A stretch of 64,000 nucleotides of DNA from Quercus robur (Eukaryota > Streptophyta > Magnoliopsida > Fagales > Fagaceae): assembly GCF_932294415.1 (NCBI RefSeq), contig NC_065538.1, positions 48,522,843 through 48,586,842 on the forward strand. The letters run 5' to 3'. The translations under genes were made by a program, and so were the position numbers. Positions 1 through 64,000 of this stretch are shown here, one piece after another. Under the pieces are notes generated by a model. It ran no database searches and was not told where the DNA came from. It was given only the letters and a program-made list of their open reading frames with translations. Position 1 is the stretch's first letter. Each line of letters begins with the position of its first letter.

Positions 1-655
1 AGACTCAATGAATGTCAATCCTGCCCCAATCAAAATTTCAACAAAAAATTTGAAGGCCAATGAAAAGAGGCCTGAAGGAGGTCAACAACGTGAGACGCGT
101 CGCTCATCACTTAAGGAATGGGAACAAAAGGTCTATCCTTTCCTAGACGCCGATATGCCTGAAATGCTAGAACAACTGCTCAAGTTGAAATTAATTGAAT
201 TGCCAGAATGCAAACGACCGGAAGAGATGAGAAAAGTTGATGACCCGAACTATTGTAGGTATCATCGCATCATAAGTCATCCAATCCAAAAATGCTTTGT
301 TCTTAAAGAACTCATCATGAAGCTAGCCAAGGAAAGGAAAATCGACTTGGATTTTAATGATGTTGCTCAGTCAAACCTGGTCACATTTGCTTGTGGGTTA
401 CCTAATTCCTTGTCTCCAAATACTAAGCAAGGGGTAAATACCACGCTCATCCATTTTGGTTCTCTAGAACCGGTTCAAGTTCAGCTCTCACAAAAAGCAC
501 CTCATTATAATTCAAACGATGATAAAAGGTCAACGACGGACGAGGAAGAAGGTTGGACAATGGTTGTTCGCAAGAGATGGAAGAAGAAACGAGCATTCCC
601 TCTTCATTTGATCACCCAAGAGTCCAAAAGAGCACAAAACCAGATTCAGCCTTAG
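1..655 (+). CDS. gag: Gag polyprotein, C-terminal part (partial at window edge)
   Basis: The frame is already open at base 2, so the gene begins upstream of the window. The visible ~217 residues match the C-terminal region of Tat-lineage gag proteins: a cluster around positions 250-310 containing DPNYCRYHRIISHP and a following CFVLKELIMKLA is characteristic of this family. Gag forms the cytoplasmic virus-like particle that packages element RNA. The frame ends with TAG at 653-655, but the same frame continues for 81 codons and then, after a second TAG, into pol. I see no frameshift between gag and pol. The C-terminal end is rich in charged residues, with a WKKKR patch near 580-600. Confidence 0.8.
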   Translation, partial: DSMNVNPAPIKISTKNLKANEKRPEGGQQRETRRSSLKEWEQKVYPFLDADMPEMLEQLLKLKLIELPECKRPEEMRKVDDPNYCRYHRIISHPIQKCFVLKELIMKLAKERKIDLDFNDVAQSNLVTFACGLPNSLSPNTKQGVNTTLIHFGSLEPVQVQLSQKAPHYNSNDDKRSTTDEEEGWTMVVRKRWKKKRAFPLHLITQESKRAQNQIQP

Positions 656-901
656 TCAAAAAGAATGAGTGATAAGAGACAAAGGAGACTGGGAACAAAA
701 GTATATGAAGATTCAGCACAAACCCGAAAATCTCGAAAGCTCATCACATTGGAAGAATTCTTCCCCAGAAAATTCTTTCAAAATAAATCAGCCAAGGCCG
801 TCCACACAGTTTCTCGTTGCGAAATCCAGAATGAAAAGGAGGACGTTGACCATGATGATCCAAAAGAGACCTTATCATCTTTGGAGGAACTCCAATCTTA
901 G
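656..901 (+). CDS. Gag-pol linker between two in-frame amber codons
   Basis: This 81-codon stretch (first ATG at 665) lies in the same frame as gag upstream and pol downstream. It is bounded by TAG at 653-655 and TAG at 899-901. It is hydrophilic, has no recognisable domain, and probably belongs to the spacer between gag and protease. An independent small protein is unlikely. The two stops may be mutations or a translational control point; the sequence alone does not decide. Confidence 0.5.
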   Translation, partial: SKRMSDKRQRRLGTKVYEDSAQTRKSRKLITLEEFFPRKFFQNKSAKAVHTVSRCEIQNEKEDVDHDDPKETLSSLEELQS

Positions 902-3900
902 GTCGATGAAGTTGAACCCTTGCAATCCTCCACATCACCAAAAGAAGTGCTCACCCGAGCTCTTAAGGAGCCAGAGATATACGCCCCTCATACCAATACG
1001 CTTCAACAAACACAGGGATGTTACGCATGCTCTCCAGACTTGACTTTCACTGATGAGGATCTATTGTTAGGCTCTAAACCCCACAATCGCCCACTCTATG
1101 TCTCTGGTTATGCTCGTAAACAAAGGATCGAGCGTATCCTTGTTGATGGAGGTTCAGCCGTTAACATACTTCCAAAAATGACCATGAAACGACTGGGTTT
1201 TACTATGGAAGAATTATCACACAGTCGTTTGGTCATCCAAGGTTTTAATCAAGGAGGACAACGTGCAATCGGCCTAATCCACCTAGAATTATCCATTGGA
1301 GAATTGAAAAGCAACGTCTTGTTCCACGTCATTGACGCTAAGACGACCTACAACATGTTGTTAGGACGTCCTTGGATCCATGAAAATGGAATAGTGCCAT
1401 CAACCTTGCATCAATGCTTCAAGTTCTTTCAAAATGGAATAAAAAAAGTCGACGCCGATTTAAAGCCTTTTGCAGAAACCGAAGCTCATTTTGCTGATGC
1501 AAAATTTTATGCAAAAGAAGACATTTCTAACGAGGTTCTTCCAGTTGAGATCCCGTCTATGAAAGGTAAACAAGATGAAAAGGAGCATGTTAAATTCATC
1601 GCCAAAAAGGACATCTCTTCCCCAAAGAAAGGTCCAGAACCATTCCTCCGGTATATACCATTATCACATCGCAAGAATGGACAATCACCATTTGCGGAAT
1701 GCCTTCAACCTACAAAAGACATGTCGAGACCTGCAAAGCTCACGATGAAGGATGTAGCCATATTGAAAGAAAATCATGTCATGCCTTTAACTTCATCCAC
1801 AAATCCTTTGCCCTCGAAGCCGTTAAATGGATTCGTGAGGTCTTCGCAAAGTCCGATAGAGCATGGTATTCTACCAAGTGAGCGGACGAAAGAATGGTTC
1901 GACCCAAATGCATATAGGCTGTTAGCCAAAGCAGGCTACGATTTCTCAAAACAAGAAGACTTAGGGAAGCTAATTCCAGAAGCCACCGGAGAAAAGATGC
2001 ATGGCCTTAGCAGAACACAAAGGAAAATGCGGCTTGAAGGGCATAAAATTCCTATCCCAAAGACCGGACTAGGTTATACTCCCGAACAACCAGCTCAGAT
2101 ATGGACCAAGAAAAGAAGCGATCCTTCGAGTTCTCAATACATAACGGTGGAGGTCGGCGAAAGTTCAAATCAAAGAAAAGACCATTCTTCACCCCATGTC
2201 TCAGTGTTTGATCGCATCGAGGCCTCGTCATCACGAATCACAGTGTTCGACAGGTTAAAAACAACTTGTTTGACACCAAATCGGGACACTCTTGCTTGTA
2301 AATCAGTCTTTGATCGACTGGGGGCAACGAAAAGGCCTATTGACAGTCATTCTCAGAGTTCAATAAACTTTGACGTTCAAGGGGAGAAGAAAGCCAATGA
2401 TGAGATCCGCAGTAGCATTCCTTCACGCATGAAACGTAACTTTACCTTGGAGATCAACACTGAAGGATCGCTCAAAGTCAAAAGACGAATGATTGTACAT
2501 ACAAGTCAGTCACTCGTCCATGATGAGGAAATTGAAGAGGTATCATCCTCGTTTCATATTACAATAGAAGAGGGTACACTGTCAGATGCTGAAGCAACCA
2601 ATGAAGAGGTCGATGAAGCTCCTCCAGCCTTGGAAGATGGAGGACAAGCTACAGTTGATGAACTTAAAGAGATCAATTTAGGAACTGTTGAAGAACCCCG
2701 ACCAACTTTCATTAGTGCGCTTCTTACCCCTGAAGAAGAAGAAGGATACCTCAAGCTCCTAGTAGAGTACAAAGATGTGTTCGCTTGGACTTACAAGGAA
2801 ATGCCTGGGCTCAATCCAAGTATTGCTCTACACCATTTGGCAGTAAAGAAAGGCGTGCGCCCAGTCAAACAAGCTCAAAGACGCTTTCGGCCAGAGCTTA
2901 TCCCTCAAATAGAAACCGAGGTCAATAAGCTCATTGAAGCAGGCTTCATTCGTGAAGTGCAGTACCCGGAATGGATTGCTAACATCGTCCCTGTCAAGAA
3001 GAAGAATGGACAAATCCGAGTGTGCGTTGACTTCCGTGATTTGAACAATGCATGTCCCAAAGATGATTTTCCATTACCCATCACTGAGGTCATGGTTGAT
3101 GCCACTACCGGTCATGAAGCTTTATCTTTCATGGATGGATCTTCGGGTTACAACCAAATTCGAATGAATCCTAAGGATGAGCAGCTTACAGCTTTCCGTA
3201 CCCCTAAGGGAATTTACTGTTACAAAGTGATGCCTTTTGGACTAAAGAATGCTGGTGCTACTTATCAACGGGCCATGCAGAAGATCTTTGATAATGTACT
3301 TCATAAATACGTGGAGTGTTATGTCGATGATTTGGTGGTTAAAACAAAAAGGAGGGAAGACCATCTGGCAGATCTACGATCCGTGTTCACCCGCTTGAGA
3401 AAGTATCAACTTAAGATGAACCCCCGCAAATGCGCTTTTGGCGTAACATCTGGAAAATTTCTTGGTTTCATTGTGAGGCACCGCGGTATTGAAATTGACC
3501 AGTCCAAAATTGAAGCAATCCAGAAAATGCCAGAGCCCAAGAATCTGCGAGAACTTAGAGGCTTGCAGGGAAAATTGGCCTACATACGACGACTTATCTC
3601 AAATTTGGCTGGTCGATGTCAACCTTTCAATAGATTGATGAAAAAGGATGTGCACTTTGAATGGGATGAGGCTTGCAGCAATGCTTTTGCACACATCAAA
3701 AGATATTTACTTAATCCTCCAGTTTTAGGTGCTCCTATCCCAGGAAAGCCTTTGGTGCTGTATATTGCGGCCCAAGAAAGGTCTCTAGGTGCTCTTATGG
3801 CGCAAGAAAATAAAGAGGGGAAAGAAAGAGCCCTTTATTATCTAAGCCGAACTCTCAATGGGGCTGAATTAAATTATTCTCCTATTGAAAAGATGTGTCT

Positions 3901-5944
3901 CACTCTTTTCTTTGCCATAGACAAACTGGAGCACTACATGCAAGCATATATGGTCCGTTTGATAGCAAAGGCAGACCCAATCAAATATGTCCTCTCCAGG
4001 CCAGTGATTTCGGGTCGAATAGCTCGATGGGCAGTCTTGCTTCAACAATATGACCTTGCATACGTTCCACAAAAAGCTGTCAAAGGACAAGTATTGGCAG
4101 ATTTCCTAGCTGATCACCCAGTTCCGTCTGATTGGGAGTTCTCTGATGATTTCCCAGATGAAGATGTGTTTTACATTGAAGTAATGCCACCATGGGTGAT
4201 GTTTTTCGATGGGGCTGCACGTCAAGAAGGAGCGGGGGCAGGTGTAGTGTTTGTTTCTCCACAACGGCATATACTTCTTTACTCGTTCTCATTAAGCGAA
4301 CTCTGCTCTAACAACGTGGCCGAATATCAAGCATTGATCATTGGTCTACAGATGGCTATTGAGATGGGCATATCGCAACTTGAGATATTGGGAGACTCCA
4401 AATTAGTTATCAACCAAATCTTGGAGCAATATGACGTCAAGAAAGAAGACCTCATCCCCTATTGCAAACATGCGAAGAAGTTGCTAGCAAATTTTGAAGC
4501 CATCACATTGGAGCATATACCGAGGAAGGAGAATAGACAGGCCGATGCTTTAGCTAATTTGGCTACTGCCTTAGCATTATCCCAAGAAGAGACAACCAAG
4601 GTCGCTATTTCCCAAAGGTGGGTGGTACCTCTCGTGGTTGAAGAAGAAGAAGAAGAGCAAGCCAACATCATTTCTGTATGCCTTGTCAAAAAAGAAGATT
4701 GGCGACAAATGATCATTGAATACCTTCAACATGGAAGACTCCCGGATGATAAACGCCACAAGACTGAAATTCGGCGGAGGGCTGCTCGATTCATTTACTA
4801 TAAAGACACTCTCTTCCGCCGTTCATTTGATGGATTGTTTCTCCGTTGCTTAGGAGAGGAGGAGGCTAAACAAGCCTTAGAGGAGGCTCATTCTGGAATA
4901 TGCGGCACACATCAGTCAGGTCCTAAGTTACATTATAGGATCAAAAGAATGGGTTACTATTGGCCTACAATGGTGCAAGATTCTATGGAATGCGCTAAGA
5001 AGTGCGAAGCTTGTCAGTATCACGCAAACTTCATCCATCAACCGCCAGAACCTCTACACCCAACCGTAGCTTCTTGGCCTTTTGATGCATGGGGGCTTGA
5101 TGCAATAGGGCCATTACCAAAGTCATCCGGTGGCCATTTGTACATCTTGGCCGCAACTGACTACTTCTCGAAATGGGCGGAAGCTGTACCCCTTAGGGAA
5201 GTGAAGAAAGAAACGGTGGTCAATTTCATTCGAACTCATTTGATCTATCGGTATGGTGTCCCTCGGTATATCATAACTGATAATGGCAAACCATTCTACA
5301 ATAGGCTGATGACAGAGCTATGCGAGAAGTTTGAGTTTAAACAATACAACTCCTCCATGTACAATGCTCCGGCAAATGGACTAGCTGAAGCGTTTAACAA
5401 AACACTAGGCAGTTTGTTGAAAAAAGTGGTATCCAAGACAAAGCGAGACTGGCATGAAAGAATCGGAGAAGCATTATGGGCATATCGAACAACATTTCGA
5501 ACGCCTACTCAAGCAACGCCATATTCTCTTGTCTACGGAGTTGAAGTCGTCCTTCCTTTAGAACGCCAAATCCCATCATTACGGATTGCCATTCAAGAAG
5601 GATTGACTGGAGAAGAAAATGCCAAGCTCAGGTTGCAAGAATTAGAGGCACTTGATGAAAAAAGGCTCGAGGCCCAACAATGCCTTGAATGCTATCAAGC
5701 TCGTCTTTCAAGCGCATTCAATAAAAGAGTCAAACCACGATCATTCCAAGTTGGTGACTTAGTCCTCGCCGTTCGAAGACCTATCATCACAACTCATCGT
5801 ACAGGCAATAAGTTCACTTCAAAATGGGATGGACCTTATGTTGTGCAAGAAGTCTACACCAATGGAGCTTACAAGTTGATTGATAATGATGGTGTAAGGA
5901 TCGGCCCCATCAATGGGAAGTTCCTCAAACGCTTCTATGCTTGA
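902..5944 (+). CDS. pol: Pol polyprotein: protease, RT, RNase H, archaeal RNase H, integrase
   Basis: The open frame of about 1,675 codons contains, numbering from the TTG codon at 920, an aspartic protease with LVDGGSAVN (Asp at residue 76) and reverse transcriptase with VDFRDLNNACPKDDFPLP and the catalytic YVDD near residue 801. A retroviral-type RNase H lies near residues 940-1060. A second, archaeal-type RNase H begins at FFDGAA (Asp ~1097) and retains the D-E-D-D set through GDSKLV and RQADALANLA. Integrase has an HHCC zinc finger (HSGICGTH, then CAKKCEAC) and a DD35E core (Asp ~1394, Asp ~1454, Glu ~1490). There is no chromodomain at the C-terminus. No ATG occurs between the stop at 899 and the protease active site, so pol should depend on gag translation. 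The frame itself has no frameshift and ends at TGA 5942-5944. Confidence 0.93.
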   Translation, partial: VDEVEPLQSSTSPKEVLTRALKEPEIYAPHTNTLQQTQGCYACSPDLTFTDEDLLLGSKPHNRPLYVSGYARKQRIERILVDGGSAVNILPKMTMKRLGFTMEELSHSRLVIQGFNQGGQRAIGLIHLELSIGELKSNVLFHVIDAKTTYNMLLGRPWIHENGIVPSTLHQCFKFFQNGIKKVDADLKPFAETEAHFADAKFYAKEDISNEVLPVEIPSMKGKQDEKEHVKFIAKKDISSPKKGPEPFLRYIPLSHRKNGQSPFAECLQPTKDMSRPAKLTMKDVAILKENHVMPLTSSTNPLPSKPLNGFVRSSQSPIEHGILPSERTKEWFDPNAYRLLAKAGYDFSKQEDLGKLIPEATGEKMHGLSRTQRKMRLEGHKIPIPKTGLGYTPEQPAQIWTKKRSDPSSSQYITVEVGESSNQRKDHSSPHVSVFDRIEASSSRITVFDRLKTTCLTPNRDTLACKSVFDRLGATKRPIDSHSQSSINFDVQGEKKANDEIRSSIPSRMKRNFTLEINTEGSLKVKRRMIVHTSQSLVHDEEIEEVSSSFHITIEEGTLSDAEATNEEVDEAPPALEDGGQATVDELKEINLGTVEEPRPTFISALLTPEEEEGYLKLLVEYKDVFAWTYKEMPGLNPSIALHHLAVKKGVRPVKQAQRRFRPELIPQIETEVNKLIEAGFIREVQYPEWIANIVPVKKKNGQIRVCVDFRDLNNACPKDDFPLPITEVMVDATTGHEALSFMDGSSGYNQIRMNPKDEQLTAFRTPKGIYCYKVMPFGLKNAGATYQRAMQKIFDNVLHKYVECYVDDLVVKTKRREDHLADLRSVFTRLRKYQLKMNPRKCAFGVTSGKFLGFIVRHRGIEIDQSKIEAIQKMPEPKNLRELRGLQGKLAYIRRLISNLAGRCQPFNRLMKKDVHFEWDEACSNAFAHIKRYLLNPPVLGAPIPGKPLVLYIAAQERSLGALMAQENKEGKERALYYLSRTLNGAELNYSPIEKMCLTLFFAIDKLEHYMQAYMVRLIAKADPIKYVLSRPVISGRIARWAVLLQQYDLAYVPQKAVKGQVLADFLADHPVPSDWEFSDDFPDEDVFYIEVMPPWVMFFDGAARQEGAGAGVVFVSPQRHILLYSFSLSELCSNNVAEYQALIIGLQMAIEMGISQLEILGDSKLVINQILEQYDVKKEDLIPYCKHAKKLLANFEAITLEHIPRKENRQADALANLATALALSQEETTKVAISQRWVVPLVVEEEEEEQANIISVCLVKKEDWRQMIIEYLQHGRLPDDKRHKTEIRRRAARFIYYKDTLFRRSFDGLFLRCLGEEEAKQALEEAHSGICGTHQSGPKLHYRIKRMGYYWPTMVQDSMECAKKCEACQYHANFIHQPPEPLHPTVASWPFDAWGLDAIGPLPKSSGGHLYILAATDYFSKWAEAVPLREVKKETVVNFIRTHLIYRYGVPRYIITDNGKPFYNRLMTELCEKFEFKQYNSSMYNAPANGLAEAFNKTLGSLLKKVVSKTKRDWHERIGEALWAYRTTFRTPTQATPYSLVYGVEVVLPLERQIPSLRIAIQEGLTGEENAKLRLQELEALDEKRLEAQQCLECYQARLSSAFNKRVKPRSFQVGDLVLAVRRPIITTHRTGNKFTSKWDGPYVVQEVYTNGAYKLIDNDGVRIGPINGKFLKRFYA

Positions 5945-6072
5945 AAATCGAGGATTGCTCCTCGGTAAGAGCTTAAACTACCCACCATAATGCTGCAAGG
6001 GTACATGATGTCTTCCCATTACCTTTGAAAGTGTACAAATAAAGAAAAATTAATCCCCCTTTATGGCACCAT

Positions 6073-6227
6073 TTGCGAGTGTGGCGTAGTGGTTGGATGC
6101 CTATGTCGCCCTTGAGGCCAAGGTCTCAGGTTCGATTAGTGGTGATACCCACTATGCGCAATTGGTACCCATGAAATACCGTGGGGCGTAGGGCGAGGAT
6201 TACACACGTGAGCCCTCCTTTTTTGCC
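6073..6227 (+). repeat. tRNA-derived SINE-like segment, copy 1
   Basis: The segment carries TGGCGTAGTGGTTGGATGCC, which fits a polymerase III A box, and GGTTCGATTAG about 45 bp later, which resembles a B box. The layout is that of a tRNA-related SINE head followed by a short body ending in a T-run. No flanking duplication is obvious. It is not a functional tRNA gene, because the arms do not pair into a cloverleaf by eye. Confidence 0.5.
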
Positions 6228-6459
6228 AAAGAAAACAAGATCGATCTAGACATCAATGAAGTTGTCGGGTCAAACCATGTGACCATTGCTTAGGATGTAC
6301 TTCCAACTCTCAAGCAGGGGGCAAACACTAACCAAGCTCACAAGTTGATCAACAATGACGATGCAAGAATCGGCCCCATCAATGGGAAGTTCCTCAAATG
6401 CTTCTATGCTTGAAAGTGTACCAATAAGGAGAAATTAATCTCACTCCATGTCAACAATT

Positions 6460-6566
6460 GCGAGTGTGGCGTAGCGGTTGGTCGCCCGTGTCACCCTTGA
6501 GGCCATCTCGGGTTCGATCAGTGGTGATACCCACTATTACACACTGCGCCCCTTTTTTTTTTTTTG
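6460..6566 (+). repeat. tRNA-derived SINE-like segment, copy 2
   Basis: This is a second, shorter copy of the segment at 6073. It has the same A-box-like TGGCGTAGCGGTTGG, a GGTTCGATCAG B-box-like motif and the shared tail GGTGATACCCACTAT. It sits after the duplicated pol 3' end in the same relative position, so it most likely arose with that duplication and not by a separate insertion. Confidence 0.5.
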
Positions 6567-6811
6567 CAAAAAAAAACACCTAAAAAAAATTATTATTAAA
6601 AAAAAAAAACAAAAAAAAAAATCTTTTGAACTACGTGATGACTTGATCCCTCTCAAGGGTACGTAGGCAACTTAGTATCCTTTGCTAAGTTCAGTCTCAA
6701 AAAAAAAAATGAAGGAACAGAAAATAAAGTCTTCTTTATTGATTAACGAAGGGAAAATAGTACAAGAGGAAAGCATGTTGACATATATGAAGGAAATTAA
6801 AACAAAAGAAA

Positions 6812-9580
6812 TTACGACATCCATTTCAAATCTTTCAAGCTAGAACGATTATCTTCCAGAAGGGTTCGTATCTTCTCTAAAGCCTCCATATCCTGGTCTT
6901 CAAGAACGGGGGTAGAGTTGACTTCTTCAAGTTGTTCTTCTAAGTCTTGCACAACATCATCTTGTTCAACTTGATGAGTTTTAATCTGAGACAATAATTG
7001 CTCTAACTGGACAAGCTCAGTTTTCAAGTCAACCATCCTCAATCTAACAGCATCAAGTTCAGTCTTCAAAGACGCTTTCTTCTGCGATGCTTCAGAAAAG
7101 AGGGATTCAACTTCAGCCTGGCGTTGAGACAAGATGACAGGACTTGGTCGTTGGTTCAGAAATTCCTTCATCTTCAAATAGTCTGCAATACCCTCGCAAT
7201 ATTTGTCAACATTCTCGCGCAAGTGTTGAGGGTCCACTCCAAGACTTTCAACCCCACTATAAATCTCTTGTACTTCAGCTTTTGGGAAGATGGTGTCTAT
7301 GGAAAGATTTGAAAGCCTGTTTAGAAGAACATCTCCTAGCATAGAAGCCCCTTTCCTACGCACGGAAGAAATATGTGCCTTGGCTTGAAACACAGAGACT
7401 TCCGGAGGTTTAGCTGGTTGCAAGGATGGCAGAGGTGCCCTTTCTGTCTCAATCGGAAATTTGGATGACATACCAACATCAGCAAATTCACACCTCTCGA
7501 GATCCGAACTCTTCGCAGATAGCTTTGAAATAGAAGACTCGCTATTTGAAAGAAGCTGTGCATGATTAATAGAAATCTCTACATCAACACCCTCCATTGG
7601 ACTCTTCGATTGTTTCCAATTATAGCCCAGGTCGTTACCCACCTCCTCCTCAGAAATCTTACTGGCATCCTTAACTGGTACAACAAATAGACCTTTAGTG
7701 CCTTGACTGCAAGTGACTTCGATATGTCGAGATGAGGCTTTTGAATGACTATCATCTTCAAGACGACGTCGTGCAAACTCTGACAAAGGCTGCGGAATGT
7801 ATGGGTCTTGTAGTTCCCTCTTTCCCTTTTGAGGCTTGTTGGATGTTAGTGGCTTAACAGGGAAGGAGGCGATGTCAGCTAGGAGGTCTGTTCCTTTGGT
7901 AAAATCATTTCCGCAAACCCTTTCCCACCATTGTTTGTAGCTATGTCTGACTCGACTTCCAAAGTCTGTGGCAAAAGCTGGAATGAATATCTTAGAATCT
8001 GTGTTGCAGCAAGTGAAGGATTGATAGAATTGGTAGAGGTCTTTTAAAGAACCGGTATGGATTTCTTCCTTCAAATCACCTGGGATGTCTTGATGAAATC
8101 CAAAGCGCCGACTGAATCTGTGAGGACTGTATGCTTCTACAATATGTTGGTCTTCACATCGAAGTGACAAGTACCCCGAGCGAAGGCTTATAAAGTAGTC
8201 GAACTTCTGAATGGATAAATGATTATTGTCAATAAAAGTCTGGTCATAGTTTTTCTTGAAAGCAGTTCGGTGCCAAAGAAAGTTGGTGGCATTTCGTATA
8301 TGCTTGCGTGCAGAGAATTCGTTGAACGGAGAGACATAGCCCACACCAGAATATTTAGTCATCAAAGCATCAGATGGTTTATCATGGGTGAGGCGATTGC
8401 TTCGGAAGAAATGACCTACCCAGGCATGAACATAATGGATGGCAAAGCTAGCTCCGGACTTGCTCGGGGTAGAAGAGGAAGAAATGGTATTAAGCCCACG
8501 ATAAATGCTAGCCAATACTGGGGAAGCAAGGCCAAATGAACGACCATTAGCTATGGAACTAGCAATTTTGAAAGTGTCAGGACGGATGCTGTTCTGATCC
8601 TTGATAGGGAAGACAAATATGCACAGCCAACAGGAAAGAAGCGCCGATAAATAAGTCTCCTCCTTTAAATCACCTTCAACTTGAAGATCCACAAAGACCC
8701 CGTGTTCTTTATCAAGCCATGGCCCATGCTCCTTTATCTCACCCGAGGGATTCTGACTATACTTGGGAATGGTTGTCCGTCTCGCTGGTTTTCTAGGAGC
8801 CGAATACTTGCTATTTCCTCTATACCAAAAAGTAATCCAGTCGCGAACACTTACTTTCCCTTGTTTCTTCAGCCGATTTTGAAGATGATGATACGCCAGG
8901 AAGAGGTAGCGACAGCTGTACGGCAGATAGGGTCGTCCTTGGTCATTGATTCCATCTAGCTCTTGCGCATTGGGTACTACTTCATCATAAAATGCACCGG
9001 TACAAGGAAGTCCACCGAGAATGGAAAGATCCCATGGTGTGATGGAAATTTCCCCAACGGAGGTATGGAGGGTATTAGTGGACGGACTCCAACACTCACA
9101 AAATGCTTTCATGAGGTTTTCATCATAATCATATGTGAATAAGGAAGCAAAGACCGCACTGTAGAGGTGGGTCACATCAAGGAGCTGTTTACACCGGCTG
9201 AGCACATCTTCTAACCAATCCCAATAAAGGAAGAAGTAAGAAGATCCTCCATTCACGTTAAAGGAAAAATCCCAATCCGCATGTTTGGCAATTATCTCTC
9301 GTCCCAAAGTGTTGTACGGCTTTGATTTAGCAACATTTTTGTGATGCGAGGCAAGAAGGATAGTTGTTTCCAAGTTAGAGCCGCCATTAGAAGGAACAAC
9401 CTGTGACCATTTCGGCAAATTGAGAGGATAAGAGTTACGACCCCATTTCTCTGAAAATTTTCCAATTGTGGGCGGACGAACAATCAAGGTCGTAGGCTTC
9501 GCATCCTTGTCATCTTTCTTCTTATAAATAAACAAGGCTGGTTCTTCACCAATTTTCGAATCCTTAAAAAAGAGCATCAT
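6812..9580 (-). CDS. Antisense ORF with plant mobile domain (aminotransferase-like PMD), in retrotransposon
   Basis: This is a 922-codon uninterrupted ORF on the strand opposite to gag-pol, between pol and the 3' LTR. I place the start at the ATG at 9580; an upstream ATG at 9625 would put a T-run-encoded polyphenylalanine at the N-terminus. Residues ~130-545 match the plant mobile domain, with hallmarks such as CFCECWSP-type and TLHTSVGEISITPWDL, then LGGLPCTGAFYDE. This family is shared by host proteins MAIN and MAIL1 and by many plant transposons, and its biochemical activity is not settled. The last ~100 residues are a predicted coiled coil with regular Leu/Glu/Lys heptads. Antisense ORFs at this position are known in Tat elements. 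A TATA box about 210 bp upstream suggests its own promoter. The long intact frame suggests recent selection or recent insertion. Confidence 0.8.
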   Translation of the reverse strand: MMLFFKDSKIGEEPALFIYKKKDDKDAKPTTLIVRPPTIGKFSEKWGRNSYPLNLPKWSQVVPSNGGSNLETTILLASHHKNVAKSKPYNTLGREIIAKHADWDFSFNVNGGSSYFFLYWDWLEDVLSRCKQLLDVTHLYSAVFASLFTYDYDENLMKAFCECWSPSTNTLHTSVGEISITPWDLSILGGLPCTGAFYDEVVPNAQELDGINDQGRPYLPYSCRYLFLAYHHLQNRLKKQGKVSVRDWITFWYRGNSKYSAPRKPARRTTIPKYSQNPSGEIKEHGPWLDKEHGVFVDLQVEGDLKEETYLSALLSCWLCIFVFPIKDQNSIRPDTFKIASSIANGRSFGLASPVLASIYRGLNTISSSSTPSKSGASFAIHYVHAWVGHFFRSNRLTHDKPSDALMTKYSGVGYVSPFNEFSARKHIRNATNFLWHRTAFKKNYDQTFIDNNHLSIQKFDYFISLRSGYLSLRCEDQHIVEAYSPHRFSRRFGFHQDIPGDLKEEIHTGSLKDLYQFYQSFTCCNTDSKIFIPAFATDFGSRVRHSYKQWWERVCGNDFTKGTDLLADIASFPVKPLTSNKPQKGKRELQDPYIPQPLSEFARRRLEDDSHSKASSRHIEVTCSQGTKGLFVVPVKDASKISEEEVGNDLGYNWKQSKSPMEGVDVEISINHAQLLSNSESSISKLSAKSSDLERCEFADVGMSSKFPIETERAPLPSLQPAKPPEVSVFQAKAHISSVRRKGASMLGDVLLNRLSNLSIDTIFPKAEVQEIYSGVESLGVDPQHLRENVDKYCEGIADYLKMKEFLNQRPSPVILSQRQAEVESLFSEASQKKASLKTELDAVRLRMVDLKTELVQLEQLLSQIKTHQVEQDDVVQDLEEQLEEVNSTPVLEDQDMEALEKIRTLLEDNRSSLKDLKWMS

Positions 9581-9625
9581 GATACCTGTGTACTTGAAAA
9601 AAAAAAAAAAAAAAAAAAAAATCAA

Positions 9626-9991
9626 ATAATAGAAAATAAATTAATTAATTAAAAATAAATAAATAAATAAAATAATAAAAAAAAAAAGGGGGTGGGCATG
9701 GTTTCTCCATACAGAGTATTATATTACTATAGAGTATTCTGTTATTAGAGATTACGTTTGTACGAGTTAGTGCATGTCCTGAGTGGCTTTATATAGAGAT
9801 CCATAGAAGCTAGCAGACAAAACAAAAAAAAAACACCTGTAAAAAAAGTTAAAAGTGCCATATTTTCAAAGGGTGACGTACTCATTTGAAAAATCAGAAA
9901 TGACAAAACCCATAAATGTATCATGCTGTCAGAAAGAAAAAAAATTACACTAGACCTCGGAAATTATGACACTAGACTGTGAAGGAAGTCT
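9626..9991 (-). other. Leader and upstream region of antisense ORF, homopolymer rich
   Basis: A homopolymer A run at 9600-9620 and an A/T-rich tract to 9690 separate the antisense ORF from its TATA box. The rest to 9991 has no coding potential that I can see. It is part of the retrotransposon interior. Confidence 0.5.
9788..9797 (-). promoter_or_regulatory. TATA box for antisense PMD ORF
   Basis: The minus strand reads CTATATAAAG here, 208 bp before the ATG at 9580. With initiation about 30 bp downstream, the leader would be about 180 nt and would include the A/T homopolymer region at 9600-9690. This is a sequence match only; no transcript evidence is available. Confidence 0.55.
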
Positions 9992-10345
9992 TAGACCGAC
10001 GAGGGGAAGCTTCTTGTTCTACTGTGTCACCGACTTCTTGAGAACAACAGAGATATTCAGTGGTTACTCTGGAACTACTCCCTGCCTGGATTGTCAAATG
10101 TTGTCAGAACGGCCACCATCAATGTAGACCAAGGTGCCAACAAGTTCAGCAATGCTTTCAGTCTCCCATCCTAGACCGACGAGGGGAAGCTTCTTGTTCT
10201 ACTGTGTCACCGACTTCTTGAGAACAACAGAGATATTCAGTGGTTACTCTGGAACTACTCCCTGCCTGGATTGTCAAGCGTTGTCAGAATGGCCCCCGCC
10301 AAAGTAGACCAAGGTGGCAACAAATCCAACAATGTGTGCGGACTC
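9992..10345 (+). repeat. Tandem duplication, 180-bp unit, two copies
   Basis: The unit starting TAGACCGACGAGGGGAAGCT at 9992 recurs at 10172. The first ~107 bp are essentially identical between copies and the remaining ~70 bp diverge by roughly a quarter. It lies in the non-coding part of the retrotransposon, between the antisense ORF promoter and the 3' LTR. Confidence 0.9.
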
Positions 10346-11044
10346 CATTTTGGATTTCTAAAGTTTCTGACAAGATTTCACAAAGAAATCAACCCACAGA
10401 AATCTTCTAAGGACTTTGGTGTACAAAACCCAGAAAAATCTTCAGCAGCGGAGCCACCACGAACCGCCACAAACTCCCAAATGTTTCGCGAAGTTTTTCG
10501 TTCAAATCTGCACAAATCTGAGAAAATCTTCACAAAACAGGATTCACCACTAGATCCATCGGCCCACGATTAACAAAGCCTAGAAATCTCAAGCCCAGAA
10601 ACGGCCGCACGCGCCACCACGCGCCACCCCGGATTCGCGAAGACCCACGGCATAGTCTTTCAAATCTGTGAAAATCTGCCGGTTATTTTAGAAAAATGAT
10701 TGCACCATGGTCTTTTACGGCCTTAGACCTACAAAACCTGAAATTTTTAGGTCCAGATCAGCCTCCACGCGCCGCAACGCGCCTCCAGAAGGTCCGGCAA
10801 ACGATGCCTCAACAAACACGCGCCTCCAGATCTCTCTCACACGCTTACACGCGCCGGCGCCTCTTTCGCGCGTGCCACGCGCGGCCACGCGCCATACCTG
10901 ACGCGCGCTTCAGCTGGCCTGACGTCACCAATGACGTCATCTGCTGACCCTTTGGTCCAGATTCGACCCGGACCGACCCGGTTTGACCCGAATCCGAACC
11001 CCCTCAAAAAAAAAAAAAAAAAAAAAAAATGCTTTGACCAAGCA
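10346..11044 (+). other. Retrotransposon non-coding interior, locally GC-rich
   Basis: 10590-10990 is much richer in CG dinucleotides than the surroundings (many CGCGCC and GCGCGC blocks) and ends in a CCCGACCCGG cluster before an A-run at 11007-11029. Short ORFs in both strands show no family resemblance. I find no gene. Confidence 0.5.
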
Positions 11045-11480
11045 GACTTTTGACCTTGACCAGAAAATCAAAATTTTCAAAAAAACAAGCCTGTCCCACT
11101 CAATTTTTCGAGTACATTCCAATTTTGGGACCCGTTTCTTCATTCGAAACTCAGAAATTGTGCAAACGTCCAATTTCCAAAAAAATTGACTTTTGTGCAA
11201 ATGTTGACCAGAAAGTCAAAATTTTCAAAACGGACCTGTCCCACTCAATTTTTCAAGTACATTCCGATTTTGGGACCCGTTTCTTCATTCGAAGCTCAGA
11301 AATTATGCAAACGTCCAATTTCCAAAAAAATTGACTTTTGCGCAAATGTTGACCAAACGTCAAAATTTTTTTAGATGGACCTATCTTGATCAATTTTTTG
11401 AGTACATTCCAATTTTGGAGTCCGTTCCGTCATTTGAGACTTGAAAATTGCAAAAATGACTCAATTCCAAGTGATCAAAA
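11045..11480 (+). repeat. Tandem repeat, ~150-bp unit, three decaying copies
   Basis: Three consecutive units each begin with a TTGACCAGAAA-like block and contain the sequence GAGTACATTCCAATTTTGGG followed by a CGTTTC..CATTCGA block. Units 1 and 2 are very similar; unit 3 (from about 11345) is more diverged and truncated. Overlapping ORFs here only reflect the repeat. Confidence 0.88.
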
Positions 11481-11624
11481 CTTAGGTCCTCAAGAACAAA
11501 ATTTGAGATTCACCCATTTAATTGGGATCCCCGCAAGGTTATTCTCCAGATTTCATCAAGACTTACCTTTCAAAGTACAAATGAACTCTCACAAATGTTT
11601 CTTAAAAATTACACTAGGTCATTA

Positions 11625-11800
11625 GTTCAATCTGCTATTCCCGTTCGGTGCCTACCAGTCTCCAACTTACCATTCCTGTTCGGTGCCTACCATTCCTACC
11701 TACTGTTCCCACCTACCATTTTCACCTACCGTTCCCATCTACCATTCTCACCAAAAATTCTCAACTACCATTCTTAACTACCTACCTACCATTCTTCATC
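11625..11800 (+). repeat. Degenerate CTACCATTC short tandem repeat
   Basis: About fifteen imperfect copies of a CTACCATTC / CTACCGTTCC 10- to 12-bp unit occur in a row, starting after two GTTCGGTGCCTACCA blocks. The tract stops just before a TATA box. Confidence 0.75.
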
Positions 11801-11806
11801 TCTCTA

Positions 11807-11816
11807 CTATAAATAG
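11807..11816 (+). promoter_or_regulatory. TATA box, internal + strand promoter candidate
   Basis: CTATAAATAG, a near-ideal plant TATA box, is followed 50-60 bp later by an A-run and then an ORF starting at 11873. It lies inside the retrotransposon, 1.5 kb before the 3' LTR, whose own TATA box has the same sequence. It may be a remnant of an older LTR or a real internal promoter. Confidence 0.4.
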
Positions 11817-11872
11817 GAGGGCCGGGTTCATCAAAAATTCATCCAAAAAAAAAAAAAACACTGAATCATGAA

Positions 11873-12322
11873 ATGAAGATTTGCCTCTTTCAGATTTTCA
11901 AATCCTCCTTTTCACAACCATTTCTCACTATGACCTCATCATTCTCAATACCTAGCAATCGATTTTGCTTCATAATCGGTTTGAGATCAACCCTCCCATG
12001 GGTCGGTCGAAACCCTATTTACAACATCATTGCAGTTTTGAGATTCAAACAAACTTTGTTTCTCCACCTAACAACGACCTTTGTCCATAAAATTACTCAT
12101 AACAAGGTCTGCATCGCCCTCCCATGCTTCCGCGGACTTGGTTGGCCAGGAAGTCCAAGTCCAGCGGACACACCTGTTCCTAACCTTAGGGCTCCTATAG
12201 TCTCTTTCCAATTGCTTGGTCTTCCAGCAGAAGCAGTGGTTCGGAACAAACAGCAACTTGTCTGGTTTCCAAACCAGGTTCACAAGTTAGTTCCATCTTT
12301 CATTTTTTCTGTGCTTTTCTAA
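11873..12322 (+). CDS. Hypothetical ORF, 149 codons, in retrotransposon 3' region
   Basis: The ORF starts 57 bp after the TATA box at 11807-11816. The product is rich in Phe, Pro and Ser, with a hydrophobic N-terminal stretch but no clear signal peptide cleavage site. I recognise no domain. The position after a TATA box is the only argument for expression; codon use does not look strongly coding. It may well be a chance ORF. Confidence 0.2.
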   Translation: MKICLFQIFKSSFSQPFLTMTSSFSIPSNRFCFIIGLRSTLPWVGRNPIYNIIAVLRFKQTLFLHLTTTFVHKITHNKVCIALPCFRGLGWPGSPSPADTPVPNLRAPIVSFQLLGLPAEAVVRNKQQLVWFPNQVHKLVPSFIFSVLF

Positions 12323-13327
12323 CAAGTGGCAGTAGATGAAGATGGTAAAAAGTGTTGGGGTATCCTACAAATTGTTTTCCATCCAACACTTAAAACAACC
12401 TCCAAGGCGCCAGCTCATCAGAATTCAGCCTTTGGTGCTGGTAAATGGTCATCAAAGCCTTATTCCATGTCCCCACTACTATGGGACCCAAAGGTCATCG
12501 TTGCTGGTACCTCAAAACTCATTTTCTGAAATTACTCCAACTTAAAATCAGCTCGAAGAATTTCAGAAGGTACTCTTCTGAAATTACTTCAACATAACGT
12601 CCGTCAGCATGGTCCCATTACACAGGCGCATTCAATTACTTGCTATCGGACCCCATGCAACACACAGTCAGTCCCATATTCAAAGTTGTACTTCCCATAA
12701 ACATCTACACTAGAAGGGACCCAGCATACAGGGCCAGCACCATGGTGGTGTATGCTTTGCTCATTTGCTTTGCTTCATCTCCATCTTCTTCGTTGCCACT
12801 ACCAGCATACCCAGAATACATAAGCTTCTGAAATTACTTCAACTTAACTTGAGTGATACAATTATGCAGGCGCATTCAACCACTTTCCCACCTGTCCTCG
12901 TTGTAATCCAAAGCATGATCTTCTGAAATAACTTCACCAGAAGTTCTTAAGAACACGAGGCTAGCTCTATGACCCTGCATGCTGTATCCAGCCACCATTC
13001 CCTCATCTTCCCCATCTTCAACATCTTGTGATCGCCGCCAACGATCCAAAATACTCTTTTGAAATTACTTCAACTTAATCTCTGCTAAGAAGGCTCCATC
13101 ACGCAAGTACGTTCAAATACTTGCAGACCCCTTTTTCGGTCTCATCAAAGCCTTTTGTATGGGTGGGTCTACTATTCGGAAATTATCTCATCCTTCTGAA
13201 AGCTCCACCACCTTCAACAGCTCCACCACCTTTGACTACTTCACTTAAAGAGTCAAGTACCAAAAATCCATTTTTTTCGAAACTCATTCCCACACCACAC
13301 TCCAAGACTGTGTGCGTGAACGAGTCT
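12323..13327 (+). repeat. Spacer with five dispersed copies of a ~22-bp motif
   Basis: The motif TTCTGAAATTACTTCAACTT (with small changes) occurs at about 12524, 12576, 12836, 12921 and 13055. Copies are often followed by CAGGCGCATTCAA-like or GTTCAAATACTTG-like blocks, suggesting a larger degenerate tandem unit. No gene is evident. Confidence 0.7.
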
Positions 13328-13339
13328 CGAGGGGGCATT
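13328..13339 (+). other. Polypurine tract
   Basis: CGAGGGGGCATT immediately precedes the LTR start. A GAGGGGGCA-type tract is usual for second-strand priming in Tat elements. Confidence 0.75.
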
Positions 13340-13510
13340 TGTAGAGAGGGAAAATTCCCGACCTATCACAAGCTGACACGTCACATTACCAAGTCCACAA
13401 AATACAGCCAATTACAGAGCACCATGTATTGCTGCTAGGTTTTGCTATCACTATTCAGAAGCCAACACAAATTTGCCAAGTGTCATGCAAGAACCAATCA
13501 CGCATCAGCG

Positions 13511-13600
13511 CACGTGTAAGCGATGACTCAAGCAGCCTCGCACGTGTAAGCGATGACTCAAGCAACCTCGCACGTGTAAGCGATGACTTAAGCGGACCAA
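13511..13600 (+). promoter_or_regulatory. Triple 30-bp repeat with G-box and TGACTCA motifs in U3
   Basis: Three adjacent 30-bp units at 13511, 13541 and 13571 each begin CACGTGTAAGCGATGACT. Each carries a CACGTG G-box, and the first two carry TGACTCA (third copy TGACTTA). Both are classic bZIP/bHLH binding cores. Placement 65-150 bp upstream of the TATA box is that of an LTR enhancer. Confidence 0.75.
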
Positions 13601-13663
13601 TCAAGCTGTGACATGTGTCACCAATCAAGCTCCGCCACGTATCGCTCACCCACCCCAAAACTC

Positions 13664-13673
13664 CTATAAATAG
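13664..13673 (+). promoter_or_regulatory. LTR TATA box
   Basis: CTATAAATAG, 324 bp into the LTR, between the U3 repeats and a purine-rich downstream region. Confidence 0.8.
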
Positions 13674-14251
13674 AAGCCTTCCTGAGACATTTAGGAGGAC
13701 CAGAATTGAGAAGTAAAAAAGCTCTGTGAAGATCAAGCCTCAAAGCCTTCAAGAACTTCAACCCCAAAAATCGAAGAACATTCGAAGCAGAATCATCCAG
13801 ATCATCTGCCTAGATCCTAAAGTTCACGGGAATCAAGCCAAAAGTGTCCGAAAACATCAACAAATCACAAATCATTGAAGCTCAACGGATTCAAGCCTCT
13901 AAAGCTCCGAAGAACTTCCACCACAAACCTTCGAAGACGAAGAACGCACGAAGAACACGAAGAACGCGAAGAACAAAGGATTTCTAAACAAGCTCATAGC
14001 CAGAGATTCATTGTAATTCCATTTCAGTAATCTTCGATCCATCCCTCAACCAAATTGAAGGATATTTTGTGTTCAAGTCAAATCCACATTACCATAAATC
14101 TAATCAATAAGTTTTGCAAGGAGATCGAATCAGAGGATCACTCTTTTGTAATTCCAGAGAATTGTACCACACAATCATCAATACAAATTCGCATTTGTGA
14201 AACTATTTTACTTGTTCGATTTATTTCGAACTAGAAATTTAGTCGCTTACA

Positions 14252-14415
14252 GGAAGCAAATATTATAAGAAATAATATTCAACTAATCAACCTAAGAATT
14301 TAATCTTCTAATAGTAATATCAAATTATGAAAATAAACTTGCATTTTACAAACATTCTTAGCATAAATATGTACTTAAAAATAAACTTTATTTAAACATA
14401 TGAAAGAAATTATAA

Positions 14416-14447
<32 letters not shown>

Positions 14448-14950
14448 TTAATTCATCCCACATGTGCATGTGTTGTTCCACTGATGTAATGGATGACGTT
14501 GTTCCCATATCCATTGTAACCATATTTAACAAGTAATTAAGAATGTAACCATAACAAAATGCTAAGCGTAAGATTGAGAAATTTGCTTCCAAAATTGTTT
14601 TCTTTAGGAAAAAAAAAGGCAAACATTTATGAAACAATATACATATGCACCATGATTTTTGTATATTGCAATGATAATAATAATTTTTATTTATGATTAT
14701 GTGTTTTAGATCACAAAACATAACTTGGAATCATGTATATACATATAGTTTCCCTTAATAGCTCCAATGAAGAACTTTGTAGTCCTTTGCCTCCATTAAA
14801 CAATTTGAACTTTTAAAAATATGTTTTCTTTACAACAAACACATAAATAAACAATAAGTCCAAAATCACCAAAAAAAAATTTAAAAATGAAAAAAAATTC
14901 TTAAGGTGACAAGGTATTAAATTGTCAAGGTTTCTAAAATCAAGAGTAAT
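14252..14950. other. Intergenic, AT-rich, TA microsatellite
   Basis: A (TA)n run at 14417-14440 and scattered A-runs. No gene, element end or conserved domain recognised. Confidence 0.5.
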
Positions 14951-15069
14951 TGCTTGTTTGAATGGAGGGGGGAAGGAAGGAGAGTAGAGGATAGTAGAGT
15001 AGTGTTGGATAAAAATAAGTTAATTTTGTGCTAAATCTACTCTACTCCCCCTCAGTCCAAACAGACCAT
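14951..15069 (+). mobile_element. MITE, Tourist-like, copy 1 (+)
   Basis: The terminal sequences TTGTTTGAATGGAGGGGG and CCCCCTCAGTCCAAACAGA form an imperfect inverted repeat around a ~75-bp core. The core recurs in reverse orientation at 17136-17276. The TIR style (G-rich next to TTTG) is common in PIF/Harbinger MITEs. I could not fix a target duplication. Confidence 0.6.
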
Positions 15070-15289
15070 AACCTTCACGTTCTATTTGGCATCAGTTGTA
15101 AGAGCAAAAGAACTTAAGAAGTAGGATTACATTTCAAAGGAACACTGCTATAAGAAAACAAAAATTTAAAACTCTCGCAAATCAAAGAAATGTCTTCTAA
15201 AATCCAAGAAATCTGTGATGGACAAATCTGATATGTGAATTCAGTAACTTCACCAAACGTACTTTCCATAAATGCTTTCAAGAAAGTCA

Positions 15290-15735
15290 TTAACTTGACT
15301 GTTCAACGCTTTTCTCATGGCATGGGATGTTGTACACAAAAAGTTTCCCTTTGCCTAGTCTCTCACATGAAGTAGTCATTATCTCCCCTTTGGAGTTACA
15401 AATAATGAGTCCAAGCCTACAGGCTACAGGTTGTTGTATGCCATCTTCAAAGTTGACATCAAACTAGGAAGTTGCCATTTGACGATCCCTAGACCAGGCG
15501 GAACTAGAGTTGCTCTATAAACTTCGAGGAACTCAAGAGTATGTATGGAAGCCTGGGACCTAATAGAATAGCTGATAGCCTTTGTTTTCAAATAGTTATG
15601 CGTATTAGCTACCCCAAATCATCCAAGCAGCTATAAAAACCATATCAAGGAGATTTAAGCGCTTCATGGCAGTGACTATAAGATCATGGAAGTCCTCATG
15701 ATTTGGCAAAGTGACGGAAAATGGAACATGGGACC
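15290..15735 (-). pseudogene. LINE relic, zf-RVT/RNase H region, antisense
   Basis: Read on the minus strand, fragments resemble the end of plant L1 ORF2: a VFIAAWMIWG piece like the AW-IW motif before RNase H, then a stretch with RLGLIICNSKGEIMTTSC corresponding to the L-G-VVRDS-G region of the RNase H domain. Several stops and frameshifts break it. It belongs to a different copy than the LINE at 34817. Confidence 0.5.
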
Positions 15736-15916
15736 AGACAATCAGTGTATAAGAAATCAAGAAAATTGCTTGGTGTTAGTATGAAATCTTACCAATAATT
15801 TCTAATTAAACAATAGAAATCAAAAGTTAGTTTTTGTTCATGATAATGAAATCAGGTGACCAGTTGTGAAAAGTTTAACCGTAATGGTATTAGGTTTTTA
15901 TTTCAAAGTTTGTTTA

Positions 15917-16804
15917 GATTTGAGTAGGGATGGCAACGGGTCGGGTTCGGGCCGGGTTTTTTTATACCCGGACCTGACCCACGGGTCTTAGCCCGCGGCC
16001 CGGACCCGGCCCGTTTACTAAACAGATTTTTTTTCGGGGCCCGGACCCGCCGCTGCCGGGCCCCATGGGCCCCGTTTAGGCCAACCAGATTTGGGCCCAA
16101 CCCAAAAAAAATGAAAAGAAGAAGAAGAGAATTGAAGCCTAAACAGAGTCTAACGAAAATCTAATCACACTTTCCTCTTTTTTCCTCCTGAAAATGCAAT
16201 CTATCAAAACTAACTATTCCTCTTTTTTCTCACACTTAATCGGTAACCAAACAGAGCCAGAAAATCACGATTAACAAACCCAAAATCACAAACACAAAAA
16301 TCCCAAAATCACAAACACAGAAATCATTGAATATACATGTTTAAATAAAAATAATTACAACATTTTCTCGGCTATTTTCTTGCCACCCAAACGGATCCAA
16401 GATCTAACAAACCAACCCATTTTCTCAGCTTCTTTTCTTGGTCGAATTGCAGAGACAGTACAGCAGTTCGACACATATTCTTCAACGAAAAGTTGTTTGG
16501 GGGTTTGGTGGCTTCGAATTCGCTGAAAAACAGTGGGGGTTTCGATCAGAGGGTGAAGGAAATGTTGAGTACGAAATGTCCATCGCTAGTGTACGGGTTT
16601 TCTGGGTTTGGTTGGGGTTGTCGTGGTGAGAAGAAAGGAGAGTAAGTGAGGCTTGGTTGTGGCTGTGGTGGTCAGAGGAGAGGAGAGTGAGTGAGTGAGA
16701 GTGGGAGAGGAAAGTGATGGAGGCGTGTGTGTGAGAGAGCTGAGAGATGAAGAGGGAGAGGCGGAGCTGAAATGAGGAGAAGAATAGAAAAATCTAGGGT
16801 TTTC

Positions 16805-16839
<35 letters not shown>

Positions 16840-17045
16840 AGGGTAATTTAGTAATTATATATATATATAACCGGGTCTTATCCGGGTCGGGTTTCGGGTC
16901 GGGTTTCGAGTTTTTTTGATAAAACCCGGACCTGACCCGGACCCGCTTCGGGTTTTTTTAAAAAAACCCATACCCGACCCTATTCTTTATCGGACCGGGC
17001 CGGGTATCCGCGGGTCGGATCTAAATTGCCATCCCTAGATTTGAG
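15917..17045 (+). mobile_element. Non-autonomous hAT element, 1113 bp, with 8-bp target duplication
   Basis: The element spans 15925-17037 and starts TAGGGATGG and ends CCATCCCTA. It is flanked by perfect 8-bp direct repeats GATTTGAG at 15917-15924 and 17038-17045. Subterminal regions are GC-rich with many CGGGTC/GACCCG blocks in inverted arrangement. An 8-bp duplication and this TIR type mark hAT elements. No transposase is present. The interior holds a (TA)n run near 16811 and a possible captured coding fragment (16469-16645). Confidence 0.93.
16469..16645 (+). pseudogene. Possible captured gene fragment inside hAT element
   Basis: A 59-codon open stretch reads like protein, including KLFGGLVASNSLKNSGGF and a later STKCPSLVYGFSGFG, and differs in base composition from the flanking element sequence. 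I cannot assign a family. Overlapping frames are also open, so coding origin is an inference. Confidence 0.3.
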
Positions 17046-17135
17046 TGACATTTGATCTAGCCTTTGGGCCTTAGCTTCAGTGGTTATAGGGTCAATGAGG
17101 TTTGGTCAGTCTTATGTTTCAAATGATAACACTAA

Positions 17136-17276
17136 TGGTCCATTTGGATTGAGGGAAAGAAAGGAAGAGTAGAATAGAGTAAAGTAGATTTAGCAGAAAA
17201 TTAACTTATTTTTAACCAACTCTACTCTACTCCCCTCTACTCTCCCTCCTTCCCCCCTCCATCGAAACAAGCCATA
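17136..17276 (-). mobile_element. MITE, Tourist-like, copy 2 (reverse)
   Basis: Reverse complement of the MITE at 14951 (shared core TAAAAATAAGTTAATTTT and CTAAATCTACT). The termini are again inverted repeats. Together the two MITEs flank the hAT element and a LINE relic. Confidence 0.6.
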
Positions 17277-18024
17277 AGACAACTCAGCAATTAATAAATT
17301 GAGCAATTATTGAAATTTGCCAGTAAACTTGAGCATTAAATGAATCTTCAATAAAATTATGTCAAATTTTGTTTGTAAGGCCATTTTAATTATGTATTTT
17401 ACAATCACTTGGTGATGGATTTTTAATTTTCTAAGGGGTTTCAAAAAAAATATATTAAAGGAGGTGTTTATCATAACTTTTCTTACTTTTAATGTCTTCT
17501 TTTTTTTTTTCTTTTCTTTTCTTTTTTTGCAAAAATCTCATTTTAATCCCTATATTTTGGAGTCACCATCAATTTGGTCCCTACGTTTTCATACAAATCA
17601 ATTTGGACCCTATATAACTTTTTTAACTACTCTAACATCTTCTTCCACCCACTATAACTATAATAATTGACACCTTTGTGGTACAAAATAAATAAATAAA
17701 AATATTAAAAAGCCCCAATGATCGTTCAATAATAATAATTAAAATAATAATTTTTTTTAACAATTCGGTCCAATCCGATCCAGTATGGGGTTATTTCTTC
17801 CAAAATCAGGACCATGATCAAGACCCTAGTTTTTTATATTGAAATATCGAGACTTGACCAGGTCCCTTAAAAGAAAAGATCAAATTGTATTTTTCGGTTT
17901 TATCTGGTTGGTCGATTCGGTTTTTTTGGTTTTTTGAACAACCCTACTTGATATTGCTACGAATTTAATATTGATTTCTTTATTTGGCCTAAGGATAGAT
18001 GATATATGTACTTGGTTGATAATA
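17277..18024. other. Intergenic, with solo MULE-TIR-like stretch at 17530-17614
   Basis: The block containing TCCCTATATTTTGGAGTCA and TTTGGTCCCTACGTTTTC resembles the terminal repeat of the MULE at 19959, but no matching second end was found nearby. The rest is AT-rich with no gene. Confidence 0.4.
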
Positions 18025-18177
18025 GAGTAATGCTAGGGCCAAATAAATTTGCATAACTTTTGCCACAACTCACCATGTGGCAAGTTGTGAGTGGTAGAGA
18101 TGTGTTCACTATTTACAACTAGTCACGAGGCAAGTTGTGGCAAAAGTTGTGCAATTTTATGTGATCCTAGCATTACT
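18025..18177. mobile_element. MITE with long TIR, ~153 bp, flanked by TTGATAATA
   Basis: It begins GAGTAATGCTAGG and ends CCTAGCATTACT, with inverted similarity of about 45 bp at each end including AACTTTTGCCACAACT. TTGATAATA occurs directly on both sides (18016-18024 and 18178-18186), an 8- to 9-bp duplication depending on how the first base is assigned. Confidence 0.85.
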
Positions 18178-19234
18178 TTGATAATAATCATAAATTCATA
18201 ATAAAGCACTACTCCCTATCCCTCAGATGTGTTAAGTGGTTCTTATTTATGACATTTCGGATTACATCACGTTATCAAAAAAGATTTGAGTGAACGAGTA
18301 AAAGTGGATTGCTACCTAATTTGAGCTATAATGATTTTAGTGTATGTGTGTGTGAATCATGCATCAATGAAAAGATGTCAACCCTTAGAGTTATTGGAGG
18401 TGATCCACTTTGATATATGTGGACCCTTGAGATATAAGGCACATAGAGGGATGGTATATTATTACCTTCATTGAATATTATTCTAAGTATGGGTGTGCAT
18501 ATCAACTCAACCATAACTAGTATTTTATCGAAGGCATTGCAAAATATAAATGGAAAAACAGTCCAGCAGATCAATTAAGAGTGTGAACAAGATAGAGGTG
18601 GTGAGTAAGAAAGCTTTTGATGAGTTTCACTAAGGGTTGGTTCGGGTTAGGTTTGTGCCCAACCCGAAACTGACCCGTAATAGTAACAGGTTTGTCGGTT
18701 TGAGTTGCCAACGGGTGGTTATCAGTTTTAGGTGAAACTAAAAAATCGCCGAAATCCACCAAAATGCAGCTAGATCCGATGAGATTTCCGCCAAATCGTG
18801 CGGAGAAATCATAGGATTCAGCCAGATCCGATGTATATCGTGCCAGAAATTGCTGGATTTAGCTAAAAATGTGGTCAAAAATCTAGAAATATAGCCAGAG
18901 TTAATGGTCATCAAGCGGGTTAAGTTTCACGGGTTTTAAAGGAGGAGATCCAAAATCGACTCGCTGGTGTCAAGACTCCAATCCAACAGCTAAAGCAATC
19001 AGATCGGGTGGTTATGGGTCGGGTTTGGGCAGGTGGGCTCGACACCCCCCAGAGGAAAGGTTATAATAAGCCTTAGAAAACCAATATTTACACGTCATAT
19101 TTTCTTAAAATGATTGAATAAACAATTCCATACAAATGCAGTCACAATAAAAACTTATAAACAATGAACACTCCCATATCCAAACACAAAATAATTTCAA
19201 TGTTCATATTTTGGTGTTAGATCTCATCACACAC
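18178..19234. other. Intergenic with GC-rich repeat relic (18630-19047)
   Basis: 18630-19047 has GGTTCGGGTTAGG-type and GGGTCGGGTTTGGGC ends like decayed hAT subterminal regions, but without clear TIRs. No gene is recognised in the remainder. Confidence 0.4.
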
Positions 19235-20713
19235 AAATCTATTTTGGTGATTGGTAACACATAAATCTCATTGAACTAAATGTAAACCTTCGAATCAAAT
19301 GATTAAAAGACTAACATTAAAAAAAAAATAAAACATACAAAAAAGAAAGATCTTTGAGCTTACACATAGAAGCATGTGCGATAAGGTTAGTGTATATCAA
19401 TACTAAGGGTATGCATGGATCAAGTTGGGCCGAACTTGAGGGTTTTTTCAATTCAACCAACCATGGTTAGTTTGAAAAAAATCTAACTCAAACCACTTGA
19501 ATCGGGTTGGACCCACGGGTGGGGCATTTTTTTTTATTTTATATAATTGAGCATTAGAACAATATCAACACAAATATGAACAAATTCATAACCTAAGAAA
19601 CCTTAATATAGTACCAAACCAACACAAAATATTTTATTAATGCTTTAAATTTCAAACAACAGCATATTTATAATCTTATAAATTTGTTTTTAGTGCATTA
19701 AACCAACACAAATAATCAAATCAAATAGTTTTATTTCCTACCCCTGCCATCTGAAAATTCTAAGTAATTGCACCATCATATACAAAGTATCAAACCAAAT
19801 GACATTTCATTTAGTTAGTAAGATATCAAATAGTTTTATCTCAATTCAGTTCATAAGAAACAAACTAAAAATGAAAAAATATTATTATCTTATAGTTTGT
19901 AGTATATTATATTGTTCTATTCCAATTTAGCTGATAAGCAAATGAACAAATAATAAAAGGCGTAAATGCTCTTTTTGTCCCTATATTTTGGGGTCATTTC
20001 TATTTTGGTCCCTACATTTCTATTTTACCACTTTTAGTCTCTAATCCAATTAACGCTTGTTATTTTAGTTCTTTCCGTCAACCAACAGACAGAAATAACT
20101 GAGGTGGCCGCTAACGGCACATTAAAATAATAATTAAAAAAATCTATTTTGACATCGAAAAATGCCACATCAGCATCTAAATTAATTTTAATTAAATTAA
20201 AAAATTAAAAACAATGTTCTTCTTAAATGTTCTTCTTAAATCAAGAAATAAACCCAACAGCAACATCAAACCCAAAATCAAAGAGCAAACCCAAAGTCAA
20301 AGAGCATGAACATCAAAGAACATGAACATCAAACCAACAGGGAAAAAAAAAAAAAAAAAAAACATGAACATCACCAAATCAAAGAGCATCAACCAGAGCA
20401 AACACAGGAAAACCCACATGAAACCACACCCAAACCAAACCATCCAAAGAATAGAAACCCAGCAAAGCACCCAACTCATCCACTCCCAAACCAAACCATA
20501 ATCAAAGAAATTTCGAATACCACAACAAGTTAATAACTTAAAAAACAAAAAGAAATTTCAAAATGTGAAATTCCCAGCAAACGCTAAAACCAAATCTCCA
20601 GCAAACCCCAAACCCCAAATGTCTAGAAACAATCACCGATTAGACCAACAACAACAACAAACCCTGCAATCCCAACCAACAAACCCAGTCGAACCCAACA
20701 CCCACCAACAAGC

Positions 20714-20911
20714 TCCGAGATTCCTATCGAAAAAGCTACGCCGCTCTGGCCAGATTTCGGTATCGAGAAGACCAATAATGACATCGGAGTCGTAATCGGA
20801 ATCAGACCAGAGACCGCACTGGTTCTTGAGGCCAAGAAACTGAGGAGACCGAGTGGTGTGAAGCTTGCGACGGCGGGCCTCGAACACGGCGACGACTGAG
20901 GGGTGTGAAGC
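20714..20911 (-). pseudogene. Captured fragment of a subtilisin-like protease (SBT1 type)
   Basis: On the minus strand the frame reads HPSVVAVFEARRRKLHTTRS, then QFLGLKNQCGLWSDSDYDSD and VIIGLLDTEIWPERRSFF. This matches the junction between the I9 propeptide and the catalytic domain of plant subtilases, very like SBT1.6. The Asp of the catalytic triad is kept, but the canonical DTG reads DTE, so a key Gly is lost. The fragment has no start codon and runs into unrelated sequence after NLG. It covers only ~65 of about 750 residues and cannot encode an active protease. Confidence 0.88.
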
Positions 20912-21074
20912 TTCACTTTACGTGAGAGAGGCAGAGAAGCCATCTCTTTCTCTAAACCCAAATCCAATCAAACCCAGTCAAACCCACCAACGATCACCAA
21001 GCAAAGCCGAAGAGAAAGGCCAGATCCCAGCAAACCTAGTCGAACCCAACACCCACCATCTCAATCCCCATGAG

Positions 21075-21206
21075 ATGGCTTTCGATCCCGATGAGATGGC
21101 TGCGGTGTATAGCATGCTCACAACGGTGGAGAATCTGGTGGAGGTGAAGCCTGCGGTGGCGGAGATGGTGTGCGAGAGGACGAAGTTGTTGAAGTGGTTG
21201 CTAGGT
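21075..21206 (+). pseudogene. Captured fragment of beta-catenin-like protein 1
   Basis: The 44 codons include MAFDPDEMAAVYSMLTTVEN followed by LVEVKPAVAEMVCERTKLLK and WLLG. This is the conserved ARM-repeat stretch of plant CTNNBL1 homologues (a spliceosome-associated protein). After WLLG the frame enters unrelated sequence with GLLGSRF and stops at 21263. In the same frame an open stretch extends back to 20865, so a chimeric 132-aa product is possible on paper. Confidence 0.87.
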
Positions 21207-22118
21207 TCTGGGTTGCTAGGTTCTAGGTTCTGCGATGACAAAGTTGTCCTGGTTGGGTTCTAGGTTTCAATGTGAGTTTGGTGATTGAAGAAATGTGGGT
21301 TGTGGCTTCTGGGATTAGATGATTTTCTGGTTTTGAACTTTCTGGGCTTATGGCTTAGGGATTTGATGATTTTGCAGGATTGAAAATGAGGACTGAATTT
21401 CTTTTTTGAGCTTATGATTTCTTTTTTGAGCTGAATTTTTTGGGTTTCTTTGTGTGTTTGTTTCTCAAGAAAATTTCTGGGGATGAACCCAAGGAACATG
21501 AACATGTTCTTCAAAAAAAAATAATGAAAGAACTAAATTTTTTTAATTTAATTATCTTATTTTATTTTAAAAGAATTTAGAAAAAAAAATGAAAAAATAT
21601 TTTTTTATTATTATTTTATGCTGACTTGGCATTTATTAAATAATAAATAATTTTTTTATTATTATTTTATTCGCCACGTCAGCATTTACTGTATCAACAA
21701 TACACTATTTGCCACGTCAGCTTTTTCTGTTAGTTGAGTGACGGTAAGGACTTAAATGTCACGCGTTAATTGGTTTAGGGACTAAAAGTGGTAAAATGAA
21801 AATATAGGGACCAAAATAGAAATGATCCCAAAATGTAGGGATGAAAAGAGCATTTATGCCATAATAAAATCGTATAATATGTTTTTAAAATATATATTAA
21901 ATATAGGAGGTTGAGTCAAGTTTGGTGGAATTGTGAATTTGTTGACTCACACCTAACCCGACCCACTATAAAAAATAAATAAATAAAATAAACTTGACAA
22001 TCCAGCCCAATCCAACAATCCTCAAAAACCAACCTAACCCAATAAACAGACCTAATTTGGCAGGTTGGATTAGATCAGGTTGGATTTAGTAGAATTTTAG
22101 GTTAGCTGTACACCCCTA

Positions 22119-24370
22119 ATCAAGACTTTTTTAAGCAAGTATATTTCACATTAGAAAATTAACTATGTGTATTTATTAATGTAAGACAAAATAATTAATG
22201 CAAATATTAATCAAGCATCTTTATAGCAAGAAGTTTAAAATCTAAGTCTAGAAAAATTAATTTTCAAATACATTTAATGAGTCAATATATTTAATGAGCA
22301 ATTATGTTTAATTATTGATCTTAACTTCACTTTTTTTTTTTTTTTTTTTTTTGAGAATCAACTTCACATATTTATTTTATCTTTTGTTAATGAGTACTGA
22401 AAAAAATTGACCTTTCCTAAAATTTAATGAAATTATAGTCACCTCACATTTATTTCCAATTGTACCAACTACAAAGTTCTTCCTTGACTTTCAAAATAAA
22501 TTACAACAACTCTCATGCAGCTTAACAATATTAAAATCCATTAATTGAATTCAAAATAATTCTAATTTTTTTTTTATATTTCCACTTTTATCCTCATTTC
22601 TAAATGAAATTCTCATTTACTTAGAACACGTTTGGTACATTAAATATAGATTACAACAAGAATCGTAATCTTTATTACTGGAAATAAAATATGTTATAAT
22701 GGAATAACTAAACCTATTCATTAGTTTGGTAGATTCTCAAAAAATATATATAATCATTAGTTTGTATGTAAGTTGTAATATATTATAATAAAACTTAAAG
22801 ATCTATTTTAGCAAATATCTTACTCATACACTTATATTTCCTAGAAAATAATATATTTTAAATTTGAGAGAGATGAGTTATTTTTTGATGATTTTTTATT
22901 TCCATAATTGTTACGCGGAAAGTTTGTTTATTTGAAAATATATTAATATTAGAAATTATTACTCCTACTAAGGAATAGATATTACAACTCTTTTAGAGAG
23001 GAATAGTTACTCCTCATTTTAAAGAATAGCTATTTATAAGGAAAGACTATTCCCGGCAACAAAATTATAACCAAACAATTGAATAGCTAAATAATAGGAA
23101 TAGGTATTACATTACGGTACATATTAAAGACTAGAAAAATTAATTTTACGATATATTTAATGAGTCAAGACATTTATTAAGCAATAATTCTTCCTTATTG
23201 ACATTAAATTCACATAATTATTATATCTTTTGTTAATAAGTGCTGACAACAAAATGTGAAAATATTGCAATGACCTTTCTAGAGGTTTACTTATATTACA
23301 TTGACCTCCCCATTATTTCCAATTGTACAAAAACATTCCTTGCTTTTCAAAATAATTTACAATTCCTATCCAAAAAAAATAAAAATAATTTATAATCACT
23401 CTCATGTAGCTTAACACTATCCAAGAAAATTCCCTTTTTTTTAATCTATAATTAATGGGTTAAGAAGTATAAAGATAATTTCTTCTAATCAAAAGTCAAT
23501 GATAAAGATAACATGGTATCATTTAATACGAAATACTTTTTCATAAAAGTTACCTTTAACTTGTCCAACACACTAAAAGAAGGGGTCGCTTTCCTTCCCA
23601 AGATACACATCACAATGAGGATGCTCATCTCCTATATATAGGGAAAATGTATGCTTTCTTCCTTACCATTTATCAATCTACCAAAGCCATTGCTAGAAAA
23701 CCCGCTTTGGTTTGTAAACAATGGCTGTGAAAATGCCTGTATTGCTACTTGTTATGTCAAAATATGAATGTTCTAATAAATAAACCTGCCAACTACAGAT
23801 ATTATTTAGTAACGTATTGATAGCTGATAAAAATCTTCAGAATTTGGCATATTATATTGGTTGTGAGACCTAAGTTAGGTCTTTTGACAAGATGACAATC
23901 TATTTGATAATTCAATAATTAGGTTTGGTGGGATTTGAAATCTAGATGTTTCTATTTGAAACACTAAAATATACTAACTAGTTGAGCTATAAAGATCTTG
24001 GTACAAGATGACCCAATTTAAAATAGATGATCCAAAAATAAAACTTAAGTACAATTTCGTAGAACCTTAATTGTTATACCTTAAATTCCCCAATTAAATT
24101 CAATCACATTGCTGTAGTGACCAATGAAATATAAATAATGTCATCTTTTTCCAAAGACAATAAACTCAACCATGTGATTCATTGATCAATGCAATCACCT
24201 TACTGAATTTATTTAGGAAATCAAGAGTACCTAAAGAGCTAAACGGATGTACATAAGTTTTGCTCAAAATAAAAATGTAATAATTAATCAAATAGCAAGA
24301 GTTAAGGGATAATCAAGAAAAGACAAAGCCCTGATACAAATCCTATCAACAAAAAAATCCTTTCAAAGAT
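22119..24370. other. Duplicated AT-rich segment tail and unique spacer
   Basis: 22130-22640 and 23120-23480 are similar to each other (AAGCAAGTATATTTCA, AATTAATGCAAATATTAA and GAGTGCTGA-like landmarks), an internal duplication also seen in copy 2. 23506-24370 is unique and has no gene. Confidence 0.6.
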
Positions 24371-24540
24371 TGAGAGATGCTACGTTTACAATATTTTTAC
24401 AACAAATCACAGGTGGTTAGTTGTTATTGGTTCAAATTTGAAACTAACACTAAGATTACTTTTTTGCCTCAACAATAACAACCAGTAACAACCTGCCACT
24501 TAAAATTTGTTGTAAAAATGTTGTAGACATATCATTTCTC
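24371..24540. mobile_element. MITE with long TIR, ~170 bp
   Basis: The ends GAGAGATGCTACGTTTACA and its counterpart TGTAGACATATCATTTCTC are inverted repeats that continue through TTTTTACAACAAAT. TTCAAAGAT on the left and TTCAAATAT on the right form a 9-bp duplication with one mismatch. Internal sequence is AT-rich. The family resembles the MITEs at 41115. Confidence 0.75.
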
Positions 24541-24639
24541 TTCAAATATTTGAAACTAATAATCTATGAGATATCACTGTTTAAGATCTATGCAAATAAA
24601 TTAATTCAATCAAAAAAGAAATAAATGAATCAAAACAAC

Positions 24640-27182
24640 CAACATAAATCTTTTGGTGATTGGCAACACATAATTCTCATTGAATTAAGCATAAACCTTT
24701 GAATTAAATGAATAAAAGACTTTAACATTAAAATAAATAAATATACCAAAAAAAAAAAAAAGATCTTTGAACATACACATCGGAGCATGTGCAACGAGGT
24801 TAGTGCATATCAATACTAAGGGTGTGAATGGACTATGCCGGGCTTAAGGGGTTTTTTTAATCCAACCCACCATGGTTAGTTTAAAAAAAATCCAACTCAA
24901 ACCACTTGAATTAGATTGGACCCATGGGTTGGACATTTTTTTTTTTTTTTAATAATTGAGCATTAGAACAATATCAACACAAATAACAGCAAATTCATAA
25001 CTTAAGAAACTTGAACATAGCACCAAACCAACACAAACTATTTTATTAATGCTTTAAATTTCAAATAACAACAGATTTATAATCTTATAAATTTATTTGT
25101 AGTGCATTAAACTAACAAAAATAATCAAATCAAATAAATTTTATTTACTACCCCTACCATCTGAAAATTCTAAGTAATTGCATCATAATCAAACCAAACA
25201 ACATTTCATTTAATTAGTAAGATATCAAATAGTTCTATCTCAATTTAGTTCATGAGAAACAAACTAAAAATGAACAAGTTTATTATTCTATATTCAGTAG
25301 GATATTATATAGTTCTATCCCAATTTAGTTGATAAGAAAATGAATAAATAATAAAATCATATAATATGTTTTTAAAATATATATTAAATATAAGTGGATC
25401 AAGTTAAGTTAGGTGGAATTGTAATTTGCTGATTCACACCTAACCCGACCCACTGTAAAAATAAATAAATAAATAAAATAAACTTGACAATCCAACTCAA
25501 CCCACTAACCCTAAAAAACCAACCTGACCCAATAAACAGACCTAATTTTGCAAGTTGGACTAGATCAGGTTGGATCTATCAGATTTTTAGGTTGATTGCA
25601 CACCCCTAATCAAGACTTTTTTAAGCAAGTATATTTCATGCTTGAAAATTTACTATGTGTATTTATTAATGTAAGACAAAATAATTAATGCAAATATTAA
25701 TCAAGCATATTTATAGCAAGAAATTTAAAATCTAAGCCTAGAAAAGTTAATTTCCAAATACATTTAATGAGTCAAGATATTTAATGAGCAATTATGTTTA
25801 ATTATTGACATTAGCTTCACATATTTATCATATCTTTTGTTAATGAGTGCTGAAAAAAATTTACCTTTCCCGAAATTTAATGAAATTACATTCACCTCAC
25901 GTTTATTTCCAATTGTACCACCTACAAAGATCTTCCTTGATTTTCAAAATAAATTACAATAGCTCTCCTGCAACTTAACAATATTAAAATCCATTAATTG
26001 AATTCAAAATATAACTCTGATATTTTTTATATTTCCTCTTTTATCCTCATTTCTAAATGAAATTCTTATTTACTCAAAACATGTTTGGTACACTGAATGT
26101 GGATTATAACATGAATCGTAATCTTTATTACTAAAAATAAAATGTGTTGTAATAGAATAACTAAATCTATTAATTAGTTTGATAGATTCTTAAAAAAAAA
26201 AAAAAAAAAAAAAAATTAGTAGTTTAGTTGTAAGTTGTAATATTTAGAATAAAACTCAAGATATATTTTTGGAAATATCTCACTCATACAATTATATTTC
26301 CTAGAAAATAATATATTTTAAATTTGAGAGAGATGAGTTATTTTTTTGATGATTTTTTATTTCTATGATTGTTACGTAGATATGGAAAGTTTATTTATTT
26401 GAAAATATATTAATATTAGAAATTATTATACCTGTTAAGGAATAAATATTAAAACTCTTTTAGAGAGGAATAGTTATTCCTCATTTTAAAGAATAGCTAT
26501 TTATAAGGAATGGTTATTTCCTGCAACAAAATCATAACCAAACTATTTTATAGTTAAATCATAGAAATAACTATTATATTACAGTGCCTATTACAGTCTA
26601 CCAAACATGCCCTTATATATAATTAATGGGTTAAAAAACATATATACCAAAACATTTTTAAGCAAGTATATTTCATGCTAGAAATTTAAACGTGTATTTG
26701 TTAATGTCACAAATTAATTAATGCAAATATTAAACAAGCATATTTATAGCAAGAAATTTGAAATTAAATACTAGAAAAATTAATTTTAAGATTCATTTAA
26801 TTAGTCAAGACACTTATTAAGCAATTATTTTTACTTATTGACATTAAATTCACATAATTATTATATCTTTTGTTAATGAGTGCTGACAACAAAATGTGAA
26901 AATTTTGCAATGACCTCTCTAGAGGTTTACTGAAATTACATTGACCTCTCCCATTATTTCCAATTGTACAAAAACCTTCCTTACTCTTCAAAATAGCTTA
27001 CAATCACTCTCATGTAGCTTAACACTGTTAAAACACATTAATTGATATGAAAAAATAATTAAGAAAATTTGTATATTTTCATTTTTATCCTCATTCTTAA
27101 ATGAAATTCCCATTTTCTTATCTATAATTGATGGGTTAAGAAGCATAAAGATAATTTCTTCTAATCAAAAGTCAATGATAAA
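24640..27182 (+). repeat. Segmental duplication, copy 2 (without MULE)
   Basis: Direct copy of 19235-23505 lacking the Pack-MULE. The site corresponding to the insertion, near 25350, reads AAATAATAAAATCATATAAT with a single ATAATAAAA. Within this copy 25613-26050 and 26650-27080 are themselves related, so the duplication is nested. Confidence 0.9.
24817..25608 (+). mobile_element. hAT element copy 2, 792 bp
   Basis: Starts TAAGGGTGTGAATGG and ends CACACCCCTA; flanked by ATCAATAC (24809-24816) and ATCAAGAC (25609-25616). It is the uninterrupted counterpart of the element at 19404. Confidence 0.82.
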
Positions 27183-27500
27183 CAAATTTTTTTTTTTAAA
27201 TGTCTGAAATCATTATTGCTAATATTCAAAATTTCCAATTAAAGAAATATAAGATTCCCCGCCATGAACACTCCTCTCAAGAATATCGTCAAAAATGAAA
27301 AACCTCCCGGTGGAGTATTATTTTTTTCTACATAAAGAAATTGAGCCCAATTGGAGCTACCCACAGAACTGCAGGAAGCATAATTGGTCGTTAGGTTCAA
27401 CGATTTGCTTTCCATGCTTACAAAAACTACTGAAGACCAAAGGTGGAAGGTATTTTGGAGGAAACTGCCTAAATTGTAATCTTTCATCATTGCCAATTAT
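27183..27500. other. Short unique spacer, no gene
   Basis: Contains two overlapping short ORFs on opposite strands without recognisable similarity. Its last 8 bases, CCAATTAT, are the left target duplication of the composite element. Confidence 0.4.
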
Positions 27501-28401
27501 TAGGGGTGTCAATTCGGGTTAGCGTGTCGGGTTCATGTCGTGTTGAGGTAGGGGTATTCGACTAAATGGCTCAACCCTAACCCGACCCATTTAATAATCG
27601 TGTCATGATCCTTTAACCCTAACCCGACCTGTTAATAAGGAGGGTTGATCTGACCTAACCCATTTGACACGCGTAATAAAAGAGTCGTGTTGGGTTGACA
27701 TGAATGTAACACAACCCATTTCAACCTGCATAATACTAAATATAACATCCATCTAGAAATAATGTTTTTTACATCCCAAAAAACAGTGCATACTTAAAGT
27801 CTTCAATCCACATTTAAAATAATATAGTTCAACAAAAATATAACATTCATCTATAAATGAGTTCTTTACACTCCAAAAGAAGTGCATAAACTTCAATCCA
27901 AATTCAAAATAACAAAGTTTAACAAAAATAAAATAACATAGTTCAACAAAAATATAATATCCTTGGAACTTGCCAAATGCAAAGTTCTATGCCAAAAAAA
28001 AAAAAAAAAAGTATTAGTAGTTCTAGGGTTTGTAAATTTTCAATTTCCAATTATATCCCTTGTAAATTGTTGTAATTACTCACTTTTCTTTTCAAATTTA
28101 AAATATATGTTGGATATGTAAGGTATTTGACAAATCTAAAATAAAATAAATATTTATTTGTTATACGAGTTAAATGAGTTGTGTTAAGTAGGTCATTTCG
28201 GATTGACACAATTAAATTGGCGTGTCAAACGTGTCTATTGCGAGTTACGCGGGTTGACTCGCTTATTACACGTTTCTTATCGTGTCGCTTTCAAGTTGAT
28301 CCATTTATGACCCAAACCCATTAAGGCCTAACCCTAACCAGAAAAAACCCGTGTCGGGTTCGTGTCATGTTCGCGGGTTGGGTCGAACATTGACACCCCT
28401 A
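27501..28401 (+). mobile_element. hAT element, left copy of composite
   Basis: Starts TAGGGGTGTC and ends GACACCCCTA, perfect 10-bp TIRs, with GTTGGGTC/CGGGTTAGCG-rich subterminal regions. 901 bp, no transposase. Left flank CCAATTAT, right flank TCCATAGG, so not a simple insertion. By eye it is about 95% identical to 33522-34416. Confidence 0.9.
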
Positions 28402-28469
28402 TCCATAGGTGGATTAGCAATTTGGCCAAGGTCAATCTTTTTTTTTTTTTTTGGCCCTGCATTTTCCTG

Positions 28470-28708
28470 TTAAATTGTCAATTTTTTTCCCAAATTTGAA
28501 CCCCATTAATTTCAACATGGGACCCAGGACCAGCTAATCGACACTAAACTTTTCCAACTAAATTTTAATATCATTAAAATTCTTGGAAAGTATTAAATGT
28601 TAGCTATCCAAATTAAATCGTGTACATGCAATCACATGATTAATTTCAAATAGATTATAAACATAATTAATCCAAATTAATTGTGAGAGGCTTTGGTCAA
28701 TAGAAAAC
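28470..28708 (+). pseudogene. Inverted relic of the poly-CLE gene 3' end
   Basis: The sequence around 28484 (TTTTTTCCCAAATTTGAACC) and the following ~220 bp match the C-terminal codons and 3' flank of the poly-CLE gene at 31136, but on the opposite strand. The frame would end in FFPNLNPI, compared with FFPKFQPH in the gene. No CLE motif remains. Together with 30945-31150 it forms an inverted repeat around a 2.2-kb spacer. Confidence 0.65.
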
Positions 28709-30944
28709 CCAGGAGAGCATTTTAACCAAAAATTTAGACAAACAAAAACAACCATAGCATCTTTTAACAATGTGATGACTATCCATCCTCAGAAAGTTAT
28801 GTAGGCCTCCATGTTTGGCCTAGGCATATTATTTATATAAAAAAAAAATGTTTCGAGATATGAGGTGAAAAAACATATAACATAATTTATTTTTCTCTAT
28901 TACACATTCATTTCGTTTTGCAAGAAAAATTATTTATGTGTTATCTAGCTTGAGTGAAGAGGAAGAGACCGCAAATGATTTTGTTTTCTTTTCCGGATAT
29001 ATATTTGGAATAATGCAAAGTACTTAAATCATATTTAATTGATTTCATTATTTCTAATTTTTATGGATCAACTTGAAATTATTAATTAAAAATTCTATTC
29101 ATACGCATAATTTCGAATTTCCTTTAGCCACACAAGGTGGAAACCTATTATACCTATATAGGATGGATATTATTCATGTACATCTATCCCAACTGGCGGT
29201 TTATCGAATCATTGCGATCGAAAGGATCCAATTCTATCAAGTTTCCAATTTATAAGTAAAATCTGGGTCAAATTTCTCAAACTATAAATCTATGATCCAT
29301 TTTTTTGCGTTCTTTAATAATATGTTCTATGTTCTTTAATAATACCCTATACCTAGACACCTAAATAAAAAATATTATCTATTTCATCATTCTTAAATGG
29401 TTTTTAAACCTCAAATAAAGCACAATGTGGGTATGTCTCATTAGAATGGTTGATGGCTTAGAACTCCCACTTCTTTATGATGAAGAACCCATAAGGCTTG
29501 AAAGAGATTAAAATTTATTAAGGGTGACATAAAAAAACCTTTGTAATCCACCTTTTCAATATTTCAGCACTTTACTTTTATGTCATTTAAATTTCTCTAC
29601 TTTACTTTCCTTGCAATTTATTTTCTGCATTTTATTATTATTGTCTCTTTACATTTCTCATCATTAATAATGTTGCCATAAAATAAATATGCTTGAGTAA
29701 AACAACTCCTCTACACACTATTATAAGGAAATGCCTTTTAAAAATCTTTTCCAAACCATTTTTCAAAAAAATGAAGTCACTCAAATAAAAAAGAGTGTTT
29801 TCAAAAAAAGATGCTTTTCTAAATAACCCTTCTTTTTAAAGAATTTTCAAAAAATAAAAATAAAATATTTTCTTTTAAAAAAAGGGAAATACGAAATTAA
29901 TATGTTTTCAAAAGCGTTTGTCCTATACAAAAAAAGTGTTTTCAAATGGATGTTTCTTCAAAAAATCTATGTTTTCAAAAAATGTGTTTTACCACGTCAA
30001 ATTTCCCTACAAGGAAATGTTTTCTCCCTTCTTTTTAAAAATGCAAAAAATATCCTGCAAAGATAAAGTTTTTTTACCACATTAAAAAATGCTTTTAAAG
30101 AAAAATGTTTCAAATAACCTCATCTTATTTATTAAAAATCCTAAAAATTGTCTTTAGAAAAAAATAGAACTTTTACCACGTTGGATTTCTTTAAAAAAAA
30201 AAAATAAGGGTCTTTTTTTCAAAAAAGTGTTTTTCTCAAAAACTTCACAATAAAAAATTTAAAAATAAATAAAAAAAAAAAAAAAAAAAAAAACGTTCTT
30301 TTCTAAACTAATCAAAGTTGACGTTGTAATTTTTTTCATACTTTTAATTTTGAGCATTTTCTTAGAATTGTTGTAGTTAAAGATTTGTGTTCATGGCTCA
30401 CTTCTCTCGAGTCTTTGAACACCTTATAAGTTTACATTATCCCTATCATTTTCTTCGGCACTAATGAGCTATATTTGTCATTTTTTTTTTTTTTTTTCAT
30501 GATGAAAATGAGAAAACTATGGATGACAACAAGGTGATATTCTTTCAACTCCCTCTTTCTTTGTTGAGTTATTAGCTTGCCTACTTATGATAGCTAGTAC
30601 TCACATGCTATGTATATATTAAATATTCTATTCACATGTTTTGAATGTTCTCTCACATGTTACTTACGTACATACCTCACATGTCTTGATTGCAAATATT
30701 CTTTGGAGTTAATATTCACATGTTTGCTATATGTAAATATTTACTTACATCTATATATGTATATTGTTTTCAAAAAAAAAATCTTTTTTCAAAATGCCAA
30801 GTATACTATTTCTTCACAAAAACATAATGTTTGAAATAAATTAAAATGAGGTACTATCTTCAAATGGGCGTTGTGGGGTGCTTAACACCTTCCCCACATG
30901 TATCCAAACTTCCGAGTCCAAGATCTTTCGTTCGAAACTTTTTT
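28709..30944. other. Spacer between inverted arms, possible LTR-retroelement relic
   Basis: 29700-30280 has many degenerate TGTTTTCAAAAAA repeats. 30870-30900 has GGGGTGCTTAACACCTTCCC, a block often seen in decayed plant LTR elements. A-run at 30270-30292. No gene recognised on either strand. Confidence 0.4.
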
Positions 30945-31135
30945 GTTTTCGATTGACCAAAGCCTCTCTGAATTAATTCAGATTAGTTATGTTTATAATC
31001 AATTTGAAATTAATCATGCAATTGAATGTACACGATTTAATTTGGATAGCTATATTTTCCATGAATTTTATTGATATTAAAATTTAATTGGACAAGTTTA
31101 TTGCCAATTAGATGGTCTTCGGTCCCATGTTGCAA
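30945..31135 (-). other. 3' flank of poly-CLE gene (inverted repeat arm)
   Basis: Reading the minus strand after the stop, AATAAA-type polyadenylation signals occur at about 31098 and 31076. The region is the counterpart of 28484-28708 in inverted orientation, with similarity ending abruptly near 30945. Confidence 0.6.
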
Positions 31136-31996
31136 TTAATGGGGTTGAAATTTTGGGAAAAAATCAACTTTGACTCTTGCACGGTTATTTTGTAGAGGAT
31201 CGATCTTTGTGCTGACTGGATTACCTATTGGACTGGGTCCTTCCGGCACATCGTGGTTGATTCTTCCTTGAATATTTTGTAGAGAATCAGTCCATGTTCC
31301 GACTGGATTACCTATTGGACTAGGTCCTTCCGGTACATCGTGGTTGATTCTTGCTTGAATATTTTGTAGAGAATCAGTCCATGCAGTGACTGGATTCGGT
31401 ATAGAATTTGGTCCTCTTGGTACATTTTGGTTGTTTCTTGCAGGATGATTTTTTTGTGGATCGATCCATGTGCTAACTGGATTACCTATTGGACTAGGTC
31501 CTTCAGGTACATCGTGGTTGGTTCTTGCTTGAATATTTTGTAGAGAATCAGTCCATGTTCCGATTGGATTACCTATTGGACTAGGTCCTTCCGGTACATC
31601 GTGGTTGATTCTTGCTTGAATATTTTGTAGAGAATCAGTCCATGTTCCGACTGGATTACCTATTGGACTAGGTCCTTCTGGTACATCGTGGTTGATTCTT
31701 GCTTGAATATTTTGTAGAGAATCAGTCCATGTTCCGACTGGATTACCTATTGGACTAGGTCCTTCCGGTACATCGTGGTTGATTCTTGCTTGAATATTTT
31801 GTAGAGAATCGGTCCATGCAGTGATTGGATTATGTATAGAATTGGGTCCTTCTGGTACATTTTGGTTGTTTCTTGTTGGAAGATTTTTTTGTGGATCGGT
31901 CCGTTGTGATATTCTAGCACTTGAGCTCATGAAGAAAAGTGAGAGGAAAACAAATAACATGACAATGATTATCTTTCTATTTATCGAGTCAAACAT
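31136..31996 (-). CDS. Secreted poly-CLE peptide precursor, eight TDIF-like CLE motifs
   Basis: This single-exon gene encodes 286 residues. Residues 1-27 form a signal peptide (IIIVMLFVFLSLFFM core, then SSSA). A 29-residue unit then repeats eight times, each with a CLE-type dodecapeptide at 45-56, 74-85, 103-114, 132-143, 161-172, 190-201, 219-230 and 248-259. Six are HDVPEGPSPIGN, one QNVPEGPNSIHN and one QNVPRGPNSIPN. They keep the CLE signature V3-P4-G6-P7 and the final N12 (P9 in six), and the main form is close to the TDIF peptide HEVPSGPNPISN of CLE41/CLE44, which inhibits tracheary differentiation through the receptor TDR/PXY. Linkers read PVGTWTDSLQNIQAR, with an Arg three residues before His1 for processing. 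The C-terminus is FFPKFQPH. A TATA box lies 66-76 bp upstream. Known CLE precursors mostly carry one motif; multi-CLE precursors exist but are uncommon. Receptor and activity are inferred only. The PIP peptide family (SGPS core) is a less good match. Confidence 0.85.
   Translation of the reverse strand: MFDSINRKIIIVMLFVFLSLFFMSSSARISQRTDPQKNLPTRNNQNVPEGPNSIHNPITAWTDSLQNIQARINHDVPEGPSPIGNPVGTWTDSLQNIQARINHDVPEGPSPIGNPVGTWTDSLQNIQARINHDVPEGPSPIGNPIGTWTDSLQNIQARTNHDVPEGPSPIGNPVSTWIDPQKNHPARNNQNVPRGPNSIPNPVTAWTDSLQNIQARINHDVPEGPSPIGNPVGTWTDSLQNIQGRINHDVPEGPSPIGNPVSTKIDPLQNNRARVKVDFFPKFQPH
31220..31864 (-). repeat. Tandem 87-bp coding repeat, eight CLE units
   Basis: Units are exactly 87 bp, so the frame is kept. 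Units 2-5 and 7-8 are nearly identical at the DNA level, pointing to recent expansion or gene conversion. Units 1 and 6 are a second type (QNVP), suggesting an ancestral order that was duplicated as a block. Confidence 0.95.
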
Positions 31997-32061
31997 TTTG
32001 CCTGCTATAATTTAACAAAGTGGTTGTTGGAATGATGTTTTCACACTATTGTTAACAAACC

Positions 32062-32072
32062 TTATTTATAAG
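32062..32072 (-). promoter_or_regulatory. TATA box of poly-CLE gene
   Basis: Minus strand CTTATAAATAAG, 66-76 bp before the ATG at 31996, giving a leader of roughly 35-40 nt. A short leader is usual for small peptide genes. Confidence 0.65.
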
Positions 32073-32376
32073 CCCAAGTATTAGATAATAAAGGTAATAT
32101 ATTTTTATAGTAACCAAACAATATTTGGTCAAAAAATCCTTGGTAATCTCAATCACAAGGTATTTCCATTTTGAATGACTTCTTTTTGGTAATTTTATTG
32201 TTGAAATTTAAATATAAATCCTACAAAGTTATTGTTGAAAATCTATTGTGATTTATGTACATGGAAAAAAAATTATTTCCAAGTGCATTTAAAAAGTAAT
32301 AGATAATTCTTTAATACTCTTGTGAAGGTTAAGACTAAGATGAATAACTTGATAAAACCTTTTACGAGGCAGAATT

Positions 32377-32640
32377 TTAATGAATAGTGCCTATTTCCTT
32401 TTCAATGAAGACAGACACAAGACATTCATTAAAAGATGGGGTGGAAGGTTTGATTAATGAATTATCAAACAATCCACCAACTGGCAAAATCATATGTCGT
32501 CGCATAATAGTCATGATTGTATTGTAGTCAAACATATTTATGCTTGTAACAACAAAGGTACTCTCAATCACAAAGTATCATCCTTTCTAATTTTATTTCT
32601 GGTAACTCTTTTATTCAATTTTAGAGTAGTGTTTTGTTAG
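32377..32640 (-). pseudogene. Relic of a second poly-CLE gene 5' end
   Basis: On the minus strand at 32535 an ATG begins MFDYNTIMTIM, compared with MFDSINRKIIIVM in the intact gene. The upstream ~60 bp (CTCAATCACAAAGTAT, then a TTTCTGGTAACT block) match the promoter side of the intact gene (CTCAATCACAAGGTAT, TTTTTGGTAATT at ~32146-32195). After about 13 codons similarity is lost and no CLE motif follows. I infer a truncated tandem duplicate. Confidence 0.45.
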
Positions 32641-33521
32641 CGCAAATGAATTCCTCTAAACCAAAATTTACCTATATCTTTAAATAAGATGACGGATATT
32701 TGGCCTATCGTAATTGTCCATATACTCGCCAATTCACCATCCTCTATCAGAAAATGACTTTCACCTTCCCAATTACACCAGTGAGAATCATTTTGTAGAC
32801 ACCTCGTTTTGAAACAAGGGATCCTCACAAGGTCAAAATCCTAAGTTTCCTTTAGATAAGTGTAAATGTCATTGAAGCCTTTTCTAAAATGAATTGCAAA
32901 AACATCGAATTTCACAATGATCTAAGTGATGCACTGGATGCAAAGATCAAAGAACCCCATCACAAAAGATCAAATTTTACGATCAAAATAAACCCTTGTA
33001 ATTAATGCCTAAACGATGTGAGCATGATAAATTAATTTTAATTTGAAAATTCCGTTGATATATGTTTTAAGACCAGAATTTAATTTCAATTGAACTCACC
33101 GGTCTAATGTCTCCACCCTAGGTACTAAGTGACTAGGTGTGAGCAAGGTTTCCGATTTCTACAAATTGGGTGGGTAGGAGTATGGTAGATTTAGGAATTT
33201 CTAAACAAAGCCCCCCCCCCCCCCCCCACCACACACACAAAAGAATTTAATTAAAAGAATGGATGAATGCTTAGTGATAATTATGATTATTAAATTATTT
33301 TTTAAAATTGATACCAAGGTTATACATAAAAATAATAAATAATAAATAATAAAAAACTGAAAGTATTAAAACCATAAATTTCTTTAGTATGGGTCATATA
33401 TTTGGGGTTAGTGAAAATTGGGGAGAAACGGAGGGTAAATTGAAATTTGGGTTTGCACATGGTCGAGTACAAACCTTTGCATTATGTATGCCGATTGGTA
33501 GATGAATACCAAGTCCATAGG
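32641..33521. other. Spacer with poly-C tract; no gene recognised
   Basis: A minus-strand ORF of 63 codons at 32637-32828 has no family I recognise. A run of about 18 C lies at 33211-33228, followed by (CA)n. The last bases, TCCATAGG, are the inner flank of the right hAT copy. Confidence 0.4.
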
Positions 33522-34416
33522 TAGGGGTGTTAATTCGGGTTAGCGTGTCGGGTTCGTGTTGTGTTGAGGTAGGGGTATTCGACTAAATGGCTCAACCCTA
33601 ACCCGACCCATTTAATAATCGTGTCATGATCCTTTAACCCTAACCTGACCTATTAATAAGGCGGGTTAATCTAACCTAACCCATTTGATACGCTTAATAA
33701 AAGAGTTGTGTTGGGTTGACACGAATGTAACACAACCCATTTCAACCTGCATAATATTAAATATAACATCCATCTAGAAATAATTTTTTTTACATCCCAA
33801 AAAACAGTGCATGTACTTAAAGTCTTCAATCCACATTTAAAATAATATAGTTCAACAAAAACATAACATTCATCTAGAAATAAGTTCTTTACACTCCAAA
33901 AGAAGTGCATACACTTCAATCCAAATTCAAAATAACAAAGTTTAACAAAAATAAAATAACATAGTTCAACAAAAATATAATATCCTTGGAATGCCAAATG
34001 CAAAGTTCTATGCCAAAAAAAAACAGTATTAGTAGTTCTAGGGTCTGTAAAGTTTCAATTTCCAATTATATCCCTTGTAAATTGTTGTAATTACTCACTT
34101 TTCTTTTCAAATTTAAAATATATGTTGGATATGTAAGGTATTTGACAAATCTAAAATAAAAAAAATATTTATTTGTTATACGAGTTAAATGAGTTGTGTT
34201 AAGTAGGTCATTTCGGATTGACACAATTAAATGGGCGTGTCAAACGTGTCTATTGCGGGTTACGCAGGTTGACCCGCTTATGACACGTTTCTTATCGTGT
34301 CGCTTTCGGGTTGATCCATTTATGACCCAAACCCATTAAGGCCTAACCCTAACCCGAAAAAACCCATGTCGGGTTCGTGTTGTGTTCGCGGGTTGGGTCG
34401 AACATTGACACCCCTA
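33522..34416 (+). mobile_element. hAT element, right copy of composite
   Basis: Starts TAGGGGTGTT and ends GACACCCCTA; 895 bp; same orientation as the left copy. Left flank TCCATAGG, right flank CCAATTAT. Confidence 0.9.
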
Positions 34417-34816
34417 CCAATTATGAATCGCTAGGCATGATACAGTGAGGAAAAAAATCGATGCTATTGTTTGGCTGACGCCAAAGTCATTGGCTAAAAA
34501 CATCCAAATTCTTCCTAATTTTTCTTGAGGAATCTTAAATTTTTTTTTTTTATGTGTTATTTTGTTAATCTTGCAAGATTGCTTTCTTGAACATTTCTTA
34601 TTTTTGTTTGTTGAATCTGAATTAATTTTTTTTTTAATCTTTTCTTCTTTTTAACCAATTAATTACAGGAGAATGAGAATTTTATTTGAAAAGAATGGTA
34701 AAAGTGGAAATACACAAAATTTTCAATTTTTTTTTTTTTCAAATTTTGTTAGTGCATTCAACATTCCTAACCTATCAGGAGGTGAGTAAAGTTTATATTG
34801 AAAAAAATATGGAAGT
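34417..34816. other. AT-rich spacer before LINE
   Basis: T-runs and no coding signal. Its last 10 bases (34807-34816, ATATGGAAGT) are the LINE target duplication. Confidence 0.5.
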
Positions 34817-34856
34817 GAGCCAATCCAACATATAAGTATAACCAATCACTCTAGGA

Positions 34857-36761
34857 ATGCAACCACGCACGCTCTCTAGAGAGGAAGAGGCAGAACTGGC
34901 TCGGAGCAAGAAGAAGGTGAAGGACTATCATCATGCAGAGTTTAATGTTGGCTCAAGGGAAAGCTCTCCAGCTCCGGGGCAGCAAAATACTGGCTCCTTT
35001 GCCAAAGCCTCCTTCAAGGAGAAGCTTGTGGGTGAAATGCCAGGGGCTTATGTGAATGCTTTTGACTTTGAGAGTCTTATGGAGGAGGATGAGATCTCTG
35101 ATGGTGAGGGTAGCGAGTCTAACAGTCGGATTCCAGAAGGATGGGTCACTGTCAAACTGATGAAGGAAACAAAACGGCGCATTAGAGGTCCATTGTCGAA
35201 AGCTATTATAGTCAAGCTGGTTGGAAGAACAATCAGCCTCACCTACATGCGTACCAAGCTTAACCAAATGTGGAGACCATCGACTAGGATGGATTGTGAG
35301 GATCTTGGGTATGGATTTTTTCTGGTTAGATTTTTTGCCAAGGAAGATCTAGATAATGTCTTAAGGAGAGGGCCATGGTTCTTGGGTGACCATTTTCTTT
35401 CTATTAGAGCATGGGAACCTTTCTTTAAGCCTTCAACGGCGAATGTCTCCCTCATTGCAGTTTGGATTCATCTATGTGAACTTCCCTTTAAGCTGTATGA
35501 AGCAGAGGTGCTAAAGCAGATTGGAGAGTCCATTGGCAAGGTTCTGAGAATAGATTCCCATACGGCCATGAAGGCTCGTGGCAAATATGCTAGATTGTGC
35601 ATTCAAATTGATATTAATAAACCTTTGGTGAACACCATCCTTATTGGATGGTTTGAGCAAGCTATGACCTATGAGGGCATACAAAGCTTATGTTTTTCCT
35701 GTGGTAGACTTGGGCACAAGGTGGAAGCATGCCCCTACACCATTCGTAAGGGGAAAGAGCAAGTGGTTTCGGAAGAGGAGGTGTTGGCTGGCCGAGATGC
35801 TACATCATGTGAGACGTATGATAGTCATTCCGTAACGGTTAATAGGGAAAGGACTGAGGTGAGAGAAGACACGAAGGTGGATGGTCAGTATGGACCGTGG
35901 ATGGTGGTGAGTAGAAGGACAAATGGGCGAAAGGGAACAAAACCAAATTTCAGTACAGAGCGTACTGGAATTTCTGGCCGGGCTGGTGCTGCCCAACTAC
36001 CTCCGAAAAATCCGGATTGGAGAGGCACGTCGTCTAATAGTACTGACCATTCTCAGAGCATGCTACGCAGGGGCTCTTTGCATGGCGCTGGGGACCACAC
36101 CAAAAGGACGGAAGCATTCTGGTCACCCAAAAATTCTGGCCTGGGCCTCATGGACCAAATAGATAACTCCAAAATGGACCCAACGAGTAGCTCCTTGTTG
36201 GCAAAAGAGACCAGTGACTTTCACTCAGGTATTGGGCCTTCAAAAAGCCTGAAATCTCAAGCCCAAGCCCCTAAAAAGCACCCCTCCTCTATTAAAGGGA
36301 AAAAAGCCCTCGCCAGAGGAGTACGTCTTTCTTCATACATTACCAGCGACGGCAACAATGGGGAAAAATTCTCAAATGCCAAACCCGCAGCCCCATCTCC
36401 TTCCCATGCCCATACACGGTCTAAGGAGTCGTCAGCTGGTCTGGATCCTTCTTTCAAGTTCACGACTTCGTCCTGTGAGAGTTTTGAGTAGAGGAGCGAT
36501 TGGATCGACCCACCGGGTGACCAGCAAGCTAGCGCCGTGTGTCCCGGAGCTTTAACCACCAACTGTGAGGATGTAGAAGGTGATCTCAACACCCTTCAAT
36601 CCAGCGCCGTTGATCATAGTATAGCCACAAGTGCGGGTGTTGGGGAAGGAAATGCCGAGGGTTTCTCAAGTCCTCGCTCTGAAGATGGATCAATTTATGA
36701 AGACTTGGGAATTGATTGTATGGTATCGGAGGAAGGGAATGGAGTCCCTCCTTCCGATTGA
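34857..36761 (+). pseudogene. LINE ORF1, DUF4283 plus zinc knuckle, one premature stop
   Basis: ORF1 protein binds element RNA in the ribonucleoprotein particle. Residues ~85-280 form the DUF4283 domain (GFFLVRFFAKEDLDNVLRRG and a downstream VWIHLCELPFKLYE). A CCHC knuckle CFSCGRLGHKVEAC follows near residue 283. The C-terminal half is hydrophilic and low in complexity. TAG at 36489-36491 interrupts the frame, but it stays open in the same frame to TGA at 36759-36761, so the original product was about 634 residues. The stop is explained by CAG to TAG. Confidence 0.88.
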
Positions 36762-36792
36762 TTTGTTGTCTCCATTTCTGTTAATTGTTACC

Positions 36793-39700
36793 ATGAATAT
36801 TCTGATTTGGAATAGTAGAGGAGCATTAAAACCCGCTTTCTAGACATATGTTCATGAGTTAACTCGGCAACATGATCCGGCTATTTTTGTAGTGATAGAG
36901 ACTAAATTAGGTGGTAGCAAAGCCAAGGAAATCACAGATAGGCTGCCTTTTGATGGAGCCATTCATACGGAGACAATTGGTTTCACTGGTGGGTTGTGGT
37001 TGCTGTGGAACGAGGATCAAGTGGTGATTCAGGAGCTAGCTAAAACTGAGCAAGAAATTCATGTAGAAGTAAAGGTACATGCCTCAAATCTCTCTTGGAT
37101 TTTCTCTGCTATTTATGCTAGTCCTAGGAATGAAGAGAGATGTGTTCTCTAGAGCAATTTATGTAAGGTTGCAGATTTACATAATAAGCCATGGATTATG
37201 GCAGGCGATTTTAATGAACCTCTGGTGCAAGAGGATATATTTGGAGGCAGGGGTGTTAGTGTGAATCGGTCTCTGGCCTTTAAAGATTGCTTAGATTTAT
37301 GCAATATGGTTGATATGGGTTTTAATGGTCCAAGGTATACCTGGATTAACAAACGGGATATTAACAATCTCATTTTGGAAAGAATTGATAGATTTTTCAT
37401 GAACCCGAAGTGGTGTGTTCTTTATCCTGATGCAAAAGTTTCTCATCTGCCCCGTTGCCATTCTGATCATTGCCCGGTTCTAATGGAGACCATTCCGGGT
37501 AGAGGGGTTCGTCTCAACAGACCCTTTAGATTTCAAGAATTCTGGTTGTCGGACCTATCCTTTCCCAATATAGTTTCCAGTGCCTGGAGTAGGGATAGGA
37601 ACTTAGCTGAGTCTATTAAGGTTTTTTCTAAGGAAGCTACCATCTGGAATAGGGATCATTTTAAGAATATCCACCAGAAGAAGAGGAGAATCATGGCTAG
37701 AATCTATGGTGCCCAAAAAGCTCTCTCCATCTGTCCAAGCTCCTCCCTCATTAATCTTGAGAACCAGCTACAGCAGGATCTGGAGGTTGTGTTAGACCAG
37801 GAGAGGGATCTTTGGATGTTGAAATCCAGAATTAACTAGTTGGTCCAGGGAGACCACAATACAGCTTTTTATCATGTATCTACCTTAGCTAGAAGGAAAA
37901 GGAACCATATTGCCTCAGTCAAAGACGAGAGGGGTTTGTGGTTATCTGATGAGAGTGAAGTCATGGAGCACTTTAGAAGTGGTTTTGTTTCCCTATACAC
38001 CACTTCTCTTGAGGCAGCCTTTCGGGTTCCAAGCCATGATGTTTCCTGGCAGATTCATTTGTCTGAGCAAGCTAAGGCATCAATTGGTGCCATGGTCACC
38101 ATGGAAGAAATTAAAGATTCTCTATGGTCCATGAAACCGTATAAGGCTCCGGGTCTAGATGGTCTTCATGCAAGTTTCTTCCATCATTTCTGGCTTGTAG
38201 TTGGGGATTCTGTTAAGGAGGAAGTTATGAGAGCTTTCACTGAGAGAAAGGTTCCCAATTATCTGAACAAAACCCTCATTGTGCTCATTCCCAAAATCCA
38301 AGGCCTTGAAACCATTGGAAATTATAGACCAATTAGTCTCTATAATACTATCTACAAGATCATCTCCAAGATTATTATTACTCGAATCAGACCACATTTG
38401 GAGCAACTTGTCTCGCCTTATCAAACGGCTTTTGTGCCGGGTAGAAGAGGAGCTGATAATGTTATTATTGTTCAAGAGTTGATTCATACCATTGGTAGAA
38501 CCAAAGGCAACAAGGGGTATATGGCTTTCAAGATTGACCTTGAAAAAGCTTATGACAAAATTGAATGGAGCTTCATTAGGGAAATGCTTCTCAAGTTTAA
38601 CTTCCCTATGAACCTTATTGATATTATTATGAGCTGCGTTTCCTCGGTGTCGACATCTCTTCTCTTTAATGGTGGCTGCCTTGACTCCTTTTGCCCCACT
38701 CGAGGTATTAGACAAGGGGACCCCCTGTCGCCTTACCTCTTCATTTTGTGTATGGAGTTTCTGGGTCACTTGATTCAAGAGAAATGTGACACCAAGCTCT
38801 GGTTGCCAGTGAAAGCTTCTAGGAGTGGGCCTTCCTTCTCACACTTATTTTTCGCGGATGACTTGGTCCTTTTTGCTAGAGCAGATTCAGTTAACTGTCA
38901 GGCCATAAAGGATGTCCTTCATGAGTTTTGCTTGAGATCTAGGCAGAGCGTGAGCGAAGCCAAGTCTCATGTGTTCTTCTCCCCCAATGTAGAGCCGGAT
39001 CAAAGAGACATCCTCTCTAGTATTCTTGGGTTTTACTCAACCCCTAACCTTGGCAAGTACCTGGGGTTTCCCTTGAAGCATTCAGGTGACCGAAAGCATG
39101 ATTTTGATTTCGTCCTTGATAGAGTCAAGAAAAAGTTGGCAAGGTTGAAAGCTAACTTACTCTCTATGGCTGGCTGAGTGGTTCTCATTCATGCCTCCTC
39201 CTCAACCATCCCAAACTATGTGATGTAATATGCTCCTCTTCCTAGTAAAATTCTTAAGGGTATTGACAGGGTCAATAGGAATTTCCTTTGGGGCTCAATG
39301 GATCATGCTAAGAAGATGCATTGGGTTAATTAGGCTGAAGTGACAAAACCAAAGGAGGCAAGAGGTTTGGGTTTGCAATCTGCTAAAGGTAGAAACACGG
39401 CTCTCCTAGCCAAGCTCAATTGGAGATTTCATACAGAGAGGAATGCACCATGGGCTAAGGTTCTCAAGTTTAAATACTGCACTAGACAAAGAATTAATTC
39501 TAGGAATGAAGCGAAACTCCCTATGTCTCCGGTTTGGAAAGAGATGAAAAGGGGCGAGGTAGTCTTCAAAAAAGGAGTAAAATGGATTCTAGGCCATGAA
39601 AGCTGTCTAAATTTCTGGTCTGATTGTTGGTCTAACATTGGTCCTATTAGGCCTCATATCCAAGGCCCGCTCCCGCAAGACTTTGTTAACTTGCAAGTCA

Positions 39701-40923
39701 AAGATGTGCTCTCTCCAGTCAGATGGGACTAGTCTAATATCCCTTTTGAGCTACCCCCTGAAGTTAAAGCTGACATTCAAGATGTCCCCATTCCTATTGT
39801 GACTAGGTGCAATGATAAAATGGCTTGGAAGTTCTCCCCTAGAGGGGATTTTGATATGAGGAGTGCCTATAGCCTTGCCATTAACTCTTCAGGCAATGAG
39901 TCTTTCTCTGGTTCTTGGATTTGGAAGCTTCCATCCCTGCCTAGAATTCAAATGTTTATTTGGAAGTGCATGCAAAAGAGCATAGGTGTGAAGGAATGCT
40001 TAGCAAATAGAGGTATCCCTCTAGAAACCACCTGCCCTCTATGCCACTCAAAAGCTGAATCTATCTTACATGCCCTTCGGGATTATAGCTTGGTTAAACC
40101 CATATGGTACCAAATGGGAACACATTGCTTGTACTCCAATTTTTTCTCCCAAGACATCAGAGAATGGTTAATCACTAATTGTAGGCTCAAGTCTTCCCAG
40201 AATGGAGTGGGCATCCCCTAGTATGTGCTCTTTTCTTTTACTCTCTGGTTGGTTTGGAAGCAGCGGAACCATATTGTCTTTACTAACAAGGGAGTAAACC
40301 CAAATTTATGCAAATCTATTGCCTTACATGCCTCAGAATTTTTCTTGTGTGCTTCTCAACCGAGGCGGCACAATCGGATGGTTATTAAACAAATTAGATG
40401 GGAGAAGCCAGATCAGGGGTGGTGGAAACTCAACACTGATGGGTCTTAGGTTGCAGCTTTGGGATCGGCAGCAGGGGGTGGTTTGATTAGAGATAGCAAG
40501 GGCAATTGGGTGACCAGCTTTACAAGAAAACTAGGGAATGCTAACAGCTTCACTGCGGAAGTTTGGGCTCTCCGTGATAGCTTGATGTTGTGCATTCAAA
40601 AGAAGATTCCAGCTGTTATTGTCAAGATGGATGCAAAGGCTTTGGTTGATGCGTTGAACAATCCTTCTTACCGAAACTCAGTGATCTCTCCTATTTTTGA
40701 AGACTGCAAAAATCTGATTCTGCAGATCCCTCAAGTTCGTATTAAACATGTCTACTGTGAGACAAATAAATGCGCCGACTGGTTAGCTAATTCTGGCCAT
40801 TCTCAATCTTTAGATTTTATTATTCACTCTGTTCCTCCCGTGAGCTTAATCCCCTCTGTTGAGGTTGATTGTCATGGTACTTGGTGTAACAGGCGTTGTC
40901 CTGAATTTTCCTTTCCTTGTTAG
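36793..40923 (+). pseudogene. LINE ORF2: endonuclease, reverse transcriptase, zf-RVT, RNase H; nine premature stops
   Basis: One frame runs from ATG 36793 to TAG 40921 with no frameshift. The apurinic-type endonuclease starts MNILIWNSRGALKPAF and includes the WIMAGDFNEP and SDHCPVLME motifs. Reverse transcriptase has YKAPGLDGLHASFF, FKIDLEKAYDKIEW, GIRQGDPLSPYLFI and the catalytic FADD. A zf-RVT segment (CPLCHSKAESILHAL) and an RNase H domain (KLNTDGS, TAEVWALRDSL, KMDAKALVDAL) follow. Stops lie at 36841, 37150, 37837, 39175, 39226, 39331, 39730, 40219 and 40447. The parental codon is inferable at each (Trp at 37150, 37837, 39331, 39730, 40219 and 40447; Gln or Arg at the others). Every one is a C-to-T or G-to-A change. 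Confidence 0.92.
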
Positions 40924-40944
40924 TTGAATATTACTTCCAGTTTA

Positions 40945-40945
40945 C

Positions 40946-40981
<36 letters not shown>
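40945..40981 (+). repeat. (TA)n microsatellite at LINE 3' end
   Basis: About 17 TA units directly join the LINE 3' end and merge with the target duplication. Confidence 0.9.
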
Positions 40982-40983
<2 letters not shown>

Positions 40984-41114
40984 AAGTTTGTGTACAATAT
41001 GAAACACAGAAGAGGTTATTATATTTCAATAAAACTTAAAAGGGGCACAATGCAAATTTTTAATTAAAAGTTAAGGTGCATTTAATACATTTTGCAAGTT
41101 GAATTAAATTTGAT

Positions 41115-41495
41115 GAGTAATGTTACAGTCACAAACTATTTTACAACATTTTTATAAACTATTGATGTGGCAAATTCTTACTAGTTCTAATATGGATCCA
41201 CCGCTAACATCACATTTTTGTTTATCAATAATTATTTAAAGAGTAATGCTACAGCCACAAACTATTTTATAACATTTTTACAAAATGTTGACGTGACCAA
41301 TCTCTTATTGGTTTTTATTTAGGCCCACCATTAATTAATTTTTCATTTACCAATAATCACTCACCATATTAGCAATTTGTAAATTTTTTTTGTCATATAA
41401 TTTGTATCTCTAGCATTATTCTTATTTGAAAAATGCTAAAACTACATCAGTAGTTTGTAAAAATGTTGTAAAATAGTTTATGCTTGTAGCATTAC
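41115..41495. mobile_element. MITE, outer, split by a second MITE of the same family
   Basis: It begins GAGTAATGTTACAGTCACAA and ends GCTTGTAGCATTAC, with TIR similarity extending through AACTATTTTACAACATTTTT. Flanks ATTTGAT on both sides suggest an imperfect 7- to 9-bp duplication. The inner copy interrupts it at 41241. Confidence 0.75.
41232..41430. mobile_element. MITE, inner, nested in the outer MITE
   Basis: The element is 41241-41421, starting GAGTAATGCTACAGCCACAA and ending CTCTAGCATTATTC. TTATTTAAA (41232-41240) and TTATTTGAA (41422-41430) are 9-bp target duplications with one mismatch. Confidence 0.8.
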
Positions 41496-41595
41496 TTATT
41501 TGATATGTATACTACAACTTGGCAACATCTGACTATAAAAGTAGAAGGAAAATAGATACAAGTATAACCAAAAATCTTTGATAAGCACAAGAAAC

Positions 41596-42034
41596 ATGAA
41601 ACCAGAGATAATATCCCATTTTTTTTGCTTTTTGCTAGTACTTCTCATAGCCTTTGACCTAAGGTAGTTCCTTTTCATGGATACCCTCTCGATTTAGAAC
41701 TCACTATGTAAGAATCGTCAACAACTTCACTGACGAAACCATTGAGTACCACTGTAAATCTCGAGATGATGATTTAGGCCAAAGAATTCTTCAACCCAAA
41801 GAAGAGTGGGAATTTTCCTTCAAAATCAATTTTGGTGGCACAACTCGTTTTTATTGCTACTTTTGGTACCAGAACTTCAATGCTTCTTTTGATGTATTTG
41901 ATGCAGACGTGGATGAGGATTTAGACTGTGGTGGAGACCACTGCATTTGGACCGCACAAAAAGATGGATTCTACTTATTACAAATAAAACGTAATGAAAA
42001 TGTAAAGAAGTATGATTGGAAGAAAGAGATATAA
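41596..42034 (+). pseudogene. S-protein homologue (plant self-incompatibility S1 family), frameshifted
   Basis: ATG at 41596 opens a signal-peptide-like frame (HFFCFLLVLLIAFDLR) that stops at TAG 41665. From about 41663 the +1 frame carries the mature domain to TAA 42032-42034: YVRIVNNFTDETIEYHCKS, DDDLGQRILQPKEEWEFSF, GGTTRFYCYFWYQNFNA, then CGGDHCIWTAQKDGFYLLQI. These match SPH proteins, small secreted proteins with four conserved Cys, all present here (HC, FYC and the CGGDHC pair). Some relatives act as stigmatic self-incompatibility determinants; most have unknown roles. A single-base indel near 41660-41668 joins the two frames, so I call it a pseudogene. A sequencing error or a tiny intron could also explain it. 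Confidence 0.82.
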
Positions 42035-43590
42035 AGGCGATTAAAATTTTACCTATCCAAATAAATAAAAATTAAGAATTTGATGAAGCAAAATTTATAT
42101 GAATTTTGTGTCGTACCTAAAGTGTTAGTCTCATGACATCAATATCGGCTCGGCTATTCTCTTTGTTTTTATTTACTTTCTTAAGAAATTTACCCTTTCC
42201 TTAAATGAGATCTGCTTACTATTGTTCAATATTCATGTTCTTGTAATTTCAACCGACAACAAAGTCACATCTAGACCTTACTAGTAAGAATATTTGTGGA
42301 TTTCATATATGTAGAAGAATCTACTATAAAGCTGAAAAACGTAGATCTTTATGTACTTTTTCTTAGGGAAGATATCAAGGAGTTGCTTTGGAGGACATGT
42401 ACGGTATTTTGTCATCCAACTTTGGGTTTCATAAGTGGACTTGCAAATGGTCAAGGAATAGTTGCAAGCACAAGAGAGCCAATAAGATCATGACATGTTC
42501 AACTGCAATAAATTGAATAATCGATATATATATATATATATATATATATTTTTGTGAAAGTTTCAACCTATAGCATAGATTCTTGATGATGATTTTTTAT
42601 TATTAGACCAAGACACCAATTGATTTTTTATGTGGACAGTGATTGAATTCCAAATTTCTTATTCAACTATTAAAAATTTTATCAATTAAACTAAATGAAA
42701 CCCATACCAAATAATAAATACTAATTTTCTGGACGGTCATATTTAATAGATTTAAAAGTTACAATTTACTTATAGGAAAAAAAAATCACCAATTTCATCT
42801 AGCTCAACCATATTGTTTATTTGGTGTCCAAATTTAAATAAATAAACTCATTAACCTTGTAGAAAAATCATCTTGTAGCCCTTACGAATCAAGTTCCCTT
42901 TTTTTTTTCCAAAAAAAGGTAATCTCCAAAATTATTATTTTTAGAACCCAAAGTATCATATGACAAATTTGCAATAACCCACAATATTTGTGTGGGAGAG
43001 ATTATTGTCTAAAAAAAGCATATTTTCATTCATCAAAATTTTTATCTGTTCTCTAAATCACTTCTTTCTTTTATTGTTTTACCCCTTTATTCTTCAACAC
43101 TCCTCTTACTTAAGAGATTTTGACTCAATAAAAATGAAGTGAGAGGGAAGATGATTTTTTATGTTATTATCTTGTATTTGAGTCAAGGATTTTGATAGTA
43201 AATCTGAGTGTAGTGTGAAGCTAGTGTTATTTTACTGCTGGAGTAGAAATATGAGGTTTCAAATAAGGTATTAAATTTAAATGTTGATTGGGGAAAAAAA
43301 AAAAGAACTCATTTTTCCAAAGATTGAATGGTGATTAAGAAATTTGACCAATAAAAATCTCTATATTGCACTTTGCACCTACTCATCCCTAAGTTCACAT
43401 GGTCACTTGTGACATGTCAAGCTCATACATGCGGCTTTTACATGGAATACTAAGAGCTGCTATGACATACTTTTTGCCCTCCAAAGGACAAAACCGAAAC
43501 TTACCCCCACGAAATTCAATGGGTTCAGACCATGAAAAAAACTTGGAGACAAATCATGTTTACTTGCTATCGGTGAAGCAATTTCTTTAA
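42035..43590. other. Intergenic, no gene recognised
   Basis: 3' flank of the SPH gene, a (TA)n run at 42523-42550 and A/T homopolymers. A 65-codon ORF at 42296 and a 63-codon ORF at 43399 show no family resemblance. Confidence 0.45.
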
Positions 43591-44219
43591 CGAGTGTTTG
43601 ATTGGAGGTGAAATAGGGTGGTTAAAAAAATTTGGAGAAAAAATGGGAAGAAAATTTTTTTGAAGTGTGTTTGATTGGGTAGAGAGGAAAGAAAATAAAT
43701 GTTGAAACCTGGGTGTTCTCTCTGCAGGCCTGCCAAAAAGTTTTCTCCCAAAATGGAGAGAAAACCGAAGGGCCAAATTTTTTCTATCTTTCTTTCTTTT
43801 TATTTTCTTTTCATTTCCTGGGCACGTTGCCTCTACCATTTTTCTTTTTCTTTTTTTTTCTTTTCCTTTTCTGGGAACGTTGTCTCTCCCAATTTTCTTT
43901 TGCTTTCCTACATTGCCTTCTTCCTTTTTTTTTTTCTTTTTTTTTAACTAGACATGATTTTTAGTTTTTAATAAATTGGGTGATTGCTTTTTTTTTTTTT
44001 TTTGGTTGTTTGTCACTTTTTTGTTTTAATTGGTCATCATGTTTTAACTAAAGTATATGAGTAAATTTATACTAACTCACTTTTTTTCATCCTTTCACTT
44101 TTCCACTCCCAACCAAACAAATATGAGAGAAATTAAAATTTTTTCTATCCTTCCACTTTTCCATCATTCCACTATTTTCTAACCTCTCACTTTTCCACCC
44201 CTCCAACTAAACGAACCCT
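43591..44219. mobile_element. MITE or small TIR element, PIF/Harbinger-like
   Basis: The left end ACGAGTGTTTGATTGGAGG and right end CCTCCAACTAAACGAACCC are inverted repeats, with a second TGTTTGATTGGG block inside and pyrimidine-rich tracts (TTTCTTTTCC) in the middle. TTA flanks on both sides would fit a 3-bp duplication, which is too short to be strong evidence. Confidence 0.55.
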
Positions 44220-44920
44220 TAGAGTACTTGTCCTTGATGTTTTTGTCTGTACCAAATGTTGCTTCTCTTTGGCTTGGTGTTCTCAAGTAAAGAAAATATT
44301 GATAAAATGTCCAACCCCTTTTCAAGTGATACTTCATTTTGATCTTCACTGGTCACGGATGATGAGAAATTCCTTTCTCTCTTAAGTTCCGGCCATCACT
44401 TTTCAAAATTTTAGCCAAATGACAAAATTTAGGTATAGTACTTTAGATGCTGTATTTTAGGTTTCCCTCTTAAGATTCAATCATATGGTTACTTAACTAA
44501 AAAAATACACTTCCACCCCATAAGGAAAAAACCACATGGTAGAATCTTAAGAGAATAACTTAAATAGCAACACCTAAGTACTATATCTAAGCCTTGCCCT
44601 TAGCCAAATACCTACGTTTTCTTCTTTATTTGCTAAAGAGGAGAAACCAACGTGATGTGGCGTGAAAATGAGATGATGGCAAATCTAAATATTTCCAATA
44701 AAAAAAGAAGAAGAATTTTTTCTCACTTTCCTTAAATAAATTTTTTTTTTTAATCTCATTAATGGGAAAATTATAAATAAACCATTTTAAAAAAGTTTTG
44801 GCACTATTTTTATGGAAAATATAAAAACTATCAAAAAAATTAATTGTTTTTTTTTTCTCATAAAAAAGTTTCTAAAAATAACCCTAAGGATATTCATTAA
44901 CTTTTCCAAAATTTAGATAC

Positions 44921-44949
<29 letters not shown>
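44220..44949. other. Intergenic, no gene; TA microsatellite at the end
   Basis: AT-rich with T-runs; (TA)n from 44930 directly precedes the solo LTR. Confidence 0.45.
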
Positions 44950-44953
<4 letters not shown>

Positions 44954-45765
44954 GGGGTATTAGGCTCAGGAGCTCATTATTTATGTATATAATGGGCCTA
45001 AGATCCAAGCCAAGGACTGGAAGGCGTCCAAGGAGGGTAAACATTGTCAAGAGAGCCCATGTTAGCAAATAAAGAAGTCAATTTTGATCATAACAGCCTA
45101 GGGGGTTGTGTCGAGGATGAATGCCTCCTCGGCTAACCAAAGTCAAGGTTCGTAGAGATGGTCTACCGTCCGAGTGAATGTTCCAGGAAGTTCTGTTGGC
45201 ACGGATAAGTATTACAGAAACAAAGGACATAATGGAGTCCTAAAATATCTAAGGAGAAAGCTGCAACCACCGCATTAAATACTCTGCAGCAAACTCTCTG
45301 GCCGCATTAAGGTGGAGGTGATACCTGAACAATGGTTTTGAGCCTTGCAGCTAGTACCTAAAGACTTCAGGAGGGGGCTGATGGGACAGGTATCAAGCAC
45401 CCACCATCTGGTTTGTACGTGGAGGGTAGAGATGAAAAGGGAAAAGATTATAAAAGGAGAGTGGAGCAATGAGAGAGAGGATCGGAAATTTGTAAGAGAA
45501 AGCACTATAGCAACTTGAACCATATCTGTAACCATTTTCAATCAATATGTACTAGAACGGACTTCCTCGGATTGTGATGAGGATAAATTTACTTAGATAA
45601 CTCCAGTCCATTTCTATTTGATTATCTTTTAAAATCCATTTTAACTGTTATCCCATTTATTAAAGCCTAATTGTTCAACCCACTCGCTACAAATTCATTG
45701 TACTGGGCTTATTGGGCTTGGATCCAATCATACTTTGGGTTTATGGCTAAAAACGCGTCCTTACA
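44950..45765 (+). mobile_element. Solo LTR, family shared with 58184-58914
   Basis: It starts TATAGGGGTATT (expected TG altered to TA) and ends CCTTACA, flanked by ATATA on both sides inside a TA microsatellite. Internal blocks such as AATATCTAAGG, CACCGCATTAAATAC and CTGGCCGCATT are shared in order with the LTR at 58184. A TATA-like GATTATAAAAGG lies at 45446-45457. No internal retroelement sequence follows. Confidence 0.75.
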
Positions 45766-46402
45766 ATATATATATAAAGAGCCTAATTGTTGTCCATTTA
45801 ATGTTTTTATTTTAAAAAGCTTGGGTCTTTAAAGAATATGTGTAGGCTACATGACCTTGTAGTTTAGAAGGCTAAATAATTCGATTGGCTTATATTTGGG
45901 CATTTCCTCCAATTTTGTGTAAATATGAGATGTTATTGGGAAAGCCTATTATGTGAGGAATGAGAGAAATGATGTGGGCCATGAGACTTGATTCATTGAA
46001 GAAAATATATGGGTTTGAGTCTAATGTGTGATACAAGAGACACACGAGCTATAAGCCTATTTCATGATATAGATTTCCTACTTGCTTCATTTTCGGAGAT
46101 GTTTGTCTGCTTCATTCTTTTTTCCCGTATTTTTTAATTCTTTGAATAGATTATCTCTTTGTCATAAGGTAGGTAGACCACATAATTCATATATTCCTTG
46201 TGCAAGCTGTGACTTTTTTTTATTCTTTGCCTGGCACATCAGTTTAAAGGGGTTCTATCAATAAAGAAGATTAAGGCAAGCATGGCAGTTGTGAATTCCA
46301 TGTATTTGTAAGATATAGCATGTTGTCTGGGTGCCAAGGAAGCAGGTACGGAGCTATTGTTGAAGGTGGGGGGCAATGGCCCCCAGATTTTTTTAAAAAA
46401 AA
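45766..46402. other. Intergenic, no gene recognised
   Basis: Short ORFs only. 46355-46400 has a GGTGGGGGGCAATGGCCCCC palindrome-like block of unknown origin. Confidence 0.4.
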
Positions 46403-46543
46403 TGCTAGTATATATATAATATACTACTTTTAGCAATTTGTTTCAATAAAATTGCACTTTACCCACTCAACAATATTATTGATATTTTTAAAAGCTATAA
46501 AAAAAAATTCCCAAGCCCAAATAACACCCCCAAAACAAACACA
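46403..46543 (+). repeat. Direct repeat, left copy (~140 bp)
   Basis: Matches 49067-49213 in the same orientation (AATATACTA, GCAATTTGTTTC, AACACCCCCAAAACAAACAC in order), enclosing 2.5 kb that holds the UTP11 Pack-MULE. An A-run of ~40 follows. Confidence 0.8.
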
Positions 46544-46544
46544 C

Positions 46545-46583
<39 letters not shown>

Positions 46584-47235
46584 CTTAGCCAATTCTAACT
46601 AGCCTAGGATGGTTTTAAAACCAGTACGGTGAAAGAACCGAAAAATGAATTCATTATCGGTTTTTTGATCAACTGGGTTCTAACCGGTGGTCGAACTAGT
46701 GATGTCATAAATAATTTAATTATTAATTTTAAAATAAAATATATATACTTTAAGTTTTTAACTAAAAATATTCAAGTTAAACATATATAAAATTTAAAAA
46801 ATAATATGAGTTTAGTTTTCATGTATTAAATTTAGGAAATAAAAATAACGAAATCCACAACTCATATATAAAAGTTTATAACTATTAAGAATCAAATTAA
46901 CAATATAATATATATATATATATATATATTTATATTTATTATATATTTAATACTTATATATATACTAAGTACTAACATGGCCTTCTTCTTCTTTTTTTCT
47001 TGTTTTTTTTACCGTTCACTTATTTTTAATGAGTTATCCTGTAAAAGTTACTTTGCTTCTTTTACTATCTCATCAATACATGTACCACATTCTTTCTCTA
47101 GGAGTAGATTTTTTAACAATTACTTTTACTTATGGTTTTCACATTCTCACAGCCACACACACATTCCAATTATGTAAAAGTAAGCCCTACATGACTCTAA
47201 GAGGTGGAGACAAGACATTGAAAAAGAAAAAAGAA

Positions 47236-48509
47236 ACACTCTCAGGAATTTTTTTAAAAATAACTATAAAACCCAAATTGTATTATTAGTTAGGCAACGT
47301 TTGAAACTAATTTCGTTTCTAACAATTCGAGTCCGGAGGACTCGATTTTGGGGAGCTGAGATGTCCACGTAGGCCTGGAAATCAAGTTCATTGGACTCGA
47401 TTTCTATACATGGAAATCGAGTCTAACGGACTCGGTTTCTGTACATGGAAATCGAGTCTAATGGACTTAATTTTCATTCATGGAAATCGAGCCCAAAGTA
47501 CTCGGTTTTCTTCGTTCAGCCGGACATGAACTCACCAAGGAAGAGAACACTCACATGCTTTGTTTTACTCTCCACAAAACAGAGCATGTGAGTAGAGATT
47601 AAGAAAATAAGAAGAGTGGTGGCACATGTGAGTAGAGATTAAGAAAATAAGAAGAGTGGTGGCTAACAGAGCATGTAGGTGTTGCTTGCTTTGTTTTATC
47701 CAACATGTCGTCCCTAAGGAATGCTGTTAATAAATGAGCTCATAAGGAGCGAGCTCAACCGTAAGTCTCACCAGAAGTAATAATTTCTTTTTATATTGTA
47801 CCCTTTCAAATATATATAAATATTTTTTCATTTTCATATCCAGACATGCAAGGAAAAAATTCAGGCTTCTTGAAAAACACAAGGACTATGTTAAGCGTGC
47901 ACAAGCATTTCACAAAAAGGAGGATACTTTGCGGGTAAGTGTTCTTGCTTCTTGTTTAGCTGGTAATCAAACTCTCAAATACATAATGGGGTTGTTTTGT
48001 AAATGGGTTTTTTTTTTTTGCTCTACAGAAAGTTAAGGAGAAAGCAGCTTTTAGAAACCCAAATGAATTTTACTTCAAAATTATCAAAACAAGAACTGTT
48101 GATGGAGTCCATAAATTAGAGTAATAATATTTGAATGGGATTTTGATAAGAAGAAAACCGCTTTGTTAGCCACCACTCTTCTTATTTTCTTAATCTCTAC
48201 TCACATGCTCTGTTTTGTGGAGAGTAAAATAGAGCATGTGAGTGTTCATGTGAGTGTTGCTGAACGAAGAAAACCGAGTACTCTGAGCTCGATCTCCATG
48301 AACAAAAATCGAGTCCATTAGACTCGATTTCCATGTACAGAAACCGAGTCCAATAGACTCAATTTCCAGGCCTACGTGGACATCTCAGCTCCCCAAAATC
48401 GAGTCCTCTGGACTCGAATTGTTAGAAACGAAATTAGTTTCAAATGTTGCCTAACTAATAATATAGTTTGGGTTTTATAGTTTTTTTTTTTTTAAATCCA
48501 ACACTCTCA
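47236..48509 (+). mobile_element. Pack-MULE, 1256 bp, TIRs ~300 bp, 9-bp target duplication
   Basis: The element 47245-48500 is flanked by ACACTCTCA at 47236-47244 and 48501-48509. Each terminal repeat of about 300 bp contains several TCGAGTC/GACTCGATTTC blocks and the TTAGTTAGGCAACG..TTTCGTTTCTAACAATTC region in inverted order. The left TIR contains a 41-bp direct duplication (GTGAGTAGAGATTAAGAAAA block at 47588 and 47629). Between the TIRs are three exons and introns of UTP11. Confidence 0.92.
47705..48124 (+). pseudogene. UTP11: Captured UTP11 gene fragment, three exons with introns
   Basis: Exon 1 (47705-47760) reads MSSLRNAVNK, stop, AHKERAQP. Exon 2 (47844-47934) reads HARKKFRLLEKHKDYVKRAQ then AFHKKEDTLR. 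Exon 3 (48029-48124) reads KVKEKAAFRNPNEFYFKIIK then TRTVDGVHKLE. The exons are joined by introns with GTAAGT donors and CAG acceptors. This matches the N-terminal part of UTP11, a U3 snoRNP (small-subunit processome) protein of nucleolar 18S rRNA maturation. A TGA replaces the expected Arg in exon 1, and the remaining exons are missing, so it cannot make the full protein. Intron retention shows capture at the DNA level. The parental gene should be elsewhere in this genome. Confidence 0.88.
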
Positions 48510-49066
48510 TAAGTACTCAACCTACCTCACTTTTTTCAAACTCTCATTTCTCCTTCCATATCTCTTTTTGTTTTAAACGGTGACTCTTGAAGTCTCTCAA
48601 ACTCTCAGAGTCTCTCATGTTTCTCAAGTCTGCTACAAATTTCAAAATAAAAAATTTTCAATAAGTTGAAGCTGCTAAGGTAATCCACGACCCAGCTAAA
48701 AAATAATCGAATATCACATTTCAATTTCTAGTTCTTTACCTCATTCTATCTTTCTCTGTCTCTCTTTTTGAAGTCTTTGCATTTTCATGGTCTTGGATCA
48801 TCATTCTTATAGTTTTTCATGGTGTATTCGAGAAAAAAAATGCTTTTTTTTTTTTGGTCTTTCTGCTAGAAAATGCAAGAGTTTCGACGTATTCTTTAGA
48901 ACTGGTTCAACCATACTGGCTTCCCGATTTCTACGATTAACCGGCTGATTCCCAATTAATTTCGGTTTTTTATTCTTTTTCGGTTTTTAATCATAACCGG
49001 ATCGATCAGTGACCGGTTTTCAATTGAAACGATCAAACCGTCCTATCAGTTTAATTTTTAAAACTA

Positions 49067-49261
49067 TGAATATAATATACTATTTTTAACAATTTGTTTC
49101 CATAAAAATTGCACTCTACCCCTAATAATAATATTATTAATATTTTTAAAAACTATAAAAAAAAAAAACAAAAGATATTAGCCCAAACCCAAATAACACC
49201 CCCAAAACAAACACACGCACTTCTCCAAAAAAAAAAAACAAACAAACACACGCAAGACACC

Positions 49262-49296
<35 letters not shown>

Positions 49297-49299
49297 AAC
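49067..49299 (+). repeat. Direct repeat, right copy, plus A-runs
   Basis: 49067-49213 is the second copy of 46403-46543; A-runs extend to 49292. No gene. Confidence 0.75.
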
Positions 49300-49456
49300 T
49301 TGCTAAATACTAGGACCTGGGAGTGGGCGGGGTGGGGCAGACGGCAGCGGAAGCAAACCAAACCAAAGCAGAGCAGAGCAGAGCAGAAGCAAAGTCGCAG
49401 ACCAGATCAGCACCACGCCGCCGCCGCCACCAGTCCACCGCAGCACCACCCAAATT
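49300..49456 (+). other. GC-rich island, candidate 5' UTR exon of the zinc-binding protein gene
   Basis: After 300 bp of A-rich DNA this stretch has CpG-rich CGCCGCCGCCGCCACC and a GAGCA repeat and ends CAAATTTG|GTATTTAT, a plausible donor. It would splice over ~3 kb to TTGACAG at 52466-52472, just ahead of the ATG at 52512. This is an inference from composition and splice-like sites. Confidence 0.35.
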
Positions 49457-49633
49457 TGGTATTTATATCTAATCTCTCTTTTTTTGGATGATAATATTTT
49501 ATTCCTTTCATATATGAATCTCTAGAGACTAGTGCTTGGTTGATTTGATGATATGAGTTGTGAAAATAAAAAAGAGAGGCAATGAGGTAGAGATAAGATT
49601 GAGAGTTCCACACTCTCCGAAATTAGAACAGTG

Positions 49634-50028
49634 GTGTGTTTGGTATCGTTGTTCTATTGTTTGTATTTTTTGAAAATACGGATGTCTGTAAAAAAGTGTG
49701 TAAAAATATGTATAATGTTGTGTAAAAATAGCTTATGCCATAGCCTATGTGAGGTTGTTTTTGTCCAAGTGACTAGTTTCTATTAAAAAATTACAGATGT
49801 TTTATTTTTTAAAATAATTAAAGAGATTATGGATTTATTTTGAATTCACTTATTTTACTAAAATTAAAAATTTTTTACTGAAAATACTGTAGATAAAAGT
49901 AAAAGTTAACTGAAATAGTATAGTGAAATTCAAAAATAATACCAAAAAGTACAATAAACTCATAAATAGTAGGAAAAATAAACTGAATAGTAAAATAAAC
50001 TGACTTTTTAATTTTTGCCAAACACACT
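49634..50028. mobile_element. MITE-like TIR element
   Basis: The ends GTGTGTTTGGTA and TTGCCAAACACAC are inverted repeats around a 370-bp AT-rich interior with several CAGTTTATT/AATAAACTG-like blocks. I did not find a target duplication. Confidence 0.55.
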
Positions 50029-50035
50029 ATTTGTA

Positions 50036-52472
50036 ATTTTGAAATTTATTGGTTAGTTGTTGAGTACTTGTGTTGTGTGCACAGTGCTTGTGTGTATTTG
50101 TCTTTGTTGATGGTTGGAATTTCATAATTTTTTTTTTTGTTTATACTTTTGCCCCCTAACTCCAGTCCTGGTTTCATCCCTGCAAGGAAGGATAAGAAAA
50201 TGAGGGTAAAAAGTTTCAAATACTTGTGCCACATTGAAATAAGCCTTTGCAGAAGATGTTTCCCACTATCCAATTGATTGATTGGAGGTAAGTTCTATGA
50301 ATGGGTGCCAATGAACTGTGGAACTTAGTACATAAGAATGGGTGGAGGGTGAGGTTCTGGGTTTAAAAACAAAAATTTCTAGAGTGAATGTGTAACTTAC
50401 CAATTATATAAAGAAAAAATAAGTTGATTTGGTTTTGCCTCTTCCTTGTAGAAAGACGATTAAACAATTCCCAATCATGGGCCTTATATGAATAGGTGTT
50501 TCTAATGCAAAGAAGGAGGAGATGTTAGCATATCTAAATTAGCCATGGCAAGTAGGAAATCTTTCATCCAATTTCCTTCATTGTCTGTTAGGTCTTTGGT
50601 TCTCACCAAATAGAAATCTTTGCTTATGAAAGTTCTTCGGACATCTCTAGCATTATGGTGTAGTTGATATCTAAGATTAGATGTCCTTCATTTATAATTT
50701 TTAATAGGCATGGCAGAATCAATTTATCACCATATATTTTGTTCACAGTTGGTCCCAATCTTAGAAAAGGAGGAGGGATGTGATAGGTTGATGACCAGCA
50801 TGAAATTTAGTCACTATTATTATGAATGGATTTTTTTTTTTTTTTTTTGATAAATAATAAAGATATATATTGAAGAAAACTACCTTATGCAGAAAAACAT
50901 AAGGCAGAGAGAAAAATACAAAGGGAAAAGAAAGAGAAAAAAGAAAAAGAAAGGAAAAGATACTAAATACACAGGAGAGAGCTAAGGAACATAGGGAGAG
51001 AATCACTAGAGGTGAGTCCCCAAGCCCTAAACCAGTCAAAGGATTTTTTAAGGCTTTGTTGTTACTGTATAAGGACTGATTTCATTGGAAGATGAGGACA
51101 AAGGATTTATCATTGAAAGATCAAGCCTATTTAGATAATCCAGTTAGCGGCTACCTTTTCATGGCATGGTATCTACTGAAGGATGAGAGTTTAATGTCTT
51201 TTATGAATTGGATGCATCATTGCTCCTAATTTACCAGGTTCATTGGGATTAGAAGGTTGCCTGGGGAAAAGTTGCATTTGTCCAACAAAGGCAATTAAAT
51301 TTTCTGTCTACTTTCACCAAATTTTGAGTTTTGATAAAGGAGTTAAGACATTGTAACATCCATGAGTAGTAGGTAGCACCAATTGATGTATTATGAGGGG
51401 AAATAATCTTAAGATAGTTGGCAATATGCAAAAAATGCAACACTCAAAAGGAATGCGTGAATTTGTTGAAGTGAATTGATAGTAGCTGCTCGGTGTAAAG
51501 CTGAAACAAAATGAATATGAGTTGAAGTTGTCTAAAGGTAAAAAGGAAGCTCAAAATGAATGTGGGTTAGGCCATGACCAAACATGATTGCCAAGGATCA
51601 GATCAAGGTCATGGCCTTAGATAGGGTTAGCCAATCCTAAGTGGTTAGAATGAAAGCTTTGTTAAGCATTTTGAAGTTTCCTTTGAAAATTAAGCTTTCT
51701 TAAAGATATAATCTTGGGCGTGAGGTATTTCCGTATTTGATTTCCTGCATTTTGTTTCTATTTCTCTGTGATTTTTTATTTGTATTTGTTTCAAGTACAG
51801 TTTGTTCATCATCGTGAACATGATGTACTTTTTTATTAATGAAAATATCTATTACCTATCAAAAAATAAATTGTAGCAAATAACAGGTGCAGGAGGTTTA
51901 TTTGTTTTTTCACTTTGTTTTGGGTGGCTAGGTAAGGGGAGATGCAACGTCTTGTGCATGGATGATTTTCCGTGTTTCATGTGGACATGCTTCTGAGCTT
52001 GAGTCTATTTCCTTGCATTATTTTCTTATTGAATCAGCTGTGTATTTTGTTATGGTTACCCTTCAAAATAAACTTGCTTTTTGCCTCTAATAGTTTTATG
52101 CATGGGACTACAACTGTTATCTCCATGAACTGGTTTCTACTTAAGATGTAGTGATCTATGAACATACAAGACTCACTTCACTAGCATAAGTTCTTGACAG
52201 TTGAATTAATGTCTCAAGTTCCATGATTTGAGATATTTCTTACTGTATGAATTTCATAATTGGTCTCTTGCCTTTCCTTGGGGCCCCATCTTATGGTTAA
52301 ATTGGTGAATTATCTATGGTTTTAAACTTAAAAATGAGTGTCAGGTCAAAATCTCCGAGCATGAATTTAGTATATGATCCTATCTATTTTGCTCTTAGTA
52401 TACAGTCTTAACTAATTAAGAAGTCTTAGGAATGGTTTTCTAAATATGTTTTTCTCTCTCTTTGGGTATTGA
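50036..52472. other. Long spacer (possible 5' UTR intron) with LINE 3' debris
   Basis: 50821-50910 reads, on the minus strand, like a plant LINE 3' end (TTTATTATTTATCAAAAAAA). 51775-51866 on the + strand reads like another (CATGATGTACTTTTTTATTA then ACCTATCAAAAAAT). No open coding domain. A polypyrimidine tract and TTGACAG at 52455-52472 form a good 3' splice site. Confidence 0.45.
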
Positions 52473-52511
52473 CAGTGCATAGGGCAAGGAACATCTGATA
52501 AGCATTAGCAA

Positions 52512-53058
52512 ATGGCTACTTTTAGTAACTGCAATTTGGAATCTATCCAAAAACCTCAAGAAACATCTGATGATAATCATATGCCAATGGATGCTGTTGG
52601 TAACTCTAATTTGGAACCCGTCCAAAAGCCTCAAGTCATATACCGCTGTAAGAAATGTCGGAGAATAGTTGCTGTACATGAGAACTTAGTTCCTCATGAG
52701 CGTGGTAAGGGAGAATCATGCTTTAAATGGCAAAAGAGAAGCAGTGATGCCTTGAAAAAGGAAAAGGAACCTGTTGAGTGCACCTCCATTTTTGTAGAGC
52801 CAATGAAATGGATGGAAACAGGTGATTTTTAAGTTCTTATCCTAATTTATTTCTGGACATATACATGTTCATAAAATAATAACACGGTTTTGGAATTGGC
52901 CAGTACAAGAAGGTAATGTTCAAGAGAGACTTCTGTGCATGGGCTGCAATGCCCGCTTGGGTTACTTCAACTGGGCAGGTATGCAATGCAGCTGTGGAGC
53001 TTGGGTAAATCCTGCATTTCAACTTCACAAAAGCCGACTAGATGAGTGCTATCTATGA
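52512..53058 (+). CDS. Small zinc-binding protein, At4g18593 / DUSP12 C-terminal-like, two exons
   Basis: Exon 1 is 52512-52821 and exon 2 is 52904-53058; the 82-bp intron has a GT donor at 52822 and a CAG acceptor at 52901-52903. The joined product is 154 residues. Residues 1-42 hold a duplicated SNCNLESIQKPQ / GNSNLEPVQKPQ piece. The rest matches the C-terminal zinc-binding domain of DUSP12/YVH1 as found in plant proteins annotated probable inactive dual-specificity phosphatase: YRCKKCRRIVAVHENLVPHE, IFVEPMKWM, LLCMGCNARLGYFNWAGMQC and CGAWVNPAFQLHKSRLDEC. The Cys pairs (RCKKC, LCMGC, CSC) are the likely zinc ligands. No phosphatase domain or CX5R signature is present, so catalysis is not expected. 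In yeast the corresponding YVH1 domain works in 60S ribosome maturation; that role here is inference. It is intact and the only ordinary host gene I recognise in the window. Confidence 0.9.
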
Positions 53059-54560
53059 AACAAGCCACTCTTATGGCTTTACAGCATAGTGGAAAATTCT
53101 AGTTATTATGTAAGTGAGAGAGGTTTGAGCTTTTGTTTTGTTGTTAGTTGCATATAGTTCATGAAAATAACTTCTTTTTTTCTTCTTTTTGTTTGCGATA
53201 GTTTATGAAAGCTTGGTATGTCCATTCCTCGATAAATACTTGCTACTTGAGTGGAAATATGCTAGAATTGGTGATTAAATTGTTGAGAGTAATTACTTTC
53301 TAGTAGAGTATAAGAGGAGAGAGAGTCTGATTGGTCACAATAACAAGAGAGAGTGATTAAAACATGTGTTTTTTATTTTTACAACCCATGAACGGTAGGG
53401 TTGTATATATACAACCTTACTGTTTTTAGTTAGCAAAAAAATTTAGGTATCCATATTGGTTGGTAAAATAGCAACTGGAGGGGTTTTTACACCTCCAATA
53501 CTAATGCTCTTAGGTCCATGTTCTCTCCATCTAAGTTTTAGGTCTATCTTTATTCTATCTAGGTTTTGAGCCTATTGTTATATTATTTAGGGGCCGTAGG
53601 CTTATATTCATGTTGCCTGGGATTGTTTATCACCTGTCTTGTTTTTTTGTCTTAGCCCTAGAGCCATTTTGACTTGTGTAGGGGCATTAGACATATATCT
53701 TATCAAGTCGGTAGTGGAGCTTTGGCTGATATAATTAATTTCTTCTCTTGCCTATTTCATAAATGCAAAACCTTCATCATAGTTTCGTTGAAAATCCTAT
53801 GTAATTCGCATACCACCGAGAGTTTACAATGTCAAATTTGTATGCTCCCATCGAGAGAGAGATGTGGATTATAACAATGGAAATTGCACAAAATCAACAT
53901 GAATCCTTTGTTTTAAAAAAATTCCCCTTATGGCATAAATACCCTATATTGTATTTAGGTAATTAAGTTTGGTTTAAGAAGTATTGACGCGGATATTGAT
54001 ACAAACATGCAATTATGTATTACAATTGTAAAAAATTTAGACCACCACCAATTGTGGATATCTCGATTAATTAAAATATGTTTTAGGTATGTTTTTATTT
54101 AGTTATTGCATATTTTATAATTATTTAAAGTTTTCAAAATAATTAGTGTAAATTTTTTTTAAGTATTTTTAAAATAAATTATATGTTTTAATAAGAAAAA
54201 TATTTATTTTTCTCCCAACATATCAATACATTGAGAACATGTAGGAGTATTCATGCTGTCACACATGAGGGCCTTATGCACGTTGAGTTACTGGGTCCTT
54301 CTTACAAGTCAGTCCTTCAAAGACTTTTGTTCTACATTTTCAAAATACTTTCACAACAAATACTATATGTGGCATGTTGTTATTTATGGTTAAAAAAATA
54401 ATTTAAATTATGAATTCAAATTAAAACTAGCAACAACTTGTCACAAAAAATTTGATGTCAAATACTCACTTTATTGTCTTTAGACCAACTATAATTCAAT
54501 TTATACTCCACTACACGCTATCAACTTTTTTTAAAAATTAAAAAAAAAAAAAAAAAAAAA
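53059..54560. other. 3' flank and intergenic, possible LTR relic 53281-53880
   Basis: 53281 begins TGTTGAGAGTAATTAC and 53395-53430 has a GGGTTGTATATATACAACC palindrome with a TATA-like core, which resembles a Copia LTR, but I cannot find its right end or a target duplication. 54320-54470 resembles the MITE family at 24371. No gene. Confidence 0.35.
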
Positions 54561-54564
54561 CTCT

Positions 54565-56057
54565 AAATATTAATGGCAAAAATATACTTTTGATCACTAC
54601 ATTTTGGGCTACTTTCATTTTAATCCCCACCTTTTTTTTTTTTTTTTTTTTCTCAAATGCAGTCCCTAAATTTTTTTTTTTTTAAATTCCCATTTTAACC
54701 CCTACCGTCGTTTTACTAACGGAAATTGCTTACTTTGCAAAAGAAGTACATTGTTGGTACACTAAATACTGGTGTAGCCATTAAAATAATAGTAAAATTT
54801 TTTAATTAACATTAAAAAAAAAAGTCCATTTCATCATTTAAATAAATAAATAAAACCACATTAGAAAAAAAAATTTTAATTTGAATTTCTAATTTTAAAA
54901 AATAAAAATATTATAATTAAATTATTTTTTTTTATTCCTTTCATTATTTTGTGGGAAGAACATGTTCATATTTGTTGTGTTCTTTCCCAGAACATGACTC
55001 ATTCTTAGCAAATTAATTATTATTTTCTTGTTTTTTTTTTTTTTTTGTACTTTCTTTATAACCAAACACATCAAAACTTAGATCAATAAAAATTAAACAA
55101 AATAGCATTTTATTAAGCATTTTTTTGGAACCAAACGCAAAAAAAATTTCATTCACAAACCCATAAAATTCTCACACACTAAAAAGAAAAACTTCAACCC
55201 CAAAACTTCCTTATCAAACCGGTTCCCCAACCCTTTTAAAACATTCTCAAACCTTCCTCTCTCTCTCTTCCAAAACTCTTAGATCTTTCTCTAACTTCAT
55301 AGCAGAAAGCTTCGAGCTCTACCTCCTTCGCTCATCACCGCCTCCACCACCACAACCAGCGGTGGTGCTTTCTTTTCTTTCTCTAATCAACCCACTCTCT
55401 CTCTTTCTATCTCTCGATTTCACCCAAACCTTGACCCAAATGTCTCAAACTCCGCCTCTCCGGTCCTAAAAAGCTAATGCCATGGCCTCCAATGTAAATG
55501 GTTTCCTCTTCAATCATCCTATTACATACCTCACTTCTCTCAAACTAGAATTCACTTTTCTCTCCCTATTTGAAGATTTCAAACCCTAAGGCTCTCACTC
55601 CCTCTCTTCGATCTGGTTTCTTATGAGGTTCTCTCTCTTTCATCTCTCTATCTCTTAGCTTGGTGGTGGAGATCACAATGGTGATAGGTGGTGGTAGATT
55701 CCAATGGTGGGTTTATGGGTTGTGATTTTTATTGATCTAGGTTTATGGGTTTGTAGCAGATTCTGATGGTGGAGATCGGTGGGATTTGGAGGAAGGTTCA
55801 TTTCAAGAATGGTGAGATTTGTGGTTTTGGTAGTTGGTGTTGATTTTGTGAATAAAGAGGATGCAAATTTGTTGATTTTGGTTGTTGTATGTTGGTATTT
55901 TCCTTATGATTTTTGATTCATTTTAGATTTAGAGACTTGGAGTATGATTTTTTTTATTCATTTTAGATTTATCTTTTGGTTGGAGTTACATAAAAGAATG
56001 TATAGATTTTCTTGTCGGCTTGAATTTTTATGTTCGGTTGCCAAGAAAGTGCAAGAA
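54565..56057. mobile_element. Decayed MULE-like element, left end and interior
   Basis: 54575-54720 has the layout of a MULE TIR (AATATACTTTTGATCACTAC, then TTTTAATCCCCACC, then TTTAACCCCTACCGTCG). 55240-55460 is CT-rich and 55660-55810 GGTGGTGGAGAT-rich, like captured UTR sequence. No matching right TIR was found, and no protein fragment is recognisable. Confidence 0.4.
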
Positions 56058-56253
56058 AAAACAAGAAATTTTGATAAATTCTTACAATTTTAATCTCAAC
56101 TTTTAAAATTGAAAAATTATTATTATTTCTTATTTTTTAAAAACATATAATTACAGAAAAAACAAGAAATTTTGATAAATTCTTACAATTTTAATCTCAA
56201 CTTTTAAAATTGAAAAATTATTATTATTTCTTATTTTTTTTAAACATATAATT
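56058..56253 (+). repeat. Tandem duplication, ~102-bp unit
   Basis: ACAAGAAATTTTGATAAATT through ACATATAATTAC occurs twice in a row, nearly identical. Confidence 0.92.
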
Positions 56254-58183
56254 ACTGACATGGCGCAAAATTGAGAATCCAATTAAAATTTAATTATATT
56301 TTCTCTAAACTTTGGCTATATATATATATATATATATATCAATCAGACTTGTTTATACCTCTTTATTGATAAAATATTCTTGCCAGAATCAGCATGCTAT
56401 TATCAATATAAATGATTTGCTTACCAATATCACCATTGTTGATTTTGATAAGAACAAGAATTCAATTCCAACATATTCATAAGCGCATGTAACGGATACT
56501 GCTTTTTATATGTGTTGGAATGTCTTTAAGCAAGTTTAGTCAAATCATGACTCTTGAGGCTTATAACTTGAAGTTCACTTTTGATAATTCTAATTGTATT
56601 TCCTTGACATAATTTTTCTTTTCAAATAAGACATTTTGAATTTAATAATGCTCTCAAGTGCAAAATTGTTGCAAAGTAATAACTAGATAAGTTTGAGGTC
56701 GAATCCACAAGAAAAAAGAGTTGAATAGCAAACCATAAGATGAAATAAAATTTAAAATAATAAAATTCAATTGAAGAGAAATTTTGATGGCTTAGTAAAA
56801 GAAATTTAAATTGAGGAAACATAACAATATTTTAAGGCATTAAGGTTTAGGGATCCATACACAACACATCTATTCATAGTCTTAACAATATTTATTTTAT
56901 AAATCAACTAAAATTTACATGAATAACGATATTAGTAAGATAATTACGCAATAAGAACTCAAGAATTAATTTTCTAATTAAGGTAGTTTTATAAATTTGA
57001 TTGATTTTAGGTAAAAAAAAAAAAAAAACTAGTGAATTAATTTGCAAATAAATCAAAAAATTATACAAAGCTAAACACTTTCCTAAATAAGTAAATCAAT
57101 AGAAAACACAAGAACATAAACAACATTGCATTAAAACCATAAAATTATTGTTAAGAACATACCAATAAATGGTTGGGTTTTACCCCTTGCCTTAGCAAGC
57201 CTTCTAGCAAGCCATTACATCAAAAAAATAAAATAAAAAACCTAATTTTCATTCTAAGCCCACTATCCTTTGAATTTTGCACTAAATAGACTTTAAATAG
57301 GCCAAGAAATCCTATTACAAGTTGGATTCACATTTGCTTCTCAAAAAAAAAAAAAGTTGGATTCACATTTGGAGAAAATTTCTGGTTTTCAGGCTTCATT
57401 TAACCTATGATTTTGGTCCATTTTAAGTCTAAATTCTAAGTTTTGGTAAACTACGAAGTTGTAGCCCTTTGGTTAGCTTTCCAGCCTAACTTAAATCACC
57501 ACAATTGGATATTTGAGTTGAAAGTTACGCGCAAAATAGTAAAATACTACAAGTTGGATGGCTGGAAAGTTAATCCGAATTGGACTTGAATTTGGTTCAA
57601 ATTTCCTTTGATTCCTTACTCTAATTGGACTCCAATTTATAATTAGGTGGACCTTCTTTAATTTCATTATGGCACTTGTAAAAATAAGGTCCATTAGCCT
57701 TCTCTTTTGCACAAATTTGTTCATATCTTTCTTGCTACATTTAATTCCATTCTTCTATAATAATAGAAACTTATTCATGCATCAAAATTCATTTTAGGCA
57801 CAAAATTAATTATCTAACATTATTCTAAAACTAAATATAAAATGCATGAATTAACACAAAATAAGGATAATGCTTTCTAATAATGATGTAATTATATAAA
57901 AATGCAAAATTAAGCTATTATCAATAGAGATTCTAGAAAAATTTTATTTATTTTCTATAATTTAGAAATTATACTATAATTGCAACCTAGTGTAAAAAAC
58001 TTTAAAACCCACATGGCGCAATCAATATCCATTCAAGTTTTCTTTTCGGATTAATTTGTCTTTTTTTATAACTAAGAAATTAATTAAAAAATAGAATTGA
58101 AGAATAAAATAATTAAAAGTGTAAGACTCCGGAATTGAAAACATAATAAAGTATGAACATATCATATTATATATATATATAAA
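56254..58183. repeat. AT-rich spacer with unclassified interspersed repeat
   Basis: Around 56640 the sequence GTGCAAAATTGTTGCAAAGT, then GAGGTCGAATCCACAAG, resembles the start of a repeat commonly seen in plant genomes, continuing to about 57910. GTTGGATTCACATTTG is duplicated at 57315 and 57355. TA runs lie at 56320-56340 and 58170. No gene. Confidence 0.35.
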
Positions 58184-58919
58184 TGTAGGGACTAGGGCCC
58201 AAAGTAGCGTATTGGACCTTGGGCCTTGTTCGAGGACATAGACAAGTCTGAGGAGGAACGAATAGCTACTAAGGAGTTCCCCGTCGAAATCTCACAAGTG
58301 AGGTATGAATAGAAGGATATTCGAGGAGGAATACCTCCTCAGACACGACAAATGTAGTCCAAGTATGTACTAAATGTGCCCTGTGAATGTATGAGAAGGA
58401 AGGAAACTCAAAATATCTAAGGAAAAGCTGCTACCACCGCATTAAATACATTGCAGCTATTTTTTCTGGCCGCATTTATGTAGAGAATACCTCTGAACAG
58501 TGCTGCCTTGGCTACCACAACTCACAGAAGGCTGAAAGGGGTGTCTAATGGGACTGGTACTTAAGTGGGGATTCAAATGATCAACAAGTGTAGGATCAGG
58601 ATGATCCAAGAGCAGCTATATAAAGTGAAAGACCCTCCATGAGAAAGGGACAAAAAAAGGGAGAGAAGAAAAAGAGAGAGCAATCTAAATTATTCTAAAT
58701 GGACATGGTATCCAAGTTTAACCTCCTCGAACTGGAAGTTTATTAATATCAACATCCTTGGTTCGTGTTTAAACGCCATATAATTCAATATTTGCCGTTA
58801 TCCAATTCATTAAGACCAAGTTCTTTGACCCATTCTCTACAAATTCATTGTATTGGACTCATAGGACCAAGATTCCATACATTTTGGGCTTGGGCCTCAA
58901 ACCGTGACCCTACAATAAA
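58179..58919 (+). mobile_element. Solo LTR, 731 bp, with 5-bp target duplication ATAAA
   Basis: The LTR 58184-58914 starts TGTAGGGACT and ends ACCCTACA, flanked by ATAAA at 58179-58183 and 58915-58919. A TATA box CTATATAAAG lies at 58616-58625, followed by a GAGAGAAG-rich leader. Shared internal blocks with 44950-45765 show one family. No internal region remains, as expected after LTR-LTR recombination. Confidence 0.92.
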
Positions 58920-61120
58920 CATATGTATTATTTACAAAATTAACTAATAGTAGTCACAACATATCATATTCACAATAAATAATAATTAAGAAGTGTGTCA
59001 AATACACTTGCATTTGTATGATCATAAAATCGCAACTTATCAACAAAAAGGGCACAAGCGCCTGCAATGGGCTTTAGGTTTCCACAAATTCGTGAGAAGT
59101 ACGCCTTGGCTTAAGGTGGACCATGACAAAGGGTATAAATGGAATCGCTATCTAGATTAGGTCTAGGAACCGTAAATATAGCGTCATTGTGGAAGGATTG
59201 ATCTTTACCAGAACACGTGTCTGGAGTTAGGGATAGAACCAGGATTCAAACTTGGGGGGGGGGGGGGGGAGTTCTTTGTTTAAGAATTTTAAAAAGTTGG
59301 AATATTAATACTAGAGGTTGACAACGATGCATTATTAGCATTAATTTTTTAAATTTTTTTTGTATTTTTTGTATTTTTTTAAATCAATAATAGATATTTA
59401 TAATTAAGAGTTTTGTAAGTCAATTGGCATGTCTTGATATTTTCAAGGTTTGACTGAGATTAGACCAATTCTTTATTTGATCTACATTATAATTTTTTTT
59501 TAAATCTATTTATTCTTTTCACATAATTCTATATGTAATAACTTCATGATGCTATATATAAAAGATTCTAAAAAAAAAAAAAATACAAGAACTATAGTTA
59601 AAAGTTCAAATTCATATCTAGTATTACATTAATAAAATAACTAAAATAATGGTTAATTAACATCATGCACTAATATTCAGCGAAAAAAATGGTGAGACAA
59701 TTATTGATGTCTTTGTTAAGGATTGTTTTTAAATAATTACTTGGTTAAGGTTGAGGTAGCATAAAGATGTGAGATCTTCTCCTTTAAAAAATTGCCATTT
59801 TGAAAAAGTAGTAAAAAAAAAAGATCCGTTAAACAATCACATGATAATGAATGGTAACTTTGAGTTTTCAACTATGTAAATAATAAAATTTTTCCCATCA
59901 CTACATTAATTTAGCTATGGCACAAAGTTTATTACCAATAGACTAATCGCATACATGCTCTGGTGGCAATTTAGGTAAGGCACATAGTAGATTGTTGTTA
60001 TTTCACACGAGTATTACATTTATGCATGCATGCCAAGTGTGTCCCAAAGCTAATAAAACATTAAAAATTAATAATATTCTATCATTAAAAAAAAAAAAAA
60101 AAAATCCACAGGTTGTGTTAAAGAGCAACAACGCTTTAAAAAAAAAAAAAAAAAATTGCATGGGTTGAGTTAAAGACACCAATTGATCCAAGTAGCTAGT
60201 GACACTAATTGGTGTGTGGATGGAGTGATTAGCAATATAGGAGTTGTCTTTGTGACTATGGGGTGGAGTCATTTGAGAGGGGCAAAGAGCTCTCAAATGA
60301 GAGGTAGAAATTGGGTAAAGATTATTGGGTTTTTGTGATTTGTTTTGTTAGGATTTATAATTGGTTTGTTATAATTTTTTTTTTTAATTAGACCATGTCC
60401 AAAGATTTTTTTTATTATCTGAATATGTGAATTGTTTTGTAGACTTTTCTTGTTGTCTGGATTTGTAAATTGTCCAAATGTTTAACTAAATGTTTTATAT
60501 ATATATATATATATTCTTGGGACAACTAGAAGGAATGATTCGATAAATTTTTTTTTTTTTCATTTTTGGTTTGATGGGTCAGCTTGTAAATTGTTTGGAA
60601 AAGGGGGGCCAAGTATATTAATTTTAGAGTCAAAAGTAAAAATTTTATGCTAATATATATACTAGAGAATTTTTTTTTCAAAGGCTGGGGGGGGGGGGGG
60701 GATGGCACCCATTAGCCCCTTGTTAGTTCCATCCTTGATTAGAGTAGATCTAGTTTATTGGGTGAGTGCAAATTTTGTAGGTGCTTATTAGCAAGCCACT
60801 AACTCAAAATTTTACACCACCATACCCATCAGCCAAAAGTTCTAATGGCCACCACCATAAATCATTGTCGAGAAGATGAAAGAAAAGTGGTGAGAAAAAA
60901 AATATAACGAATAAATAAACTTAGATCTGCAAAGGGATGATCAACCCACACAAGGTACTTTCATGCAGAAAAACAAAAAAACTAAATCCATAAACCGCGG
61001 TGGTGGGTTTAACCAATGGTTGTCGACTCCAAAACCTTGATCCTCTTTCTCTCTCTTTGTCTCCCTTTCTCTGAAAACTGAATGTAGCTCTCTCTCTCTC
61101 TATGTCCCTCTCAATCGGAT
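58920..61120. other. Intergenic, no gene; homopolymer-rich
   Basis: G-runs at 59256-59270 and 60686-60701, A/T runs, and a (TA)n run near 60500. 59040-59230 has higher complexity but no family I recognise. Short ORFs only. Confidence 0.4.
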
Positions 61121-62060
61121 CCTTTGGTGTTTTTTTTTTTTTTTTTTCACGTGAGTTTATTGTTAAGTATTTAATGGCAAAGTGACGGAAGTATCTATTT
61201 GGCATATGTGTGAAGTTTAAGGAGTAAATTGGTGAAATTAAAAGTTATGACCATTTCTTTAAAGTTTAGGGAGTGTAAGAGCATTTTCCCCCATTTGAAT
61301 AATAAAAAAAGACCTAAAAAAAATACTAAGTTAACACTTTTTTAATAATCTTTTAAAAGTTGAAATCAACTTTTTGGATATAAATAAAATAAAACTATTT
61401 GAGTAGGAAAATGCTAAGCCATTACAAGTTTTAATACTTACAAATTTAGTAATACATGTGATTGGTGAACTTCAACTACCAAATAAATGAATGTTTGAAA
61501 TGTATTTTAGTGATCGATGATGTATCAATTTGTAAGTTTCATGTAGTAAAAGTTGCATGATGTAGTACCCCTAGCATTACTCTAAAAAGTAATATAAAAT
61601 AAAATCAACATTTGATATTTCAAATGAAAGAGAAATTCTATAAACATAACAAAATTTCACAATACCCTTATTTTTAACTATGGAGAGTTCCAATATAATA
61701 TTTTATTATTTTATTTTCATCGACGAAGAATTAACACATCAACTATTGTGAAATTTCTTTTAATGTCTATAGCATAAGTCTTAAAAAATGGAGAATATAA
61801 AAACTCGGGCCCATGTTCATGACGACCAAACCTAATAAGAAGTTGTTCAGGCTACATTAGCCATTTAAGTTTGATTTGTCAAGGAACTTCCTCTCTATTA
61901 GTTATTTTCGAAATATAAGAAAAAATCTTGTATAAGACGATTTCATAAGACCAATATCTCGCTAATATACAGGTCCCACATGAGAGACTGACTCAGCACT
62001 TTCTTCGAAATATGGTGCTGTAATGCTTCTTTAAGGAGTGATCACTTATCATCAAAAGCG
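61121..62060. other. Intergenic, possible solo MULE end at 61205-61290
   Basis: The block AAGTTTAAGGAGTAAATTGG, then TTTAGGGAGTGTAAGAGCAT, resembles the reverse end of a MULE-type TIR; no partner was found. No gene. Confidence 0.35.
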
Positions 62061-62420
62061 GACAGGTAGATTAAAATTCTCTTAAAAAAAAAAAAAAAAA
62101 AAAAAGAAAGCGATCACTATAAAGTCACTTCCCAAGTACCTATCTCTTTTGCTTTCCACACAAAGACCATCAACACCGTGTGCGCGGTTCGGTCGGTGCG
62201 GTTTTTTTTTTTTTTTTTTTTTTTTTATTTTTTTTATTTTTTTTAATTTTAATTTATCTCCGAACTGATAAAGATTGGTTTTTTCATAATTAGAACCGAT
62301 GCACACTGCCTAGGGTTAGTTTTCCAACCTATAGCGGTGTGGTTTTTTGCGGTCAGTTTAGTCAGTTTGGTTGGTTTGAAATATTAAAAAAAAACTGTTT
62401 TTTTTTTTAATAATAAAAAA
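62061..62420. repeat. Decayed TIR element with GGTTCGGTCGGTGCGG ends
   Basis: GTGTGCGCGGTTCGGTCGG at ~62180 and an inverted CCGATGCACAC at ~62297, then TAGCGGTGTGGTTTTTTGCG, frame long T-runs. It is too decayed to classify. Confidence 0.4.
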
Positions 62421-62857
62421 ATTGGGCTTTCAAGTTCAATATCAATATATCAACCTGTTCAAAATTTCAAGTAAATACAATTTGTTTTTTATTATTTAGC
62501 AACATCAAAAATCTAATAACACATAAAACAGAAGCAAAAGAAAAGTCAAATTAAAAAAAGAGTAAAAATGCCAAATGATATTTTCCTATGTCCAGCTGAC
62601 ACACAAAAGCATATTCCAACTCATACTTATACCATAATTACTCATTACTCAATTAGACACTAAAAATATACATTACTCAATCTCAATATATATCAACTCA
62701 ATAGAGGCAAAACCTAAACAACTAAAATCAGAATGTAATGCAAATAAAATTAATATCGACTTCCATGTAAAAATAAATAAATAAATAATTTTTTTTGCCA
62801 AAGAAATGCTTTACAATGAATATATACTACAACAAATAAACAAATGCCAATGCCTAA

Positions 62858-62895
<38 letters not shown>

Positions 62896-63001
62896 CGAAA
62901 CTTTTGAAACTCCCACAATTTTCCACATCAGCATTATTTAAAAACAAAAAACAAAAATTCTGATATTTTTTTTCTAAAACCCGATAATAAAAAAGCCACG
63001 A
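62421..63001. other. Intergenic, (TA)n microsatellite at 62861-62891
   Basis: AT-rich, no gene. Confidence 0.5.
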
Positions 63002-63207
63002 GCATCATATATGATCGTTCCTCTGTCTCTCCTCAGTCCTCAGAAACCCTCTTTCTCTCCAAAAATCAAAACCTTCTCCTTCCCCCAAAAATCCAAAACC
63101 ATGGGCATCATATACGATCGTTCCTCTCTCTCCTCAGTCCTCAGAAACCCTCTTTCTCTCCAAAAATCAAAACCTTCTCCTTCCCCCAAAAATCCAAAAT
63201 CAAAATC
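63002..63207 (+). repeat. Tandem duplication, 103-bp unit, 5' exon-like
   Basis: GCATCATATATGATCGTTCC and the following pyrimidine-rich sequence is repeated at 63105 with few changes. The second unit includes CCATGGGCATC and an open frame MGIIYDRSSLSSVLRNPLSL that stops at 63217. The Ser-rich, acid-poor N-terminus is like an organelle transit peptide or a translated UTR. I cannot tell which. Confidence 0.75.
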
Positions 63208-64000
63208 GAAAACTTAGGATGAGAAAGAAGGAAGAGCCACCTTAATCTCCATCTGACAAACCAAGGAAAGGAACCTGGTACAATGATGCAGAAGCCAGAA
63301 TTCTTGACGGCTTGCAAGGCTAACCAGCGGTCGCACTTCAAATCCAAGGTTTTCTTTCTTCAATTATATTGAATTGGGAAATTCTAGCTCTTTATATTAT
63401 AGATTTATGTTGCTGTTGACAAATTGTTTTATTAAATTTGCTATATATGATGAAAAAGCTTGCCCCTTTTTTTTCACCATTGTTTTCTGAAGATGTTTAA
63501 TTGAATGGTACAGTGAATTTTCCTCACAACCCAAGTAGAAAAGGATTATATATAGTATGGATTTGGTGTCATCGAATGGTTGTTTTAATTTCCTAATCAT
63601 TAAGATCATAAGCATAGCTCCCCCAAATAGAAACTATTTGTCTTTTGATGTCACAAGAGTTGTGTTCTTTTATGACTGATCTTTATAATATTTGACTATA
63701 GCATCAATGTTTGGCACTAATTTTCCAAGAGTTGATTTTTTAAAATTTAGCAAAGGGATTGCTGAATAGCAGTTTGTGTGTATAACAGTGACATTCTATA
63801 TGATTCTCGATAGAGACATAACATCTTTTTTAACTATTGATATACCCTGTTGTGATTGATTCATAATAAAAATAATGTTATCAATACATCTATATGTGAT
63901 AGTGATGTTGCTCCAATCACAAAAATATTTAATTGTTGTGAAATATCGAAGTTGTAAAGAATGTAGCTACTGTCATAATCTAAATTTATGATCATTGTTA
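63208..64000. other. Window end, exon-like remnant then AT-rich DNA
   Basis: 63250-63345 reads on the + strand like degraded coding sequence (SPSDKPRKGTWYNDAEARIL in one frame), bounded by stops. It may be an exon of a gene continuing past the window. The rest shows no coding signal. Confidence 0.3.

Follow-up and report, generated by a model that had tools for sequence, protein, structure and literature searches.

The question posed by this locus is whether a single plant gene could deliver several copies, and several kinds, of a CLE peptide hormone from one secreted precursor. Plant CLE hormones are usually encoded one per precursor. An earlier reading of the oak DNA, made from the letters alone (the sequence-only reading), had proposed that one open reading frame carries eight TDIF-like dodecapeptides. 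Here we consider that open reading frame within the window, i.e., the whole 64-kb stretch of DNA that was analyzed, together with its relatives in the same genome (786 Mb in 42 contigs). We put the probability at about 0.75 that the window gene encodes a poly-CLE prepropeptide and that this polyprotein-like carrier releases the hormones, both taken together.

Results

Eight CLE-like units in one precursor

The window gene had been described as a secreted-type open reading frame built from eight units of 29 residues, each with one CLE-like 12-mer, and this description was confirmed, with the signal peptide being judged by eye (Table 1). All seven spacings between the 12-mers are 29 amino acids. 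The units follow the order B A A A A B A A, in which the six A units contain 12-mers that are identical at the protein level (HDVPEGPSPIGN, the HDVP form) and the two B units contain QNVPEGPNSIHN or QNVPRGPNSIPN, one each (the QNVP forms). The repeat has a period of 87 bp and 8.1 copies between positions 31186 and 31887 (TRF). The only stop in the coding frame is the terminal one, and the remaining five frames hold 9-24 stops each. Basic, hydrophobic and Ser/Ala-rich regions are visible by eye at the N-terminus, which is similar in paralogues, and the first T of the TATA box lies 74 nt 5′ of the ATG. The C-terminal tail of the precursor, PVSTKIDPLQNNRARVKVDFFPKFQPH, resembles the start of another unit. 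The proposal that the array expanded recently suits the A units, which are 90-99% identical in DNA, but not the two B units, which are 78% identical; moreover, the 29-residue scaffold is common to diverged arrays and the unit architecture is thus older.

Table 1. Coordinates of the window gene, its flanking elements and related loci in the oak genome
Feature	Position	Strand	Basis
Poly-CLE precursor ORF, 286 aa, ATG to TAA	31136..31996	-	ORF and motif analysis
Signal-peptide-like N-terminus MFDSINRKIIIVMLFVFLSLFFMSSSARI, resembled in paralogues	31910..31996	-	Sequence; judged by eye
Unit 1 12-mer QNVPEGPNSIHN, B type	31829..31864	-	PSSM 17.9 bits
Unit 2 12-mer HDVPEGPSPIGN, A type	31742..31777	-	PSSM 27.2 bits
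Unit 3 12-mer HDVPEGPSPIGN, A type	31655..31690	-	Motif and PSSM
Unit 4 12-mer HDVPEGPSPIGN, A type	31568..31603	-	Motif and PSSM
Unit 5 12-mer HDVPEGPSPIGN, A type	31481..31516	-	Motif and PSSM
Unit 6 12-mer QNVPRGPNSIPN, B type, weakest of eight	31394..31429	-	PSSM 10.7 bits, below null maximum
Unit 7 12-mer HDVPEGPSPIGN, A type	31307..31342	-	Motif and PSSM
Unit 8 12-mer HDVPEGPSPIGN, A type	31220..31255	-	Motif and PSSM
TATA box GGGCTTATAAATAAGG; GGGCTTATAAAT conserved in family	32060..32075	-	Sequence, family comparison
hAT-like element, left copy, 901 bp	27501..28401	+	Repeat and end analysis
hAT-like element, right copy, 895 bp, 95.2% identical to left	33522..34416	+	
Outer 8-mer CCAATTAT, left	27493..27500	.	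Sequence
Outer 8-mer CCAATTAT, right	34417..34424	.	Sequence
Inner 8-mer TCCATAGG, left	28402..28409	.	Sequence
Inner 8-mer TCCATAGG, right	33514..33521	.	Sequence
One 5.12-kb (5,120-bp) period of C35/C37-type gene array, opened at element site	28402..33521	.	
Inverted copy of gene 3′ end and 3′ flank, with VNFFPKFEPH	28481..28708	+	85.5% to 31164-30945
RKVPGGPNPIHN sub-family	C37:1.636-1.658 Mb		Fetched stretches
RESPGGPDPIHH sub-family	C35:21.77-21.80 and 28.96 Mb		Fetched stretches
HDVPEGPSPIGN sub-family	C35:36.42-36.46, C39:36.37 Mb, window on C5		Fetched stretches
Two-CLE gene, RAVPTGPNPLHN and RAVPTGPNHLHN, 110 aa, family upstream region	L022:3948-4277 (C2:25.892 Mb)		
Members of second multi-CLE family	L036:3027-3827, L037:2625-3314, L038:2814-3449		

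Membership in the CLE family

A PSSM was derived from 102 published CLE motifs of poplar and tomato, 72 of them distinct (tables of PMC4776436 and PMC9670457). The top eight windows of the precursor were exactly the eight 12-mers, at 27.2 bits (six times), 17.9 bits and 10.7 bits, and the next window scored 0.1 bits. The maximum among 62,579 other 12-residue windows in the six frames of the 64 kb was 15.2 bits (GVEPTCPNPTHN, 19011-19046 on the minus strand, inside an open stretch of 31 amino acids), and none of 20,000 composition-preserving shuffles of one unit reached 27.2 bits. Seven of the eight 12-mers score above this best null window. The exception is QNVPRGPNSIPN, which is also below the lowest known motif in leave-one-out scoring (17.1 bits), so that one of the eight 12-mers fails when judged alone. 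QNVPEGPNSIHN passes both values narrowly, and HDVPEGPSPIGN falls at the 15th percentile of the known motifs (leave-one-out).

As far as sequence can tell, homology to paralogues is a stronger argument for CLE membership than the PSSM. The paralogues with RKVPGGPNPIHN (40.1 bits) and RESPGGPDPIHH (38.4 bits) are similar to the window gene in the upstream region, the N-terminus and the spacer scaffold, and paralogue consensus motifs score 38-41 bits with the same PSSM. The RAVPTGPNPLHN gene likewise shares a similar upstream region and N-terminus; its spacer is different. That paralogues in this genome have canonical CLE peptides on such a scaffold strongly supports the assignment to the CLE family, with several CLEs per precursor as the sequence-only reading had it, and the window gene is almost certainly a poly-CLE gene.

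It is very improbable that the units belong instead to another family of the SGP type (PIP/PIPL, IDA or CEP). Although HDVPEGPSPIGN matches AtPIP1 and AtPIP2 at five residues when aligned without gaps in the best register, the QNVP forms match PIPs in two to three residues only, and the homologous paralogue units are canonical CLE motifs. The text of PMC4526919 gives SGPS as a motif for IDA and PIP, and a C-terminal GxGH as a motif for PIP and CEP; both are absent here. PIP/PIPL was rejected on the EGPS, EGPN or RGPN that stands in place of the SGPS core and on the absence of the C-terminal GxGH, and IDA/IDL on the absence from the window 12-mers of an SGPS core followed by (R/K)(R/K)HN.

Pfam and a PDB sequence search returned nothing usable, and the window protein had no match at E 1 in the protein database. 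Since a query with the C37 paralogue retrieves plant proteins, this null reflects either a limit of word sensitivity or a real absence. A pattern search gave no match in viral contigs and 31 matches in prokaryote contigs, none of which was confirmed, and six strings from the window peptides had no match in the literature searched.

Likeness to TDIF

TDIF binds TDR via H1-E2-V3 and N8-I10-N12, with a hinge at G6 (ITC; PMC5383425). The role of E2 is termed marginal in that paper, and the anchors scored here were H1, V3, G6, N8, I10 and N12. HDVPEGPSPIGN has five of the six (His1, Val3, Gly6, Ile10 and Asn12), with Ser8 replacing Asn8, and the QNVP forms also have five (V3, G6, N8, I10 and N12), with Gln in place of His1. 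Neither form has the full anchor set of TDIF (CLE41/44), and the two kinds of peptide thus depart from it at different ends of the ligand. Of the 72 motifs, those nearest to HDVPEGPSPIGN are PtCLE34 HKAPSGPSPIGN and tomato HDVPTGPSPSHN and HDVPAGPSPSHN, which match it at 9 of 12 positions each, whereas TDIF matches it at 8 of 12. The label TDIF-like therefore fits the five anchors, but not residue 8 or the nearest motifs in this set.

The sequence-only reading had also suggested that Glu5 and Gly11 may alter receptor choice. This suggestion is at odds with the finding that alanine at P4, S5, P7 or S11 of TDIF has no significant effect on TDR binding (PMC5383425). Going by the anchors, an effect should be expected from Ser in place of Asn8 in HDVP and from Gln in place of His1 in QNVP. 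CLE46, another member of the H1 group, had no measurable TDR binding (PMC5383425), and so a peptide with His1 is not automatically a TDR ligand. We predict from the anchor comparison that HDVPEGPSPIGN is a PXY/TDR-type ligand with an affinity lower than that of TDIF, and it may work like TDIF, though it is not classed as TDIF. The QNVP forms, having lost His1, may act weakly or as decoys, or may have no function.

A multigene family in the same genome

The genome contains at least 49 stretches that match the window query and at least 53 that match the paralogue query. A scan for the gene-start pattern, which covered L009-L022 and the window, recognized 14 family gene starts, and the identical GGGCTTATAAAT box is present in 11 of them. 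Six of the 14 are open for less than 100 amino acids, and broken copies are thus common. The eight copies compared can be aligned through the upstream region, the 5′ leader and the signal peptide, and GGGCTTATAAAT is the same in all of them. In a tree of the upstream and start regions, the window gene clusters with three starts from C35:36.4-36.5 and the C39 copy (support 100/99); the fourth start at that C35 locus (L016) lies outside this group.

Consensus spacers of the three sub-families (Table 1) match at 11-13 of 17 residues and the 12-mers at 5-8 of 12, the consensus units having been drawn up by eye; it is as if the spacer were a fixed processing frame and the 12-mer hormone its exchangeable part. 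An array of the RESPGGPDPIHH type at L018:4019-6079 (C35:21.769 Mb) has a 30-residue period, 21 units and 687 codons, with one in-frame stop. The two-CLE gene on C2 is possibly close to the ancestral form. Judging by the assembled copies, the family appears to range from two to 57 CLE units, mostly on one scaffold, and to include several CLE classes.

Among the remaining matches, tblastn at E 1e-3 detected no additional units in the flanking stretches L013 and L023-L030, L014 merely repeats the edge of L015, and the weaker matches L035 and L039-L041 held no open frame with at least two motifs in the pattern scan. A second, apparently separate multi-CLE family is present at C39:11.6-11.7 Mb, with about five units per member, the motifs RTVPKGPNPIKS and RKVPSGPDPIQS and a spacer unlike that of the first family; its fetched stretches (L036-L038) showed no GGGCTTATAAAT box.

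Array growth and selection

The largest family member seen is a single open reading frame of 1692 amino acids at C37:1646615-1651690 (L010:2615-7690), a candidate gene known from the genome assembly. It consists of a signal-like N-terminus and 57 CLE units followed by TAA; all 56 spacings are 29 residues, and 29 of the 57 units are exactly RKVPGGPNPIHN. There are no in-frame stops, while the other forward frames contain 18 and 148 and the reverse frames 49, 5 and 114. The 57 units comprise 50 distinct DNA sequences, and exact repeats reach a maximum length of 406 bp, at a shift of 12 units, which argues that the array grew by block duplication. The best-word candidates of comparable length (about 930-2,960 amino acids) numbered 7,993, and none of them was similar to the whole paralogue at E 0.01. 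The first 312 residues matched four multi-CLE-like proteins of 177-374 amino acids, at E 4e-12 to 8e-4.

These arrays raise the possibility that the locus is a coding minisatellite that expands and contracts by unequal crossing-over, with most or all of the additional peptides going unused. On this explanation, which we consider rather unlikely, the frame has stayed open chiefly because 87 is a multiple of three. It overlaps with the hormone-carrier reading, as some units could be in use and others idle. Periods of 87 and 90 bp, the recent block duplication in the 57-unit frame and the six short or broken gene starts among 14 are what a minisatellite would produce. A test of frame openness did not reject neutrality for the 57-unit frame (2.3 and 0.4 stop-creating variants expected; P of none, 0.10 and 0.65), such that its openness is statistically unsurprising, and one reverse frame has only five stops. 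Constraint in this paralogue is also weak, with an omega-like ratio of 0.58 in the 12-mers and 0.82 in the spacers (Fisher p 0.49). The RESPGGPDPIHH array of L018 is similar, its 12-mers being no more constrained than its spacers (0.73 vs 0.60, p 0.74).

The HDVP sub-family, however, points away from a minisatellite. The six A 12-mers of the window differ by four synonymous and no nonsynonymous changes (chance 0.003-0.005), and their spacers by two synonymous and six nonsynonymous changes (Fisher vs 12-mers, 0.06). Taken over 17 HDVP units from three intact genes, omega-like ratios are 0.15 for the 12-mers and 0.61 for the spacers (Fisher 0.14). Between the window gene and the C35 copy (L012), dN/dS is 0.12 in the 12-mers and 0.59 in the spacers (Fisher 0.07). 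The corresponding values for the C39 copy are 0.30 and 0.76 (Fisher 0.06), in a comparison where some QNVP units are aligned to HDVP units and dN is thereby inflated. None of these 12-mer versus spacer tests falls below 0.05, and the data are suggestive of purifying selection on HDVPEGPSPIGN relative to the spacer, without reaching significance. Against the two C37 genes, the window gene gives 0.77-0.84 in the 12-mers and 0.68-0.85 in the spacers. Thus, the 12-mer appears to be under constraint inside the sub-family and to have been rewritten from one sub-family to another.

The QNVP 12-mers of the three intact genes look unconstrained overall (omega-like 1.12). Nonsynonymous variants lie at positions 4, 5, 7 and 11 of the B 12-mers and at positions 2 and 5 of the A 12-mers, and none of them (0 of 9 or 0 of 10, depending on the count) falls at the TDIF-TDR anchor positions 1, 3, 6, 8, 10 and 12. 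This avoidance of receptor anchors, together with the conservation of the upstream region and signal peptide across sub-families, likewise speaks against a minisatellite with unused peptides.

A transplanted array period

The window gene is flanked on each side by a copy of a 0.9-kb element, both copies in the same orientation. Its ends are TAGGGGTGTCAAT...ATTGACACCCCTA, and we take the element to be of the hAT type. The element has a 13-bp terminal inverted repeat, TAGGGGTGTCAAT, conserved at 12 of 13 positions in the right copy. The 8-bp duplications are exchanged between the copies, such that the outer pair match each other and the inner pair match each other. TCCATAGG is unique to the element site within the window, and CCAATTAT also occurs at several other places there. 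A reading of the ~900-bp flanking repeats as an LTR retrotransposon was dropped on account of the exchanged duplications and the TAGGGGTGTCAAT termini.

In the gene arrays, the inner ends are contiguous with no element between them at seven places (L012, L015, L016, L009, L010 twice, and L011), and one intact TCCATAGG is found at the empty site in three C35 stretches. Positions 28402-33521 are thus one array period, opened exactly at the element site. Two routes could have led to this arrangement. In one, a one-period circle that bore the element underwent recombination on C5 with an element located at CCAATTAT; in the other, the block of element, unit and element was moved whole by transposase. 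The C39 copy (L017:408-6638, 36.37 Mb), which is without the element, is opened no more than about one base from the same point on the left and 30 bases short on the right, which hints that this dispersed copy came from a related event. Pieces similar to the inverted 3′ piece of the window are also present in L009-L012 and L015-L017, and the piece may be what is left of a second gene copy in tail-to-tail orientation.

Composite insertions of maize Ac/Ds likewise have hAT ends around genomic DNA and an 8-bp target duplication, as described in PMC4270019. Relative to that description, the inner flanks in the window also match (TCCATAGG) and a single period of a hormone-gene array was carried as cargo.

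Discussion

How far does the window gene depart from known precursors? Multi-CLE genes had been called uncommon, yet a precursor with eight CLEs has precedents. Radish RsCLEm1 and RsCLEm2 have eight tandem CLE domains with short spacers and a signal peptide, as does the window gene, and Brassica napus BnCLEm3 has five in the same layout (PMC11172632). Among legume genes, LjCLE32 has eight CLEs, LjCLE33 nine, MtCLE14 seven and GmCLE37a/b six (PMC5570945, PMC4526924). The regular repeats of 24-35 residues in Lotus and Medicago multi-CLE genes are comparable to the 29 residues of the window gene, and MtCLE14 has several identical 12-mers, as the window precursor does (PMC5570945, PMC4526924). Goad et al. 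2017, as cited in PMC8496505, counted 59 multi-CLE proteins in 27 species. Thus, with RsCLEm and LjCLE32 published, the window gene alone is an already known type of precursor.

The family as a whole differs from these precedents. Likened to RsCLEm and BnCLEm (PMC11172632) by architecture, it reaches 57 units, and its scaffold carries three or more CLE classes. Lotus and Medicago multi-CLE prepropeptides have 116-347 residues (PMC5570945), compared with 286 in the window precursor and 1692 in the C37 paralogue. More than nine CLEs per precursor were not found in the literature passages searched, where the maximum is nine (LjCLE33), followed by eight. What is new with the family is arrays far larger than those found in print, several CLE classes per scaffold and a documented transplantation. 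Multi-CLE-like proteins of other plants, with motifs identified by eye, are P0001 (Rhamnella rubrinervis), P0002, P0003 (Gossypium arboreum) and P0004 (Magnolia sinica). P0003 (PVK06_041757) is annotated as an ADP-ribosylation factor with about six CLE-like repeats at its C-terminus, and is probably a fused gene model.

Precursors closer in peptide sequence differ from the window gene in other respects. PtCLE34 and tomato SlCLE16-18/39 (HKAPSGPSPIGN, HDVPAGPSPSHN, HDVPTGPSPSHN), which match HDVPEGPSPIGN at 9 of 12 positions, are single-CLE precursors, unlike the window gene (PMC4776436, PMC9670457). Switchgrass PvTDIFL3 MR3 has several TDIF-like 12-mers in one precursor (HGVPSGPNPGSN, HDVPSGPNPGSH, HDVPSGPNPGSN), which are functionally divergent (PMC8496505); it has three motifs with Asn8 kept, compared with eight in the window gene and Ser8 in their main form. 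The three-motif switchgrass precursor expressed in Arabidopsis gave no amplification (PMC8496505), which counts against the reading that an array raises dose.

The DNA of the locus offers a TATA-bearing upstream region, a signal-like N-terminus, eight CLE units, family membership and a transplanted array unit, each recognized at the level of sequence. In the mechanism that we propose, the precursor would enter the secretory pathway and the prolines of the embedded peptides would be hydroxylated. Subtilase-type proteases would then cut the 17-residue spacers and trimming would leave the 12-mers, such that one transcript could yield at most six copies of HDVPEGPSPIGN and at most two QNVP variants. 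All eight 12-mers are preceded by Asn and followed by Pro, and a bond before Pro is awkward for endoproteolysis. CLV3 is thought to be trimmed C-terminally by a carboxypeptidase, and IDA is cleaved after Asn (HN-SF) by subtilases (PMC13082318). Thus, a cut in the spacer followed by trimming is the likelier route.

It is improbable that the active product is something other than the 12-mer, i.e., either a longer peptide that includes the conserved ARIN or the Pro after the 12-mer, or the repeat protein as a whole, acting in the apoplast. Pro13 after all eight 12-mers would be consistent with a longer product, as would spacers that are at least as conserved as the 12-mers between sub-family consensus units (11-13/17 vs 5-8/12). 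Within the HDVP sub-family, however, the spacers vary more than the 12-mers, though not significantly.

Returning to the hormone carrier, the same kind of carrier would hold other CLE classes (RKVPGGPNPIHN, RESPGGPDPIHH) in the wider family, and array length and ligand class thus appear to evolve on one conserved scaffold. A broader and more tentative reading, against which the odds stand somewhat, is that the family represents a hormone-polyprotein strategy of unprecedented scale. A scaffold of two to 57 units would have had its ligand class switched (TDIF-like, RKVPGGPNPIHN type, CLE1-7-like) and its gene unit moved between chromosomes via hAT-like elements. If that is the case, dose and receptor target evolve by array expansion and by rewriting of 12 residues in a fixed processing frame. 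A family of two to 57 units would be a natural series in which to relate unit number to dose, to follow excision of inner units and to follow changes of receptor class, and the pattern of spacer versus peptide conservation offers a way to seek processing signals. The exchanged target duplications, along with the surviving empty site in the arrays, are a record of a hormone gene moved between chromosomes.

Other features of the window were noted in passing. Pfam was applied to the CLE protein and seven neighboring open reading frames, all of them outside the hAT-like elements. An open reading frame at 41663-42034 has a plant self-incompatibility S1 domain (PF05938, E 8e-28). Element types read from Pfam domains are an LTR-type polyprotein at 902-5944, a plant mobile domain at 6812-9640 and LINE-like frames at 34842-40923. 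To the left of the element, 19231-23168 and 24642-27182 form a segmental duplication with about 85% identity in two long blocks.
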